From the IMG/VR virus record IMGVR_UViG_3300035156_000192, positions 1-51,138 of that record: a stretch of 51,138 nucleotides of DNA. One strand, 5' to 3'. The first letter of the stretch is position 1, and each line of letters opens with the position of its first letter. This document shows positions 1 through 51,138 of this stretch, piece by piece. Origin of the DNA: a virus. Made by a program: the position numbers and the translations under genes. The notes beneath the pieces were generated by a model. That model worked only from the letters and a program-made list of their open reading frames with translations. It was not told the origin of the DNA and did not search any database.

Positions 1-127
1 GCGTATTGGGGGCGGGCCGGGTGACCGGCTCGCCCCTTCCGCAAAAGGAACCACGCATGGCTGACAAGCCCGAAAACCCGCCCGCCTTCCCCGCCACCGG
101 TGAAGGGCTTCGCAATCCGCTCTACGG
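1..127. repeat. terminal direct repeat (circular assembly overlap)
   Basis: Bases 1-127 are identical to 51012-51138. A length of exactly 127 equals a common maximum k-mer of short-read assemblers, so the repeat most likely reflects a circular or circularly permuted molecule opened at an arbitrary point, not a true packaged terminal repeat. The unique genome is then 51,011 bp and the gene block at 45012-50986 continues directly into the gene at 57. Confidence 0.9.
11..34 (+). promoter_or_regulatory. leader hairpin upstream of first gene
   Basis: A 10-bp stem (11-20 with 25-34, one G-T pair) closes a GTGA loop in the leader between the 17-bp element at 50992 and the gene at 57. No T-run follows, so it looks more like a leader or 5'-stabilising structure than an intrinsic terminator. 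Confidence 0.4.
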
Positions 128-299
128 TCAACTCGGAATGACGTTGCGCGACTACTTCGCCGCGAAGGCGATGGCCGCCGCGCTCGAAAACACGCCGCGC
201 CTGACCGAAGTCGACGCCCCGGCTATGATGCGCGCGGTCGCCGTCGTTTCCTACGCCGCCGCCGACGCGATGCTGACCGAACGGGAGCGCGGTCAATGA
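57..299 (+). CDS. small phage protein of unknown function
   Basis: 80 residues. ATG 57 is chosen because AAAGGA lies at the right distance upstream; an in-frame start at 6 would have no such site and would run through the leader hairpin. The central GMTLRDYFAAKAM segment recurs in many small phage proteins of unknown role. The rest is an alanine-rich helical stretch; there is no signal peptide or membrane span. Its stop overlaps the next start by ATGA, and it heads a run of eight small coupled genes before the terminase. Confidence 0.8.
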   Translation: MADKPENPPAFPATGEGLRNPLYGQLGMTLRDYFAAKAMAAALENTPRLTEVDAPAMMRAVAVVSYAAADAMLTERERGQ

Positions 300-613
300 T
301 TGCCCGACTGACTGCCGCAATTCGCCGCCGCTTCGACGCCTGGAGCGCTGTCGAGCAACCCGCCGAAACCGCCCGCCTGGCCAGGTTGTCCGACGACCGG
401 GTCGCCCCCGCAAATCTGCCCGCCTTCCCCCGTGCATCGGTTTGGCTTCGCCACGTCGCCGAGGCGAGGGAGGCAATCGGCCGCGACCACAAGCACGACG
501 GCCCCGGCTTTTGCGACGACTGTTACGAAGCGAACCAGCGCGCCCGCGCTCGCGCCGTCGCCGTCCCGCTCGCGCTCTATGCCGACCCGAACGCCAGCGG
601 GCACGGGCAATGA
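296..613 (+). CDS. hypothetical protein
   Basis: 105 residues, translationally coupled (ATGA) to the genes on both sides. A GPGFCDDCYEAN segment carries a CxxC pair that could bind metal, but no second pair is present. The N-terminus is basic and helical. No family recognised. Confidence 0.7.
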   Translation: MIARLTAAIRRRFDAWSAVEQPAETARLARLSDDRVAPANLPAFPRASVWLRHVAEAREAIGRDHKHDGPGFCDDCYEANQRARARAVAVPLALYADPNASGHGQ

Positions 614-1269
614 CCTCGCTCGGGTGGATCGTCGGCAACGGCGACGGCACGAAATGGCGCACCTGGACCGCGCTCGGCCCGACCTGGACCGACGACAAGG
701 AACAGGCGACCCGATACCATCGGCGATGGGATGCCGAGGCCGTACACGCCGAGGATTGCGACGCGTGGCTGGTCGAGGAATACGAACCCGACCCGGTCGC
801 GCCAGCCAATGCCGCAAGCCGCGAAGCGCGGGCAGCGATCGACCGTGCAGCACGCTTCGCCAAGGGCCTTAACACGACACCCGAGGAACACGACGACATC
901 ATGGTCGCGGTTGACCTTGCGCGCGCGGCCCTCGCCGACGAAGCCGCCAGCCAGCCGCGGGAGGGGGTGCTTGACCGGCCCGCTATTTTAGCGGCAGCGC
1001 GGGCATGGTGGGCCGCAAATATGCCCGCGAGCCACTTCAAAACCGCCACGATCAAAGGCGATGGCCGCGTTGACGTGCATTGGTTCGATAGCGACGAGAG
1101 TGGCAAGTACACCCTGCCGGTTGATTTCGCCGCCCTCCACGACACAGCCCCGACCGATCACGCGCAGGGAGGCGGGGAACACCGCACGCACGGCGACAGC
1201 TCGGCAATCGACGACACGTCGCACCTGATCCCCTTCGAACCGACGGATGACCAGTGGCCGGTCGATTAG
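610..1269 (+). CDS. hypothetical protein, GWIVGNGDGTKW type
   Basis: 219 residues starting at the ATG that overlaps the previous stop. The N-terminal 50 residues (GWIVGNGDGTKWRTW, then tryptophan- and acid-rich sequence) resemble a short domain seen in many phage proteins of unknown function. The C-terminal half (about 120-219) holds a separate segment with DVHWFDSDESG and an acidic tail. The last 16 bases overlap the next gene. Confidence 0.7.
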   Translation: MTSLGWIVGNGDGTKWRTWTALGPTWTDDKEQATRYHRRWDAEAVHAEDCDAWLVEEYEPDPVAPANAASREARAAIDRAARFAKGLNTTPEEHDDIMVAVDLARAALADEAASQPREGVLDRPAILAAARAWWAANMPASHFKTATIKGDGRVDVHWFDSDESGKYTLPVDFAALHDTAPTDHAQGGGEHRTHGDSSAIDDTSHLIPFEPTDDQWPVD

Positions 1270-1478
1270 GGGGTCGCCCGCGGAAACAGCGCACGCCCGC
1301 CGAGCTGGCCGCGCAACAGGCGCGCGAGGGCCGGCGGGTGCTGTCGGTGCGCGACCACCCCACGCAACCCTTCCGCGAAATCGTGTCGCTCGCATGCGGT
1401 CACGACCTGGTCAGGGCACGACGGCCGAAGCCGCCGACCCGCTTAGTTATTTGCACGAAATGCGAGGGCATCGAATGA
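1254..1478 (+). CDS. small zinc-ribbon-like protein
   Basis: 74 residues from a GTG start inside the end of the previous gene. The N-terminus is basic (GRPRKQRTPAELAAQQA). The C-terminal half has ACGH and CTKCEG, which together could form one zinc knuckle. Function unknown; possibly nucleic-acid binding. It ends in an ATGA overlap with the next gene. Confidence 0.6.
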   Translation: MAGRLGGRPRKQRTPAELAAQQAREGRRVLSVRDHPTQPFREIVSLACGHDLVRARRPKPPTRLVICTKCEGIE

Positions 1479-1774
1479 CGAACCCGTGGGATCGCAACGA
1501 AGGCAAGTTCGACAAGCCTTCGTCATCACCGACCGGCGCGCCGATCGACCAGGCCGCGGAACGCAAGGCCAAGTTTCGCACCGGCCTGACCGGCAAGCGC
1601 GCCGATCGCGTCATCATCGACGACCCCTTGCCGTCGCTGGACATGCTCGACCCTGAAACGGTCGCCCGCGTGCGCCTTCTACGCGCCGGGATCGGCCAGG
1701 CGCTTTCCGAGCTGGAGGCCAATCTACCGAAGGCGCGGCGAGGGACGTTCACCGTGAAGGTGCGGCAACGATGA
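1475..1774 (+). CDS. hypothetical protein
   Basis: 99 residues from the ATG that overlaps the previous stop. The N-terminal half is polar and probably disordered; the C-terminal half (about 55-99, LDPETVARVRLLRAGIGQAL onward) is an amphipathic helix followed by a basic tail. No recognised family. Confidence 0.7.
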   Translation: MTNPWDRNEGKFDKPSSSPTGAPIDQAAERKAKFRTGLTGKRADRVIIDDPLPSLDMLDPETVARVRLLRAGIGQALSELEANLPKARRGTFTVKVRQR

Positions 1775-1950
1775 TCCCGACGCACGTCGCCGACGCCTAT
1801 CTCCAGGCCATCGACAACCGGCTGGACCCGCACGCCGCCGCGTTCAGGGCGCACTTCGGCGACCTGGCCAGGGTTGCGGGATCGCTCGCCTATGTCACCG
1901 TCACCGGATGGATTGACCAGCTAGACCAGCGAAGGAAGGCCCGCCGATGA
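1771..1950 (+). CDS. short hypothetical protein (59 residues)
   Basis: 59 residues from the ATG that overlaps the previous stop as ATGA, and overlapping the next start in the same way. Mostly helical, with a QLDQRRKARR tail. The position in an unbroken chain of coupled genes is the main support. Confidence 0.6.
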   Translation: MIPTHVADAYLQAIDNRLDPHAAAFRAHFGDLARVAGSLAYVTVTGWIDQLDQRRKARR

Positions 1951-2117
1951 TCCACCTATACCCCCGCGAAATGACCGCGGACGAACGCGCCCGGTTCGAC
2001 GCCGGCCGCCAGGATTGGCAGGAAAACCGATGGCAGGACCATTGCGGCGTCGTCGGATGCGAGCAATGCGGCTTGGCCTGGATACCCGAGGGCGACCCCC
2101 GGTTCGTGCGCGCATGA
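1947..2117 (+). CDS. short CxxC protein (56 residues)
   Basis: 56 residues, coupled by ATGA on both sides. The segment CGVVGCEQCG gives three cysteines in a knuckle-like arrangement near the C-terminus, followed by LAWIPEGDPRFVRA. Possibly a small metal-binding protein; function unknown. Confidence 0.6.
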   Translation: MIHLYPREMTADERARFDAGRQDWQENRWQDHCGVVGCEQCGLAWIPEGDPRFVRA

Positions 2118-2308
2118 TCGGCGAAACAGCCATCCGGCGCGAGGCCCGCAACCGCTACGCCGACGCCGTCCAGGCCAAGGGGCCGGCCTGGCGCAACGCC
2201 GCGGATTCGGTGCGTGCCGGGACCTATGCTAACCCGTGGATATTGCTCGGCATCGACGCGGTCGAGGCCACGTTACGCAACCCCGAATTGAGCGAGTCCG
2301 ATGCCTAG
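2114..2308 (+). CDS. short hypothetical protein (64 residues)
   Basis: 64 residues from the ATG that overlaps the previous stop. It is rich in alanine and arginine and ends with PELSESDA. The last 8 bases overlap the start of the small terminase gene, so it is cotranscribed with the packaging genes. Confidence 0.65.
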   Translation: MIGETAIRREARNRYADAVQAKGPAWRNAADSVRAGTYANPWILLGIDAVEATLRNPELSESDA

Positions 2309-2906
2309 CCCTTTGCCCGAACCGCACGACTTCGAAAATTGCCCTTACCCCGACATCATCAACCCCCTGGTCGATGTCGATCACAACGGCCGGTCGAACA
2401 TCGACGGCCTGACCAAGCGGCAACGCGACTTTTGCGAAGCCGCGCTCGATTTGATGCAACAGGGCGAGCACAATTGGAAACGGAAGGCCGCGCTGGCCGC
2501 CGGTTACGCCGAATCGTGGGCGGCCTCGGCGGCATGGCAGATGACCCGCAACGAAGCGGTTCAGCAATATATCGGGTCGCGGCTCGCCGGTGCCGCGTCT
2601 AAAAACAAAGTCGACCGTTCCTACGTCCTGCAAAAGGCGATGATCGGGGCCGAGCTGGCCGAGGCCAAGGGCGACTTGCGGTCGCTGTCGCGGTTCATCG
2701 ACATCGTCGCGAAGCATACCGACGTTTCGGCCTTCACGCCCGACGCCGTGCCAGGCGCACCGGGGGGCGGCGCTTCCGTCAACCTCCCGTTCGATATAGA
2801 CGCCTTGTCGACCGATGAAAAACGAACCTTCCTCGACCTTGTCCAGCGCGCGAGGGTTCGACCTTCCGTCGAACCTGGAGGAAGCGCTAAGGGCGTCGAT
2901 CCGTGA
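2301..2906 (+). CDS. terS: terminase small subunit
   Basis: 201 residues. The segment from about residue 37 (LTKRQRDFCEAAL, then KRKAALAAGYAESWAASAAW) matches the N-terminal helix-turn-helix of the Terminase_2 small-subunit family, which recognises phage DNA and regulates the large subunit. A helical middle (about 110-150) suits oligomerisation, and the acidic C-terminal part probably contacts the large subunit. It overlaps the large terminase gene by 92 bases, unusually long but common for coupled terminase genes. Packaging mode (headful or cohesive ends) cannot be read from the sequence. Confidence 0.85.
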   Translation: MPSPLPEPHDFENCPYPDIINPLVDVDHNGRSNIDGLTKRQRDFCEAALDLMQQGEHNWKRKAALAAGYAESWAASAAWQMTRNEAVQQYIGSRLAGAASKNKVDRSYVLQKAMIGAELAEAKGDLRSLSRFIDIVAKHTDVSAFTPDAVPGAPGGGASVNLPFDIDALSTDEKRTFLDLVQRARVRPSVEPGGSAKGVDP

Positions 2907-4548
2907 GGACGAACAGCGCGAGCAACGCGACACCCTGAACCGCGACGCCGAGGCGATCCGGCGCAAGTGCAAGTCGCTCTATCAGTTCGTGCAAGCCGCC
3001 TGGCCGATCGTCGAACCGGGAACGACGTTCGTCGGCGGGTGGGCGATCGAAGCGATATGCGACCACCTGGAGGCGGTCAGCCGCGGCGAAATCAAGCGGT
3101 TGCTGATTAACGTCCCGCCCCGCATGTCGAAGTCGACAATGGTCGCCGTGTTCTGGCCGGCCTGGGAATGGGGGCCGCTGAACAAGCCCCACCTTCACTA
3201 CCTCACCACGTCGTTTTCGGGTCCGAACATCATTCGCGACACCGGCAAAATGCGGTTGCTGGTCGAGTCCGAATGGTTTCAGCGGCTATGGGGCGACCAG
3301 GTCCAGCCGACGGACAAGTGGGGCGAAAAGCTCATCATCAATTCGGCCCGCGGCCAGCGCGAGGGTCGACCCTTTTCGAAGCTGACCGGCGGCGGCGGCG
3401 ATCGGCTGATATTCGACGATCCCCACGACACGGAGGCCGCGGAGTCGTCCGTCCAGCGCAACCGGGTCGTGAAGACGTTTCGCGAGGGCCTATCGGATCG
3501 ACTGCGCGACCCGAACAATTCTGTGATCGTCGGCGTCATGCAACGGCTTCACGAATCCGACGTGTCGGGCGAAATCCTTCGGCTTCGGTTGCCCTATGTG
3601 CACCTGAACCTACCGATGGAATTCGAGGCCACCCGCAAGGAAGGCAACCGCCTGGTCAGTGCCCGGTGTCGCACGTACATCGACGGCGAGCTGTTTTTCG
3701 AAGACCCTCGGCAGAACGAAGGCGACTTGCTGTTCCCCGAACGGTTCAGCCGCGCCACCGTCGAGGCGACGAAGATCGTTAAGGGCGCGTATGCGTGGGC
3801 GGGTCAGTACCAGCAACGGCCAGCCCCGCGCGACGGCGGCCTGTTCAAGCGCGAATGGTTCGAAGGCGACGGCAGCGAAGGGTCGAGCCGGATCATCACC
3901 GACGGCAAAATCCCGGCTTGCACCCGTTGGGTTCGGGGGTGGGATTTCGCCGCGACCGCGAAGACGGCCGGGACCGATCCCGACAACACGGCAAGCTGTC
4001 TTATGGGGCGGACCCGCGACGGCCGCTACATCATCGCCCACGCCGGCCAGTTCCAGGAAGGCCCCGCGCAGACCGAACGCAACGTGAAGGCCCTCGCCGA
4101 AAACGACGGCAAGGGGGTGACGATCCGCATTCCCGAGGACCCCGCGGCCGGCGGCAAATACCTGGTGCGCGACATGATCCGGCTTTTAGCGGGTTGGGTC
4201 GTGCGCGTGGTGCGCGTTGCCGGGTCGAAAGAGGCCCGCGCCGGCCCCCTGGCGACGCAAGCCGAGCACGGGAACGTTTACCTGGTCGCGGGCAATTGGG
4301 TGGCCGAATGGCTCGACACCGTATGCAATTTTCCGAATGCGCGTTACGACGACCTGGTGGACGCATCGGCCGACGCCTTCAATGAATTGTCGCCCGCGGC
4401 GAAGGACTCGCGCCACGCGGGGGCGGGGAACGATCGCAAGATGACCGGTCTAATCGAAGAAACACAGGACGCCGAGCTAGCGCGACGCATCCACGCCACG
4501 AACCGAAGCGCTATCAGTGCACCAGGCCGAGCAAGGGGCATTTTATGA
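2815..4548 (+). CDS. terL: terminase large subunit
   Basis: 577 residues; the packaging motor and DNA-cutting enzyme. The ATPase half has a deviant Walker A (NVPPRMSKST, residues 99-108) and a Walker B (RLIFDD, 197-202). The RNase H-fold nuclease half starts with GWDFAATAK, where D377 is the first catalytic acid, and ends with YDDLVDASADAF, supplying the final acids (D512/D513/D516). These are the landmarks of the Terminase_6 type. ATG 2815 lies well inside the small-subunit gene and no better in-frame start is visible, so the first 30 residues are the least certain. The stop overlaps the portal start by ATGA. Confidence 0.93.
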   Translation: MKNEPSSTLSSARGFDLPSNLEEALRASIREDEQREQRDTLNRDAEAIRRKCKSLYQFVQAAWPIVEPGTTFVGGWAIEAICDHLEAVSRGEIKRLLINVPPRMSKSTMVAVFWPAWEWGPLNKPHLHYLTTSFSGPNIIRDTGKMRLLVESEWFQRLWGDQVQPTDKWGEKLIINSARGQREGRPFSKLTGGGGDRLIFDDPHDTEAAESSVQRNRVVKTFREGLSDRLRDPNNSVIVGVMQRLHESDVSGEILRLRLPYVHLNLPMEFEATRKEGNRLVSARCRTYIDGELFFEDPRQNEGDLLFPERFSRATVEATKIVKGAYAWAGQYQQRPAPRDGGLFKREWFEGDGSEGSSRIITDGKIPACTRWVRGWDFAATAKTAGTDPDNTASCLMGRTRDGRYIIAHAGQFQEGPAQTERNVKALAENDGKGVTIRIPEDPAAGGKYLVRDMIRLLAGWVVRVVRVAGSKEARAGPLATQAEHGNVYLVAGNWVAEWLDTVCNFPNARYDDLVDASADAFNELSPAAKDSRHAGAGNDRKMTGLIEETQDAELARRIHATNRSAISAPGRARGIL

Positions 4549-6707
4549 GTCCGACCGATTATCGACTTGGGCGCGGATACCGCGAAAGCCTGGCCAAACA
4601 GGACGCCGGCCCGTTGCGCCAGGCGTCGCCGGCCGACGCCGGGCAAAAGGCCGACACGACCGGGACGATGTTCAGTCGGGCGTATGACGGGTTCGCGGCG
4701 GGTGCGTCATGGCTCGGCCAGCTCGCATTGATGAACGACAGCGTGTTGCAACGTGAGGGCACGCGCGACCTAAAGCTGTTCAATGCGTTGCTCGACGACG
4801 ACGTGGCCGCGACCGCCTTCGGTCAACGCCAGCTCGCGCTTGTAAAAGCCCCTTGGGTTGTCGAGCCGGGCGACCCCGACGACCCCCGGTCGGTCCTGGC
4901 GGCCGATGACCTTCGCGACATGATGAAGGTCGTCGGGTGGGATCGCGTTACCAAGTTGATGTTCTATGGCCGCTGGTTCGGATACGCGGTCGGCGAGTTC
5001 CTGTTCGAAATGCGCGTGCACAACGGTCGAACGATCGTATGGCTTCGCGACGTGGTCGTGCCCGATCGCAATTGGTTCCGGTTCACGAATGCCGGCGAGC
5101 TGCGGATGATAACGCCGAGCGACGCCGACGGCGTGCCCGTGCCGGCGAACCGGTTCTGGACCTATCGCACCGGTGCCACGCACGACTTCGAACACTACGG
5201 ACTCGGCCTCGCCCATTGGTGCTACTGGCCGATATGGTTCAAGCGCAACGTTATGCAGTTTTGGGCGCTGTATCTGGAGAAGTTCGGCCAGCCGACGGCG
5301 GTCGGATACTTCGAACCAGGGGCCGACCAAGACGAAATTGACAAGGTGCTGGCGGCCGCGAAGGCCATCGGCCAGGATTCGGCGGTCGCCTTCCCGGCCC
5401 CGCCGAGTTCGGTCGAGGGTGCCGGCGGCCCCGACCTTCGCCCCCACCTGATCGAAGCGCAACGAAGCGGCTCGGGTGCCGAGTCCTATGACACGTTCAC
5501 AAGCAAGATGGATGACGCCTTGCGCGGGATCATCATCGGCCAGCCTGGCACGTCGCGTTCGGCGTCGGATGGCCTGAACGGCAGTCAGGCCGAAGTTCAC
5601 GAAGGCGTCGCGGCGACGCTGGTGACGGCCGACAGCGACGAATTCCACGAGTCCTACAGCCGCACCGCGCCGGCATGGCTGACCTTGTGGAACCACGGCC
5701 CCGACGTTGCCGCGCCGATCGTGTCGCGCAACTTCGAACAGAAGGAAGGCGCGGACACAATCGCCGAGCGCGATACCAAATTGAAGGCCCTCGGGTGGGA
5801 TCGCACCGAAGACTCCTTCCGCGAAACCTACGGCGACGGATACGAAAAGGCCCCGCCGCCCCCGCCGCCCGTGATGCCAGGCGTGCGACCTGGTCGAGCT
5901 GGCCTTCCTGGTGCGGCGAACGACAACCCCGCCGACAAGCGGGTGGCCGTGTTCGCGGCTGGTGACCCTCGCCCCCTCTATATCTCGCGCAAGCTGCTGA
6001 ACGGCGCGGCCCTGCTGAAATGGGCGAAGGAACAGGGCTTCACGAACCTGGTCGACGCCGACGAATTGCACGCGACGATTTGCTACAGCCGCACGGCCGT
6101 CGACTGGTTCGCGATGCCGTCCGACTGGTCGAGCAATGACGACGGAAGCGCCACGGTCGAGCCTGGCGGCCCCCGCAAGGCCGAGCGCTTCGGCGACGAC
6201 GCGGTCGTGCTCATGTTCAAATATTCGCGGTTCGCCTGGCGGAACGAAGAATTGGTCGAGGCCGGCGCATCGCAGGACTATGACCCGTATCGGCCGCACG
6301 TCACCTTCGCCAAGGGCGAACAATCGGTCGACCTGGACAAGGTCGCGCCCTTCACGGACGCGCTCGAATTCGGTCCCGAGATATGGGAAACGCTCGACAC
6401 CGACCCGCTTCACGGGGCGCTTGCGCCGACGTTCAGCGCGGCCGAGCTGGACCGGATCGACGCTCTTGCGGCCGGCCTGGTCGCCGACACGGACCCTCTG
6501 TTTCAAGCGATGGGATCGGCAATGGCCTCGCGCGTGGCCGAGTTCGAAAGCGGCGGCATGCCGATGACCCCCGAAGCGTTCCGCGTGGCGATGCTCCAGA
6601 CCTTCGAAACGCTCCCGCTGGACAAGGTCGCGAAGCTGCTAACCGTCCCGATGGCCACCGCGCACGCCGCGGCCGCCGCTGGCGTCGAAGGATCGGTGAC
6701 CGCGTAA
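4545..6707 (+). CDS. Mu-like (DUF935) portal with embedded Acb1-like 2H domain
   Basis: 720 residues; forms the dodecameric portal through which DNA is packaged. Residues about 40-435 resemble the Mu gp29/DUF935 portal core. After a proline run (436-442), residues about 465-620 form a separate domain with two HxT motifs, HAT 509-511 and HVT 585-587. It begins RPLYISRKLLNGAALLKWAK and includes an FGPEIWETL segment. This is the pattern of 2H phosphoesterases and is closest to the phage anti-CBASS nuclease Acb1, which cleaves cyclic oligonucleotide immune signals. The helical tail after 626 resembles the normal DUF935 C-terminus, so the domain appears inserted. Portal role is clear; anti-CBASS activity is inferred from motifs only. 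Confidence 0.9.
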   Translation: MSPTDYRLGRGYRESLAKQDAGPLRQASPADAGQKADTTGTMFSRAYDGFAAGASWLGQLALMNDSVLQREGTRDLKLFNALLDDDVAATAFGQRQLALVKAPWVVEPGDPDDPRSVLAADDLRDMMKVVGWDRVTKLMFYGRWFGYAVGEFLFEMRVHNGRTIVWLRDVVVPDRNWFRFTNAGELRMITPSDADGVPVPANRFWTYRTGATHDFEHYGLGLAHWCYWPIWFKRNVMQFWALYLEKFGQPTAVGYFEPGADQDEIDKVLAAAKAIGQDSAVAFPAPPSSVEGAGGPDLRPHLIEAQRSGSGAESYDTFTSKMDDALRGIIIGQPGTSRSASDGLNGSQAEVHEGVAATLVTADSDEFHESYSRTAPAWLTLWNHGPDVAAPIVSRNFEQKEGADTIAERDTKLKALGWDRTEDSFRETYGDGYEKAPPPPPPVMPGVRPGRAGLPGAANDNPADKRVAVFAAGDPRPLYISRKLLNGAALLKWAKEQGFTNLVDADELHATICYSRTAVDWFAMPSDWSSNDDGSATVEPGGPRKAERFGDDAVVLMFKYSRFAWRNEELVEAGASQDYDPYRPHVTFAKGEQSVDLDKVAPFTDALEFGPEIWETLDTDPLHGALAPTFSAAELDRIDALAAGLVADTDPLFQAMGSAMASRVAEFESGGMPMTPEAFRVAMLQTFETLPLDKVAKLLTVPMATAHAAAAAGVEGSVTA

Positions 6708-6708
6708 C

Positions 6709-6921
6709 GTGCGTCACCGATCCCGGCTTCCCCTGACCAAGCGCTTGCGGGGCGGAACCGCGGGCCTGGTCGCGGCAACCGGGCACGACCTGGACGATGG
6801 CGAACCACCCGAACCGACCGACCACGACCGCGGCCCACGGGGCACCCCGTCGGACAAGCGCCAGCGGGACCGCCGGGCGCACCGGAAGCGGCGCAAGGAT
6901 GCCAAGCGCTCGCCGTTCTGA
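6709..6921 (+). CDS. short highly basic protein
   Basis: 70 residues from a GTG one base after the portal stop. The middle is acidic and proline-rich, and the tail is strongly basic (SDKRQRDRRAHRKRRKDAKR). It could bind nucleic acid or act in head assembly, but no family is recognised. The coding call rests on position and lack of a competing frame. Confidence 0.5.
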   Translation: MRHRSRLPLTKRLRGGTAGLVAATGHDLDDGEPPEPTDHDRGPRGTPSDKRQRDRRAHRKRRKDAKRSPF

Positions 6922-6929
6922 TAGGTGAC

Positions 6930-6948
6930 GGCCTCCACAAGGGAGGCC
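6930..6948 (+). promoter_or_regulatory. hairpin covering the ribosome binding site of the 6954 lipoprotein
   Basis: GGCCTCC (6930-6936) pairs perfectly with GGAGGCC (6942-6948) around a 5-base loop. The 3' arm contains GGAGG, the ribosome binding site 7 bases before ATG 6954. Folding would hide that site, suggesting restrained or conditional translation of the lipoprotein. Confidence 0.5.
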
Positions 6949-6953
6949 ATTCA

Positions 6954-7127
6954 ATGCGCGCTATCATTTCCAAACACCTGACCGGCGCATTGCTCGCGCC
7001 TGGTGCCCTGATCGCCCTATCGGCATGCGACCGCACGTCGACCATCAACCCCCCGCCCGCGAACAGCTCGACCCCCGGCACGAACACGACCGCGCCGCAC
7101 GAACCGGCGATGCCGTCCGACGATTGA
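6954..7127 (+). CDS. small lipoprotein
   Basis: 57 residues. A short basic N-terminus and hydrophobic stretch (LTGALLAPGALIALSAC) end in a lipobox LSAC with the lipidated cysteine at residue 25. The mature 33 residues are proline-, threonine- and asparagine-rich with no fold visible. Small proline-rich lipoproteins of this kind can be outer-membrane spanins or superinfection-exclusion factors, but this one sits between the portal and minor head genes, away from the lysis genes. Function unknown. Confidence 0.7.
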   Translation: MRAIISKHLTGALLAPGALIALSACDRTSTINPPPANSSTPGTNTTAPHEPAMPSDD

Positions 7128-7136
7128 CCGCCTGGC

Positions 7137-7160
7137 GGCCCCACTGGCGACGGTGGGGCC
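7137..7160 (+). terminator. GC-rich hairpin, terminator-like
   Basis: GGCCCCAC (7137-7144) pairs perfectly with GTGGGGCC (7153-7160) around an 8-base loop, in the short gap before the minor head gene. No T-run follows, so any termination would be partial; it may simply space or stabilise the transcript. Confidence 0.35.
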
Positions 7161-7179
7161 GTTCGCGTACTAAGCCCCG

Positions 7180-8037
7180 ATGACCCGCGCCCCGCTACTG
7201 TTCGACGCCAGCGAACGAACGTTCAACCCGACCAGCTTGCGGGTCGACGCGTCCGACCTGGTCCGGTTCATCGAAGCTAAGGACCCCCGCGCAATTGAGC
7301 GGTGGAACGACCTCGGCCCTGACGAATACGCCCGCGCCTTCACGGCCGCCGGCACCGCGGGCCGCGGGGTCATCGACGACCTATATTATGCCTATGTCGA
7401 CACCCTGGAGCGCGGCGGCACCGAAGCCGACTTCGCTAAGGCCGTGATTCCGACGCTCCAGGAAAAGGGATGGCTAGGCGGCGACAAGCGCGCAATCGCC
7501 CCGCGGGTTCACCTGATTTACGATACGAATTTGCGCCTGGCGCGTGGTGCCGGCCAATGGGATCGCATTCAAAAGGGCAAGGCGGCGCTCCCGTACCTTC
7601 GCGCCATCACCGCGCAGGACACGCGAGTACGCCGGCCGCCGCATTCGAAGCATTCGGATCATCGGGCATGGGAAGGGATCATCCTTCCCGTGGATCATCC
7701 GTTCTGGACTCGGTATTGGGTGCCCCTCGGCTTCCGGTGCCGGTGCTCGATTATCCCGATGACCCGATCGCAGCTCGCGAAGTCGACGGGGATCACCAGC
7801 GACGCCGAGCTGGCGCAACGCGAAGCCCGGCTCGGCCCGCCCGTGTTCAGCGCACCAGGCGGCGGCGTGTTTCAGCAACTATCCGAGGCAGTCAGGATAG
7901 AAAACGATCGCGACGACCGGATGCCCGGCCTTCCGCCCCTCGACCTGTCGGCCGATCGCCTGGCCGCGCGCGACCTATGGTCGGTTGAAACGGCCGCCCT
8001 TGCCGTCACGACTCTGTTCAATCGCATATTCGGCTAA
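7180..8037 (+). CDS. Mu F-like minor head protein
   Basis: 285 residues. Residues about 110-192 carry the signature of the phage Mu protein F/SPP1 gp7 minor head family: RLARGAGQWDRIQ, ALPYLRAITAQDTRVR, a HxxWEGIILPVDHPFW block and PLGFRCRCSI. Proteins of this family bind the portal and are found in a few copies per head. Its place right after the portal gene is the usual one. The last 63 bases are overlapped on the other strand by the small gene at 7975-8220. Confidence 0.88.
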   Translation: MTRAPLLFDASERTFNPTSLRVDASDLVRFIEAKDPRAIERWNDLGPDEYARAFTAAGTAGRGVIDDLYYAYVDTLERGGTEADFAKAVIPTLQEKGWLGGDKRAIAPRVHLIYDTNLRLARGAGQWDRIQKGKAALPYLRAITAQDTRVRRPPHSKHSDHRAWEGIILPVDHPFWTRYWVPLGFRCRCSIIPMTRSQLAKSTGITSDAELAQREARLGPPVFSAPGGGVFQQLSEAVRIENDRDDRMPGLPPLDLSADRLAARDLWSVETAALAVTTLFNRIFG

Positions 8038-8220
8038 CGCCGGATTATAGACGGTCGCCACGCAAACGACGGGGATCGCCTCGGCCGTGCGGTGCCCCAC
8101 GACCAGGTAAGTGTTCACGAGATTGGTCAGGCCGACCAGGGCAAGCCCGATCGCGATAGCGCGCCACCGACTGCGCGCGGCGGCGACGGCTTCCTGGATG
8201 CTTTCGGTGCGGGGGGCCAT
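7975..8220 (-). CDS. small single-span membrane protein, antisense
   Basis: 81 residues read leftward from ATG 8220, preceded by GGAG. Residues about 20-42 (WRAIAIGLALVGLTNLVNTYL) form one membrane span. The N-terminus is polar, and the C-terminal 35 residues include VVCVATVYNPALAEYA. It is the only leftward gene within the 57-15390 block and its 3' end overlaps the minor head gene. A lone antisense gene is a weaker call than its neighbours; a superinfection-exclusion or moron-type role is possible but unproven. Confidence 0.5.
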   Translation of the reverse strand: MAPRTESIQEAVAAARSRWRAIAIGLALVGLTNLVNTYLVVGHRTAEAIPVVCVATVYNPALAEYAIEQSRDGKGGRFNRP

Positions 8221-8285
8221 TGTGCTAGGTGCTCCGTTACAGGGTCGCGCGGGGCGCGGGTTGATCGGCAAGCGAAGGATCGAAC

Positions 8286-8699
8286 ATGGCCGCTTTTAAT
8301 AAGTTCAATTCGTTCGTCGAGGCCATCGCCGAGAAGGGTCATAACCTCCAGGCTGACACCCTTAAAGTGATGCTGACGAACACGGCACCAGTCGCAACGA
8401 ACACCGTCATTGCGAACATCGTCGAAATCGCGACCGGCAACGGTTACGCGGCCGGCGGCCCGCAAGCGACCGTGTCCAGCTCGGCGCAGACGGCCGGCGC
8501 TTATGCGTTGATCCTGGCCGACCTGGTCATCACCGCAGCCGGCGGTTCGATCGGTCCGGCGCGGTATGCGGTGCTCTACAATGCCACGGCCGGCTTGCTA
8601 ATCGGCTGGTGGGATTATGGCGCGGCCTTCACCCTGGCCAGCGGGGAAACCCTCACGGTCGACTTCGACAACGCCGCCGGTGTCCTGACCCTCGCATAA
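8286..8699 (+). CDS. conserved phage structural protein, unknown role
   Basis: 137 residues with a GAAGGA ribosome binding site. The opening (FNSFVEAIAEKGHNL, then LKVMLTNTAP) and the C-terminal YNATAGLLIGWWDYG with FTLASGETLTVDFD match a family often found next to tail-fibre genes of siphoviruses. Mostly beta by appearance. It is the first gene of the receptor-binding block; probably a virion protein. Confidence 0.7.
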   Translation: MAAFNKFNSFVEAIAEKGHNLQADTLKVMLTNTAPVATNTVIANIVEIATGNGYAAGGPQATVSSSAQTAGAYALILADLVITAAGGSIGPARYAVLYNATAGLLIGWWDYGAAFTLASGETLTVDFDNAAGVLTLA

Positions 8700-8709
8700 G
8701 GCCGAACCG

Positions 8710-8952
8710 ATGAAGCTCCCCACGCCCGAAAAACTGCGCGCCCGGTTCGCCGAGCTGGCCGCCGATCGCGAAGCCGTGATGAACGCCACCGCGCCGTTGC
8801 GTGCCGAGCGCGACGACTTGTCGGCCGACACCGCGGCACGGGTCGCGCGCATCGACGCGCAAATCGCCGAGCTGACCGAAGGGCTGTTCGACGCCGACAA
8901 CGAAGCCGCCATGATCGCCCGCGCGCTCGGCGGCAAAACGGCCCTCGAATAG
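8710..8952 (+). CDS. small coiled-coil protein
   Basis: 80 residues, almost wholly helical and charged (KLRARFAELAADREAVMNA, then ARIDAQIAELTEGL), consistent with a short coiled coil. The stop codon overlaps the next GTG start. Possibly an assembly factor for the neighbouring fibre proteins; function not known. Confidence 0.65.
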   Translation: MKLPTPEKLRARFAELAADREAVMNATAPLRAERDDLSADTAARVARIDAQIAELTEGLFDADNEAAMIARALGGKTALE

Positions 8953-9224
8953 TGGGCCTGGCGCGCAAAAAGGCCCCCACCGACGGCACCAGCGAAGCCG
9001 ATTTCGACCCCTTGCGCCCGACGCGCACGCCGTCGCGGGTCGACATGGAGTCCGAGCTGAACCGCGACCAGGCCCGCGCGTGGATCGCGAGCGCGCGGAA
9101 GTTCAACCTGACCGGCAAGGAAGTGGCCTTCCTGGCCGGTATGGAAGCTGACATGCTGGTCACCACCTGGTCGCCGACGGTGCGCGAGTGGAACCGCCTT
9201 AACGACCTGGCCGAAGGATATTAG
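8952..9224 (+). CDS. hypothetical protein in fibre block
   Basis: 90 residues from a GTG that overlaps the previous TAG. Polar N-terminus, then a helical region with ARAWIASARKFNLTGKE and a W-x-P-x-V-x-E-W segment. No membrane span or signal. It lies between coiled-coil and fibre genes, so a small virion or chaperone role is likely. Confidence 0.65.
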   Translation: MGLARKKAPTDGTSEADFDPLRPTRTPSRVDMESELNRDQARAWIASARKFNLTGKEVAFLAGMEADMLVTTWSPTVREWNRLNDLAEGY

Positions 9225-9227
9225 GGC

Positions 9228-9959
9228 ATGATCGCCGACCGCGTATCTGTGAACACGGCCACCGTCGGAACGGGCGCGGTCACCCTCGGCGCGGCCTTGC
9301 CCGGCTTCCGCAGCTTCGCGGCCGCCTTCCCCGCCCCCGCCACGACGACGGTCGATTATCTGATTGTCGAGGGCGTCAATTGGGAAACGGGAACGGGCGT
9401 GTTCACGCTCGCGACCGGCGTCCTGACCCGCACCCCCGTTGCCAGCTCGGCCGGCGGCGCGGCGATTGCGCTCGCCGGTGCGGCGGTCGTGTCGGTGTCC
9501 TACCTGTCGCGCACGAATGTTCCCGACTGGCCGGTGATGACCGTCGGCCGCAACGGCGGCGCGACCGCCTTTCAAACGCTACCCGCCGCGTTCACGACAT
9601 TGCAGCTAAACACCGCGCCGTCGATCGACACTCACGGCGGTTTCAGCACGTCGACTTACCTCTACACCGTGCCGGCCGGGCAAGATGGCGTTTACGATAT
9701 TCAGGGCAAGATTCGGCCGATCGACGCGACGGCCGCAAGCCTCGGGTTCGGGGTCGGTATCGACATCGCGAACCAGGACACGCCCGATTTCCTTTGGACC
9801 ACGACCAGCCCTAGCGCGCAGTCGGTAAGGCGGCACGGCAGCTACAATAGCCGGTTGATGCCGCTTGTCGCCGGCCAGCAAGTGCGGCTGTTCGGCTTCG
9901 CAGACGCCGGCAACCTGGCGATCGTCGGGGCCTCGCTAACCATCGCGCGGATTCGATAA
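9228..9959 (+). CDS. tail fibre protein with C1q-like C-terminal domain
   Basis: 243 residues. The N-terminal ~95 residues contain threonine/glycine-rich beta sequence (TVGTGAVTLGAALPGF, then GTGVFTLATGVLTRTPVAS) typical of phage proteins that describe an attachment domain. The C-terminal ~145 residues have features of trimeric C1q/TNF-like jelly rolls: YLYTVPAGQDGVYDIQGKI, then QQVRLFGFADAGNLAI. Such domains cap trimeric fibres and bind host surface sugars or proteins. One base separates it from the next gene. Confidence 0.65.
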   Translation: MIADRVSVNTATVGTGAVTLGAALPGFRSFAAAFPAPATTTVDYLIVEGVNWETGTGVFTLATGVLTRTPVASSAGGAAIALAGAAVVSVSYLSRTNVPDWPVMTVGRNGGATAFQTLPAAFTTLQLNTAPSIDTHGGFSTSTYLYTVPAGQDGVYDIQGKIRPIDATAASLGFGVGIDIANQDTPDFLWTTTSPSAQSVRRHGSYNSRLMPLVAGQQVRLFGFADAGNLAIVGASLTIARIR

Positions 9960-12620
9960 GTGAGCGGGTTCGGTCCCGTCGCCGCGGGGCCGGTTGCGGC
10001 CGTTTCCGCCGACGCAATCGTGGTCGCCGCCACGCCCATTGTCGCGGCCGATGTCGGCGCACCGTATCGCTACAATCAGGGTTACCCGACCCGCTATTTC
10101 CTCGGCGACACCTTTTCGTTCGCCTGGTCCGACAACAATGTCGATTACTCGCCGTCGAACGACAGCCGCGGTTTCCAGGGATCGACCCCGACCAGCAACA
10201 TTTCGTTCAATAGCTGGAGCGGGTCGCCGCCGCTGAACAACATCGTGGGAACGCTGGTCAACCGGATGCCGCAATTCGGCACCACGAACCAGCTCGGGAC
10301 CGACGGCGCGAGCTATAAAACTGGCGGCCTCTTGTCGCAGGGCGGCACGCTCTACTTGTGGACCAGCCGCCATAAGTACGGGTCGAACGCGAACGGCAAC
10401 ATTCAGACCGCGAACAACGCGCAGCTAATCAAGTCGACCGACAAGGGGGTGACCTGGTCGCCGCTCCCGCCGAGCACGGCCAACCCCTTCGCCGCGCCGA
10501 TGTTCACCGACACGAAGTTCAGCACGCCTTGGTTCGTCCAGTACGGCAAGGATGGCCAGGTTCCCGACGTGCACAACTCGGCGCTTTATGCCTATGCGCT
10601 GTCGAATAACGGGAGCTGGAACAACGGCGATTCAATGGTCATCGGCCGTTGTCTTCGCTCGGCGCTTCCGAACCTGTCGGCCGCCGATTGGTCGTTCTAT
10701 CAGGGCGGCGACGGCATGCTGGACGCGTCGTGGGGCGCGCTCGCGACCGCCGCGACGATCGTCAATGATCCGAAAAAGGTCGCCGCGAACGGCGCGCAGT
10801 ATATCCCGGCGACCGGCCGCTATGTAATGTTTCAGTGGCACTATCCGTTCGTCGTTGCCGCGCAAGACAACGTGTATGGCGGCCCCGATCCGAAGACCGG
10901 GAACACGGTTTGGTCGGTGTATGAAAGCCCGACGCCGTGGGGTCCCTGGACCAAGATTCAAACGATCAAGTGGAACCTGCTAGGCGTCTATAACGGCAAC
11001 GTCATTCCGCGCAGCGTGTCGGTCGACGGCGGGAGTAACATCGTTGTCGCGGCCTCGGGTGACTACGGCGAAAGCGGCGCGACCGAAGGTTACTACACGC
11101 TGATTCAGATCCCCGTCGCACTCCGCACGACGGGCGCGCTTCCCGCCGAGCCGGTTTGCACGGCCGACCCCGTCATCACCGGCCTAATCAAGCCCGGCGA
11201 AGTGGTGACGTGTTCGCCCGGCACCTGGACGAATAGCCCGCACAGCTTCCTTTACCAGTGGCGGAACCAGGCCGGGCAATGGCTCTACCTGTCGAACAAG
11301 CCGACCTATTTGCAGCATCCCGGCGACGGCATCCCGCAATGCGATGTCGTGGCGATCAACGCGGCCGGCACCAGCGAGATTAAGCGGGTGTCGCACCTTG
11401 GCCAGGCCGAGCCGGCCGACCCGTCGGTTATCCGCGTCGGCTTCGACCTATCGCGCAAGGCTTTCCCGGTCGTGTTCTCGGCCGATTATCTGACCATCAC
11501 GCAAACGGGTGACGGGTTCCAGATGACGCCGACCGTCTATAAGTCGGACGGCGCTTGGTATGGCGAAATGACGGTCAGTCAGGGGCCGGGGATCGCGATC
11601 GGCTTCGCGAACACGCTGTCGCCGCTGGTCCAGGCATATGCCGGGCAAGACGCGAATTCGATCGGCATGTATCAGGACGGATACGCCGGCAACAATGTGA
11701 TCGGTTACCCCGCGCTAGTCGGGTCGTATGGCGCTGGCGCTGTCATCCGGTGGGCGATGAAGCCCGCGCTCGGGAAGGTATGGCTGGCGGTCAACGGCGG
11801 GGCCTGGAATGGCGACCCCGTCGCCGGCACCGGCGGCCTTGCGATCCCCGTCGCCGGTGGCGTCGCCCCTGTCGCGTACACCGACGCGCCCGGCGCTTCG
11901 GTCACCGCGAACAACGGATACGTCGCGACGACCTACGCGAAGCCGACCGGCTTTTCGACGCTCGACAGCCCGGCGACGAACAAGTCGCTGGTGGCGGCGC
12001 GCGGCGTGGTCACCGTCACCGGCCGGCCGTCGAACCTGGTCCGCGGGTTCCAGCTCGCCGCCTCGCGCGGGACCTTCACCGCGACCGGCCAGGCGGTCGG
12101 CACGTCGTCGGCTCGGGTGCTCCCGGCCGCGCCTGGTGCGTTCGTCATCACCGGCCAGGCGATGACCTTCCGCCGGTCCTATGCCCTGGCCGCCAGCTCG
12201 ACCGCCGTCGCGTTCCAGGGGCGCGCGGCAACCCTGATCGTCGGCAAGCGGCTACAGCTCGCCGCCGGGTCGTTCGCCCTCACGGGCCTGGCCATGACGA
12301 TGAACAAGCTCGGCGCGCTGTCGGTCCTGGCCGCCACCGGCGCGTTCGCGATGACCGGCCAGGCCGCCACCTTCCGCACTGACCGCCGCCTGGTCGCCGA
12401 TCGCCGCGACGTGGTGCTGACCGGGCGCGCGATGACCTTCCGGCGAGGGCTGAAAATGACGGCCGCGCCGGGCGCTTTCGCCTTCACTGGCAACGCGACG
12501 GCCTTCGCTCGCGTGTTCTTCGGCGTGCCCCCGGCGTCGATGACGATCCGGCTATATGACGACGGGCCGCGAGTCGTTACACTACGCGACAGCGGGGCGC
12601 GCTCCGTCACACTTTTCTAG
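9960..12620 (+). CDS. large tail-spike-like protein: Asp-box propeller, Ig-like, SPRY-like, C-terminal repeats
   Basis: 886 residues from GTG 9960, directly after the previous stop. Residues about 50-390 look like a sialidase-type beta-propeller: an Asp box STDKGVTW sits near 160 and DVHNSALYAYA and RYVMFQWHYPF segments follow. Residues about 400-480 form an Ig-like domain (PVITGLIKPGEVVTCSPGTW). Residues about 490-655 are SPRY-like (GAVIRWAMKPALGKVWLAVN). From about 670 to 850 a repeat of roughly 24 residues, AAxGxFxxTGxAxxF, recurs. Probably a virion protein acting on or binding surface polysaccharide; catalytic residues cannot be assigned by eye. Confidence 0.72.
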   Translation: MSGFGPVAAGPVAAVSADAIVVAATPIVAADVGAPYRYNQGYPTRYFLGDTFSFAWSDNNVDYSPSNDSRGFQGSTPTSNISFNSWSGSPPLNNIVGTLVNRMPQFGTTNQLGTDGASYKTGGLLSQGGTLYLWTSRHKYGSNANGNIQTANNAQLIKSTDKGVTWSPLPPSTANPFAAPMFTDTKFSTPWFVQYGKDGQVPDVHNSALYAYALSNNGSWNNGDSMVIGRCLRSALPNLSAADWSFYQGGDGMLDASWGALATAATIVNDPKKVAANGAQYIPATGRYVMFQWHYPFVVAAQDNVYGGPDPKTGNTVWSVYESPTPWGPWTKIQTIKWNLLGVYNGNVIPRSVSVDGGSNIVVAASGDYGESGATEGYYTLIQIPVALRTTGALPAEPVCTADPVITGLIKPGEVVTCSPGTWTNSPHSFLYQWRNQAGQWLYLSNKPTYLQHPGDGIPQCDVVAINAAGTSEIKRVSHLGQAEPADPSVIRVGFDLSRKAFPVVFSADYLTITQTGDGFQMTPTVYKSDGAWYGEMTVSQGPGIAIGFANTLSPLVQAYAGQDANSIGMYQDGYAGNNVIGYPALVGSYGAGAVIRWAMKPALGKVWLAVNGGAWNGDPVAGTGGLAIPVAGGVAPVAYTDAPGASVTANNGYVATTYAKPTGFSTLDSPATNKSLVAARGVVTVTGRPSNLVRGFQLAASRGTFTATGQAVGTSSARVLPAAPGAFVITGQAMTFRRSYALAASSTAVAFQGRAATLIVGKRLQLAAGSFALTGLAMTMNKLGALSVLAATGAFAMTGQAATFRTDRRLVADRRDVVLTGRAMTFRRGLKMTAAPGAFAFTGNATAFARVFFGVPPASMTIRLYDDGPRVVTLRDSGARSVTLF

Positions 12621-12629
12621 GGCGGCGCA

Positions 12630-13016
12630 ATGGTGATTCCGACTTCCGCGACGAAGCTCCCGCAGGACCTGGACCCGTTTGACGTGGATTGGTTCGGGGT
12701 CGACATTTCGCGCGGCGTCCAGGGGGTGACCCCCTTCCCGATCCTTGCGCCTGGCGAAAACGTCGCCGCGTTCACGGTCCAGCCGCAACCCGAGGCGGTC
12801 GACGCCGGGCTGATTATCATGTCGGGCAACGGCTACCCGCAAGCCGCCATCGTCGGCACGACCCTGTCGATTTATCTCGCCGTCGCCGAGGCGAAACAGA
12901 GCAATAGCAAGTTCGACGTGGGAATGTTGCTTGGCATCGAATTGAGCATCACGACCGACGCCGTTCCGCCGCGCAAGAAACAGCGCACGTTCACCGTTCT
13001 AATCATCAATAAATAG
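12630..13016 (+). CDS. small beta-rich virion protein candidate
   Basis: 128 residues, nearly all beta-type sequence, with ISRGVQGVTPFPILAPGENV and a C-terminal KKQRTFTVLIINK. Similar small proteins accompany tail fibres in other siphoviruses, possibly as trimerising or attachment partners. No signal peptide. Function inferred from context only. Confidence 0.6.
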   Translation: MVIPTSATKLPQDLDPFDVDWFGVDISRGVQGVTPFPILAPGENVAAFTVQPQPEAVDAGLIIMSGNGYPQAAIVGTTLSIYLAVAEAKQSNSKFDVGMLLGIELSITTDAVPPRKKQRTFTVLIINK

Positions 13017-13030
13017 GAGCGACCCGACCA

Positions 13031-15094
13031 ATGACCCGACAAGCCTTTCGCCTGGTGGGGGTCGGCCTTGCCATCTCCACCGCGGCCGCCTTCGGCCCCC
13101 TACTGACCGCGCCAATCGTCGCGCAGACGATCGCCGGTTGTGGCACGACAGCCATCCCGAAAACCGACCTGAACAGCATCGAACGGCTAACCGCCGGGAT
13201 CGTGTGTCGCGAAAAGGCCATCACCAGCGGCAACGCCGGGATCGCGGTTCGTCGCGACCGGGTGAAGGCCCTCACGCCGGCCCCCACGCCCACGCCAGCC
13301 CCGACGCCAGCCCCGACGCCAGCCCCGACGCCGGCACCGACCCCCACGCCCACCCCGACCCCCGTCGTGGTGACCTGGACGCCATGCGCGAAGGAAGACG
13401 CGGTTTGCACCCCGCCGGCCCCCGCCCTGGTGCGCTACGGCGTCGGCGACAAGTTCCGCTATCTGACCGCCTCGGCCCCCGTGACGTGCGGCAACAAGGT
13501 TTTCGGCGACCCGATCGTCGGCACCGTCAAGTCGTGTTCCTATTCGCTGAACGCGCCCGTTCCCGCCGGCACCGCGGCCGCGCCGGCTGTCGTGGTATCG
13601 CCCACCCCGACGCCCGCGCCGACTCCTTCGCCGACCCCCACGCCCACGGTCGGCGTCGTGCCGGCGACCCGCATCGGCGTGAACGTCGCCCCGTCGAGCT
13701 ATTACAACACCGAACGCATTTATGTGAATTTGGTCGAGGGTAGCGGCGGCTGGAAAGACTCGACCGCGGGGTGGGGATCGACCGCGGCGGAAAAGCTGAA
13801 CGCGGCCGGCTTCCCGATCGTGGAAGGGCAATGGATGCCCCTTGTGCCGCCGCGCGAGCTTTGGGCGGGTGGGTCGGCGACGATCGCGTGCACCTGGTCG
13901 GGTGACGGCCAGTTCAGCGTCGATGGCATGGCGCGGGGTTGGCTCGCCGCAAGCGGCCAGTCGTTCACCGTGTCGGGGTTCGATCGCAGCAAGGGCGGGT
14001 TCCCCGCCATCCGCATTTCGCCCAAGGGGATGACGACCGCGAAGCCGCTGTCGTCGCTCGATTGCCGGGAAGCCGGCGTGCAAGCTGTCGGTCGGTTCGA
14101 ACAGAAGTTCGTCGACGACATGAAGCCGTTCGCGGTGCTGCGATTCCTGGACTGGAGTAGCACGAACGGCAATCCGGCAAGTGTGACGTGGGCGACGCGC
14201 GCGACGCCCGACCACGGCGGGAGCGACGGCACCCCCCTGGAATATATGATCGACCTGGCGAACGCCGCGGGAACCGACGCCTGGTTCACGATCGCCTACA
14301 ATGCCGACGCCGATTATGTTCGCCGGGCGGGCGAGCTGGTGCGGGATCGCCTGGCACCCGGTCACCGGGGATATTTCGAGCTGTCGAACGAAGTGTGGAA
14401 TTTCGCCTTTTTGGTCGCTCGCCAGGCTGTCGAGGAAGGCGCGAAACAGGTCCCGCCCCTGTCGAGCGACTACTATTCGAACAACCCGCTTCGGTACGCG
14501 CAGAAGACAATCGAATTTCACAAGGTCCTAACCCCCGTGTTCGCGGCGAACCCGTCGCGCCTGGTGCGCGTCGTGGCGTCACAGAACGCGAATTCCTGGA
14601 CCGTCCGCACGATCCTGGCGTTTCCCGGCCTGGTCGATTGGGTCGACGCGCTCGCGACCGCGCCTTACTTCGGCGGCGACATATTCAACGCCCCGAACGA
14701 CACGGCCACCCTGGCCGACCTTCCCGCCGCCTTCGCCCGCCTGGAGGCGGGGCGCGTAAACTCGATTGCGAAGGCCCTCGAAAACAAGGCCGCGGCCGCC
14801 AAGTACGGCAAGCGATTCATCGCTTACGAAGCCGGGCAACATATCGTCGTGAAGCCCGGCCCCCTGGCCGAGGTTGCCGCGGCCATGCAGCGGTCGCCGT
14901 TGATGGGCGAGGCTTATGACCGATACCTGGCCGACTGGCGCGCAAAGATCGGCGACGACCTGGTGATATACGCGGCGACCGGGACAATCTCTCAATATGG
15001 TTCGTGGGGGATTCGTGAGTACGCCGGCCAGCCGATCGCCGAGACGCCGAAGCGGCGCGCGGTGCTCGACGCCATCGCGGCGACCGCGAAGTGA
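13031..15094 (+). CDS. exported glycoside-hydrolase-like protein
   Basis: 687 residues with a good ribosome binding site (AGGAG). Residues 1-31 are a Sec signal peptide (basic start, long hydrophobic core, likely cut after PIVA). Two proline-threonine tracts (81-111 and 191-206) flank a small four-cysteine domain (115-172). Residues about 212-680 look like a clan GH-A (beta/alpha)8 hydrolase: YFELSNEVWNF places the acid/base in the usual Asn-Glu pair (N453-E454), and FIAYEAGQH offers E600 as nucleophile. It may degrade capsule or exopolysaccharide. A signal peptide is unusual for a virion part, so secretion by the infected cell is possible. Confidence 0.75.
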   Translation: MTRQAFRLVGVGLAISTAAAFGPLLTAPIVAQTIAGCGTTAIPKTDLNSIERLTAGIVCREKAITSGNAGIAVRRDRVKALTPAPTPTPAPTPAPTPAPTPAPTPTPTPTPVVVTWTPCAKEDAVCTPPAPALVRYGVGDKFRYLTASAPVTCGNKVFGDPIVGTVKSCSYSLNAPVPAGTAAAPAVVVSPTPTPAPTPSPTPTPTVGVVPATRIGVNVAPSSYYNTERIYVNLVEGSGGWKDSTAGWGSTAAEKLNAAGFPIVEGQWMPLVPPRELWAGGSATIACTWSGDGQFSVDGMARGWLAASGQSFTVSGFDRSKGGFPAIRISPKGMTTAKPLSSLDCREAGVQAVGRFEQKFVDDMKPFAVLRFLDWSSTNGNPASVTWATRATPDHGGSDGTPLEYMIDLANAAGTDAWFTIAYNADADYVRRAGELVRDRLAPGHRGYFELSNEVWNFAFLVARQAVEEGAKQVPPLSSDYYSNNPLRYAQKTIEFHKVLTPVFAANPSRLVRVVASQNANSWTVRTILAFPGLVDWVDALATAPYFGGDIFNAPNDTATLADLPAAFARLEAGRVNSIAKALENKAAAAKYGKRFIAYEAGQHIVVKPGPLAEVAAAMQRSPLMGEAYDRYLADWRAKIGDDLVIYAATGTISQYGSWGIREYAGQPIAETPKRRAVLDAIAATAK
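13271..13369 (+). repeat. proline-threonine linker repeat
   Basis: Tandem 12-bp units of the type GCCAGCCCCGAC encode a repeated APTP linker within the hydrolase-like gene; a shorter copy at 13601-13648 encodes a second PT linker. Such linkers separate domains in exported polysaccharide-active enzymes. Slippage-prone, so copy number may vary among relatives. Confidence 0.8.
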
Positions 15095-15390
15095 CCGTCG
15101 TTCGCGGCACCGTAAACAACGGCTGGTCGAGCGACGTTGACTTGCCGTTCTACAAGGGCGCGGCCGGCGCGCAGTTCGGCCCCGTGGGGCAAACGGACCC
15201 CGCAAGGGTGCGCTTCGGCTATGCCGGCGCGATCGTGCGGGACATGGTCGGGGCGAAGGGAACGGCCACCGTCCCCGACCCCCTGGACCCCGACAACATG
15301 ATGACGGTCGCCGTGACGGTGACCGATGCGACCAAGAGCGATACCACGAAGGGCTTCGTGACCTTCACGGCCACAATCGACCGCGACTAG
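15091..15390 (+). CDS. small protein ending the fibre block
   Basis: 99 residues from a GTG overlapping the stop of the hydrolase-like gene. Beta-rich, with WSSDVDLPFYKGAAGAQFGP and a C-terminal GFVTFTATIDRD. No family recognised. It is the last rightward gene before the leftward cassette; the two convergent genes overlap by 4 bases. Confidence 0.6.
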   Translation: MTVVRGTVNNGWSSDVDLPFYKGAAGAQFGPVGQTDPARVRFGYAGAIVRDMVGAKGTATVPDPLDPDNMMTVAVTVTDATKSDTTKGFVTFTATIDRD

Positions 15391-15644
15391 AGCCTGGCCA
15401 GCTCGGCGGGGGTGCACTTTCGGGCACTCCCGCTAGGCGGTTGCCACCGTGGCAACCAGCGTTTCATTCCCCGCACCTGGCGGCATTGCCAGCAATCCAC
15501 CGTCGGCGGGGCCGGCTCCAGGACTTCGGCCCGCGCGCCGCATTCGCACCCGTAGCACGCGACCGGCTGGCGGTTCGGATCGTCCGACGGCTCGGGTTTG
15601 GCCTCCAGCTCGGCCGCGAATTGGGCGAACATATTGTCGGTCAT
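15387..15644 (-). CDS. small zinc-ribbon protein
   Basis: 85 residues. CYGCECGARAEV and CWQCRQVRG give two CxxC-type pairs, fitting a zinc ribbon. The C-terminus is basic. Last gene of the leftward cassette, overlapping the convergent neighbour by 4 bases and the upstream gene by 4 bases. Nucleic-acid or protein binding is likely; exact role unknown. Confidence 0.65.
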   Translation of the reverse strand: MTDNMFAQFAAELEAKPEPSDDPNRQPVACYGCECGARAEVLEPAPPTVDCWQCRQVRGMKRWLPRWQPPSGSARKCTPAELARL

Positions 15645-15847
15645 GTCGAGTGCCAGAAACAGCGGTCAGGGTCGGTGATGTCGCAACAGCCGCAATGATC
15701 GTCCGAGTCCCATTCGACTTCATGGCCGTCGTCGGTCCAGGCGATATGGGGGCCGGCATGGTTGACCGCCAGCGGGCACCCGCGCAGCTCGCCGAGCCGG
15801 TTTTCGAACGGCCGCCTGGCCGGGGGCAGGACATGACACGCGGTCAA
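15641..15847 (-). CDS. small Cys/His-rich protein
   Basis: 68 residues from a TTG start that overlaps the previous stop as TTGA. The C-terminal half has DDHCGCCDITDPDRCFWH, a likely metal site, after a HVEVEW-like acidic strand (DGHEVEWDSD). No recognised family. Start choice rests on coupling, as elsewhere in this cassette. Confidence 0.55.
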   Translation of the reverse strand: MTACHVLPPARRPFENRLGELRGCPLAVNHAGPHIAWTDDGHEVEWDSDDHCGCCDITDPDRCFWHST

Positions 15848-16194
15848 CGCACGTCGGCCAGGTCGGGGTCGCTCGGGTCAACGCCGTTCGCCTCGGCCAT
15901 CGCCCGATAATTGTCGAACAGCTCCAGGCCGCCGCTTCGGTCGAGCCGGTCGAGCCGGTGGAATGAATAGGCCAGGCGAACGGCAAGGTTATGATCGGCC
16001 CCGCGCTCCAGGAACCCGGCGCACGCCATCGCGTCGCCGTCGGAAGTTTTGTGGCAAGTGAATATGCCGAACGACATATCGCGCGCGGTGGCGGCCAGCT
16101 CGCGAAACCGGTCGGGTCGAAACTCGCCTGGCGGGACATCGGTTCGCCAGGGGCAATTCGCGCACGGCCGGCGCGTAGCGGGAAGGTCGTTCAC
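15844..16194 (-). CDS. DUF6283 family protein
   Basis: 116 residues from a GTG overlapping the RNase H stop. The N-terminal RRPCANCPWRTD motif, followed by GIFTCHK and ACAGFL, is characteristic of DUF6283, a small cysteine-containing family of unknown function common in actinobacterial and proteobacterial phages. The cysteines (CxxC plus two single) could bind a metal or cluster. Role in infection unknown. Confidence 0.75.
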   Translation of the reverse strand: MNDLPATRRPCANCPWRTDVPPGEFRPDRFRELAATARDMSFGIFTCHKTSDGDAMACAGFLERGADHNLAVRLAYSFHRLDRLDRSGGLELFDNYRAMAEANGVDPSDPDLADVR

Positions 16195-16784
16195 GCCCCG
16201 ACCTCCCGAGCCTGGCGAAGGCGTCGGCTTTCCTGTTCGCCGATCATCGCTTCGTGTTGCTCTTTGCGCTCGCGCCGCCGCTGTCGGCCCGCCACCTGTT
16301 CGACTAAGGCGTTGTAACCGGCCGGCTTGCGACCGTCGCGAATGGCGCTGCAAAGATGATCGCACCGGATATTATGGATCGCGTGCGGGTCCGCGCTGTC
16401 TAGCCGCTGGTGCCCCCTTACCCATTTCGCCCGCAACGCGATCCCGTGTCGCTCGGCCAGGTCCAGGACATAGCCGACGGCCTTTCCGATCGTCGGACAC
16501 TTCGCGTTGCGCGCCGCGCCGTTGATCCGGCCGACCGCGCCGCGATTATCCGAACGCATCGTGACCAGGTCGCCGCCCTCCACAAGGCCGTTGATGCGCG
16601 CGAAGTGAAGGGCGTTCGCCATTGCCGCGGCCTCGACAGCGGTCGACGACGGGAAGTTCCCGCGCAGCGCGCCGGCCGATTCGTGACGCTCATCACCGCG
16701 CAGCACGACGCACGCCCACGCGCCCCGGCCGCCCTTCACAATGCTGGCGTCGGTGTAAATGTCGACGTTCACCCGACCAGCCAT
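16191..16784 (-). CDS. ribonuclease HI
   Basis: 197 residues. Residues 1-150 are an RNase HI domain: YTDAS (D12), STAVEAAA (E51), RSDN (D79) and the final acid in RCDHL (D142), with WVRGHQ supplying H125. The enzyme cuts RNA in RNA-DNA hybrids and could remove primers or R-loops during phage DNA replication. A basic helical tail (about 155-197, GRQRRRERKEQHEAM) is extra to the normal fold. Overlaps the gene on each side. Its presence in an otherwise uncharacterised cassette suggests the cassette is expressed during replication. Confidence 0.88.
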   Translation of the reverse strand: MAGRVNVDIYTDASIVKGGRGAWACVVLRGDERHESAGALRGNFPSSTAVEAAAMANALHFARINGLVEGGDLVTMRSDNRGAVGRINGAARNAKCPTIGKAVGYVLDLAERHGIALRAKWVRGHQRLDSADPHAIHNIRCDHLCSAIRDGRKPAGYNALVEQVAGRQRRRERKEQHEAMIGEQESRRLRQAREVGA

Positions 16785-17149
16785 TCGAGTTCGGCGCGAA
16801 TGCCGGGTCGAAGGTCCGTGGCGATGCGCTTCGCGACCATGTCGGCGACAAGCCCCGACACGTAGTCGGCCGCCCCCTCCCGGCGTTCGGTGCCGCGGAA
16901 TTCATACACGACGCGCGCGACCCGGTCGCCGACTTGCACGTCGAACCCCTGTCGCACGGTATAGGGCGCGACATCGAACGACCCGTCGCGGAACGACGAC
17001 ACCGAAAGGTCGGGACTGTCGGGAAGGTGCACGACATAGCCGGCCCTCCGCAACAGCTCGGCCGCGTTGGCAATCTCGCGCTCGGCGGCCTCACGCTCGG
17101 CGCGTTTCCATTCCGGTTCGCGCCATACCGTTTCGGGGGTCCGCGTCAC
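16769..17149 (-). CDS. hypothetical protein
   Basis: 126 residues from a GTG overlapping the stop of the small membrane protein upstream. Charged helical N-terminus (EWKRAEREAAEREIANAAEL), then a mixed alpha/beta region with GYVVHLPDSPDLSV and VQVGDRVARVVYEFRG. No membrane span. Overlaps the RNase H start by 16 bases. Function unknown. Confidence 0.65.
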   Translation of the reverse strand: MTRTPETVWREPEWKRAEREAAEREIANAAELLRRAGYVVHLPDSPDLSVSSFRDGSFDVAPYTVRQGFDVQVGDRVARVVYEFRGTERREGAADYVSGLVADMVAKRIATDLRPGIRAELEWLVG

Positions 17150-17313
17150 CAGTGCACCAGCCCGCCGGTGACGGCGGCCATGATGGCGGCCCCGATGACC
17201 GCGGCCACTAGCAACAGGATTCCGCAACCCTCGGCCGTCGTGATGCGCTCCAGGGCGGCGTCGGCGGGGTCGGGCTGTTCGGTGTAAGGCTCGCGCCCGC
17301 GATAGTCGGTCAT
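17146..17313 (-). CDS. small membrane protein (55 residues)
   Basis: 55 residues with one hydrophobic span (GILLLVAAVIGAAIMAAVTG, about 31-50) after a polar N-terminus containing YRGREPYTEQPDPAD. Coupled to the lipoprotein before it (ATGA) and to the gene after it (GTGA). Too short for family assignment. The pairing with a lipoprotein gene invites comparison with two-component envelope proteins, but nothing proves it. Confidence 0.6.
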   Translation of the reverse strand: MTDYRGREPYTEQPDPADAALERITTAEGCGILLLVAAVIGAAIMAAVTGGLVHW

Positions 17314-17588
17314 CGTGTTTCGCCTTCGATCATGCCGCGAATGCGGGCGGTTGAGTCTTCAAGAGCGGTTTCGGCGGCCAGCTTGCACGACACCTTCGCC
17401 AGGCGGGCGCGCAGCGGATTCGAGCGACCCTCGACCTGGTCGGCCAGGACACCGTTTTTCAGCTCGGCGCACTTCGCCGCGGTCGCGGCCGCCTGGCGGG
17501 ATAGGTCGCTTTCCTCGGCCACCTGTCGGCAACCCGACATTGCGAGGGCCGCCATTAGCAGCGCGCCACCTAATCGAACGGTCATCAT
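17310..17588 (-). CDS. lipoprotein
   Basis: 92 residues beginning with two methionines. MTVRLGGALLMAALAMSGC is a lipoprotein signal with lipobox AMSGC (cysteine at about residue 20). The mature part is helical and charged (DLSRQAAATAAKCAELK) with two further cysteines. First gene of an internal transcription unit: the 17-bp element at 17602 fills the 30-base gap upstream and runs straight into the ribosome binding site. Possible roles are superinfection exclusion or a spanin-like function. Confidence 0.72.
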   Translation of the reverse strand: MMTVRLGGALLMAALAMSGCRQVAEESDLSRQAAATAAKCAELKNGVLADQVEGRSNPLRARLAKVSCKLAAETALEDSTARIRGMIEGETR

Positions 17589-17601
17589 CGGGTCACCCTC
17601 T

Positions 17602-17618
17602 ATTCGTTGTGCGCGAAT
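17602..17618 (-). promoter_or_regulatory. 17-bp ATTCG-N7-CGAAT element
   Basis: Perfect copy of the genome-wide inverted repeat (read leftward: ATTCGCGCACAACGAAT). It sits between the stop of the gene at 17619 and the ribosome binding site of the lipoprotein, where an operator overlapping the start of transcription would be expected. Confidence 0.75.
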
Positions 17619-17825
17619 TCATTCGGCCCGTTTGGCCAGGCTGTCAATGACGATCGCGCGCGGCCTGGCCTGGACGTGCTCGATGTCGACGGCGGCCGAC
17701 CTGGCCACGGTGCGCGCGTGCGCCTCGGCGGCGGGCACGTTGTCGAACGGCAGATTGCCCCACTGGCCGGGAAGCGACAGTCGGACGCCGGGAAGGTGCC
17801 GGTGCGTGGTCAGAATGAATTTCAC
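17619..17825 (-). CDS. hypothetical protein (68 residues)
   Basis: 68 residues from a GTG overlapping the upstream stop. Opens KFILTTHRHLPGVRLSLPG and has ARTVARSAAVDIEHV near the middle; mixed alpha/beta and soluble. Last gene of the upper half of the cassette before the internal regulatory element. No family recognised. Confidence 0.6.
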   Translation of the reverse strand: MKFILTTHRHLPGVRLSLPGQWGNLPFDNVPAAEAHARTVARSAAVDIEHVQARPRAIVIDSLAKRAE

Positions 17826-18037
17826 GACTCGACCACCGCGCCGCAGACATCGCATTCGAGTTCGATCGCCAAGCACGGCCCGCAAGGCCCCCTGTCGCCG
17901 TAGCATTCACACCCCGGCGCGGACTCGGGATAGTGCATGTCGCCGATGCAAGGCTTGCCGTCGAACAGGGCGGCGGGGTTGCCGCTTGTGATCCGGTTGC
18001 ACCGGTCACCGTCATTCATTCCGATTGGTTCGGGCAT
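17822..18037 (-). CDS. small cysteine-rich protein
   Basis: 71 residues. Start 18037 is favoured because AAGGA lies 6 bases upstream; an ATG at 18019 would give the ATGA overlap typical of this cassette. Eight cysteines in the C-terminal half (CECYGDRGPCGPC and CDVCG among them) indicate one or two metal sites. Function unknown. Confidence 0.6.
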   Translation of the reverse strand: MPEPIGMNDGDRCNRITSGNPAALFDGKPCIGDMHYPESAPGCECYGDRGPCGPCLAIELECDVCGAVVES

Positions 18038-18204
18038 GTCCATTCCTTCGGCTCGCCGGCCTCGCGCCACGCGCGAATCGCCGGAAGGCTGGTCGTGTCG
18101 ACGCCCGCCCGGTGGGCGCGCGCTATGATGTTCTGACCCGGCGGCAACAGCTTGAACACGTTGCGGCCGAAGGTCGACGGGAGGCGGAAGGGGCGGCGGT
18201 TCAC
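18016..18204 (-). CDS. hypothetical protein (62 residues)
   Basis: 62 residues from a GTG overlapping the upstream stop. Basic N-terminus (NRRPFRLPSTFGRNVFKLLP) followed by NIIARAHRAGVDTTSLPAI, which could be a short DNA-binding helix pair, but no clear helix-turn-helix is assignable. Coupled on both sides. Confidence 0.55.
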   Translation of the reverse strand: MNRRPFRLPSTFGRNVFKLLPPGQNIIARAHRAGVDTTSLPAIRAWREAGEPKEWTCPNQSE

Positions 18205-18473
18205 CGCGCGCCAGGGCTGAACACGGCCAGGCCGCCGTTCGACCGGGCCGCCGCGACCAGCTCGCCCGCGACATCGTTCACCAGCTCGCGACGCTCGGCC
18301 GCAAGCCGCTCGGCCCCTTCGTATGCGTCCAGGGCATCGGCCGCCGTGGTCAGGGCGTGCGCCGCGACCGCCGCCTGGTGCGCCAGCTCCCGGTCGCCCG
18401 CCATCCGAAGCCCCACGGCGATGTTCGCCGAGCGCTTGGCCTGTTCGCGCATGCTGTCGGTTAGGCGACTCAT
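18201..18473 (-). CDS. helical hypothetical protein (90 residues)
   Basis: 90 residues, nearly all helical and alanine-rich (LTDSMREQAKRSANIAVGLR, then HALTTAADALDAYEGAERL), probably a coiled-coil or helical bundle. Coupled by ATGA to the gene before it and by GTGA to the one after. Confidence 0.65.
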   Translation of the reverse strand: MSRLTDSMREQAKRSANIAVGLRMAGDRELAHQAAVAAHALTTAADALDAYEGAERLAAERRELVNDVAGELVAAARSNGGLAVFSPGAR

Positions 18474-18658
18474 GCCGCGACCAGCTCGAAAAAGGCATCC
18501 TTGCCGATGCCGTTGGTTTGCGTGGCGACGACCCCGGCCGCGCCCGCGTCGATCGACGAAACGCGGGTCAGCTTCACGGGGCTGCCGTCGGCATCCTTGC
18601 CGGTGATTGTCATCCCCGCGCCAGTGCGGCGCGCGGTCCAGTTCGTGATTCGTTGCAT
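18470..18658 (-). CDS. small conserved phage protein (62 residues)
   Basis: 62 residues. ATG 18658 is preceded by GGAGG at good spacing. QRITNWTARRTGAGMTITG, then a GSPVKLTRVSSI strand, resemble small beta-rich proteins found in many phage early regions without known function. A hairpin (18678-18694) separates it from the PP-loop gene upstream. Confidence 0.65.
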   Translation of the reverse strand: MQRITNWTARRTGAGMTITGKDADGSPVKLTRVSSIDAGAAGVVATQTNGIGKDAFFELVAA

Positions 18659-18677
18659 GTTCGGTTCCTCCAGTGGT

Positions 18678-18694
18678 GCGGGCACCATGCCCGC
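18678..18694 (-). promoter_or_regulatory. intercistronic hairpin in the leftward cassette
   Basis: GCGGGCA pairs perfectly with TGCCCGC around a 3-base loop, between the PP-loop gene and the gene at 18470. There is no T-run downstream in the leftward direction, so an RNA-processing or partial-attenuation role is more likely than full termination. Confidence 0.35.
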
Positions 18695-18717
18695 GGGGGG
18701 TTAAGAATTCGTGCCGC

Positions 18718-19461
18718 TTACGCCGCGATCCCCGTGATTTCGGGAAGGGGGCGGCGCGACATCGACAGCGTGAAGCCAAGCTCGCGTTCTTTGGCGACAT
18801 AGCGGCCATATAGTTCGGGGTTCAGGCGGGCGGCCGTGGTCAAGTCGGCCTCGCTCGCCATGATGCAGAAGCAACAGGAAAGGCGGGTCATCCCGGCGGC
18901 ATACGCCCAATGCGGGGTTTCACCGGCGGCGGCGATGATCGCGAAGACCTCGCGCTCGGAAACGTCGTGGATCGGAAGCCAATCGAACCATTCTCGGCCC
19001 GCCTTGCTGTTGCGATCGTTGCGCTTGAACGCGACCAGCTTCGCGCGACCGCTCGACTCTTGCGCGCGCATTCCCATACACATGACGACCTGACCGCTGA
19101 ATTCAGGATGCGCGGCCAGGTAGCGGCGCACTTCGCGTTCGATCGGCCCGCGCTTAAGGTCGGACGTGCACTGGCGGTTAGCCGGCGAAGGGAACATGCC
19201 GCGGCGGTCGACCATGTCGAAAAAGGTCGACGCCGGCTTGGCGATCACCAGCGGAAGGCCCGCGGTCGTCGCCTCGATATGCTCGATAACGCCTTCCCAT
19301 TCGACGCCCTCTAGCGACGCGTGCACGACCAGGATTTGCGAGTCCGGCACGACCTGGCGAACGGCGAGGGTCATCGCCTGGCTATCCTTGCCGGCGCTAT
19401 GCGACAGAACGAAAAGCGCGCCGCTGTCGCGAAGGGCGATAACCTGGTCGAGGGTTTTCAT
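18718..19461 (-). CDS. PP-loop ATPase, PAPS-reductase-like
   Basis: 247 residues. SHSAGKDS (20-27) is the PP-loop that binds ATP in the adenine-nucleotide alpha-hydrolase superfamily. RQCTSDLKRGPIE (97-109) and SCCFC (195-199) match the cysteine-bearing segments of the PAPS reductase/DndC-like branch. Members make adenylated intermediates for sulfur transfer or reduction; in phages their substrate is generally unknown. No DndB, D or E partner is present, so DNA phosphorothioation cannot be claimed. First gene of the cassette, with AGGAAG upstream of ATG 19461 and a perfect 17-bp element just before that. Confidence 0.82.
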   Translation of the reverse strand: MKTLDQVIALRDSGALFVLSHSAGKDSQAMTLAVRQVVPDSQILVVHASLEGVEWEGVIEHIEATTAGLPLVIAKPASTFFDMVDRRGMFPSPANRQCTSDLKRGPIEREVRRYLAAHPEFSGQVVMCMGMRAQESSGRAKLVAFKRNDRNSKAGREWFDWLPIHDVSEREVFAIIAAAGETPHWAYAAGMTRLSCCFCIMASEADLTTAARLNPELYGRYVAKERELGFTLSMSRRPLPEITGIAA

Positions 19462-19474
19462 CGTGGCGCTTCCT

Positions 19475-19491
19475 ATTCGCTGCTGACGAAT
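19475..19491 (-). promoter_or_regulatory. 17-bp ATTCG-N7-CGAAT element
   Basis: Perfect copy (leftward: ATTCGTCAGCAGCGAAT) followed within a few bases by the ribosome binding site of the PP-loop gene. One of two copies in the divergent gap 19462-19609. Confidence 0.75.
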
Positions 19492-19503
19492 GATCGTATC
19501 GGC

Positions 19504-19521
19504 GCGTTTTGGCCAAAACGC
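19504..19521. promoter_or_regulatory. 18-bp perfect palindrome
   Basis: GCGTTTTGGCCAAAACGC is fully self-complementary and lies centrally between the 17-bp elements at 19475 and 19532 (centres 29 bp and 28 bp away). It differs in sequence from them and is likely a second regulator's site in this divergent control region. Confidence 0.55.
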
Positions 19522-19531
19522 AACAGGAATA

Positions 19532-19548
19532 ATTCGCGCGCAGCGAAT
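19532..19548 (+). promoter_or_regulatory. 17-bp ATTCG-N7-CGAAT element
   Basis: Perfect copy, ATTCGCGCGCAGCGAAT, on the rightward side of the divergent gap before the protease/scaffold gene. Confidence 0.75.
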
Positions 19549-19561
19549 GAACCCCGCGCGC

Positions 19562-19603
19562 GACCGTTCAGGCTGTCAGAAACACGCTCCCGTCGGCTAT
19601 CTT
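19562..19603 (+). promoter_or_regulatory. candidate late promoter with GACCGTTCAGGCT motif
   Basis: GACCGTTCAGGCT (19562-19574) is repeated exactly at 24064. Here it is followed 23 bases later by TATCTT (19598-19603), a -10-like hexamer that ends only 6 bases before ATG 19610. With no clear ribosome binding site before that ATG, the transcript may be leaderless. Confidence 0.4.
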
Positions 19604-19609
19604 TCGTGC

Positions 19610-20560
19610 ATGGAAATCGAAGTATTTCGCGCAGGAAACGCCGCCGCAAACGCGGCCGGGATCACCGCGGCCGACCTGGCCGACATCGCGGCGTTCGATT
19701 GCGCCGCGCATCCCGTGCCGAACGTCATCGGCCACCCGTTGACCGACAGCCCCGCGCGCGACCGCGTCGTGAAGTTCCGCGCCGAGGGCAACAGCCTATT
19801 CGCCGACGTGCCGGAAGCGTCGCCCGCATTCGCGCCGGTCGTCGAGGGCATCCGCAAGTCGGAAATCTTGAACCGGTCGATGGCGTTTTTTGGCAAGTCG
19901 CACCCGTCGAACCCGACGCCCGGCAAGCTCGCGCCGAAGCATCTAGGCTTCCTCGGCGGCGCGGCCCCCGGCGTGTTCGGAATGCCCCCGCTCGCGCAGT
20001 CGTTCGCCTTTTCGGCCGACGACGCGCTGTCGATCGCGGGCGACCCCGCCCCGGCGGTCGTGTTCGAAGCGGCTCCGACCGCCGTTATCACCTTTACCGA
20101 ACCACCGGCGGCACCGGCCGCCCCGACCCTGGAGAATACCAACGTGACAGAGGCCGAACAGCTCGCCGCCGACAAGGCCAAGTTCGAAGCCGACAAGGCC
20201 GAGCACGACGCGAAGGTCGCGGCATTCGCCGCCGACCAGGCAACCGCCCGCAAGACGGCCAACGCCGCGACGGTCGACGGCCTGGTCGCCGCAACGAAGG
20301 TGCTCCCGTCGGATCGCGACGCCCTGGTCGAGGCGTTCAACGCCGCCGAGGAAGGTCAGGTGCTCGCATTCGCATCGGACGCCACCAAGGCCGTGTCGCC
20401 CGTTTCGATCATCGCCGGCATTCTCGCCAAGGGCGGGAACGTCGTCGAGCTGTCGGCCGACCCGCTGTCGCCGACCTTCGCCGCCCCGACGGACGCGACC
20501 GCCGCGGCCGCCGCGCTCGAAAAGGTCCGCGCCGACAAGCGCGCCAACTACGGCAAGTAA
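19610..20560 (+). CDS. Mu I-like prohead protease with scaffold tail
   Basis: 316 residues from ATG 19610; MEIEVFRAG is a usual opening for this family, though no ribosome binding site is evident and an upstream ATG at 19547 is possible. Residues about 30-130 match the phage Mu protein I protease (VPNVIGHPLTDSPARDRVVK, then EILNRSMAFFG), which cleaves scaffold and itself during head maturation. Residues about 190-316 are helical and charged (EADKAEHDAKVAAF), as expected for a fused scaffold. Directly followed by cement and capsid genes. Confidence 0.85.
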   Translation: MEIEVFRAGNAAANAAGITAADLADIAAFDCAAHPVPNVIGHPLTDSPARDRVVKFRAEGNSLFADVPEASPAFAPVVEGIRKSEILNRSMAFFGKSHPSNPTPGKLAPKHLGFLGGAAPGVFGMPPLAQSFAFSADDALSIAGDPAPAVVFEAAPTAVITFTEPPAAPAAPTLENTNVTEAEQLAADKAKFEADKAEHDAKVAAFAADQATARKTANAATVDGLVAATKVLPSDRDALVEAFNAAEEGQVLAFASDATKAVSPVSIIAGILAKGGNVVELSADPLSPTFAAPTDATAAAAALEKVRADKRANYGK

Positions 20561-20603
20561 GCCGCCGCTCGCCGCCGCCAGTTAAGACAAAGGACCCGAG
20601 ACA

Positions 20604-21041
20604 ATGCCCGCACTCCAGAACGTATTCCCGACCCGCATGGATGCCGGCTTGCCGGGTGGCGCGGCCATGTCGCGCTACAGCTCGGAAACGGGCATCGTCG
20701 AGGCCGCCGCGATTGCAGTCGGCGCGGCCGTGATGCGCGGCACCGACGCCCGCCAGATTAAGACCTTTGCGGCCGGCGGCGGCGCGTTCCTCGGCATCGC
20801 GCGCCAGGACAAGGGAATGACCACGGACTCGCTCCCGGTCACGAAGGTCGCCGCATACTACACGCACGCGTCGGGCGTGTTCGTCGCGTCCGAGGGCGCA
20901 ATGGCGGTCGACGCACAGGTGCGGTTCAATACCGCAACCGGCAAGTTCACCACCGCGGCCGCCAGCGGCACGGTCCTGGATTGCGTCGGCTGGACGGTGG
21001 AAACCCCGCCCGTCGGCAATATCGCGATCATCCGCCGCTAA
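20604..21041 (+). CDS. capsid cement/decoration protein (DUF2190-like)
   Basis: 145 residues with an AAAGGA ribosome binding site. A small beta-rich protein with internal near-repeats of the type AxxVxxGxxV (AAIAVGAAVMRGTDARQI) and FLGIARQDKGMTT, placed exactly between protease and major capsid genes. This fits the DUF2190/gp24-like cement proteins that stabilise expanded heads. Confidence 0.72.
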   Translation: MPALQNVFPTRMDAGLPGGAAMSRYSSETGIVEAAAIAVGAAVMRGTDARQIKTFAAGGGAFLGIARQDKGMTTDSLPVTKVAAYYTHASGVFVASEGAMAVDAQVRFNTATGKFTTAAASGTVLDCVGWTVETPPVGNIAIIRR

Positions 21042-21074
21042 GGCACGAAGCAAAGAGCTAGGGGCACCCTTACA

Positions 21075-22040
21075 ATGACCACCGCATTTCCGAACGCCAC
21101 CGCCGCGCTTGGCTTCGTCACCGATCAAACCTTCCGCATTGCGACCGAAGTCGAGCGCGCCGAATATCCGGCGATCGACATCAACGACCTGGTCGTGGTC
21201 GAGACGGCCGGCGACCCGTGGGCGAACGGCATCGCACGCTTTACCCTGGACGGCACCGGCCAGGCCCGTTGGTACGCTGGCGGCGCTAACTCGATGCCGC
21301 TCGCCGACGTTCAGACCGGTTCTAGCGTGTTCGCCTATGACCTCGGCGCGCTCGGCTACGAATTCAATCTGGACAGCGTGAACAAGGCGCGGCTGGCGGG
21401 CATCAACCTATCGGATGAATTGGCCTTCTACGCTCGCGAGGGCGCAGAACAGTTCATCTATTATGTCGGCTTGCTCGGCGACCCGCTGCGCGGCCTGACC
21501 GGCCTCATCAACAACGCGCAGATCGTCCAGGGCAACGTTCCCGCCGACGGCGTTCAGAACGGCATTTCGGCCGGCACCGCGGCGTCGCGCCTGTTCGCGA
21601 ACAAGACTCCGCAGCAAATCCTTCGCGACCTGAATTCGCTCATCGTCGCGCCGTTCAACGCGTCGAACCAAATCGCGATGGCCGACACGGTGCTACTGCC
21701 GTTCAGTGTCATGCAGTACCTGGACATCACGGTCATTCCGAACACGTCCGAGACGTTGCTGACCTTCCTGAACCGGTCGAACAGCTACACCGCGCGCACC
21801 GGCCAGGCGATCCGCATCCGCGGCTTGCGCGAGCTGGAAACGGCGGGCGCGGGCGCGACCAAGCGGATGATTGCGTATGCGCGCAACGGCCGGGTCGCAA
21901 AGTTCCATATGCCGATGCCGTTCCAGTTCCTCCCCGTTTGGCAGAACGGCCCGATGAATTGGCTCGTGCCCGGCATCTTCCGCATCGGCGGCACCGACTG
22001 GACGCGGCCCGCCTCGGCGACCTACGCCGACGGCATCTAA
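21075..22040 (+). CDS. major capsid protein (DUF2184 family)
   Basis: 321 residues; builds the icosahedral head. The block YDLGALGYEFNLDSVNKARL, LAFYAREGAEQFIYYVG and LGDPLRGLTGLIN is typical of the DUF2184 capsid family with an HK97-type fold. C-terminal LPVWQNGPMNWLVPGIFRIG also fits. No cleaved N-terminal delta domain is obvious, consistent with a separate scaffold in the protease gene. Confidence 0.85.
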   Translation: MTTAFPNATAALGFVTDQTFRIATEVERAEYPAIDINDLVVVETAGDPWANGIARFTLDGTGQARWYAGGANSMPLADVQTGSSVFAYDLGALGYEFNLDSVNKARLAGINLSDELAFYAREGAEQFIYYVGLLGDPLRGLTGLINNAQIVQGNVPADGVQNGISAGTAASRLFANKTPQQILRDLNSLIVAPFNASNQIAMADTVLLPFSVMQYLDITVIPNTSETLLTFLNRSNSYTARTGQAIRIRGLRELETAGAGATKRMIAYARNGRVAKFHMPMPFQFLPVWQNGPMNWLVPGIFRIGGTDWTRPASATYADGI

Positions 22041-22081
22041 GCCGACCAGCTCGACCAGCCTCCAGAACAGGAAACGACACG

Positions 22082-22489
22082 ATGGCAGACGCCGACAGCA
22101 AGCCGACCAAGCGCAAGGTGACCAACCTCGACCAGGGGCCGCGCTTCGTGCACGCCCTCGGCGTGATGACGGTCATTCCGCGCGGCGCGGCAATCACCGC
22201 AACGTTCACCGCGGCGGAAGTCGAGGAAATGACCGACGCGCAATGCAGCGACAGCGAGGCCCCGCGCTTCGACGTGTCGACCGCCGAGGGTGACACCCCT
22301 CCCGGCCCCACCGAAGCCGAGGGCAAGCCCCTGGCAAGTCAGCCGCTCGCCGCCCTTCGCAAGATGGCGGCCGACGAAAATTTCGAGCTGACCGGCCGTA
22401 AGGACCCGACCACGCAAGCCGACTTGCCCGATTTGAAGTCGGCGGCCGACATCGCCGCGGCGATCGAAGCGAAGCGCGCCGCGCAGTAA
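22082..22489 (+). CDS. hypothetical protein downstream of capsid gene
   Basis: 135 residues from ATG 22082 (AGGAAA upstream). The N-terminal half has GPRFVHALGVMTVIPRGAAI, the middle is acidic and proline-rich, and the C-terminal 50 residues are helical. Position after the capsid gene suggests a minor head or head-tail protein. A strong hairpin follows it. Confidence 0.7.
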   Translation: MADADSKPTKRKVTNLDQGPRFVHALGVMTVIPRGAAITATFTAAEVEEMTDAQCSDSEAPRFDVSTAEGDTPPGPTEAEGKPLASQPLAALRKMAADENFELTGRKDPTTQADLPDLKSAADIAAAIEAKRAAQ

Positions 22490-22513
22490 TAAACCCGGCC
22501 TGGCCGGATACGG

Positions 22514-22546
22514 GGGCGGGGTGGGCGAAAGCCTTCCCCGCCCTTT
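22514..22546 (+). terminator. strong hairpin with TTT after the capsid genes
   Basis: GGGCGGGG (22514-22521) pairs perfectly with CCCCGCCC (22536-22543). An inner GGC/GCC stem closes a GAAA tetraloop, and TTT follows. It could act as a partial terminator that raises capsid over downstream connector expression, or as an RNA-stability element. Confidence 0.55.
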
Positions 22547-22565
22547 GTCGTGAGGGACCTTCCGC

Positions 22566-23054
22566 ATGCAGTACCTAACGAACCTGGAATATCTGGAGCG
22601 CTACACCGAAATCGAAACGGTGCGGCTGACCGACGCGGCGCGAACCGGCCAGGTCGACGACGAAAAGCTGTCGACGGCAATCGCCGACATGACGGAGGAA
22701 GCGAACGCCTATCTGGCCGGCCGCTACGTGCTCCCGATCGTCACCCCGCCCGAGCTGCTAAAGGGGATCGTGGCCGACCTGACTCGAGAGCGGTTGCACG
22801 GGACGAAGGCGGGGGCGGAAATCACCCGCCGCGCCGATCGCGCCCGCAAGCTGCTGTCGGACATCGCAGCGGGCCGCGCGAGCATCCCGGCACCGGTCGC
22901 CGGCACGGCCCCGGCGGAAGGCCCTAGCGGGTCGCCGGTGTCGGCGAACGACCGCCGAGCGCGCGTGTTCACCGACGGCGCGCTGGCCGACTTCACCAGC
23001 CTAACCGGCTCGCGCTACGGCGGGACCGTGTTCGACGGCCCGCGGAATTGGTAG
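22566..23054 (+). CDS. head-tail connector (DUF1320, Mu gp36-like)
   Basis: 162 residues. The opening YLTNLEYLERYTEIETVRLT, a helical ANAYLAGRYVLPIVTPPELLK block and the RERLHG segment match DUF1320, the family of Mu gp36, an adaptor at the portal ring. The proline-rich C-terminal part is probably disordered. GAGGGA precedes the start. Confidence 0.82.
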   Translation: MQYLTNLEYLERYTEIETVRLTDAARTGQVDDEKLSTAIADMTEEANAYLAGRYVLPIVTPPELLKGIVADLTRERLHGTKAGAEITRRADRARKLLSDIAAGRASIPAPVAGTAPAEGPSGSPVSANDRRARVFTDGALADFTSLTGSRYGGTVFDGPRNW

Positions 23055-23055
23055 G

Positions 23056-23619
23056 ATGGCGCGCGGCGTCAAATTCGAAGCGAAGCTCATCACGCGCGAC
23101 GCCTATCGCGTGTTGCGCCAGCTTCGGAACCTCGGCGAAAACCCCGCGCCGTTGCTCGACCAGTGGGGCGGCATCCTGGAGGCGTCGACCCGCGACCGGT
23201 TCCGCACCGGGCGGGGGCCTGGCGGGGTGCCCTGGCCGCCGTCGAAGCGGGTGCTAGGCATCGGGAACCACGGGCCGAACAACGGCCGCACGCTGGTCGA
23301 CAAGGGCAATCTAGAACGGTCGGTGCGGTACGAAGTCCAGGGCCGCCGGTTGCTGGTCGGTGTCGACGGTGCGAGCGAGTCGACCAAGCACGCGGCCGCG
23401 CACCAGTTCGGCGTTCAGCGGTCGACCGTCGTCGTGGAACACTGGCGCATCGTCACACAAGCGTTCGGCGTGCCGCTCCCGAACCCGGTCCTGGTGCGGG
23501 TCCGCGGCCACCCGGTCAAAATGAACCTACCCGCGCGCCCCTTCCTCGGCATCGACAATGACGACCGGCGCGAGCTTACCGCGGCCGGTCGCGCATACCT
23601 GAAAGGCTTCCTGAAATGA
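23056..23619 (+). CDS. virion morphogenesis protein (Mu gpG/tail S family)
   Basis: 187 residues, one base after the previous stop. RFRTGRGPGGVPWPPSKR, then GRTLVDKGNLERSVRYEV and KHAAAHQFG, are the conserved elements of the phage virion morphogenesis (Phage_tail_S) family, a head completion/neck protein. C-terminal PARPFLGIDNDDR is also typical. Overlaps the next gene by ATGA. Confidence 0.85.
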   Translation: MARGVKFEAKLITRDAYRVLRQLRNLGENPAPLLDQWGGILEASTRDRFRTGRGPGGVPWPPSKRVLGIGNHGPNNGRTLVDKGNLERSVRYEVQGRRLLVGVDGASESTKHAAAHQFGVQRSTVVVEHWRIVTQAFGVPLPNPVLVRVRGHPVKMNLPARPFLGIDNDDRRELTAAGRAYLKGFLK

Positions 23620-24065
23620 TCGACCTATCGGCTTGCCGCGCCCGCGCGCGCACGATCGCAACAGAGCTGGAACCGGGGGCGGGTGCCGGCTTCCTGGCCG
23701 TGTCCGACTGGTCGAGCGCGACCGATGCGATTATGAACGGCGACGCCCCGACGCCCGCGCTTTACGTGTCGCTGTCGCGCGAACAGCCCGACAAAAACCG
23801 TATGACCAGCGGCGGCCGCGCGCAGCGGGTGCGCTCGACCGTGTCGCTTCTGTTCTGCCTGGCGGCCGAGCGCGCCAGCGGCGAGCGTGCCGACCCGATC
23901 GAAATCGCCCGCGGCGCGCTCATCGACAGCTTCGTGGGATACAGCCCCCCCGGTGCGGTCGCGGCCTTTGATTATGCGGGATATTCGATCCGCCAGGAGG
24001 ATGACGGCTTGGTATGGGGCGAAGTCCTGGTGTCAACGTCGTGGGACCTTCGCAAGGCCACCTGA
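23616..24065 (+). CDS. tail completion/terminator protein (Mu gp37-like)
   Basis: 149 residues, coupled by ATGA to the gpG-like gene. Position, length and the pattern RVRSTVSLLFCLAAERASGE followed by EVLVSTSWDLRK at the end suit the Mu gp37/DUF1834-type protein that caps the tail tube and joins it to the head. The family call rests on order as much as on sequence. Confidence 0.65.
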   Translation: MIDLSACRARARTIATELEPGAGAGFLAVSDWSSATDAIMNGDAPTPALYVSLSREQPDKNRMTSGGRAQRVRSTVSLLFCLAAERASGERADPIEIARGALIDSFVGYSPPGAVAAFDYAGYSIRQEDDGLVWGEVLVSTSWDLRKAT

Positions 24066-24104
24066 CCGTTCAGGCTTTCCGCCCTCCAGGGGGGGCCGTA
24101 TTCT
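24064..24104 (+). promoter_or_regulatory. candidate late promoter, second GACCGTTCAGGCT motif
   Basis: GACCGTTCAGGCT (24064-24076) is identical to 19562-19574. A -10-like TATTCT (24099-24104) follows 22 bases later, nearly the same spacing as at the protease gene. ATG 24134 lies 29 bases further on with TAGGAG upstream. Together the two sites suggest a shared activator or sigma-factor recognition element. Confidence 0.4.
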
Positions 24105-24133
24105 CGCCCCTGACACGTAGGAGCGCGAACGCA

Positions 24134-24532
24134 ATGGATGACACCGTAAACGACCAGGCCGAGGCCGCCCCCGCCCTCGCGCCCGACGTTGCCGAGCTGG
24201 CCGACCAGGGCTTCGCTATTCAGGGGCAATTCCCCGCAAACCATCGACTGCGCGCCGAAGCGCTGGTCGCCGCGAACCTGACCAGCGATCCCGACGGGAT
24301 TATCCCCGACGACCTGGTGACCGACGCGCGCGACCGGATCGCCGCCGACGCCGCCGCGCTGAAAGAGCAACAGGCCGCCGAACGCAAGGATGCCGGCGAG
24401 TTCAAAGGCGTGAAGCTGCCGAAGCTGGTCGAGCTGGCCAACGCCGAGGGCATCGCCCTGACCGCCCCCGACGATCGCGACGCGGTCATTGTCGACATCG
24501 TCGCGGCCCGCGCCGCGCGCAACGAAGGTTAA
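24134..24532 (+). CDS. hypothetical protein before tail tube
   Basis: 132 residues from ATG 24134 with TAGGAG upstream. Acidic N-terminus, then a helical region ending in KLPKLVELANAEGIALTAP and DRDAVIVDIVAARAA, which resembles a short SAP/HeH-like helix-extended-loop-helix domain. Probably a minor tail or connector component. Confidence 0.65.
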   Translation: MDDTVNDQAEAAPALAPDVAELADQGFAIQGQFPANHRLRAEALVAANLTSDPDGIIPDDLVTDARDRIAADAAALKEQQAAERKDAGEFKGVKLPKLVELANAEGIALTAPDDRDAVIVDIVAARAARNEG

Positions 24533-24538
24533 TCCGAC

Positions 24539-25495
24539 ATGGCAAAGAGTTTCGACCAAAAGGCCGTTCTTTTCAAAACCGAAGCGACCGAAGGGACGGA
24601 CTCGCTTCCCACCGGTGCCGCGAACAGCATCCGAACCGTCGACTACACGCCGACGTTCATGGATGCCGAACAGCGCACGCGAAACATCGACACGGCGTTC
24701 AAGGGCGCGAAGCCGGCCTATCTCTACGCCATCAAGCGCGGCGCGCAGTTCGGCGTCGAAATGGCCGGCGCGGGCACCGCGACCGGAATTCCGGCGTGGA
24801 TGCTGCTAAACAAGATGGCGCGTTTCGGTTCGGGCGTGGTCGGCGCGTCGTCGGTCGTTCAGTCGCTTGCGGCGACGGCGGAATCGCAAACGCACTATGC
24901 CGCGTTCCTGGATGAAGTGAACGCCGCGAATTCGTTCCTGGCGAAGACGATCGGCGGCCGCTCCACCCTCGGGTTCGTCATCGAAGACGACGACTTCCCG
25001 CGGTTCAATTATGGCTACCTCGGCCGCGCGCCCGCGTTGCTCGGCGAGGAAGGCGCAATGCCCGTGTCGGTCGTCGCCGGCCAGGCCGCGCCCGTGATGG
25101 CGTCGACCGAAAATACCACGTTCACGCTCGGCGGTTTCGCCCTCCCGCTTCGCCGGGTGGAAATGAACAGCAACGCCGAGCTGGCGCTCCGATCGTTGAT
25201 CGGTCCACAGGACTCGATGGCCTATTCTGACGATGCATGGGGCGGGACGATCGTCGGCGAGCTTCCGAGCCTGGCCGCTAAAAACTACTTCACGAACATT
25301 CGCCCCGGCACGATGATGCCGATGCAGATCGTGCACGGCATCGTCGCCGGCAACATCGTGCAAATCGACGCGCCGCAGGTCCAGATTTCGGGCAACGTGT
25401 CGCTGACGAATGAACAGGGCAAGGTCATGTTGAACATGCCCGTGACGTTGGTTCCGAACGCTGGTAACGACGAAATCGTGTTCACCAGCAAATAG
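24539..25495 (+). CDS. major tail tube protein
   Basis: 318 residues. Placement between tail completion and tail chaperone genes, and the general pattern (QKAVLFKTEATEGTDSLPTG near the start, several long beta stretches, VQISGNVSLTNEQGKVML near the end) indicate the protein that polymerises into the non-contractile tail tube. No sheath gene is present, so the tail is siphovirus-like. Confidence 0.78.
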   Translation: MAKSFDQKAVLFKTEATEGTDSLPTGAANSIRTVDYTPTFMDAEQRTRNIDTAFKGAKPAYLYAIKRGAQFGVEMAGAGTATGIPAWMLLNKMARFGSGVVGASSVVQSLAATAESQTHYAAFLDEVNAANSFLAKTIGGRSTLGFVIEDDDFPRFNYGYLGRAPALLGEEGAMPVSVVAGQAAPVMASTENTTFTLGGFALPLRRVEMNSNAELALRSLIGPQDSMAYSDDAWGGTIVGELPSLAAKNYFTNIRPGTMMPMQIVHGIVAGNIVQIDAPQVQISGNVSLTNEQGKVMLNMPVTLVPNAGNDEIVFTSK

Positions 25496-25507
25496 GAGCT
25501 ACCGCGT

Positions 25508-25972
25508 ATGTTCGACCTGGCCGAAAAGCGGCTTGTATGGATCTCGGTAACGTGGCCGGGCCTCGCAAGTGAGGGTGACAAGCTCGCCGAGCCGGTCGAA
25601 CATAAAGCGGAATTTCAGGTTGAGTTGGTCGACATCGACCAGTTCCAGTTCCTGTTCGTGTCGCCGATCGCCGAAGACGGCACGAAACACCTTTGGGCGA
25701 CCGACGAAGCGTTCGCCGCCTGGTCGAAGGGCGAAGTGAACGACCGCTATCGCGCGCGCGAGCTGACTTCCGACTGGCGGGGCATCGCCTCCAATCGCGT
25801 GAAGGTGCCCTATTCCCCCGACGCTATGAACGCGCTCATGGGAAAGCCGAATTTCAGCAAGGCTTACTTTCAAGCATATATGGAAGCCTGGAACGCGATC
25901 GCCGAGACGCGCGCGGGAAACTCCGAAGGCTCGCCCGAAACTGGATCGACGGGCGAGCCGCAACCGTCCTAA
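25508..25972 (+). CDS. tail assembly chaperone, short (G) form
   Basis: 154 residues with AGGAG upstream. Product of unshifted translation. The location between tail tube and tape measure, the overlap with a second frame and the slippery site near the 3' end define it as the counterpart of lambda gpG, which coats the tape measure during tail assembly. The 16 residues after the slip site are specific to this form. Confidence 0.85.
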   Translation: MFDLAEKRLVWISVTWPGLASEGDKLAEPVEHKAEFQVELVDIDQFQFLFVSPIAEDGTKHLWATDEAFAAWSKGEVNDRYRARELTSDWRGIASNRVKVPYSPDAMNALMGKPNFSKAYFQAYMEAWNAIAETRAGNSEGSPETGSTGEPQPS

Positions 25973-26286
25973 CCGATACGCCGGAATTCCTGGCCGAATG
26001 CCGAATGCTCGGCATTGAACCGGGATCGCTAGGGGGCAAGCGCGAGCACGTTCCCGACCCGGTCCCGGTGTGGCCTGACATGCAAGCGGGCGTTGCGATA
26101 TTCATGTCGCTGTCGACACAATGGCGCATGGCCAGCGGCTTGTCGGGCACCTTCGCAACCGGCCTGGACTATCAAGCAATCGAACCGACGGCCCGCATGA
26201 TCGGTGTCGAGCTGTCGCCCGCTGTCTTTTCGGACGTGCGAGCGCTAGAGTCGGCCTCGCTCCAGATATGGAACGCGCGGCGCTAA
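25508..26286 (+). CDS. tail assembly chaperone, frameshifted (GT) form with DUF1799 domain
   Basis: About 259 residues: codons 25508-25921, then a -1 shift continuing from 25921 to the stop at 26284-26286. The downstream part (GLDYQAIEPTARMIGVELSP, preceded by VWPDMQAGVAIFMSLSTQWR) matches DUF1799, a family usually found as a second chaperone frame before tape measures. It has no good independent start. Like lambda gpGT, the longer form should be made at a few per cent and bridge tape measure to tube protein. Confidence 0.8.
25915..25959 (+). promoter_or_regulatory. programmed -1 ribosomal frameshift signal
   Basis: The heptamer GGGAAAC (25915-25921) is in the correct phase (G GGA AAC). After a 6-base spacer comes a perfect 10-bp hairpin, GGCTCGCCCG (25928-25937) with CGGGCGAGCC (25950-25959), loop 12 bases. 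Slip site, spacer and stem are all canonical, and the -1 frame is open to the end of the DUF1799 domain. Confidence 0.88.
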
Positions 26287-26302
26287 CGGGACGGTTCAGG
26301 CA

Positions 26303-29300
26303 ATGGCAGATTTCGACCTAGCCTATTCGATCGACGGCGACGCCACGGGGGCGGTCGCCGCGGTCGACCAGGTCACCGGCGCGAACGCCCGCCTGGAGGG
26401 CAGCACGGCGGGGCTTGCCGCCAAGTTCGGCCAGGTCGAGACGGCCAGCGGCCAGGCCGGTCAGGCGATGGCCACGGCGGCCGCGCAGTCGCAAGCCCTG
26501 GTCGTCGCGAATTCGAACCTGGCGGCGGCATCTAGCCGGCTGGTCGTGGCCGAAAACAACCTGGCGGCCGCGCACGCGAAGGCCGCGGCGGCGGCCGGCA
26601 ACGATGCCGCCGAGCAAACCAAGCTGGCGGCCGCGGTCGACCGGGCGGCGGCACAACAGGCCACGGCGGCGGCAAGCGTCATCCGCGCACAAGCTGGGGT
26701 CGCTCGCGCGATGAACACGACGACCGACGTGTCGCGCAATCAGCAGTTCGCAATTCGCAACATCGGGCAACAGTTCGGCGACTTCGGACTCCAGGTCGCC
26801 ACCGGCCAGGACCCTATTCGCGCGTTTACGCAACAGGTCGGGCAGATGGGATACGCCCTCGGCACCCTGGAAAAGGGGCCGCTTGCCGGCGTCGGCAAGT
26901 TCCTGGTCGGGCCGTGGGGCATTGCCCTGACCGTCGGCGCGGCTATCGCGGCCCCGTTCATCGCGAAGCTATTCGAGGCCGGCTCGGCCGCCGCCGACAG
27001 TCGCGAAAAGCTGGAAACCGCAGCGACGGCCGCCGATTCCTACGGCCGCGCGCAATCGCAGCTCGGCGGAATTATCGACCTGACGACCGGCAAGCTGAAA
27101 ACGCAAAACGGCGTTCTGATTCAGACTATCAAGCTACAGGCGCAGCTCAATTTGCTGGACGCCGAAAAGCGCATCCGAGACGCCACGACCGCGAAAGGCA
27201 CGGTGCTAAAGAAGCCGACGGGAACGGCTGGCCTCGGCGGGTTGCCCGGTGGCGACATCGACAAGGCGGTCGCGGCCGGCGCGCGGCGCGACCAGGGGCA
27301 ACGGTTCATCGACCTGGCGCGGCGCGACCTCGGCAACGTGCTGAACAATGGCGCGCTCGCGAAGTCCGACCCGAAAGCATACGCGGCCGCGATCGACGCG
27401 CAGCTAGATAAGACAATCTCGCAGCTCGACCGGATCGCCATCGGCGGCAAGGTCGCCGGGCAAAGCCTGGCCGACGCTAAATTGCAGTTCATCGGCCTGG
27501 CGACCGCCGGCACGGACAAGGCGGCCGCGCTCGATAGCCTGGCCGTCCTGGCCGGCGGCCCGGTGCCGGATTCGCTGAAACCCTACGCGCGCGATAAGAA
27601 GCCGCCGAAGCCGAAGAAGCCGCCGAAGCCGAAGTCGACGGAGGCGCGCGACGAATTCGGCCGCGACACTGACGACCGCATTGCGAACATCGTCGCGCAG
27701 TTCGACAACACGCCGCCCGTGTTGCGCCAGGTCAATCAACAGGTCGCGCAGCTCGACGACCTGGTCGATGACCTTCGTCGAAAGAAGCCGCCGAATTTCG
27801 AAAAGCTGATCGCCGACGCCGAGGAAGCGAAGGTCGTCGTGCGTGATGGCCTCAACAAGCCGTTCGACGACTATATCGACGCGCAGAAGGATTCGCTGGC
27901 GGTCCTACGCCTGACCGCACAAGGGCGGTACGCCGAGGCCGAAGCGCTAAAGATTGTCCAGGGGATCGAACAGCGGGTCGGCCCGATCACCGTCGCGCGC
28001 AAAGACGCGGTGCTTGCGACGGTCCAGGCGGTCGAAGCCGAACAGCGCGCGATCGACATCGCTCGCGAAAAGACCGAACGCTATCTGGACGCCCTCGGCG
28101 GTATCAAGTCGGTGCTCCAGGACGCCACGCAAGACTTCGTCCGCGGCGACCTCGGCAAGCTGCTACAGTCGCCGGGCAAGCTGCTAGACGTGTTCCAGAC
28201 CCTAAAGGGTCAAGAGCTGTTCGAAGACATATTCGGCGACACGTTCCGCAAGCTCCAGGACCAGGTCGCCGGCACGAACCCCGTAGAAGACGCGTCGCAA
28301 CGCATGTCGGACGCGCTCGACCTGGTCGTCGACCAGTCCGCGCCGACGGTGAAGGCGTTCGCCGATGTCGAAGCGGCGGCCGTGGGGGCCGCTGGCGCGC
28401 TTGCCGGCGTTCGGGCACCGTCGGGAGGCCCTGGCCTTGCCGCGGCGGCTGGCGGCCCCTCGGCGGCGGCAAACGACAACTTCGACGCCGTGCTTGCGAG
28501 CGTGAAGGGCATCGGGGGCGCACAGAACATTGTCGCCGGTGACGGGCCGCCGATCGACCTCGGCGATTCCGGCGACATCATCGTGTCGGCTACCCGGTTT
28601 CGCGATGGCGCGAAGGCGTTCGAAGACGCAACCGACCTGTTCAACGTGGCCGGGAAGCGCATCGGGAGCAAGATCGACAGCTTAATCGACCCCAAAGGCG
28701 AGTTCTTTTCGAAGCTCGGAAGCTCGCTCGGCAACGCCCTGGAGGGCGCGAGCGCGGGGCGCGCGGTCGGCTCGACCTTCGGCGGCAAGGGCGGAACGAT
28801 CGGCGGGGGAATCGGCGGCCTGGCCGGGCTGTTGCGCGACGGAAGCGTGCTCGGGAAGTCGGGCGCGGGCGGCGCGGTGTCGGGCATCGCCGACAAGATT
28901 TCGCAGGGCCTTCCGCAGCTCGCGCTTGCCAGTCAGGCGAACCAGGCAATCGGGAAAGTGTTCGGGTTTAAGGGCGGGCCGCTCGGCGTGTTCACCAGCC
29001 TGTTTGACGGCCTGTTCAAGAAAGAAAAAAACGGGTCGTCGACCATCCGCGTGCAGAACGGCGAGGCCGTCGCCGGCACCGCCACCGGCAAGGGATCGGA
29101 CGCGCGCAAACAAGCCGGCGTGCTCGGCGGGTCGCTGGCCGACGGCCTCAATTCCCTGGTCGACCAGCTCGGCGGCCAACTCGGCGAAGCAAGCGTGTCG
29201 ATTGGCTATCGGCCAGGCCACAAGGCCCCGGCATACCGCGTCGACCCCACCGGCCGCGGCCAGGTGGCCGACGGGTCGGTGCAAGCCTTCGAAACGGAAG

Positions 29301-30109
29301 CCGAGGCCGTCGCCTTCGCGATCCGCGACGCCATCACGGACGGCGCGGTAACCGGCCTGTCGGCCGCGATGCAAAAGGCGCTTCGCGACAATACCGACAT
29401 CGACAAGGCCATCACCGAAGCGCTCAAAGTTAAGGACCTGGAAGCGTTGATCGGCGGGGCCGGTTCGCAGATCAAACGCCAGTTCGACGACGCGGCCGCG
29501 GCGGCTCGCGATCGTGTTCAGCTCGCCCGCAAGTACGGCGTCGACCTGGTCGCGGTGGAAAAGTACAACGCCGAACAGCGTAACAAGCTGGTGGCCGACA
29601 CGCTTAAGGCGTCCGTGGGGTCGCTCCAGGACCTATTGCAGTCGATCACAAGCGGCGACCTGTTCGAAGGCTCGGCCGCGGACCAGCGTTCCGCGATCCT
29701 GGCGCAAATCACCGACGCGCGGGGCCGTGCTGATAAGGGCGAGGCGGGGGCCGGTGACGAATTGGCCAATCTTTACCGGTCGCTCATCACCACCAGCCGC
29801 GACAGCTTCGGCACGGCGGGCGGGGAATTCGCGTCGGATCGCAACACCGCGACCACCGGCGCGGCGGCTGTCATCAAGTCGGAAACCGATCGCATCAACG
29901 CGGCCGCCGGGAACCAGGCCGCGACGGTCGCGGCGTTGCAACAAGGCAACAATCTGGCGAACGAACAGAACGATTTGCTGGCGAAACAAACGGCCATCAT
30001 CACCGGCTTGCCCGCGGGCATCGCGGCCGCAATCGGACCATTGGCCGGTTCCGGCGGCGTGTCCTATAGCAACGCTCGCGTCGGGAGGGTCCTGACCGAC
30101 TATCAATAA
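26303..30109 (+). CDS. tape measure protein
   Basis: 1268 residues, the expected long gene after the chaperone pair; it sets tail length and is ejected ahead of DNA. Residues about 30-140 are alanine-rich coiled coil, NQQFAIRNIGQQFGDFGLQV (147-166) is a conserved block in proteobacterial siphovirus tape measures, and residues about 198-224 (LVGPWGIALTVGAAIAAPFI) form a membrane span. At about 0.15 nm per residue the tail would be near 190 nm. A glycine-rich centre and long C-terminal helices follow. No peptidase motif was recognised. Confidence 0.9.
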   Translation: MADFDLAYSIDGDATGAVAAVDQVTGANARLEGSTAGLAAKFGQVETASGQAGQAMATAAAQSQALVVANSNLAAASSRLVVAENNLAAAHAKAAAAAGNDAAEQTKLAAAVDRAAAQQATAAASVIRAQAGVARAMNTTTDVSRNQQFAIRNIGQQFGDFGLQVATGQDPIRAFTQQVGQMGYALGTLEKGPLAGVGKFLVGPWGIALTVGAAIAAPFIAKLFEAGSAAADSREKLETAATAADSYGRAQSQLGGIIDLTTGKLKTQNGVLIQTIKLQAQLNLLDAEKRIRDATTAKGTVLKKPTGTAGLGGLPGGDIDKAVAAGARRDQGQRFIDLARRDLGNVLNNGALAKSDPKAYAAAIDAQLDKTISQLDRIAIGGKVAGQSLADAKLQFIGLATAGTDKAAALDSLAVLAGGPVPDSLKPYARDKKPPKPKKPPKPKSTEARDEFGRDTDDRIANIVAQFDNTPPVLRQVNQQVAQLDDLVDDLRRKKPPNFEKLIADAEEAKVVVRDGLNKPFDDYIDAQKDSLAVLRLTAQGRYAEAEALKIVQGIEQRVGPITVARKDAVLATVQAVEAEQRAIDIAREKTERYLDALGGIKSVLQDATQDFVRGDLGKLLQSPGKLLDVFQTLKGQELFEDIFGDTFRKLQDQVAGTNPVEDASQRMSDALDLVVDQSAPTVKAFADVEAAAVGAAGALAGVRAPSGGPGLAAAAGGPSAAANDNFDAVLASVKGIGGAQNIVAGDGPPIDLGDSGDIIVSATRFRDGAKAFEDATDLFNVAGKRIGSKIDSLIDPKGEFFSKLGSSLGNALEGASAGRAVGSTFGGKGGTIGGGIGGLAGLLRDGSVLGKSGAGGAVSGIADKISQGLPQLALASQANQAIGKVFGFKGGPLGVFTSLFDGLFKKEKNGSSTIRVQNGEAVAGTATGKGSDARKQAGVLGGSLADGLNSLVDQLGGQLGEASVSIGYRPGHKAPAYRVDPTGRGQVADGSVQAFETEAEAVAFAIRDAITDGAVTGLSAAMQKALRDNTDIDKAITEALKVKDLEALIGGAGSQIKRQFDDAAAAARDRVQLARKYGVDLVAVEKYNAEQRNKLVADTLKASVGSLQDLLQSITSGDLFEGSAADQRSAILAQITDARGRADKGEAGAGDELANLYRSLITTSRDSFGTAGGEFASDRNTATTGAAAVIKSETDRINAAAGNQAATVAALQQGNNLANEQNDLLAKQTAIITGLPAGIAAAIGPLAGSGGVSYSNARVGRVLTDYQ

Positions 30110-30118
30110 GGAATTGCC

Positions 30119-33100
30119 GTGGCGACTGTCGTTCTATTGGAGGCGTCGCCGCTGGTCGCGGCCGGAACGAACACCGTCGCGGTTCGCCTGGCCGGGGGCG
30201 GTTCCCGCGCTTACGTCGGATACCGCGGGTTTAACGATTGGAAGTCGTCGGGCGTGCCGCTCCCGCGCTTCACGTCGTCGCTAGAGTTCGGCTCGAAAGG
30301 CTGGACCGGCGGCGCGGCCCCGCAAACCGCCGCCGTGGTATGCTCCACCCGTGACACGACGACCGCCGCCACCCTGGCCGGCGTGTTCTGGCCTGGTGCC
30401 CCGATAACGATCCGGTCGGGCGATGACGCGGTCGCGGGCGAACCGGCGTGGAAGGTCGAGCTGGTCGGCACCGTCGACAGCGCGACGTTCGCAAAGGGCG
30501 TGCTTACGCTGGTCATCACCGACCTGGCCGGCATGCTGAACAAGCCCGCGCTACCCGACACGTTCACCGGCGCGGGCGGCCTCCAGGGCGGCGACGACGC
30601 GGTCGGCCGACCGAAGCGGCGAACCTACGGCCAGGTTTTCAACGTGACAGGCCGATTGCTCGACAAGGCGTACAACATTTTCGAGTTCGGCGACCCCGAA
30701 CGGGCGGGCGCGGTGACCAGCTTCGCGACCGTGAAGGATAAGGGACGCGCCGGCACCACGACGACGGTCGCATGGGCGGGAAGCGCGGCGGCCACCCTGA
30801 CCGCACTCCGCAACGCCACCCCCCCAAATGGGGGTGCCGCTGTCGCCCCGTCGATTGCGTGCGTGAAGTGGTGGACGACTCCCGTCGGGCCGTTGACCGC
30901 CGACCTGACCGGCGCAATCAACGCGAACACGTCGCCCGCCGACCTGGCGGCGGATATTCTCGCCGACCTCGCGCCGACGGTCGCTATCACGAACCTGGCG
31001 ACGGCGATCGGCTGGCGGAACATCGCGGCCGGCGTGCATATCGACGACCCGAGCGAGACGGCCGCCGCGGTGCTCGACCGGTTGCTGGCGGGCGTGTCCC
31101 TGAATTGGACACTGACCGCGGCCGGCGCGATCGAAATCAACCGGTGGGAGTGGACCGCCGCAATCGAAGCGATCGTATCGCAGGAAGTCGAACGCCAGGC
31201 GATTTTCCCGCCCCTGTTGTCACGCAAGCTCGGGTTCCAGCGCAACTATCGACAGCACGCGGACTCGGAAATCTCGGCCGCGCTCCAGGGCGTCGGCGAC
31301 CTGACCTACGCCGACGGCACGCCCCTGGAGCAATTGAAGCCGGCGGGCGAGGGTGCCGACCAAACGGCGACGAACATCGCGTCGTCAATCACCGGGCAAG
31401 GGCCTGGCGCGACCGCACCGGGAACGGCGGTCCTAAATTCGAACATCACCATCGGGGCGAACGGCGCACTGACCGGGGGCGGCGGGGGGTCGGTCACCTA
31501 TGGCGGCCTTGGCGGCGGCGCGCTCGGCTTGCTCGGCAGCTTGTTTTTCGGATCGCCCCTGTTCCTCGAGTCCAGCGGCGGGTCGGCCGCATCGCTGGCC
31601 AACTTCAAAACGATACTCGGCATTGCCGCGTCGATCACCGGCCAGGGCGCATTCGCGACCACGAACACGGCGGCCTATGGTTCGTCGCTGCTAACCGGCT
31701 TTGGCGCGCTCGCTCCGCTCGGCGCGATCAATTTCGGCTCGCCCTATCTGCTAGAGGCCAGCGGCGGCGCGCAAGCGACCCTGACCGCGTTCAAGACGCT
31801 GCTAGGAATCGCGGCATCCGTCACCGGCCAGGGGCCGGGCGCTACGGCCGCCGGAACCGCCGTCCTGAACAGCAACGTGACAATCGGCGCGAACGGCGCA
31901 TTGCTCGGCGCGGGCGGGGGCACCGTCACGTTCGGCGGGATCGGCGGCGGCGACATCGGCTTACTCGACACGATGGCGTTCGGCGGCCCGTACCTATTGG
32001 AGGCGGCGGCGGGGGCGGCCGCTACGCTGAACAACTTCAAGACGGTTCTAGGTGTCGCCGCATCGGTGACCGGCCAAGGTCCAGGCGCAACGGCCGCGGG
32101 ATCGGCCGTCCTGAACAGCGCGCTATCGCTCGCCGCGAACGGGACGCTGGTCGGCGGCGGCGGCGGGTCGGTGACATATGGCGGCCTCGGCGGGGGTGCG
32201 CTCGGGTTGCTGGCCTCGCTCAATTTCGGCAGTTCCTACCTACTCGAAAGCGCGGGCGGCGCGTCGGCGACCCTTGTCGCGTTCAAGACTTCGCAGGGCG
32301 TCGCCGCTTCGGTCGCCGGTCAGGGCGCGCTCGCGACGCTGAATTCGGCCAATTACAACACGCAAGTCACGGGCGCGGGAAAGCCGGAAACCTACGCGAC
32401 CAGCTCGGACTCGCTCATCACGAACGGCGACCTATTGGCCGACGCCGTCGGCTGGTCGCTGTCGAACGCGGTGCGCCGCGCCGCCGGCACCGAACCCGCG
32501 CCTTACTTCGAATACACGGCGAACGTCGCCGGCACGGCAACCGCGAACGACGCGACGCAAATCCCGTTGATGGGCGCACCGAAAATATGGCTGTCGGGGT
32601 CGGCTCGAAAGACGGCCGGCGCGGCCGGGACCCTGACCGTTGTCGCGAATTGGTTCAAAGCCGACGGCACCGCGTCGGCCGCCCCGACCACGTCGCTGTC
32701 GATCATGCCGGGAACGGCCGCGGTGTGGACCCGCTACAGCCTGACTATGGTCCCGCCGGCCGACGCGGTCAGCTTCACGCACCAGGTCAGTTCCGCCGGC
32801 AACGCCGCGACCGTGTTCACCGCGTCGCACCGAGTCGCGGTTACCGCGCCGAGCGCGGACGTGACGGGCGCGAACGTGGCGGCGTCGGTCACCGGCCAGG
32901 GTCCAGGGGCGACCGCCGCCGGGTCCGCGGTGCTGAACAGCGCGCTATCGCTGTCGGCCGCTGGTGCCCTGTTGGGCGGGGGTGGCGGGGCCGTCACCTA
33001 TGCCGGCCTCGGCGGCCAGGACCTCGGCTTGCGCGACAACATCAATTTCGGGAGTCCGCAACTTCTCGAGTCGTCGGGTGGCGTGTCCGCGTCGCTGGTG

Positions 33101-34423
33101 GCGTTCAAAACTTCGCAGGGCGTGGCGGCGTCGATCGCTGGTCAGGGGTCATACGCGACGGTCAGTACGGTCGCTTACGGGTCGGCCATGCTGACCGGGT
33201 TCGGCACGCTGGCCGGCGCGTCGCAAGCGCGGCTTGGCTCGACCGTGGCCGACAGCGGCGGCACCGTCCTGTCGAACGCGCAGGTTATCACGGCGCAAGG
33301 CATCGCGGCGAGCATCACCGGCCAGGGACTCCTTGCGACAAAGGCATATGTGCAGATCGGCGGGGCGGGCAATGCCGCAACAAGCTCGCCGCTTTTGACA
33401 TCAAATGGGTTCGCCACAAGTGACCCGTCCATCATCACGAACCAGGGAACGGCGGCCAGCATATCCGGTCAGGGTCCCGGCGCAACGGCTCCCGCGTCTA
33501 ACGTGCTGAATTCAAACTTACCGGCCGGCGAAAATACGATCATCAATTCCAGCTTTAGCCGGAACGGATACGGCTTCAACGTGCAAGGCTTCGGCCAAGC
33601 CGGGCTGAATTATCCCGGCTATTTCGGCATTCGGAATGTCATGTATTGGCGAACGAACGCGGTCCTGGCCGCGGGCGCTCAACGCGACATTGGATCGCTT
33701 TTTGGCTTGTGGTGCGGCGGCGCGGGCAATGCGAAATATATGCTTCAGGTGACCCCCGGCGAAGTCGTGGGCGCGCGTTTTCTAGTTTCCCATTACCGAA
33801 GCGCGGCCCCGACGCTGTTCATCCTGTTCTATGACATAAACAACACGATGTTTTCGGCTCCGTCGACATCGGCCGGGTCGGTCGACAGCGGCGCGGGTGA
33901 CGGCGGGAACCTCGGACAAATGTCGCTCACCGCCATCGTTCCGCCGAACGCGGTACGCGCCGAATGGATGTTGCGAATGAACGGCAACGGCGGGACCGAT
34001 CCGTTCGTGTTCTTTGCCGAGCCGTGGTTCGGCAAGATGCCGACGAATGTTTTCCCGCCGTGGTCACCAGGGCCGCCCGATCCCGACGCCGATAGAACGC
34101 TCGACAACACCGCGGGCGGCATCGCCGGGCAAGGCATATGGGCGACCTCGGGTCAGATAAGCCGCGCAACCGCAGCGGGGGGCACGCCCTGGTTTGCCCT
34201 TAATTCGTTCAGCCTAAACTACACAATCACGCGGCAGGACGGCGCGAGCATCGTCACGGAAAACCTCGCGATTACACAGCTAGGCGTGGCGGCGGGGTTC
34301 ACCGGGCAAGGTGGCCTTGCAACGAAGAACCAAGCTGGTCCAAACGACCTTACGCCGTCGGCCGTCCAGGTCGTGTCTTATCAAGTGCTGCAAAATGCGG
34401 TCATCTGTCCTGTAGGAAACTAG
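30119..34423 (+). CDS. large tail tip/fibre protein with GQG repeats
   Basis: 1434 residues from GTG 30119 with AAGGAA upstream. Residues 1 to about 400 look like a baseplate hub or tip-attachment region (SRAYVGYRGFNDWKSSGVPL, RRTYGQVFNVTGRLLDKAYN). From about 419 to 1400, eleven copies of a motif like AASVTGQGPGAT introduce glycine-rich beta units, suggesting a long fibre. Two lectin-like jelly-roll domains interrupt the repeats: about 759-910 (LITNGDLLADAVGWSLSN) and about 1134-1330 (IINSSFSRNGYGF). Probably contacts the host surface. Confidence 0.78.
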   Translation: MATVVLLEASPLVAAGTNTVAVRLAGGGSRAYVGYRGFNDWKSSGVPLPRFTSSLEFGSKGWTGGAAPQTAAVVCSTRDTTTAATLAGVFWPGAPITIRSGDDAVAGEPAWKVELVGTVDSATFAKGVLTLVITDLAGMLNKPALPDTFTGAGGLQGGDDAVGRPKRRTYGQVFNVTGRLLDKAYNIFEFGDPERAGAVTSFATVKDKGRAGTTTTVAWAGSAAATLTALRNATPPNGGAAVAPSIACVKWWTTPVGPLTADLTGAINANTSPADLAADILADLAPTVAITNLATAIGWRNIAAGVHIDDPSETAAAVLDRLLAGVSLNWTLTAAGAIEINRWEWTAAIEAIVSQEVERQAIFPPLLSRKLGFQRNYRQHADSEISAALQGVGDLTYADGTPLEQLKPAGEGADQTATNIASSITGQGPGATAPGTAVLNSNITIGANGALTGGGGGSVTYGGLGGGALGLLGSLFFGSPLFLESSGGSAASLANFKTILGIAASITGQGAFATTNTAAYGSSLLTGFGALAPLGAINFGSPYLLEASGGAQATLTAFKTLLGIAASVTGQGPGATAAGTAVLNSNVTIGANGALLGAGGGTVTFGGIGGGDIGLLDTMAFGGPYLLEAAAGAAATLNNFKTVLGVAASVTGQGPGATAAGSAVLNSALSLAANGTLVGGGGGSVTYGGLGGGALGLLASLNFGSSYLLESAGGASATLVAFKTSQGVAASVAGQGALATLNSANYNTQVTGAGKPETYATSSDSLITNGDLLADAVGWSLSNAVRRAAGTEPAPYFEYTANVAGTATANDATQIPLMGAPKIWLSGSARKTAGAAGTLTVVANWFKADGTASAAPTTSLSIMPGTAAVWTRYSLTMVPPADAVSFTHQVSSAGNAATVFTASHRVAVTAPSADVTGANVAASVTGQGPGATAAGSAVLNSALSLSAAGALLGGGGGAVTYAGLGGQDLGLRDNINFGSPQLLESSGGVSASLVAFKTSQGVAASIAGQGSYATVSTVAYGSAMLTGFGTLAGASQARLGSTVADSGGTVLSNAQVITAQGIAASITGQGLLATKAYVQIGGAGNAATSSPLLTSNGFATSDPSIITNQGTAASISGQGPGATAPASNVLNSNLPAGENTIINSSFSRNGYGFNVQGFGQAGLNYPGYFGIRNVMYWRTNAVLAAGAQRDIGSLFGLWCGGAGNAKYMLQVTPGEVVGARFLVSHYRSAAPTLFILFYDINNTMFSAPSTSAGSVDSGAGDGGNLGQMSLTAIVPPNAVRAEWMLRMNGNGGTDPFVFFAEPWFGKMPTNVFPPWSPGPPDPDADRTLDNTAGGIAGQGIWATSGQISRATAAGGTPWFALNSFSLNYTITRQDGASIVTENLAITQLGVAAGFTGQGGLATKNQAGPNDLTPSAVQVVSYQVLQNAVICPVGN

Positions 34424-34424
34424 C

Positions 34425-34835
34425 ATGGTTCTGCCGCGCAACCCCGACGATCCCGATGACCCCGGCGGCGGCGGGGGTGCGGCCCCAAGCGGATACGGCA
34501 CGCCCGTTTTCGACAAGCCGTTCACGAAGCTGGACGCCGCAAGCGCGCTCGACATCATCGTTTATATGAATTGTTCGAACGTCGATGACCTTCGATTTAG
34601 CGCCTACCTGTTTATCGACGAAGTGTTGCAACAGGTCGGAACGAACAATTTCCTGTTCGATCAAAGCAATTCGAACGCGCAAGGAACGATGACCCTTGCG
34701 GCGATCGTCGAAGGCATCGGGGCCGGCGCTCATTCCTGCATTGTGCGCGTTAAGAACCGCGAAACCGAAGGCCCGTTGATCGTTCAACCTGGCTCGCTTC
34801 TCAAGATTTCCGAGCTTCGCCAGGCGGCCCGCTAG
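34425..34835 (+). CDS. small tail protein
   Basis: 136 residues. Acidic proline/glycine N-terminus (NPDDPDDPGGGGGAAP), then a compact beta domain (DIIVYMNCSNVDDLRFSAYL, SCIVRVKNRETEG). One base after the fibre stop, so likely a fibre partner or cap. Codon use is slightly less GC-rich than the neighbours, as at the end of the fibre gene. Confidence 0.65.
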   Translation: MVLPRNPDDPDDPGGGGGAAPSGYGTPVFDKPFTKLDAASALDIIVYMNCSNVDDLRFSAYLFIDEVLQQVGTNNFLFDQSNSNAQGTMTLAAIVEGIGAGAHSCIVRVKNRETEGPLIVQPGSLLKISELRQAAR

Positions 34836-34884
34836 GCGGCGGGGCGGTTCGGCATTATGACGGCCGGCGAAGGAGTCCAGAACG

Positions 34885-35307
34885 ATGCCACCTATCGCCG
34901 ACCATACCGAAGCCCGCCGCGCCATCCGCCGCTACATGGCGCACGCCGAGGGCAAGCTACCCGACGACACGTTCGCCCGCCTGGAGGAATTGGCCGACAG
35001 CCCGTCGCCCGTCGACCAGCTCGTCGGCGCGTGCGAATTGCTTTATGCCCGCCGCGATGAAATCGACCAGGAAGGGCAAGAGCTGGTCGAAGCCCTGGCC
35101 GCGTTCGCCGCGCTGAACGGCTTTCACGGGATGGCCACCGACAACCGCGGCGGCCTGATCGCGCAAGCTATGCGGCGCGACAGCGGCGCGAAGGTCCAGC
35201 CCGGCGTCGCCAAGCCGCAAAAGGCCGAACACGATCCCGAACCCCAAGCGCCTTACGTGAAGGCCAAGCCCCCGGCCGAAGCGCCGGCCGACGACACGGC
35301 CGCCTAA
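34885..35307 (+). CDS. hypothetical protein in distal tail block
   Basis: 140 residues with AAGGAG upstream. Helical N-terminal 90 residues (TEARRAIRRYMAHAEGKLP, then LVGACELLYARRDEIDQEGQ) followed by a proline/alanine-rich tail. It resembles small accessory proteins of phage tail regions; function unknown. Confidence 0.6.
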   Translation: MPPIADHTEARRAIRRYMAHAEGKLPDDTFARLEELADSPSPVDQLVGACELLYARRDEIDQEGQELVEALAAFAALNGFHGMATDNRGGLIAQAMRRDSGAKVQPGVAKPQKAEHDPEPQAPYVKAKPPAEAPADDTAA

Positions 35308-35673
35308 GTGGCCGTCGTCGATGGCGGGGTCGCCACCTGGCTAAAGAGCGAAGCCCGGTTCGCGACTTCCGTCATCGCGGGCGCGGCGGCGGCGTGGGGT
35401 GCGAAGGGCGTTAGCTCGACCATCATTTCGCCGCTCGCGCTCCAGGCCGACGCGCAAGTCGAAGCCGCGCGCCAGGCCGCGTTCCTGGCCGGCCCGACCG
35501 CCGTCGACCTGCATATCGTGAAGGGCGCGCGCCGCGACCTGGTCGGAAAGGTCGTCACGATGTTGGGCGACCGGCTCGGGTATAGCTCGGCCGGGACGAA
35601 CGTTTATGTGATCGGCGCGGATGAAACGAAGACGCCGGGAATGACCGAATTGTCCGTGCTGAAAAGGCTCTAG
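35308..35673 (+). CDS. hypothetical tail-region protein
   Basis: 121 residues from a GTG directly after the previous TAA. N-terminal ARFATSVIAGAAAAWGAKGV is hydrophobic but not a clear signal. The middle AVDLHIVKGARRDLVGKVV and C-terminal TNVYVIGADETKTPGMTELS look alpha/beta. Lies just before a conserved tail protein. Unknown role. Confidence 0.6.
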   Translation: MAVVDGGVATWLKSEARFATSVIAGAAAAWGAKGVSSTIISPLALQADAQVEAARQAAFLAGPTAVDLHIVKGARRDLVGKVVTMLGDRLGYSSAGTNVYVIGADETKTPGMTELSVLKRL

Positions 35674-35676
35674 CCG

Positions 35677-36417
35677 ATGTCTTCGCTTATCGTTGCACGC
35701 CCCTTCCGCCCGGTCGCCTGGAGCGGTTCGCCCGCCACCTATGACCGCGCGCTGTCGGGCGATCCGAAGGAAGCCGCGGTGCTGAACGCGCAAGCGGGCG
35801 TTTGGAATTTCGACTATGGCGTCGCGGTGACGCTCGATACCGTCTTCGTCGGATACCATACCGGCGCGGCCGCGCAGACGGTCACGGTGACGACCTCGGC
35901 CACCCTCGGCGGCGCGACGGTCGGCACCCCGCAACCCGCGATTTCGCTGGTGCCCTTCCCGACCGACGGCCCGGCGCACGGGTTCGCCCGCTTTAACCCG
36001 GTCATGTCGCGTTACTGGACGGTCACCGTGTCGGCCGGAACCTATAACGTCGGCGTGGTCGCGCTCGCCGCCAGCGTGCAACCGACCTATGGCCGCGAAT
36101 ACGGGTCGGGGCGCGGCTTCACCGACACGTCGAACATATCGCGCCTGTTCGGCGGCGGGTTCGCGATCGACGAAGGCGTGGTCATTCCGTGGTTCCAGTG
36201 GACTATGGGCGAGCTGACCGACGCCGAAGTCGAAGCGCTTTACGCGCACGCCCGCCGGGTCGGTGAAAGCCGCGCAATCCTGGTCGTCGAAGACCCCGAC
36301 CGAACCGCCGGGCTGAACGAACGCATACACTGGGGTTTGCTTGCGAAAATAGACGCTTATGAACGGTTCGCACCAGGCGCGACGCGGTGGGCGATGCGCG
36401 TTGACGATTGGTCATAA
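35677..36417 (+). CDS. tail tip protein, conserved in siphoviruses
   Basis: 246 residues. GVWNFDYGVAVTLDTVFVGY, then YWTVTVSAGTYNVGVVAL, then GFAIDEGVVIPWFQWTMGEL and RAILVVEDPDRTAGLNERIH are distinctive segments of a protein found at the end of tail modules in many proteobacterial siphoviruses. Mostly beta, probably at the tail tip; the exact position in the virion is not known to me. Confidence 0.7.
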   Translation: MSSLIVARPFRPVAWSGSPATYDRALSGDPKEAAVLNAQAGVWNFDYGVAVTLDTVFVGYHTGAAAQTVTVTTSATLGGATVGTPQPAISLVPFPTDGPAHGFARFNPVMSRYWTVTVSAGTYNVGVVALAASVQPTYGREYGSGRGFTDTSNISRLFGGGFAIDEGVVIPWFQWTMGELTDAEVEALYAHARRVGESRAILVVEDPDRTAGLNERIHWGLLAKIDAYERFAPGATRWAMRVDDWS

Positions 36418-36418
36418 G

Positions 36419-36523
36419 GTGACGGCGGGCGACTACGTCATGTTATGGGCGACCGGCGCGGCTATAGCGGTCGGCGGCGCGTTGTATTTCTGCGTCACCG
36501 TAGGGGGTCGGAATGATGAATAG
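36419..36523 (+). CDS. tiny membrane protein (34 residues)
   Basis: 34 residues from GTG 36419, with one span (VMLWATGAAIAVGGALYFCV) and a polar tail. Its 3' end overlaps the next gene, whose start lies in another frame. It opens the lysis region, where very short membrane proteins (holin helpers or pinholins) are common. Call based on hydrophobicity and position. Confidence 0.45.
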   Translation: MTAGDYVMLWATGAAIAVGGALYFCVTVGGRNDE

Positions 36524-36872
36524 TGACGACCCGCAGCTACCGCGCAGCGTCCTGGAATTCTGGCCGATCGTGTGGCCGTTGCTTGGCGGCCTCGGCGGGG
36601 CAATCATTAGCCTCGGCCTGGCGCGCAATGAAGCCGCCGCGCCGAAAAAGAAGGCGTTTCAGGTCATCGTCGGCACGATTGCCGCCGTGTTCCTCGGCCC
36701 CTTGGTCGTTCGCTACACGTTGGGGGTCACGACGCGCGGCGACTCCGAAATGGTCGGGGCGATTTATTGCCTAGTTGGCCTTTCGGCGACTTCGGTCATA
36801 GAACGCGTTGTGCGTATCATTGCCGGATGGATAGACCGCATTCCGGTCCCGCCGGTTAAGGAGGCCGAATAA
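36513..36872 (+). CDS. putative holin, three membrane spans
   Basis: 119 residues with three hydrophobic segments: FWPIVWPLLGGLGGAIISLG (about 17-36), FQVIVGTIAAVFLGPLVV (about 49-66) and MVGAIYCLVGLSATSVI (about 80-96). The size and topology suit a holin or antiholin acting with the lysozyme two genes on. Overlaps the next gene by one base. Confidence 0.6.
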   Translation: MMNSDDPQLPRSVLEFWPIVWPLLGGLGGAIISLGLARNEAAAPKKKAFQVIVGTIAAVFLGPLVVRYTLGVTTRGDSEMVGAIYCLVGLSATSVIERVVRIIAGWIDRIPVPPVKEAE

Positions 36873-37246
36873 TGTCGGGAATTCAGGTGGCATCGCGCGC
36901 CCTGTTCGACGCAATACTGGTCGTCATGCCGTACCTTAACGGATTGATGGGCCTGTATATTGTCGGTTACCTGGTGCAACGGCTGTTGCGCTTTCCCGAG
37001 ATTTACAATCGGCCCGAGCGTATCGCGATGGGGTGCATCGCTGGCGGCATCGTCCTGGCGACCCCCGCCCTTTGGGTTTCCGACACGCCCTTCGACGGCT
37101 GGTCGTTCAACGTGGCGCGCTTCGGAATCCTGCTATACATCGTCACCGGCGGCATTCGACGCGACCGCCACGCGCAACGCAACGCCGACCAGGTCGTCGC
37201 CGCCGAACGCCACCTAGCCGAGCGTCGCGCAGCACGGGAGCGCTAG
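36872..37246 (+). CDS. second lysis-region membrane protein
   Basis: 124 residues with three spans (about 12-35, 51-69 and 80-92) and a charged helical tail (RRDRHAQRNADQVVAAERHL). It sits between the putative holin and lysozyme and could be the true holin, an antiholin or an inner-membrane spanin-like protein; the spans favour a holin. Confidence 0.58.
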   Translation: MSGIQVASRALFDAILVVMPYLNGLMGLYIVGYLVQRLLRFPEIYNRPERIAMGCIAGGIVLATPALWVSDTPFDGWSFNVARFGILLYIVTGGIRRDRHAQRNADQVVAAERHLAERRAARER

Positions 37247-37249
37247 ACT

Positions 37250-37819
37250 ATGACGACCGCCGCAATCGAACGCATGATCGAAGACACGATCGGCAAGGAA
37301 GGCCGCTATAGCGACCACCCGAGCGACCGCGGCGGCCCGACTATGTGGGGCATCACCGAACAGGTCGCCCGCGCGAACAGCTACCGCGGCGAAATGCGGG
37401 ACCTTCCCCGCGGCCAGGCCGTCGCGATCTATCGTCAAGTTTACGTCATCGCGCCGGGCTTCGCCCGCGTCGCGGCTATCTCGCCGGCCGTCGCGGCCGA
37501 GCTGTTCGACACCGGTGCGAACATGGGGCCATCGGTCCCGGCCCTATGGTTCCAGCAATGGCTAAACGCGCTGAACCGCCAGGGCCGCGACTATGCCGAT
37601 ATTCCCGAGGACGCCGACCAGCCCCGCGGCGGGATCGGCCCGCGCACCCTGGAGGCGTTCAAGATGCTACGCGCCAAGCGTGGCGCGGAAGCGGCCGACG
37701 CCGTGATGCTTAAAGGGCTGAACAGCGACCAAGGCGCGAAGTATAAGCAACTCGCGCGCAACCGCACGGCAAACGAAGACTTCGTGTTCGGATGGCTGGC
37801 GAACCGCGTCGGACTATAG
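37250..37819 (+). CDS. endolysin, GH108 lysozyme
   Basis: 189 residues. The N-terminal GKEGRYSDHPSDRGGPTMWG (15-34) has the catalytic glutamate E17 and DRGGPT-WGIT signature of glycoside hydrolase family 108 phage lysozymes, which cut the MurNAc-GlcNAc bond of peptidoglycan. The C-terminal half (ELFDTGANMGPSVPALWFQQ onward) matches the family's peptidoglycan-binding partner domain. There is no signal peptide, so release depends on a holin. Confidence 0.92.
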   Translation: MTTAAIERMIEDTIGKEGRYSDHPSDRGGPTMWGITEQVARANSYRGEMRDLPRGQAVAIYRQVYVIAPGFARVAAISPAVAAELFDTGANMGPSVPALWFQQWLNALNRQGRDYADIPEDADQPRGGIGPRTLEAFKMLRAKRGAEAADAVMLKGLNSDQGAKYKQLARNRTANEDFVFGWLANRVGL

Positions 37820-37831
37820 GAGCGCACGACA

Positions 37832-38200
37832 ATGGCCGAACCCGTCGACTTCGTAACCGGCACGCCCCCCGCGTCCGCGCTTCCTCCCGTCAAGACGCCG
37901 ATCGCAGTCGACCCGACGCCGACGAAGGCGGTTGCGACGACGCTAATCGGTGCGGCCCTGATCGTGTTCACCGGATTCCCGGCGTTGCTGACCATCCTTA
38001 GCGCGCGGGACCTGAACGCGATTCGCGGGTGGATGGCCAGCTTAGACGGCGCGACGTTCCTTGCGTCGGCCGGCTTCCTCGGAACCCTGGCCTGGCGGGT
38101 GACGGCATCGGCCCGCAAGCAATTGTCGCTCATCATCGCCGCGCGCTCGGCCCGCAACCGGGTCGCCTATGTGAAGGGCGACCCCGGCGCACCGCGCTAA
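37832..38200 (+). CDS. lysis-region membrane protein with two spans
   Basis: 122 residues with AGGAG upstream. Proline-rich N-terminal 35 residues, then spans at about 36-58 (VATTLIGAALIVFTGFPALL) and about 73-90 (ATFLASAGFLGTLAWRV) and a basic tail. Follows the lysozyme gene; could be an antiholin or other envelope protein. The end overlaps the convergent gene by 4 bases. Confidence 0.58.
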   Translation: MAEPVDFVTGTPPASALPPVKTPIAVDPTPTKAVATTLIGAALIVFTGFPALLTILSARDLNAIRGWMASLDGATFLASAGFLGTLAWRVTASARKQLSLIIAARSARNRVAYVKGDPGAPR

Positions 38201-38598
38201 TCGCGGCGGCGGTCGATATATAGGCTGTTCGAGTCCATCAACGCGCCGACATAGTCGAGCACGTCGCCCCGGCCGGCCTCGGCGTCGGCCGCGTTGAACA
38301 GCGAAGCGATGGCGGTCATTTCCCGGCGGGCGTAGCGATTGATGGCCGCCCCACGGGTGCCCGGCTTCGCGTGGCGGGTCATCGCCCACGCCTTCACCAG
38401 GGGAACCAGCGGCACGCCTTGCGCGAGCTGGCGCGACTGGTGGGCGAGCTTGCAAGGCTTCGTCGTGCAAAAGCGGCTGGCCTTGCGGGTCGGCATGAAT
38501 TCGGTCCCGCATTCGACGCACTTTCGGACGCTGAACGCGACCCCGCGCTGTTTCTCGATTTCCGGCCCGCTGGTGGCCTTCGGCGTGTTGTCGGTCAT
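38197..38598 (-). CDS. zinc-finger protein
   Basis: 133 residues from ATG 38598 with GAGGG upstream. CVECGTEFMPTRKASRFC, then CTTKPCK, form a zinc-finger-like CxxC...C...C site at about residues 27-51, followed by helical sequence. A single-gene leftward unit with its own 17-bp element. Possibly a transcription or nucleic-acid-binding factor. Confidence 0.68.
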   Translation of the reverse strand: MTDNTPKATSGPEIEKQRGVAFSVRKCVECGTEFMPTRKASRFCTTKPCKLAHQSRQLAQGVPLVPLVKAWAMTRHAKPGTRGAAINRYARREMTAIASLFNAADAEAGRGDVLDYVGALMDSNSLYIDRRRD

Positions 38599-38634
38599 CG
38601 TCGGCCCTCGCGTGCGGTGAAGTCGAACCGCATT

Positions 38635-38651
38635 ATTCGTTCCTGACGAAT
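38635..38651 (-). promoter_or_regulatory. 17-bp ATTCG-N7-CGAAT element
   Basis: Perfect copy (leftward: ATTCGTCAGGAACGAAT) in the divergent gap between the zinc-finger gene (38598, leftward) and the lipoprotein gene (38737, rightward). The right-hand gene has no second copy. Confidence 0.75.
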
Positions 38652-38736
38652 TGGCAAGCGGTATCGTTGGGCGTATTGATCCGGCTCCGATGCCCTCCCG
38701 GCGGCTTGCCGGGTGCTTCAATCTGGAGACTCGCCG

Positions 38737-39114
38737 ATGCGATTGACCTTGTTCCCCGCCCTCGCCGCGCTGGCCTTGTGTGCGTGCGCCACCACCCCCA
38801 CCACGTCGGGAGGCTCGCCGCTCGCGCCCTCTACCTACGCGGACAAAACGGCCGTCGATGAAAGCGCGGCCGAGGGCTTCGAAGTCGCGGTGACCGTGGC
38901 GGCCGACCTGGCGACGCTGGCCGTTCAGACTGGCCGCGTGAAGGGTGCCGACCTGGACCGCCTGGCGCGCGCGAGCGCTGTCGCTCGGATCGCGGTTGCC
39001 GGCGTGCGCTCGGCCTATCGGTCGGGCAACTCGGCGACGATCGCCGAGGCCACGGCGAACGCGAAAATGTCTATTGCCGCGCTGTCGGCCATTGCGAAGG
39101 GAGAGGCCCGTTGA
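38737..39114 (+). CDS. lipoprotein
   Basis: 125 residues from ATG 38737 with GGAGA upstream. MRLTLFPALAALALCAC is a lipoprotein signal with the lipidated cysteine at 15 or 17. The mature protein is a helical bundle-like sequence (VTVAADLATLAVQTGRVKGA, then ATANAKMSIAALSAIAKGEA). It may be an outer-membrane partner in lysis or a superinfection block. The start of the next gene overlaps the stop. Confidence 0.72.
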   Translation: MRLTLFPALAALALCACATTPTTSGGSPLAPSTYADKTAVDESAAEGFEVAVTVAADLATLAVQTGRVKGADLDRLARASAVARIAVAGVRSAYRSGNSATIAEATANAKMSIAALSAIAKGEAR

Positions 39115-39338
39115 AGTTCCCCACCATTGACCAGGCGTTAGACGCCGTCGACATGCTCGCGAACGTTCCCGGCTCCGTCGGCGCGGCCGCCGGCCTGGTG
39201 AACATCGTCGTGGATATGTTCACCAGCCCCCGCGACCAGGACACGCTAAAAGCCCGTTACGAGGAAGTGAAGGCGCGAACCGACGCCGCGCTGGATCGGC
39301 TCGACCAGGCTATTGTCGACGCGAAAAAGAGCGACTAG
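39111..39338 (+). CDS. small helical protein
   Basis: 75 residues from a TTG overlapping the lipoprotein stop (TTGA), with GGGAGAGG upstream. KFPTIDQALDAVDMLANVPG, a glycine/valine stretch, then a charged helix (ARYEEVKARTDAALDRLDQA). It pairs with the lipoprotein as a two-gene unit ended by the terminator at 39364. Confidence 0.62.
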   Translation: MKFPTIDQALDAVDMLANVPGSVGAAAGLVNIVVDMFTSPRDQDTLKARYEEVKARTDAALDRLDQAIVDAKKSD

Positions 39339-39363
39339 AGACTGTCGCGCGGCGAAGTGGCGA

Positions 39364-39400
39364 CGGCCGGTCGGGGGATGCCCCGGCCGGCCGTTTCTTT
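39364..39400. terminator. bidirectional intrinsic terminator
   Basis: A 13-bp stem (39364-39376 with 39381-39393, one G-T pair) closes a GATG loop and is followed by TTTCTTT in the rightward sense. It lies between converging genes ending at 39338 and 39399, so it ends the rightward lipoprotein unit and possibly the leftward early operon. Confidence 0.85.
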
Positions 39401-39761
39401 ATGCCAGGCCGCACGCCAGTTCGAACGCGAGCTGGCCGGCCTTGTCGCGGACCCGCTTGCGGCGGCTTTCCGCGTGGTGCGCCCGATCATAGCGAAGGTG
39501 GCACCGCTGGCACCCGGCCGACAGATTGTCGTCGGCGCAATTCTCGGGTGTGTGGTCCAGGTGCATAGTCGTGAGCACGACGACCGATCCCGTGTCGGGG
39601 TGGGGGAGGCCGTGGCGGGCGGCGCACCGGCCGCCCGCGTGGTCCTGGCCGCAACGGCCGTCGCACTCGCATTGGCCGCCGGCCCGCGCGAACCGGATAC
39701 GAAGCGAAATCGCTTTCCAGTCCGAAGGGTAGCGGCCGCGGTTTTCCGGTGCGATTGGCAT
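39399..39761 (-). CDS. HNH endonuclease
   Basis: 120 residues. TTMHLDHTPENCADDNL (64-80) supplies the H-N core, and CQRCHLRYD (84-92) the final His and Cys pair of an HNH nuclease. Further cysteines (C31, C33, C37) may bind zinc. Small HNH enzymes often assist terminase cutting or are free-standing homing nucleases. Distance from the terminase gene makes a packaging role uncertain. TAATG overlap with the gene upstream. Confidence 0.82.
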   Translation of the reverse strand: MPIAPENRGRYPSDWKAISLRIRFARAGGQCECDGRCGQDHAGGRCAARHGLPHPDTGSVVVLTTMHLDHTPENCADDNLSAGCQRCHLRYDRAHHAESRRKRVRDKAGQLAFELACGLA

Positions 39762-40024
39762 TAGCCGAACGAAGTCGGCGGGCGGAACGCCGACATTTCA
39801 ACCGACCCGACCATCCCGACGACGGTTCGCGTCACCGTGTCGAGCATGAACAATGCCATTCGTTCGTCGCAGCGGTTCCGCGCCAGCTCGCGCGAAAGGA
39901 CTATGGCGATAGTCGTGCCAATGTCCGCGAACCGTTCAGCGGTCAGTTCAGTTTGCACTGTCGCCGCAAGCACGTCGTCGACCTGGTCGGCGAGCCTTTC
40001 CAGCTTGTTTAGGTCCGCGGGCAT
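39761..40024 (-). CDS. hypothetical helical protein
   Basis: 87 residues, mostly helical (NKLERLADQVDDVLAATVQT, then IGTTIAIVLSRELARNRCDE). No family recognised. It overlaps its neighbours by 1 and 16 bases in the leftward early operon. Confidence 0.62.
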   Translation of the reverse strand: MPADLNKLERLADQVDDVLAATVQTELTAERFADIGTTIAIVLSRELARNRCDERMALFMLDTVTRTVVGMVGSVEMSAFRPPTSFG

Positions 40025-40284
40025 GCGTCACCCCCGAACAGGTCGGCGGCCGGTGCGGCGGCCTCGGGTGGGGCTTCCTCGGCCATGCCAAGGATAGGCT
40101 TGGTATCGAACGGCGGAACGACATCGGTCACCTTTTCGACGGTGACGACTTGCCAGCCATCGCCCTTCCGAGCCGCGACGCGCACTCGATCGCCCTCGCG
40201 CAGCGTGGGGCCGTCATAGTGGAAGGTGTAGGGACGTTGCCCCGGCTTATAGGTGCAAGCGGCGAATTGGCGGGTGTCGGTCAT
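40009..40284 (-). CDS. small beta-rich protein
   Basis: 91 residues. TFHYDGPTLREGDRVRVAAR and WQVVTVEKVTDVVPPFD resemble a small SH3-like barrel; the C-terminal part is alanine/proline-rich. Overlaps the upstream gene by 4 bases. Function unknown. Confidence 0.65.
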   Translation of the reverse strand: MTDTRQFAACTYKPGQRPYTFHYDGPTLREGDRVRVAARKGDGWQVVTVEKVTDVVPPFDTKPILGMAEEAPPEAAAPAADLFGGDACPRT

Positions 40285-40469
40285 CGGTCGGCAATCCTAT
40301 CAATGGCGCGGCCGATCGCGAGGCCGGCGCGGTTCAGAAGCGGGACGCGCTCGCGCTCGGCAAGCCATCGGTCGCGGTTGCTGGCGTGTCGTCGCGCCAG
40401 CTCGGCGCGAAGGGCCTCCCCCCGCAAATCGCTCGCCCGTGGGGGCGCGTGGTCTAGGTTATGCGTCAA
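40281..40469 (-). CDS. short basic protein (62 residues)
   Basis: 62 residues from TTG 40469, which has GGAA upstream and overlaps the end of the ATPase gene by 11 bases. Rich in arginine and helical (ALRAELARRHASNRDRWLAE). No recognised family; the start codon is the weakest point. Confidence 0.5.
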   Translation of the reverse strand: MTHNLDHAPPRASDLRGEALRAELARRHASNRDRWLAERERVPLLNRAGLAIGRAIDRIADR

Positions 40470-41520
40470 CGTCGTTCCTTTCCTCTTGCCGGTCGTCGTC
40501 GGTGTCTTCGTCGGCCGGCTCGCCCATAAGCTCGCGCGCACGGCGCGAATTCGCGGTGACAATCCGGTCATACAAAGCGGGGTGCTTGTCGCGGATGCTG
40601 TCGACAAACTTCACGGTGGCGGGGTCGGCCTGGAACGCGCGCAGCGTGTCGAGGCCCTTTTCCATGTCGTCGGCCCCGCCCGACAGCTTCCCGATGTCGG
40701 CCAGCTTGCCGACATAGGCGTCGACCATCTGTTGCGGGGTGCGCTTGCCGTCGGCCTTCGGCGGGGCGTTCTCGCCGACCTTGCCTAGTTGCCAGTTCGC
40801 CAGCCCCTCGCCGAAGTCTTCGTCCAGGACCATGCCGCGGCGAATATAGGGCTGGAGGAAGTCGGCGACCTTTAGCACGTAGTCTTCGCCGGGCTTGTCG
40901 GAATACCATTGCGCGACGCCGTTCGAACGCGGTTGCAACAGGCAAGCAAGGTCGAGCGTGCCGACAATCTCGGAAGGCGCGATCGGAACATAACCGATCT
41001 TTTCGACCTTTTTCCCGACCTGTTTCGTTTTCTCGCGAGCGCGGAAGGTGAACACAAGCGGGACCGCGATTTGCTGGATGCCGGCGACCAGCTTGCGCCG
41101 GCTGTTGCTCGGCTTTTTCCAGGCGGCCCATTCGTTGCCACCCGACCGCGGCACTTCCTCATCGTGCCAGTCCAGATAGCCGCCTTCCCCTTCGTGTTCG
41201 TCCGACAGACTGTCGATAAGGATCGCGGCCGGGTTCGACTCCGCCATTTCGCGGATGAATTTCACGAACATTTCGGGTTTGAATGGCGGCTCAAGCTGGA
41301 AATGCCGGAACGTGAACCCGTCGGGATTGCGCGGGCCGACGTGGTATTTCAGGGCGCGGCCGCGCTCCGTGTCGCCGACGATGATGTCGCCACCGCGGGC
41401 GCGTTGCATGCCGGTGGCCACGCGCAGGGCCGAATAAGTCTTACCCCCACCTGGCGGCCCCATGACACCGACCAGCAACGGCGGGACGAACGTCGCCCCG
41501 TTTGATTCTTTCCAGCTCAT
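40459..41520 (-). CDS. Sak4-like recombinase/AAA ATPase
   Basis: 353 residues. Walker A GPPGGGKT (21-28) and Walker B AAILIDS (98-104, D103) with the general layout of the AAA_24/Sak4 group, RecA-related single-strand annealing or strand-exchange ATPases of phages. TFRAREKTKQ (158-167) fits the segment after the third strand. The acidic C-terminal tail (EDTDDDRQEERNDVDA) may bind single-strand-binding protein. Coupled by ATGA to the exonuclease gene upstream, as usual for phage exonuclease-annealase pairs. Confidence 0.82.
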   Translation of the reverse strand: MSWKESNGATFVPPLLVGVMGPPGGGKTYSALRVATGMQRARGGDIIVGDTERGRALKYHVGPRNPDGFTFRHFQLEPPFKPEMFVKFIREMAESNPAAILIDSLSDEHEGEGGYLDWHDEEVPRSGGNEWAAWKKPSNSRRKLVAGIQQIAVPLVFTFRAREKTKQVGKKVEKIGYVPIAPSEIVGTLDLACLLQPRSNGVAQWYSDKPGEDYVLKVADFLQPYIRRGMVLDEDFGEGLANWQLGKVGENAPPKADGKRTPQQMVDAYVGKLADIGKLSGGADDMEKGLDTLRAFQADPATVKFVDSIRDKHPALYDRIVTANSRRARELMGEPADEDTDDDRQEERNDVDA

Positions 41521-42695
41521 CGCATTGGTTCCCCGGTGTAGAGCGCTTCGCGGCGCTTGGCTTCGTAAGTTGGCATCGGCAGATATTCGACATCGTCGGG
41601 GAAGCCCGGCCATTCGCCCGAATAGAGGCACTTTCCGAACCGTTCGAACGCGTCTTCGAGTTGCCAAACCGATGTCGCTTCCCACGCCTTTTCCGGCGCG
41701 ACGGTGCGGGCGACAAAGGGGGCCTCGGGTCGCACCATTAAGTCGGCGAACCGCACCCGCCCGGCGCGCTCGGGAAACAGGGTCCCGATAGCGCGCTTGT
41801 AGAGCGCGCCCTGTCGATCCCACCCCATGTCAATCATATGCCTGGCCGGCTTCTCGCCGTAGATTCTCGGCGTGATTTTCGGGTCCAGGATGATGCCAAG
41901 GTCAGGACACCACACGTCCATAAGGCCGCGAACCCAAATCGGCCCGTGGGGCGTCATTTCCTGATAAAGGAACGCGACTTCGGTTTGGTATTCCGCGCCC
42001 TGTAGCGTGCGCTGGATACGATCGACGACGACCGCGGCGATGGCCTTCGCTTCCTCCAGGGCGTGCGGGAGGATCGGCACGAGTCCCGCTTCCTCGGCCT
42101 CGGCTTTGAACGCCTTGCTGTCACCCGATTGCCAGGTTTTCCAGGACCGCGCGCCGACCGCGAAGCCCTTCCCCTTCCCTAGCGCGAGCTGGTGCACCAC
42201 GTCGCCGCGCCGCTTCACCGCGTTGCTTTTCGCTTCCTCTAAGCCGGCCTCGGGATTTAGCCGAGGGTTGCGCCAGGCGAAGTCCGCGGCGGTTTCGCCG
42301 AGTAGGACGGAAATTCCGCTGTTGCTGATCGACGGTTCGGGAGCCGGGTCCGCATAATAGTCTTCGGCCGGCATGTCATAGAACAGGCCCCATTGATCGC
42401 GGTCGAAGTTCTGTTCGACCTTCGCCGGCTTAGGGATGCCCGACAGTCCGAAGTCAGTCCTGAACGCGTCCAGGTCCAGCGAACCGTCGGCCGCCACAAC
42501 GTCGGGGATCGGCTCGGCGGGAGCCTTGGCGGCGCGCGCGGGGCGGTCGGCCGCGGCGCGGGTGGGGGCGTCGGCGAAGGGCTTCGGCTCGGCCGCCACC
42601 TTAGCGGCTTTCGCAGCTTTAGCGGCTGGTGGGGGCGGCGGCGGGGCCGCCACCGGCTCGACATAACCTTCGTCGAAGGGGGTTAGTTCGGTCAT
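41517..42695 (-). CDS. RecE-like PD-(D/E)XK exonuclease
   Basis: 392 residues. The first 65 residues are a proline/alanine-rich leader. The nuclease domain follows: SISNSGISVLL (122-132), RGDVVHQLALG (163-173, H168), VRGLMDVW (255-262, D260) and ILDPKI (269-274, D271 and K273), the core of RecE/DUF3799-type PD-(D/E)XK nucleases. It would resect 5' ends to give the single strand used by the Sak4-like partner. Overlaps genes on both sides by 4 bases. Confidence 0.85.
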   Translation of the reverse strand: MTELTPFDEGYVEPVAAPPPPPPAAKAAKAAKVAAEPKPFADAPTRAAADRPARAAKAPAEPIPDVVAADGSLDLDAFRTDFGLSGIPKPAKVEQNFDRDQWGLFYDMPAEDYYADPAPEPSISNSGISVLLGETAADFAWRNPRLNPEAGLEEAKSNAVKRRGDVVHQLALGKGKGFAVGARSWKTWQSGDSKAFKAEAEEAGLVPILPHALEEAKAIAAVVVDRIQRTLQGAEYQTEVAFLYQEMTPHGPIWVRGLMDVWCPDLGIILDPKITPRIYGEKPARHMIDMGWDRQGALYKRAIGTLFPERAGRVRFADLMVRPEAPFVARTVAPEKAWEATSVWQLEDAFERFGKCLYSGEWPGFPDDVEYLPMPTYEAKRREALYTGEPMR

Positions 42696-42913
42696 ATGTT
42701 CCTCATGCGTTGCTGGTGATTGTGCGACGCGTCGTCGAGCGTGCCGGCCAGCGATTGAAGGAAAGGCGATTCCGCGCCCATTGCGTCGGCCAGGCGGCGA
42801 AGGCTGATCGCGATCGACGCGAGGGCGACAAGCTGGTCGCTCGCGCCGTCGCCCGCCCCGGCCATATCCTTCGCGTCGGGTTCGATCATGTCCAGGACGG
42901 CGTCGGGCATCAT
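42692..42913 (-). CDS. small helical protein
   Basis: 73 residues from the ATG overlapping the previous stop. Acidic start (PDAVLDMIEPDAKDMAG), then a helical segment (QLVALASIAISLRRLADAMG). Coupled to the exonuclease gene. Possibly an accessory to recombination; no family recognised. Confidence 0.6.
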   Translation of the reverse strand: MMPDAVLDMIEPDAKDMAGAGDGASDQLVALASIAISLRRLADAMGAESPFLQSLAGTLDDASHNHQQRMRNI

Positions 42914-43161
42914 GCGAGCTTGTCCAGCTCGGCCGCCAGCTCGACCGACTTCCGCGCGAGCACGTCGACCATCTGCTGTCGGGTGGCCGTCGCCGAGGCC
43001 GGGAAGCCGCACAACAGCACAGCGACGATTGAAGCGACCAGCGTGAAAGCTGTCGGCGCGTTGTCGGTTTCGTCCAGGATCATTTCGGCGATTTGGGTCC
43101 CGCGGGTCACCAGCGCGCCCATTTCCGCTTCCCGCGGTGGCGTCATGTCGTGCGACGGCAT
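42910..43161 (-). CDS. small protein with one membrane-like span
   Basis: 83 residues. The middle (TAFTLVASIVAVLLCGFPAS) is hydrophobic enough for one span, then a helical tail (QQMVDVLARKSVELAAELDK). TGATG overlap with the upstream gene. Unexpected within a recombination operon; it may be a buried helix of a soluble protein. Confidence 0.58.
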   Translation of the reverse strand: MPSHDMTPPREAEMGALVTRGTQIAEMILDETDNAPTAFTLVASIVAVLLCGFPASATATRQQMVDVLARKSVELAAELDKLA

Positions 43162-44561
43162 CAGAAAGCGACCGTGACGTGGCGAACCGCGTCGCTGGCC
43201 AGGACCAGCGCGACACCGGCGGCGACATCGGCGGGAACGCCACCCGTCACCAGGTCGTCGGCAATCTCGGCCAACACCTTGCGACGGTGCGCCTTGTCGG
43301 CCTGGCGCTTGCGATCGGCCGCGGCCTGTTCGTCGGCCTCGCGCTGTTCCTTGGCCTTGCGGTCCAGCTCGACTTGTGCGCGCTCGGCGGCGGCGTCGCG
43401 CTCGGCCTTCGCTTCGGCCTCCAGCTTGTCGGCTCGCGCCTTCTCTTGCGCCAGGGCGGCGGCCGCGTCGGCGTCCCGCTTGGCCTGTTCAGCGGCGGCG
43501 GCTTCCTCGGCCTCGCGCTTCGCCTTTGCGGCGGCCTCGGCGGCGGCATCGTCCAGCCGCTTTTGTGCGGCGGCCGCCTCGGCCTCCAGGGCGGCGACCC
43601 GGTCGCGCTCGCGCTGTAGCGCTTCCTCGGCCTCGCGCTCCAGGCGAACGCGGCGTGCGGTGACGTGGTCGGCCCATAGTGCCGCCGTGGCCTCGGCCGC
43701 GATCGTCACCAGGTCGTCGGGCAACTCGGCTTCGGCGACCAGGCGCACGATGATGTCATGGTCGACCTGGTCGGCCGCGGCGTCGAAATTCGCCTGGCAG
43801 TCGACGGCGTCCGGTGCCAGGTCGCGCGCTTCGGCTTCCTGTTCCTGGCGCACCCGGCGGGCCTCGGCCGCGGCGCGCAGCTCGGCCAGCTCGGCCTTGT
43901 CGGCTTCGTCCTGTTTCATGCGCTTAAAGGCGGCGACCATACCGGCGACGGCGACCTGTTTCACGGCCTCGGCGTGGGCGGCTTCCTCGGGAGTCCATTG
44001 CGGTTCTAGGAACCGGGCGGCGTGCACGTAGCGGCCGCGATCGGCCACGGTTTGCGACGTGTCGTCGTCGCGAATGGTCGACGCGTTGCTGATAAGCTCC
44101 AGGGTCACCCGGTTCGCTTCGATACGCGCATCCTCGGCGCCTTCCCACGCTGTCAACGGCGCGCGCACTTCGGCGGCGAGCTGGTCGAAACGATCGACCA
44201 TCGGCTTGCGGGCGGCGTTCACGGCCGCCGTCTTCGCGCGCCAGTCCGCCGTCAGGTCGAGCGCGGCGCGGTCCAGGGTCGTTTTGACCTTCGTCACTTC
44301 GAACGCCTTCGACGCGCACGCCTTGCGGCCGGCGGCCGTGGTCAGGTCGGGCACGAAGTCGGAAACGCGATCGCGCACCCGGTCATAAAATTGGTCGAAC
44401 CGTTCGGGGTTCTGGAGCACGACGGCGGCGGCGCGCTTTGCGATCACTTCCGGCGGGGCCGCGGTGGCCACTACCAGGGCGGTGCCCTCGGGTGCGTCTT
44501 CGTCGATAAGCGCCAGCATCGGGGCGACTTCGACTATCTCGGCGGCGGGTTTCTTTGCCAT
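43161..44561 (-). CDS. long coiled-coil protein of the recombination operon
   Basis: 466 residues with AAGGAAT upstream. Residues about 40-280 are mixed helical sequence (PERFDQFYDRVRDRVSDFVP, NRVTLELISNASTIRDDDTS) like DUF1351-type proteins that sit beside phage exonuclease/annealase pairs. Residues about 300-430 are a continuous Ala/Glu/Lys/Arg coiled coil, so similarity searches there will give many spurious hits. Function unknown; a structural partner for recombination proteins is plausible. Confidence 0.72.
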   Translation of the reverse strand: MAKKPAAEIVEVAPMLALIDEDAPEGTALVVATAAPPEVIAKRAAAVVLQNPERFDQFYDRVRDRVSDFVPDLTTAAGRKACASKAFEVTKVKTTLDRAALDLTADWRAKTAAVNAARKPMVDRFDQLAAEVRAPLTAWEGAEDARIEANRVTLELISNASTIRDDDTSQTVADRGRYVHAARFLEPQWTPEEAAHAEAVKQVAVAGMVAAFKRMKQDEADKAELAELRAAAEARRVRQEQEAEARDLAPDAVDCQANFDAAADQVDHDIIVRLVAEAELPDDLVTIAAEATAALWADHVTARRVRLEREAEEALQRERDRVAALEAEAAAAQKRLDDAAAEAAAKAKREAEEAAAAEQAKRDADAAAALAQEKARADKLEAEAKAERDAAAERAQVELDRKAKEQREADEQAAADRKRQADKAHRRKVLAEIADDLVTGGVPADVAAGVALVLASDAVRHVTVAF

Positions 44562-44587
44562 GTTCGGAATTCCTTGCGGGGAAGTGG

Positions 44588-44608
44588 CGGCCGGATCGCA
44601 CCCGGCCG
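44588..44608 (-). promoter_or_regulatory. intercistronic hairpin
   Basis: CGGCCGG (44588-44594) pairs perfectly with CCGGCCG (44602-44608) around a 7-base loop in the leader of the coiled-coil gene. No T-run follows; possibly partial attenuation or RNA processing between this gene and the small gene before it. Confidence 0.35.
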
Positions 44609-44610
44609 TC

Positions 44611-44640
44611 GGAGTTAATTGGAGTTTATTGGAGTTTAAT
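44611..44640. repeat. three tandem 10-bp repeats
   Basis: GGAGTTAATT, GGAGTTTATT and GGAGTTTAAT follow each other without gaps, one per DNA helical turn. They lie at the end of the gene at 44636 and just after it. Phase and AT content stand out in this GC-rich genome and suggest a protein-binding array. Confidence 0.6.
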
Positions 44641-44869
44641 CGGCCGCCGCGCCTTCGCCCTCGCTCTTTGCTTCCGGCTCGGCCACGACTTCGCCGGCCT
44701 TTTCGACGACCGTCCCGCTGGTCAGCAACGGCACCAGCTCGGCCGGCTTCAATGGCGCGGAAACGGTGAACGCGCCTTGCGCCGCGTGCTTCCGTGCGGC
44801 GGCGGCGTTGGTTGCATCCACCAGGCGAACGCCCTCGGCCCCCTTCGTTGTCACCTTGTAAAATGGCAT
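44636..44869 (-). CDS. small protein, first gene of the leftward early operon
   Basis: 77 residues with AAAGGA upstream. FYKVTTKGAEGVRLVDATNA, then AAAARKHAAQG, resembles a short alpha/beta motif in small phage early proteins; the C-terminal 20 residues are acidic. Preceded by a near-perfect 17-bp element at 44911. Confidence 0.68.
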   Translation of the reverse strand: MPFYKVTTKGAEGVRLVDATNAAAARKHAAQGAFTVSAPLKPAELVPLLTSGTVVEKAGEVVAEPEAKSEGEGAAAD

Positions 44870-44910
44870 CGGTTTAGATCCTTTCGAGTCCGCGGTTGCG
44901 GTGCACGTCC

Positions 44911-44927
44911 TTTCGCATCGAACGAAT
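44911..44927 (-). promoter_or_regulatory. 17-bp element, one mismatch
   Basis: Leftward ATTCGTTCGATGCGAAA: one change from ATTCG-N7-CGAAT. It is positioned upstream of the leftward early operon and 35 bp (centre to centre) from the perfect copy at 44946, so a dimer pair could span the divergent promoters. Confidence 0.6.
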
Positions 44928-44945
44928 AGACGCGCAACCGCAATT

Positions 44946-44962
44946 ATTCGGTTGCGGCGAAT
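44946..44962 (+). promoter_or_regulatory. 17-bp ATTCG-N7-CGAAT element
   Basis: Perfect copy (ATTCGGTTGCGGCGAAT) upstream of the HTH gene at 45012. If the HTH protein binds it, this would be an autoregulatory site. Confidence 0.75.
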
Positions 44963-45011
44963 GGCGTCGTTCGCCTACACGCAACGGCGACAGTCAACGA
45001 AGGGAACCCCA

Positions 45012-45329
45012 ATGGCGAAAGCCCCGACGAAGCCGCGCAGCAACCGCGGGTTTCGCGAAAACCCGAAACGCCCGATTGATCGCGGTGCGCCCGCGTCCGT
45101 CATCGTGACGAAGTTCGGCGGGACCAACGTTCTAGCGCGCGCCCTTAATCGGCAGTCGTCGACCGTTCACGGCTGGATTGTGAACGGGTTCATTCCGCCG
45201 AAGTATAACGACGACGTGATGAAGGCCGCGGGCGAACATGGCGTGAAGCTGAAACCGACCGACTTCGTTGACATGCGGTCACCCGAGGAACGTCAGGCCA
45301 CCACCACCGAACAGCCCGCCGCCGAGTGA
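45012..45329 (+). CDS. HTH transcriptional regulator (Cro-like candidate)
   Basis: 105 residues with AAGGGA upstream. Basic N-terminal arm (residues 1-28), then a helix-turn-helix at about 34-62: KFGGTNVLARALNRQSSTVH, GWIVNGFIPPKY. This resembles small YdaS/Cro-like phage regulators. It heads the rightward early block, faces the leftward early operon and lies just downstream of two 17-bp elements, making it the best candidate to bind that element genome-wide. Binding is inferred. Confidence 0.75.
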   Translation: MAKAPTKPRSNRGFRENPKRPIDRGAPASVIVTKFGGTNVLARALNRQSSTVHGWIVNGFIPPKYNDDVMKAAGEHGVKLKPTDFVDMRSPEERQATTTEQPAAE

Positions 45330-45970
45330 CCAAGCGGCTAGAGGGCAAGGCCGGGCAATACCCGCGCGACCCGCATAACTGGTACAGGGAACCGCGATCG
45401 GCCGTCGAACAGCTCGCCGACGTGGTCGGGGCCGACGGCGACCACCTGTTCGCGGGCGACCTGATATTCGACCCGTGTTGCGGCAAGGGCAACGTTCTGG
45501 ACGTGTTCAAGTCGCGAGGCCACGCCACCGTCGGTTCGGACATCGTCGACCGGCACCCCCGGCACCGGTTCTTTCGGTCAAACGTGCTCCACCTGGACAC
45601 CTGGCCGCGCATGGCCGACCGGGCGATGTCGATCGTGACGAACCCGCCATACGGGAAACAGGATGGCTATCAGTCGATCGGCGGCGACATCATCCACCGC
45701 GTTTTAAACCTGGCCACATTCCGGCGTGCCGCCTTCCTGTTGCCGATCGAATTTCTATGCGGGCAAGAACGCTATCGCATGTTCCAGAAGTGGAAGCCGT
45801 CGCACGTCGCCTATTGCAGCGAACGGCCGAGCATGCCGCCCGGCGCAATGGTCGAAGACATGGGCGACGCCGCGTATGCGAACGGCATGGCCGATTATGT
45901 ATGGATCATCTGGACCGCGCCCCACCGGTGGCGCACCGAAAGCATATGGCTACGGCCCTCGGGTCAGTAG
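45326..45970 (+). CDS. adenine-specific DNA methyltransferase-like protein
   Basis: 214 residues from a GTG overlapping the regulator's stop. FDPCCGKGNVLD (48-59) is a SAM-binding motif I, SD (71-72) follows at the next strand, and NPPYG (106-110) is the catalytic motif IV of N6-adenine methyltransferases. No target-recognition domain is obvious in this small protein, so its target is unknown. It could protect phage DNA from host restriction or influence regulation. No cognate nuclease is adjacent. Confidence 0.82.
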   Translation: MTKRLEGKAGQYPRDPHNWYREPRSAVEQLADVVGADGDHLFAGDLIFDPCCGKGNVLDVFKSRGHATVGSDIVDRHPRHRFFRSNVLHLDTWPRMADRAMSIVTNPPYGKQDGYQSIGGDIIHRVLNLATFRRAAFLLPIEFLCGQERYRMFQKWKPSHVAYCSERPSMPPGAMVEDMGDAAYANGMADYVWIIWTAPHRWRTESIWLRPSGQ

Positions 45971-46021
45971 CAATACGCCACCCCGCCGGGCGTCATCGGC
46001 GGCACAACGAAGGAAGCATGA

Positions 46022-46831
46022 ATGCCCGATCCTATTGAGAGCTTGGCCGTTGGCCTGGCGGCCGACCACCAGGCCGATAAGCGCAAGCGCGCGAAAAAGG
46101 GTGACACCCTGACCGCCGACGGCACCGGCGAAGCGCTCCCGCCGATCGAAGGCGAAGGCGCGAGCGAGTTGCGCGAGGCCGTCGCAGACCTCGGCCAGGC
46201 CGTTGCGGCCGCCGAACCCGAGGAAGCCGACAACGATTTGGTCGACCGGCCGAACGTGATGGCCGAGCGCATCGAAGCGATTTCGGTCGACGCCGTTTTG
46301 GACAAGTCGACGCTGGTCGGTGACGTGGTCGAAACCATGCTGGAGCTGTTCAAGACGCGGGATCGGTTGTGGTTTCAGACCCTCGAAAGCGACCAGCGCA
46401 TCATCGTGTCCGCGCTACAGCACGCGGCGAAAGAGCTGGTTTCGAAGGCGGTCGTGATTATCGCAGGGGCGAGCGATAGCGGGTTCCGCGCCAAGCTCGA
46501 AAAGTACGCGGAAGGCGGCGGCCTGAAAATCTCGCTGTCGACCGATGCGACCGAAGCGAACGTCCTGGCGTGCCACCGCGCGCATGATAAGTACGTCCAG
46601 GTCCGATTGATCGACCCGGCCGAGTTCAGCTCGACCAAGCGCGACCCGGCGACCCTGACCACGTCCGACGAACCGGCGCTGGAATTCGAGGGCAGCAAGG
46701 CCACCGAACCCGCGGCACCCCCGCCGCCAGCCGATCCCGCGGACGCCGACCAGGACCTTGTCGACGCCGCCGACGGCGCCCTGGCGGGTGACAGCGACGC
46801 AAAGGACCCGTTCGCGGGCGAGGGCGAATAA
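46022..46831 (+). CDS. hypothetical early protein
   Basis: 269 residues. Disordered charged N-terminal 70 residues, a helical middle (VVETMLELFKTRDRLWFQTL, AKELVSKAVVIIAG), a strand-rich segment (GLKISLSTDATEANVLACHR) and an acidic proline-rich tail with DPFAGEGE at the end. The acidic tip resembles that of single-strand-binding proteins, but no OB fold is recognisable. Overlaps RusA by one base. Confidence 0.68.
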   Translation: MPDPIESLAVGLAADHQADKRKRAKKGDTLTADGTGEALPPIEGEGASELREAVADLGQAVAAAEPEEADNDLVDRPNVMAERIEAISVDAVLDKSTLVGDVVETMLELFKTRDRLWFQTLESDQRIIVSALQHAAKELVSKAVVIIAGASDSGFRAKLEKYAEGGGLKISLSTDATEANVLACHRAHDKYVQVRLIDPAEFSSTKRDPATLTTSDEPALEFEGSKATEPAAPPPPADPADADQDLVDAADGALAGDSDAKDPFAGEGE

Positions 46832-47367
46832 TGGTCGAGCCGGTCGCCTTTTCGATCCCCGGCGAGCCTGTTTCGTGGGGGCGTGTTGTGCCGATGGCTC
46901 GGGTTGTCATGGTCAAAGGCCGCCCGACGGCGGTCGTGAAAATGGTCACCCCGAAAAAGACGCGCGACGCCGAAAAGGCGGTCGGCAATATCGCGGCCGG
47001 CGTGATGGGCGGGCGACCGCTCATCACTTGCCCCGTGCGCCTGGTCCTGGTCGCCGTGTTCGCGGTCCCGCCGAGCTGGCCGAAGTCGGCGAAGCTCGCC
47101 GCGTCATCCGGCATGCTCCCGCATACGTCGACCCCCGACACCGACAACATCGCGAAGCTGGTCAAAGACGCGATAAACGGGCGCGTTTACATCGACGATT
47201 CGCAGGTCGCCGAATTGATCGTGCGGAAGCGCTATGGCTATCCCGAACGGGTCGACGTGACGGTGACCCCGATCGCCGTCGGCATGCCCGCCAGCCCCGC
47301 GGAAAAGCGGCGCGTGGCCAAGCTCGGCCCGGCTGAATTGCCGGCACCCCCGCCGCTGTTGCTGTAA
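46831..47367 (+). CDS. rusA: RusA-type Holliday junction resolvase
   Basis: 178 residues. TPDTDNIAKLVKDAINGRVY (101-120) and IDDSQVAEL (121-129) carry the conserved Asp, Asn and Lys residues of RusA, which cuts four-way junctions in recombination and replication intermediates. The N-terminal FSIPGEPVSWGR is also typical. About 50 residues longer than E. coli RusA because of an insert around 30-65 and a proline-rich tail. Confidence 0.9.
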   Translation: MVEPVAFSIPGEPVSWGRVVPMARVVMVKGRPTAVVKMVTPKKTRDAEKAVGNIAAGVMGGRPLITCPVRLVLVAVFAVPPSWPKSAKLAASSGMLPHTSTPDTDNIAKLVKDAINGRVYIDDSQVAELIVRKRYGYPERVDVTVTPIAVGMPASPAEKRRVAKLGPAELPAPPPLLL

Positions 47368-47415
47368 AGCGCTACCCCTGAACGATTATTATCGCGCCCC
47401 CCATTCGATAGCGCT
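47368..47415. promoter_or_regulatory. intergenic inverted repeat before the 47449 gene
   Basis: AGCGCTA (47368-47374) and TAGCGCT (47409-47415) form a 7-bp inverted repeat 34 bases apart, starting at the RusA stop codon. The gap to 47448 is unusually AT-rich. TTGCAC (47415-47420) with TAACAA (47437-47442) could be a promoter, but the fit is poor. Confidence 0.3.
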
Positions 47416-47448
47416 TGCACCCCCCAAATAGACCGCTAACAAAAAGCA

Positions 47449-47670
47449 ATGATACTCGTTGAAAGCGGGATACCGATTCCCGAGCACGCCCGCCGCATCC
47501 GACGCAACCGCTACCCGTGGGAGGCGATGAAAGTCGGCGACAGTTTCGTTGCGCGCGACGTGACGCGGAACAACATCGCCACGGCCGCCCGGCACCAGGA
47601 ACGCGTTCGCGGGTGGGAATTCGTGGTCGAACCCGAGGGTGACGACTTCCGCGTGTTCAGGACGGCATAG
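47449..47670 (+). CDS. small conserved phage protein
   Basis: 73 residues. ESGIPIPEHARRIRRNRYPW followed by EAMKVGDSFVARD is a recurrent small phage family of unknown function, often near replication genes. No clear ribosome binding site. The next gene begins 1 base after its stop. Confidence 0.72.
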   Translation: MILVESGIPIPEHARRIRRNRYPWEAMKVGDSFVARDVTRNNIATAARHQERVRGWEFVVEPEGDDFRVFRTA

Positions 47671-47671
47671 G

Positions 47672-48886
47672 GTGACCGCACCCCCGCCCCTCACGCCGCC
47701 CGAGTCGGACCTGACCGGATATAATTTCATGCCGCTGGACGTGGTCAGGTTCGCGCAGTCGGACCTTGTCGCATTCGCGCCACCCGAGGCCATTGTTGCC
47801 GCAATCCTGCTATGGGGCGCGAGCTGGCACCAGCGGCCGGCGGGCAGTTTGACGAACGACGACCGATCGCTGGCCAACCTAGCCGGGTACGGCCGGGCCG
47901 TGGGCGAATGGCTAAAGGTGAAGGATGACGCGTTGCGAGGGTTCGTGACATGCAGCGACGGCCGGCTATATCATCCCGTCGTCGCCGAGAAAGTTCGCGA
48001 AGCATGGCTCGGCCGGCTTAAACAACGGTGGCGCACCTATTGTTCGGCTGTTCGTATGCATAACAGCCGCAATGGCGACGACGACCAGCGCAATTCTTTG
48101 TCATTCGAGGAATGGCTAGAACATGGTCGGCCCGACAAGGTCGCGCATGCCCCGAAAGCCGCCCGCCAGGTCGCGCTTCCCCTCGAATGTGACGCGCAAC
48201 CCGATACCATGTTGCGCGCAACGCCCGACGATGTTGCGCGCAGTTTTGGAGGCAAGGGAGAGGGAGAGGGAGAGGGACAGGGAGAGGGAAAGGGAGACTC
48301 TAAAGAACACGACAACCGCGAGGCCCCCGCCGCCAAGGTCGCCGACGACGTGTTCGATTTCGTCGGGGTTGCTGATCGCCTGACACGACTGGCCGGCATC
48401 CCGAACACGCAACCGTCGGCCATCAACCGCAATCTGCAAACCGTTCGCGAGTGGCGGGAAGCGGGGGTCGACATCGACGCGGTCGTGGTGCCCGTCATCG
48501 ACCGGTTCCGCCAGGACAAGCCCGACGAACGCGTGTCGACCCTCCGTTTCTTCGACCAGTCGGTGCGGGCGGCCCTGGCGGCGGCCGAGCGCAAGGCGAA
48601 GGGCAAGCCGCACCGGTCGGCCATGTCGGCCCCACCGGTGAAGCCCCTCGGGATCGTCGACCAGGACGACACGCGGATACGGACGATCCGCGGTCACCTG
48701 AACGGAAAACCCGAGCACGCACCCGACACGATCGCCCTCGCCCTGGAGGAACACGGCGACGACGCGACGCTGGTCATCACCGCAAGGTCGAGCTTCGCCG
48801 CAACCCGCGTTGACCGGGACCTGTTCGCGAAGCTCGCCCACCAGTTCGTCGCGATGAATTGCGAAGTCACGGTGCGCCATCCGTGA
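47672..48886 (+). CDS. DUF1376 protein, probable replication initiation factor
   Basis: 404 residues from GTG 47672. The N-terminal ~110 residues (FMPLDVVRFAQSDLVAFAPP, AAILLWGASWHQRPAGSL) match DUF1376, a winged-helix-like N-terminal domain of phage replication proteins. A low-complexity Gly-Glu linker (about 195-210) encoded by a GA-rich tract separates it from a helical C-terminal half. Position downstream of RusA supports a replication role. No helicase motif was seen. Confidence 0.75.
   Translation: MTAPPPLTPPESDLTGYNFMPLDVVRFAQSDLVAFAPPEAIVAAILLWGASWHQRPAGSLTNDDRSLANLAGYGRAVGEWLKVKDDALRGFVTCSDGRLYHPVVAEKVREAWLGRLKQRWRTYCSAVRMHNSRNGDDDQRNSLSFEEWLEHGRPDKVAHAPKAARQVALPLECDAQPDTMLRATPDDVARSFGGKGEGEGEGQGEGKGDSKEHDNREAPAAKVADDVFDFVGVADRLTRLAGIPNTQPSAINRNLQTVREWREAGVDIDAVVVPVIDRFRQDKPDERVSTLRFFDQSVRAALAAAERKAKGKPHRSAMSAPPVKPLGIVDQDDTRIRTIRGHLNGKPEHAPDTIALALEEHGDDATLVITARSSFAATRVDRDLFAKLAHQFVAMNCEVTVRHP
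48255..48298 (+). repeat. GA-rich polypurine tract
   Basis: About seven imperfect GGGAGA units give a 44-base tract that is purine except for two cytosines, inside the DUF1376 gene, where it encodes a GEGEGEGQGEGKG linker. Polypurine runs can form triplexes or R-loops, and phage origins often lie inside initiator genes. A simple linker is the plainer explanation. Confidence 0.65.
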
Positions 48887-49263
48887 GCGCACTAGCCGAC
48901 GCACTCGGCCGGCGGGCCGTCGCCCTGCTATCCGCTCGCGCTGGTGGCCTGTATCTCCGCATCCCCGACCTCGGAACGGGACGCCGATCGCTTGAAGCTC
49001 AAACGACGCTGGTGCGCCTGGTCGGTGCCGAGCTGGCCTCGGACCTCATCACGAATTTTGCCCTGACCCGTGTCTATGTCCCGAAAGGGCCGAGCACGGC
49101 GCACAACTCCAGGTCGACCCCAATCGACCCCGCACGGGTTCGCAAGATGACCGCGGACGGCATGTCCGCGCAGCAAATCGCGCAAGCCCTCCAGTGCTCG
49201 GAACGAACCGTTTACGCCAAGCGCGCCAACCCCGGCGCACCCTCGAAAAGGACCCGACCATGA
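48883..49263 (+). CDS. HTH-containing protein
   Basis: 126 residues from GTG 48883 overlapping the previous stop. N-terminal ~75 residues are alpha/beta (RSLEAQTTLVRLVGAELASD). The C-terminal part has a resolvase-type helix-turn-helix: VRKMTADGMSAQQIAQAL, then CSERTVYAKRA (about 85-115). Likely DNA-binding in replication or gene control. ATGA overlap with the next gene. Confidence 0.7.
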   Translation: MSALADALGRRAVALLSARAGGLYLRIPDLGTGRRSLEAQTTLVRLVGAELASDLITNFALTRVYVPKGPSTAHNSRSTPIDPARVRKMTADGMSAQQIAQALQCSERTVYAKRANPGAPSKRTRP

Positions 49264-50753
49264 ACGACAACTCGACGGCCTCGAACGTTGGCCAAATTGA
49301 TGACGGTGGCCCGCACGGTGACACCGCAGACACGATCGAACCCGAGGCGAGCGCGATTGATCGTTCGTGGTCGGCGTCGATCCTGGACGATTGGCGCAAC
49401 GGGATGGCCGACAAGGCGATTGCGACGCTGGCCGTCGGCATCGAATGCCTATGCGATCACGCCGAAATCGTCGGAACCAGGTTCGGGATACCGTTCAGCG
49501 TCGAAACGACTCGGGAAATTCCGGCCACCAGCGACGAAATCGGAACCGCGCGCCCCGATACACCGGGCGAGGGTGCTTCGATGCCTGGCGGGCCGGAAAT
49601 CGTGCCGAACGGCGATGGCACGTTCGCGGTAACGGCGCGGGGCCTGTTCATCCCGCGCGCAACGCTGTCGAGCGAGCCGCCGAAGACTGACGACAAGCCC
49701 GACGCGAATAAATGGGACGGCTGGACCGAAGTCGGCCGGGCATGGCTGGCCAGCGGTGCGCCCCTCGGCGGGGCCGTGGTGGAACAGCCGGTGCGCGAGG
49801 CGATCGAACGGGCCGTGGCCGAGGGTGCGACGAAGGCCATCACGTCACGGGATTTGCAGATCGCGGCCGGCCTGGACCCCGACGCGCCGTTCGAAGTCGG
49901 GGCGTTCCCGGCGGAAATGCGGCGGCACCCTGACCAGCTCGGCGTCAAGCTGGAACCGGTCGACCCGACACCCGAGGAACAGCGCGCCAACTTCGACCGG
50001 ATCGCGAGCGAGCCGCGGCCGAGCGCTGTCGAAATCAAAGAGGCGTTGGAAAGCCTGGAGTTCATCGACGCGCTACTGGTCGAACAGCAATATGACGAGT
50101 CAGCCGAAAACGTGCGCCAGGTCGCGACCATTCTCGACCGGCTCGGCGTCGAAGTGCTTCGCCAGGACATCACGGCCGACGAAGCCGCGGCGACGATTAC
50201 GCGCCTGGAGGCGATGACCAGCCCGCCCGCCGACTTGGCCGAGCTGGTGCAAGAGGCCAGGCTGACCGCCGAACGTCGGGTCGAGCACGACCGGGGCGTC
50301 GCCGCGTTGCTGGAACGCATGATCGGCGCGCTGAACGCCGAGCGTCGCGCGCGGGTGACTGCCGAGGCCGACGCGAACCTGTTCAGTGACCAGCTCGACA
50401 TAAAAACCGAAGCGCTGGCCGACATGGCGCGAACGCAACAGGTCGTCGGCCTATGCCGCCAGCTCGACGAAGCGAGGGCCGAGGCCGCGCTACGGTTGCG
50501 CCAGTGCGACGAAGCCGAAGAGTCTTACCGCCACGCCCTCCACCAGGCCGAATGCAACGAAGCGCGGCGGCGTCGGACGAAGCGCAAGCTGAAACGGGCG
50601 CGCAAGTTGCTCGCCGAGGCCCCGACCTATGACGACAGCCGGCGCGACGCGGGAATTGTCGCCTGGAACGAAAGCCTTCGCACGGCGAGTCCTATCGGCG
50701 AATCGGTCGACGCCATCGCGGAAGCCCTCGGCATGCGGAAGGCCGGCGAATGA
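49260..50753 (+). CDS. large early protein with C-terminal coiled coil
   Basis: 497 residues from the ATG overlapping the previous stop. The N-terminal 110 residues are acidic. Residues about 125-215 contain GPEIVPNGDGTFAVTARGLF and WTEVGRAWLASGAPLG. From about 255 to 470 the sequence is mainly helical coiled coil (EALESLEFIDALLVEQQYDE; RRRRTKRKLKRARKLLAEAP). No enzyme motif is visible. Function unknown. Confidence 0.68.
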   Translation: MNDNSTASNVGQIDDGGPHGDTADTIEPEASAIDRSWSASILDDWRNGMADKAIATLAVGIECLCDHAEIVGTRFGIPFSVETTREIPATSDEIGTARPDTPGEGASMPGGPEIVPNGDGTFAVTARGLFIPRATLSSEPPKTDDKPDANKWDGWTEVGRAWLASGAPLGGAVVEQPVREAIERAVAEGATKAITSRDLQIAAGLDPDAPFEVGAFPAEMRRHPDQLGVKLEPVDPTPEEQRANFDRIASEPRPSAVEIKEALESLEFIDALLVEQQYDESAENVRQVATILDRLGVEVLRQDITADEAAATITRLEAMTSPPADLAELVQEARLTAERRVEHDRGVAALLERMIGALNAERRARVTAEADANLFSDQLDIKTEALADMARTQQVVGLCRQLDEARAEAALRLRQCDEAEESYRHALHQAECNEARRRRTKRKLKRARKLLAEAPTYDDSRRDAGIVAWNESLRTASPIGESVDAIAEALGMRKAGE

Positions 50754-50986
50754 CGCCGTTCGCGCAAATCATCGTCGGCATATCGCTGGCCGCCGTCACA
50801 ATCGTCATCGTCGGCCTGGTCGCCGGGGCACTCGCCGCGCTGGTCGTCAATCGCCTGGAGCGGCGGCGCGAACGCCACCTGGCCGACTTCGTGCGGCGGC
50901 ACCCGTGGGCGGGACCGTCCCGCCCGACGCTCGATAGCGAGCTGAACAAGGATCGCAGCGGCAAGGAAGGGCGCGAGGCATCGTAA
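50750..50986 (+). CDS. small membrane protein
   Basis: 78 residues with one long N-terminal span (AQIIVGISLAAVTIVIVGLV, about 5-33), then a basic charged tail (NRLERRRERHLADFVRRHP). Coupled by ATGA to the gene before it. Last gene before the control region of the gene at 57. Unknown role; early membrane proteins are often superinfection or host-takeover factors. Confidence 0.65.
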   Translation: MTPFAQIIVGISLAAVTIVIVGLVAGALAALVVNRLERRRERHLADFVRRHPWAGPSRPTLDSELNKDRSGKEGREAS

Positions 50987-50991
50987 CCGCT

Positions 50992-51008
50992 ATTGCGTGG
51001 GAACGAAT
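50992..51008 (+). promoter_or_regulatory. 17-bp element, small mismatch
   Basis: ATTGCGTGGGAACGAAT: as ATTCG-N7-CGAAT but with ATTGC in the left arm. It lies in the gap before the gene block that starts at 57 (across the circle junction) and shares the extended right arm AACGAATAA with the copy at 38635. Confidence 0.65.
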
Positions 51009-51011
51009 AAA

Positions 51012-51138
51012 GCGTATTGGGGGCGGGCCGGGTGACCGGCTCGCCCCTTCCGCAAAAGGAACCACGCATGGCTGACAAGCCCGAAAACCCGCCCGCCTTC
51101 CCCGCCACCGGTGAAGGGCTTCGCAATCCGCTCTACGG
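51012..51138. repeat. second copy of the 127-bp terminal repeat
   Basis: Exact copy of 1-127. It contains the hairpin, ribosome binding site and first 24 codons of the gene at 57, so the gene fragment at the very end of the window is a duplicate and should not be counted as a separate gene. Confidence 0.9.

Follow-up and report, generated by a model that had tools for sequence, protein, structure and literature searches.

The question raised by this locus is why a phage portal gene should contain a domain resembling Acb1, an enzyme family in which cleavage of CBASS signals has been shown for Acb1 itself and nine further homologues (PMC9117128), and whether that domain is likely to act as an anti-CBASS factor. 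The window analysed here is a whole stretch of 51,138 nucleotides, a 51-kb IMG/VR viral record. An earlier note, made from the letters alone, had read one of its genes as a DUF935 portal containing an Acb1-like 2H phosphoesterase, and this reading is supported by the PF06074 and PF23474 profiles, the predicted fold and the conservation of residues. Judged from sequence and structural models, the gene probably encodes a Mu-type portal subunit in which a flexibly tethered Acb1, predicted to be active against CBASS, is placed between core and tail.

The portal gene and its surroundings

The portal gene comprises 720 codons in an open reading frame (4545-6707, plus strand, as are all window genes and domains below unless stated), the start of which is overlapped by the end of the large terminase gene (2815-4548; PHROG 38, E 1.4e-77). 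It is preceded further upstream by the small terminase (2301-2906; PHROG 51) and followed by a Mu F-like minor head protein (7180-8037; PF04233, PHROG 220). This order, terS-terL-portal-Mu F, is that of the Portal_Mu / DUF935 family, to which the window portal belongs. The head maturation protease (19490-20560; PHROG 976, E 5.2e-35), a cement protein and the major capsid protein (21075-22040; PF09950, PHROG 264) are encoded at 19.5-22 kb of the window. The spacing is unusual, with about 10 kb (8286-18700) including ORFs of 886 and 687 aa between the Mu F-like gene and the protease and capsid genes. A gene of the PAPS-reductase family with weak matches to DndC, SspD and BrxP lies on the minus strand at 18718-19461.

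Within the portal, the Mu-type (DUF935) core comprises residues 77-430 (4773-5834; PF06074, E 7.2e-69; PHROG portal, E 1.2e-62), and in a fold search the core of the full-length model matches the portals of JBD30 and Mu. The core is followed by a proline-rich linker (residues 440-474, 5862-5966; composition PPPPPPVMPG), the Acb1 domain (residues 477-620, 5973-6404), a second linker (residues 620-630, 6402-6434) and a helical C-terminal tail (residues 632-711, 6438-6677), in which the full-length model has helices at 632-669, 676-689 and 692-711. Both linkers are modelled with low confidence (pLDDT < 50), so that the domain is flanked by such segments on either side. The extent of 465-620 originally given for the domain is slightly early, residues 440-474 being linker. 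The further claim that an ordinary portal-family tail resumes after the domain agrees with the alignment to two insert-free portals (L182 and L173), in which the core passes directly into a tail continuous with that of the window portal. The tail sequence as sole query found zero relatives. In the closest relative (L002, 4001-6151), an in-frame stop lies a few codons short of the matched end of the portal tail.

The domain as a member of the Acb1 family

The domain matches PF23474 with 114.7 bits (E 3.7e-33) against a curated cut-off of 27, a score so far over the threshold that the match is not due to chance. The PDB sequences that match best are the portal of Pam3, which covers the Acb1 part (E 2.7e-27), FBB1 Acb1 (E 1.9e-5) and the portal of JBD30, which covers the core. 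When the domain was modelled in isolation from a 70-sequence alignment (pLDDT 91.3), comparison of its predicted fold with Acb1, as the earlier note had proposed, recovered the 2H/Acb1 fold, with FBB1 Acb1 (7t26) as top PDB match (E 3.5e-8; TM 0.62 by query, 0.71 by target). Apo and product-bound FBB1 Acb1 head the ranking, followed by the BCSR5 phage phosphodiesterase and then by 2H enzymes of the LigT type, and the best named matches in a library of predicted virus structures are likewise annotated "Anti-CBASS protein Acb1". The phosphodiesterase of Burkholderia phage BCSR5 (9q2g, 9q2y) shares the Acb1 fold and is known with open and closed lid, but it is a free enzyme with an identity of 15-16%. 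The Pam3 entry 8hds is missing from the fold matches of the domain model, which fits an unmodelled domain in that structure; alternatively, the entry was perhaps not part of the searched library. In the full-length model (pLDDT 70) the core matches portals and the insert matches Acb1, with an only moderate pTM of 0.44 which does not place the domain relative to the ring.

In Acb1, catalysis depends on H44, T46, H113 and T115, while Y12 stacks on the base and E141 reads the adenine (PMC9117128). The counterparts in the window are Y479 (5979-5981) for Y12, H509-A-T511 (6069-6077) for the first HxT motif, H585-V-T587 (6297-6305) for the second and E612 (6378-6380) for the glutamate which contacts adenine N6, the two motifs being placed by alignment. 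Both HxT motifs had been located rightly at 509-511 and 585-587 in the earlier note, and the two segments which it had singled out in addition, an opening RPLYISRK and FGPEIWE, are present and correspond to the invariant columns of Y479 and E612. The tyrosine is present in every fusion, 24/24 of Mu type and 174/174 of PF06381 type, and the glutamate is found in 24/24 and 173/174, respectively, while the exact tetrad is kept in 22 of the 24 distinct Mu-type fusions.

Over a broader set of 159 loci the tetrad reads HTHT or HTHS in 157, although these loci had been fetched partly with patterns containing the first HxT motif. The genome-scan subset, for which the search patterns contained neither motif, is therefore the fair measure of conservation, and there HTH(T/S) is kept in 61 of 62. 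The second histidine, which lies outside every search pattern, is kept throughout; the same holds for the position of the glutamate, which is retained in 208/209 with one gap. A pattern for the HxT motifs at the nucleotide level was uninformative. Neither a fold unlike 2H enzymes nor a general loss of the motifs in relatives, either of which would have spoken against the enzyme, was found; the one exception is a Sphingomonas Mu-type fusion (L100, 4726-6714, plus strand), which has a tyrosine at the position of H509 and is possibly a dead copy.

By the features tested, the window domain is a member of the Acb1 family, its activity being a prediction from sequence and model. It shares the 2H fold, the tetrad, the stacking tyrosine and the adenine-contacting glutamate with Acb1 of T4-like phages (PF23474; FBB1 7t26/7t27; Hobbs et al. 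2022, PMC9117128). The T4 protein, however, is a small free enzyme with W147 in a C-terminal lid, whereas the window Acb1 is built into a portal, is followed by a tail and has no tryptophan at the expected place. Counted in a window of positions after the glutamate rather than from structure, the lid tryptophan is present in 2/24 Mu-type fusions versus 93/105 PF06381 fusions. The lid of Mu-type fusions is possibly of other make-up, and since its tryptophan is mostly missing, substrate range or rate may differ.

This leads to the best surviving alternative, an active 2H phosphoesterase whose main substrate is something else, such as RNA 2',3'-cyclic ends, tRNA fragments or other defence nucleotides. 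LigT and CPDase folds match as well, PHROG 755 labels its members "RNA ligase", and the absent lid tryptophan could alter specificity. Yet Acb1 tops both the profile and the fold rankings, the adenine-contacting glutamate is kept, and the nine homologues of Acb1 that were assayed cleaved CBASS signals (PMC9117128), which makes another main substrate unlikely.

Gain, loss and exchange of the domain

The insert can be followed in sister loci. Two portals with Acb1 (L178 and L176) and two without it (the above-mentioned L182 and L173) share about 97% identity across some 576 residues, and at the DNA level 490 bp in L178 replace 22 bp in L182 between flanks of 95% and 90% identity. Exchange of the domain is seen between L176 and L178, where the cores are 98.8% identical and the Acb1 domains only 67%. 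The reverse is found among PF06381 portals: L130 and L131 are 95% identical in Acb1 and 44% identical in the core, and the Acb1 stretch common to L024 and L029 spans 522 bp with 83% identity, the remaining portal being too diverged for DNA alignment. Across 14,365 PF06381 pairs, the identities of Acb1 and core are correlated with r 0.73, compared to 0.94 when a core segment of similar length takes the place of Acb1, and a difference of more than 0.4 occurs in 76 pairs for Acb1 versus 0 for this control segment; as the pairs are not independent, these values are descriptions and not p-values. In the Mu-type set by itself, a difference above 0.25 is seen in just 2 of 276 pairs.

Comparison of the sequences thus establishes Acb1 in the relatives as an optional cassette which is exchanged independently of the portal sequence. 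Other gaps are also present in the L178 and L182 loci, and given these, part of the exchange may be ordinary phage mosaicism. The proposal that immune evasion is coupled to the portal, already made in the earlier note, can fairly be drawn from these sequences and gains strength from the cassette behaviour. Sister portals that differ in the presence of the insert amount to a natural test of bolting evasion onto an essential structural gene, and they also bear on the place within the infected cell at which CBASS has to be countered.

The same pairs weigh on a second alternative, in which the Acb1 fold is a structural relic that serves as portal decoration or assembly element and has lost its role in immune evasion. 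Such a reading would suit a domain which belongs to a structural protein, and it could call on the lid tryptophan mostly lost in Mu-type fusions and on the first histidine lost in L100. Against this stand the near invariance of tetrad, tyrosine and glutamate over about 200 sequences and the flexible linkers on both sides of the domain. In addition, near-identical portals lacking the domain and swaps between portals imply that Acb1 is not required for assembly, and a relic is considered decidedly improbable.

In L287 (5391-6656, minus strand), an Acb1-lacking portal is 95% identical to the Acb1-bearing portal of L290 and is followed by a membrane-protein ORF which looks abortive-infection-like by eye; this position is possibly a hot spot for defence genes.

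Carriers of Acb1 among head proteins

Fusions of Acb1 were found on three kinds of head protein. In PF06381 portals, such as those of phiPSA1, Rhizobium Kleczkowskavirus phages, Aminobacter phage Erebus and Pam3, Acb1 is at the very C-terminus; in PF06074 portals (31 ORFs, 24 distinct) it lies between core and tail; and in L074 (4869-5909, plus strand) it stands ahead of an XkdF-type prohead protease (PF14550). The number of residues downstream of the domain accordingly forms two clear peaks in a histogram, at 0-10 and about 80-100. Acb1 has been described as relatively rare and present in certain phage groups (PMC11722364), but at least 500 viral contigs matched the portal-borne form, so that portal proteins may be the main home of Acb1. 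The domain is far from universal among portals fetched by their core: 44/80 of PF06381 type are without it, and among Mu-type portals it is nearly confined to those at least about 45% identical to the window. A single origin of Mu-type Acb1 is neither rejected nor demonstrated (AU p 0.27).

The statement of the earlier note that Acb1-like domains occur with portal-type proteins is confirmed by Pam3 (8hds) and the PF06381 portals. In the Pam3 cyanophage portal, as in phiPSA1, RHEph04 and Erebus, portal and Acb1 form one chain like in the window. The window nevertheless falls outside this Phage_portal_3 + Acb1 type, which has a PF06381 core and Acb1 as the last domain, whereas the window has a PF06074 core and a tail of about 90 residues after Acb1; the second motif is HIS in Pam3 and HVT in the window. 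The fusion itself is already in public records and a PDB entry. A search of the open literature, with subscription papers mostly outside its reach, found no paper discussing it. We would call new the position of Acb1 in Mu-type portals, the existence of sister portals which either bear or lack the insert, the exchange of the domain and the protease fusion.

Several further loci deserve mention. A PF06381 portal with Acb1 in L080 (3483-6218, plus strand) continues for another 246 residues without a Pfam match. The separate Acb1 ORF of phage Yong-M3-232 (L005) was rejected as evidence of modularity: the portal frame enters the start of the domain and the sister phage JY40 (L016) is intact, so a frameshift is likelier than a true split gene. 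The label "prohead protease" on the Acb1 of a Ruegeria phage (L014) is probably an annotation error, as the ORF is of plain Acb1 size; an Edwardsiella phage Acb1 ORF labelled likewise (L013) has 200 aa.

A model for portal-borne Acb1

The domain would cleave cyclic di- and trinucleotides resembling 3'3'-cGAMP on the 3' side of adenosine, and loss of these signals to a portal-borne enzyme would blunt CBASS. It could act in the cytoplasm, while part of free subunits or of portals under assembly, or once it is released with the tail. Fusion to an essential, always-expressed head gene would provide every head-assembling phage with a dose of enzyme without a promoter of its own. The earlier argument that the portal is produced abundantly late in infection, at the peak of CBASS signalling, does not hold up well, because related portals are dodecamers (PMC11915804, PMC11445458) and the activity of T4 Acb1 comes early, at about 15 min (PMC11722364).

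Release of the domain is made conceivable by portals of the same core and family (JBD30 and Mu; 8rka, 9khx; PF06074), which lack Acb1 and whose chain end is missing from the models. Mu portal loses its last 124 residues, which has been ascribed to the head protease (PMC11915804), and the chain of the JBD30 portal in the PDB library holds just 405 of 526 residues. As the Acb1 insert lies beyond this truncation point, the domain is possibly set free by processing of the tail, with the head maturation protease of the window as a possible processor.

A wider reading is more tentative. Head proteins, namely at least two portal families and one prohead protease, might be general carriers of an exchangeable anti-CBASS cassette which is swapped or dropped as hosts change and is tethered where heads are built. 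Tethering at head assembly could be relevant in view of a CBASS sensor which is able to respond to the prohead protease (Richmond-Buccola et al. 2024, as cited in PMC12409349).

A possible link to host CBASS

A relation to host CBASS was sought in 299 Rhizobiaceae genomes using one SMODS cyclase Pfam family and ignoring kinship; this family-matched sample replaced a class-wide cyclase background of 3/240, which was discarded as control because of its many very small genomes. Acb1 is present in 16/299 genomes, the cyclase in 34/299 and both in 5, which corresponds to cyclases in 5/16 Acb1-bearing versus 29/283 other genomes (one-sided Fisher p 0.025), or p 0.07 when the genome of L132, with a cyclase beside the prophage portal, is dropped. 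The more frequent cyclase in Acb1-bearing Rhizobiaceae genomes is a weak association and supports a role against CBASS only to that extent. A SMODS cyclase was found in 0/50 viral records, as expected for phages.

These two results, together with the further insertions and deletions nearby, would suit an insert that is a neutral passenger of phage mosaicism without CBASS effect in the natural host, but such a passenger should decay in an essential gene, and the active site has instead been retained among deeply diverged sequences and in three kinds of head protein, so that this explanation is very improbable indeed.

The predicted anti-CBASS function is preferred here. In the Mesorhizobium locus L132 (1363-2864, minus strand), a CBASS-like operon made up of a SMODS cyclase (1e-112 to PADLOC Cyclase) and a 2TM effector (3e-59) lies divergent from terS of a terS-terL-portal(Acb1) cluster, and both may belong to one prophage.
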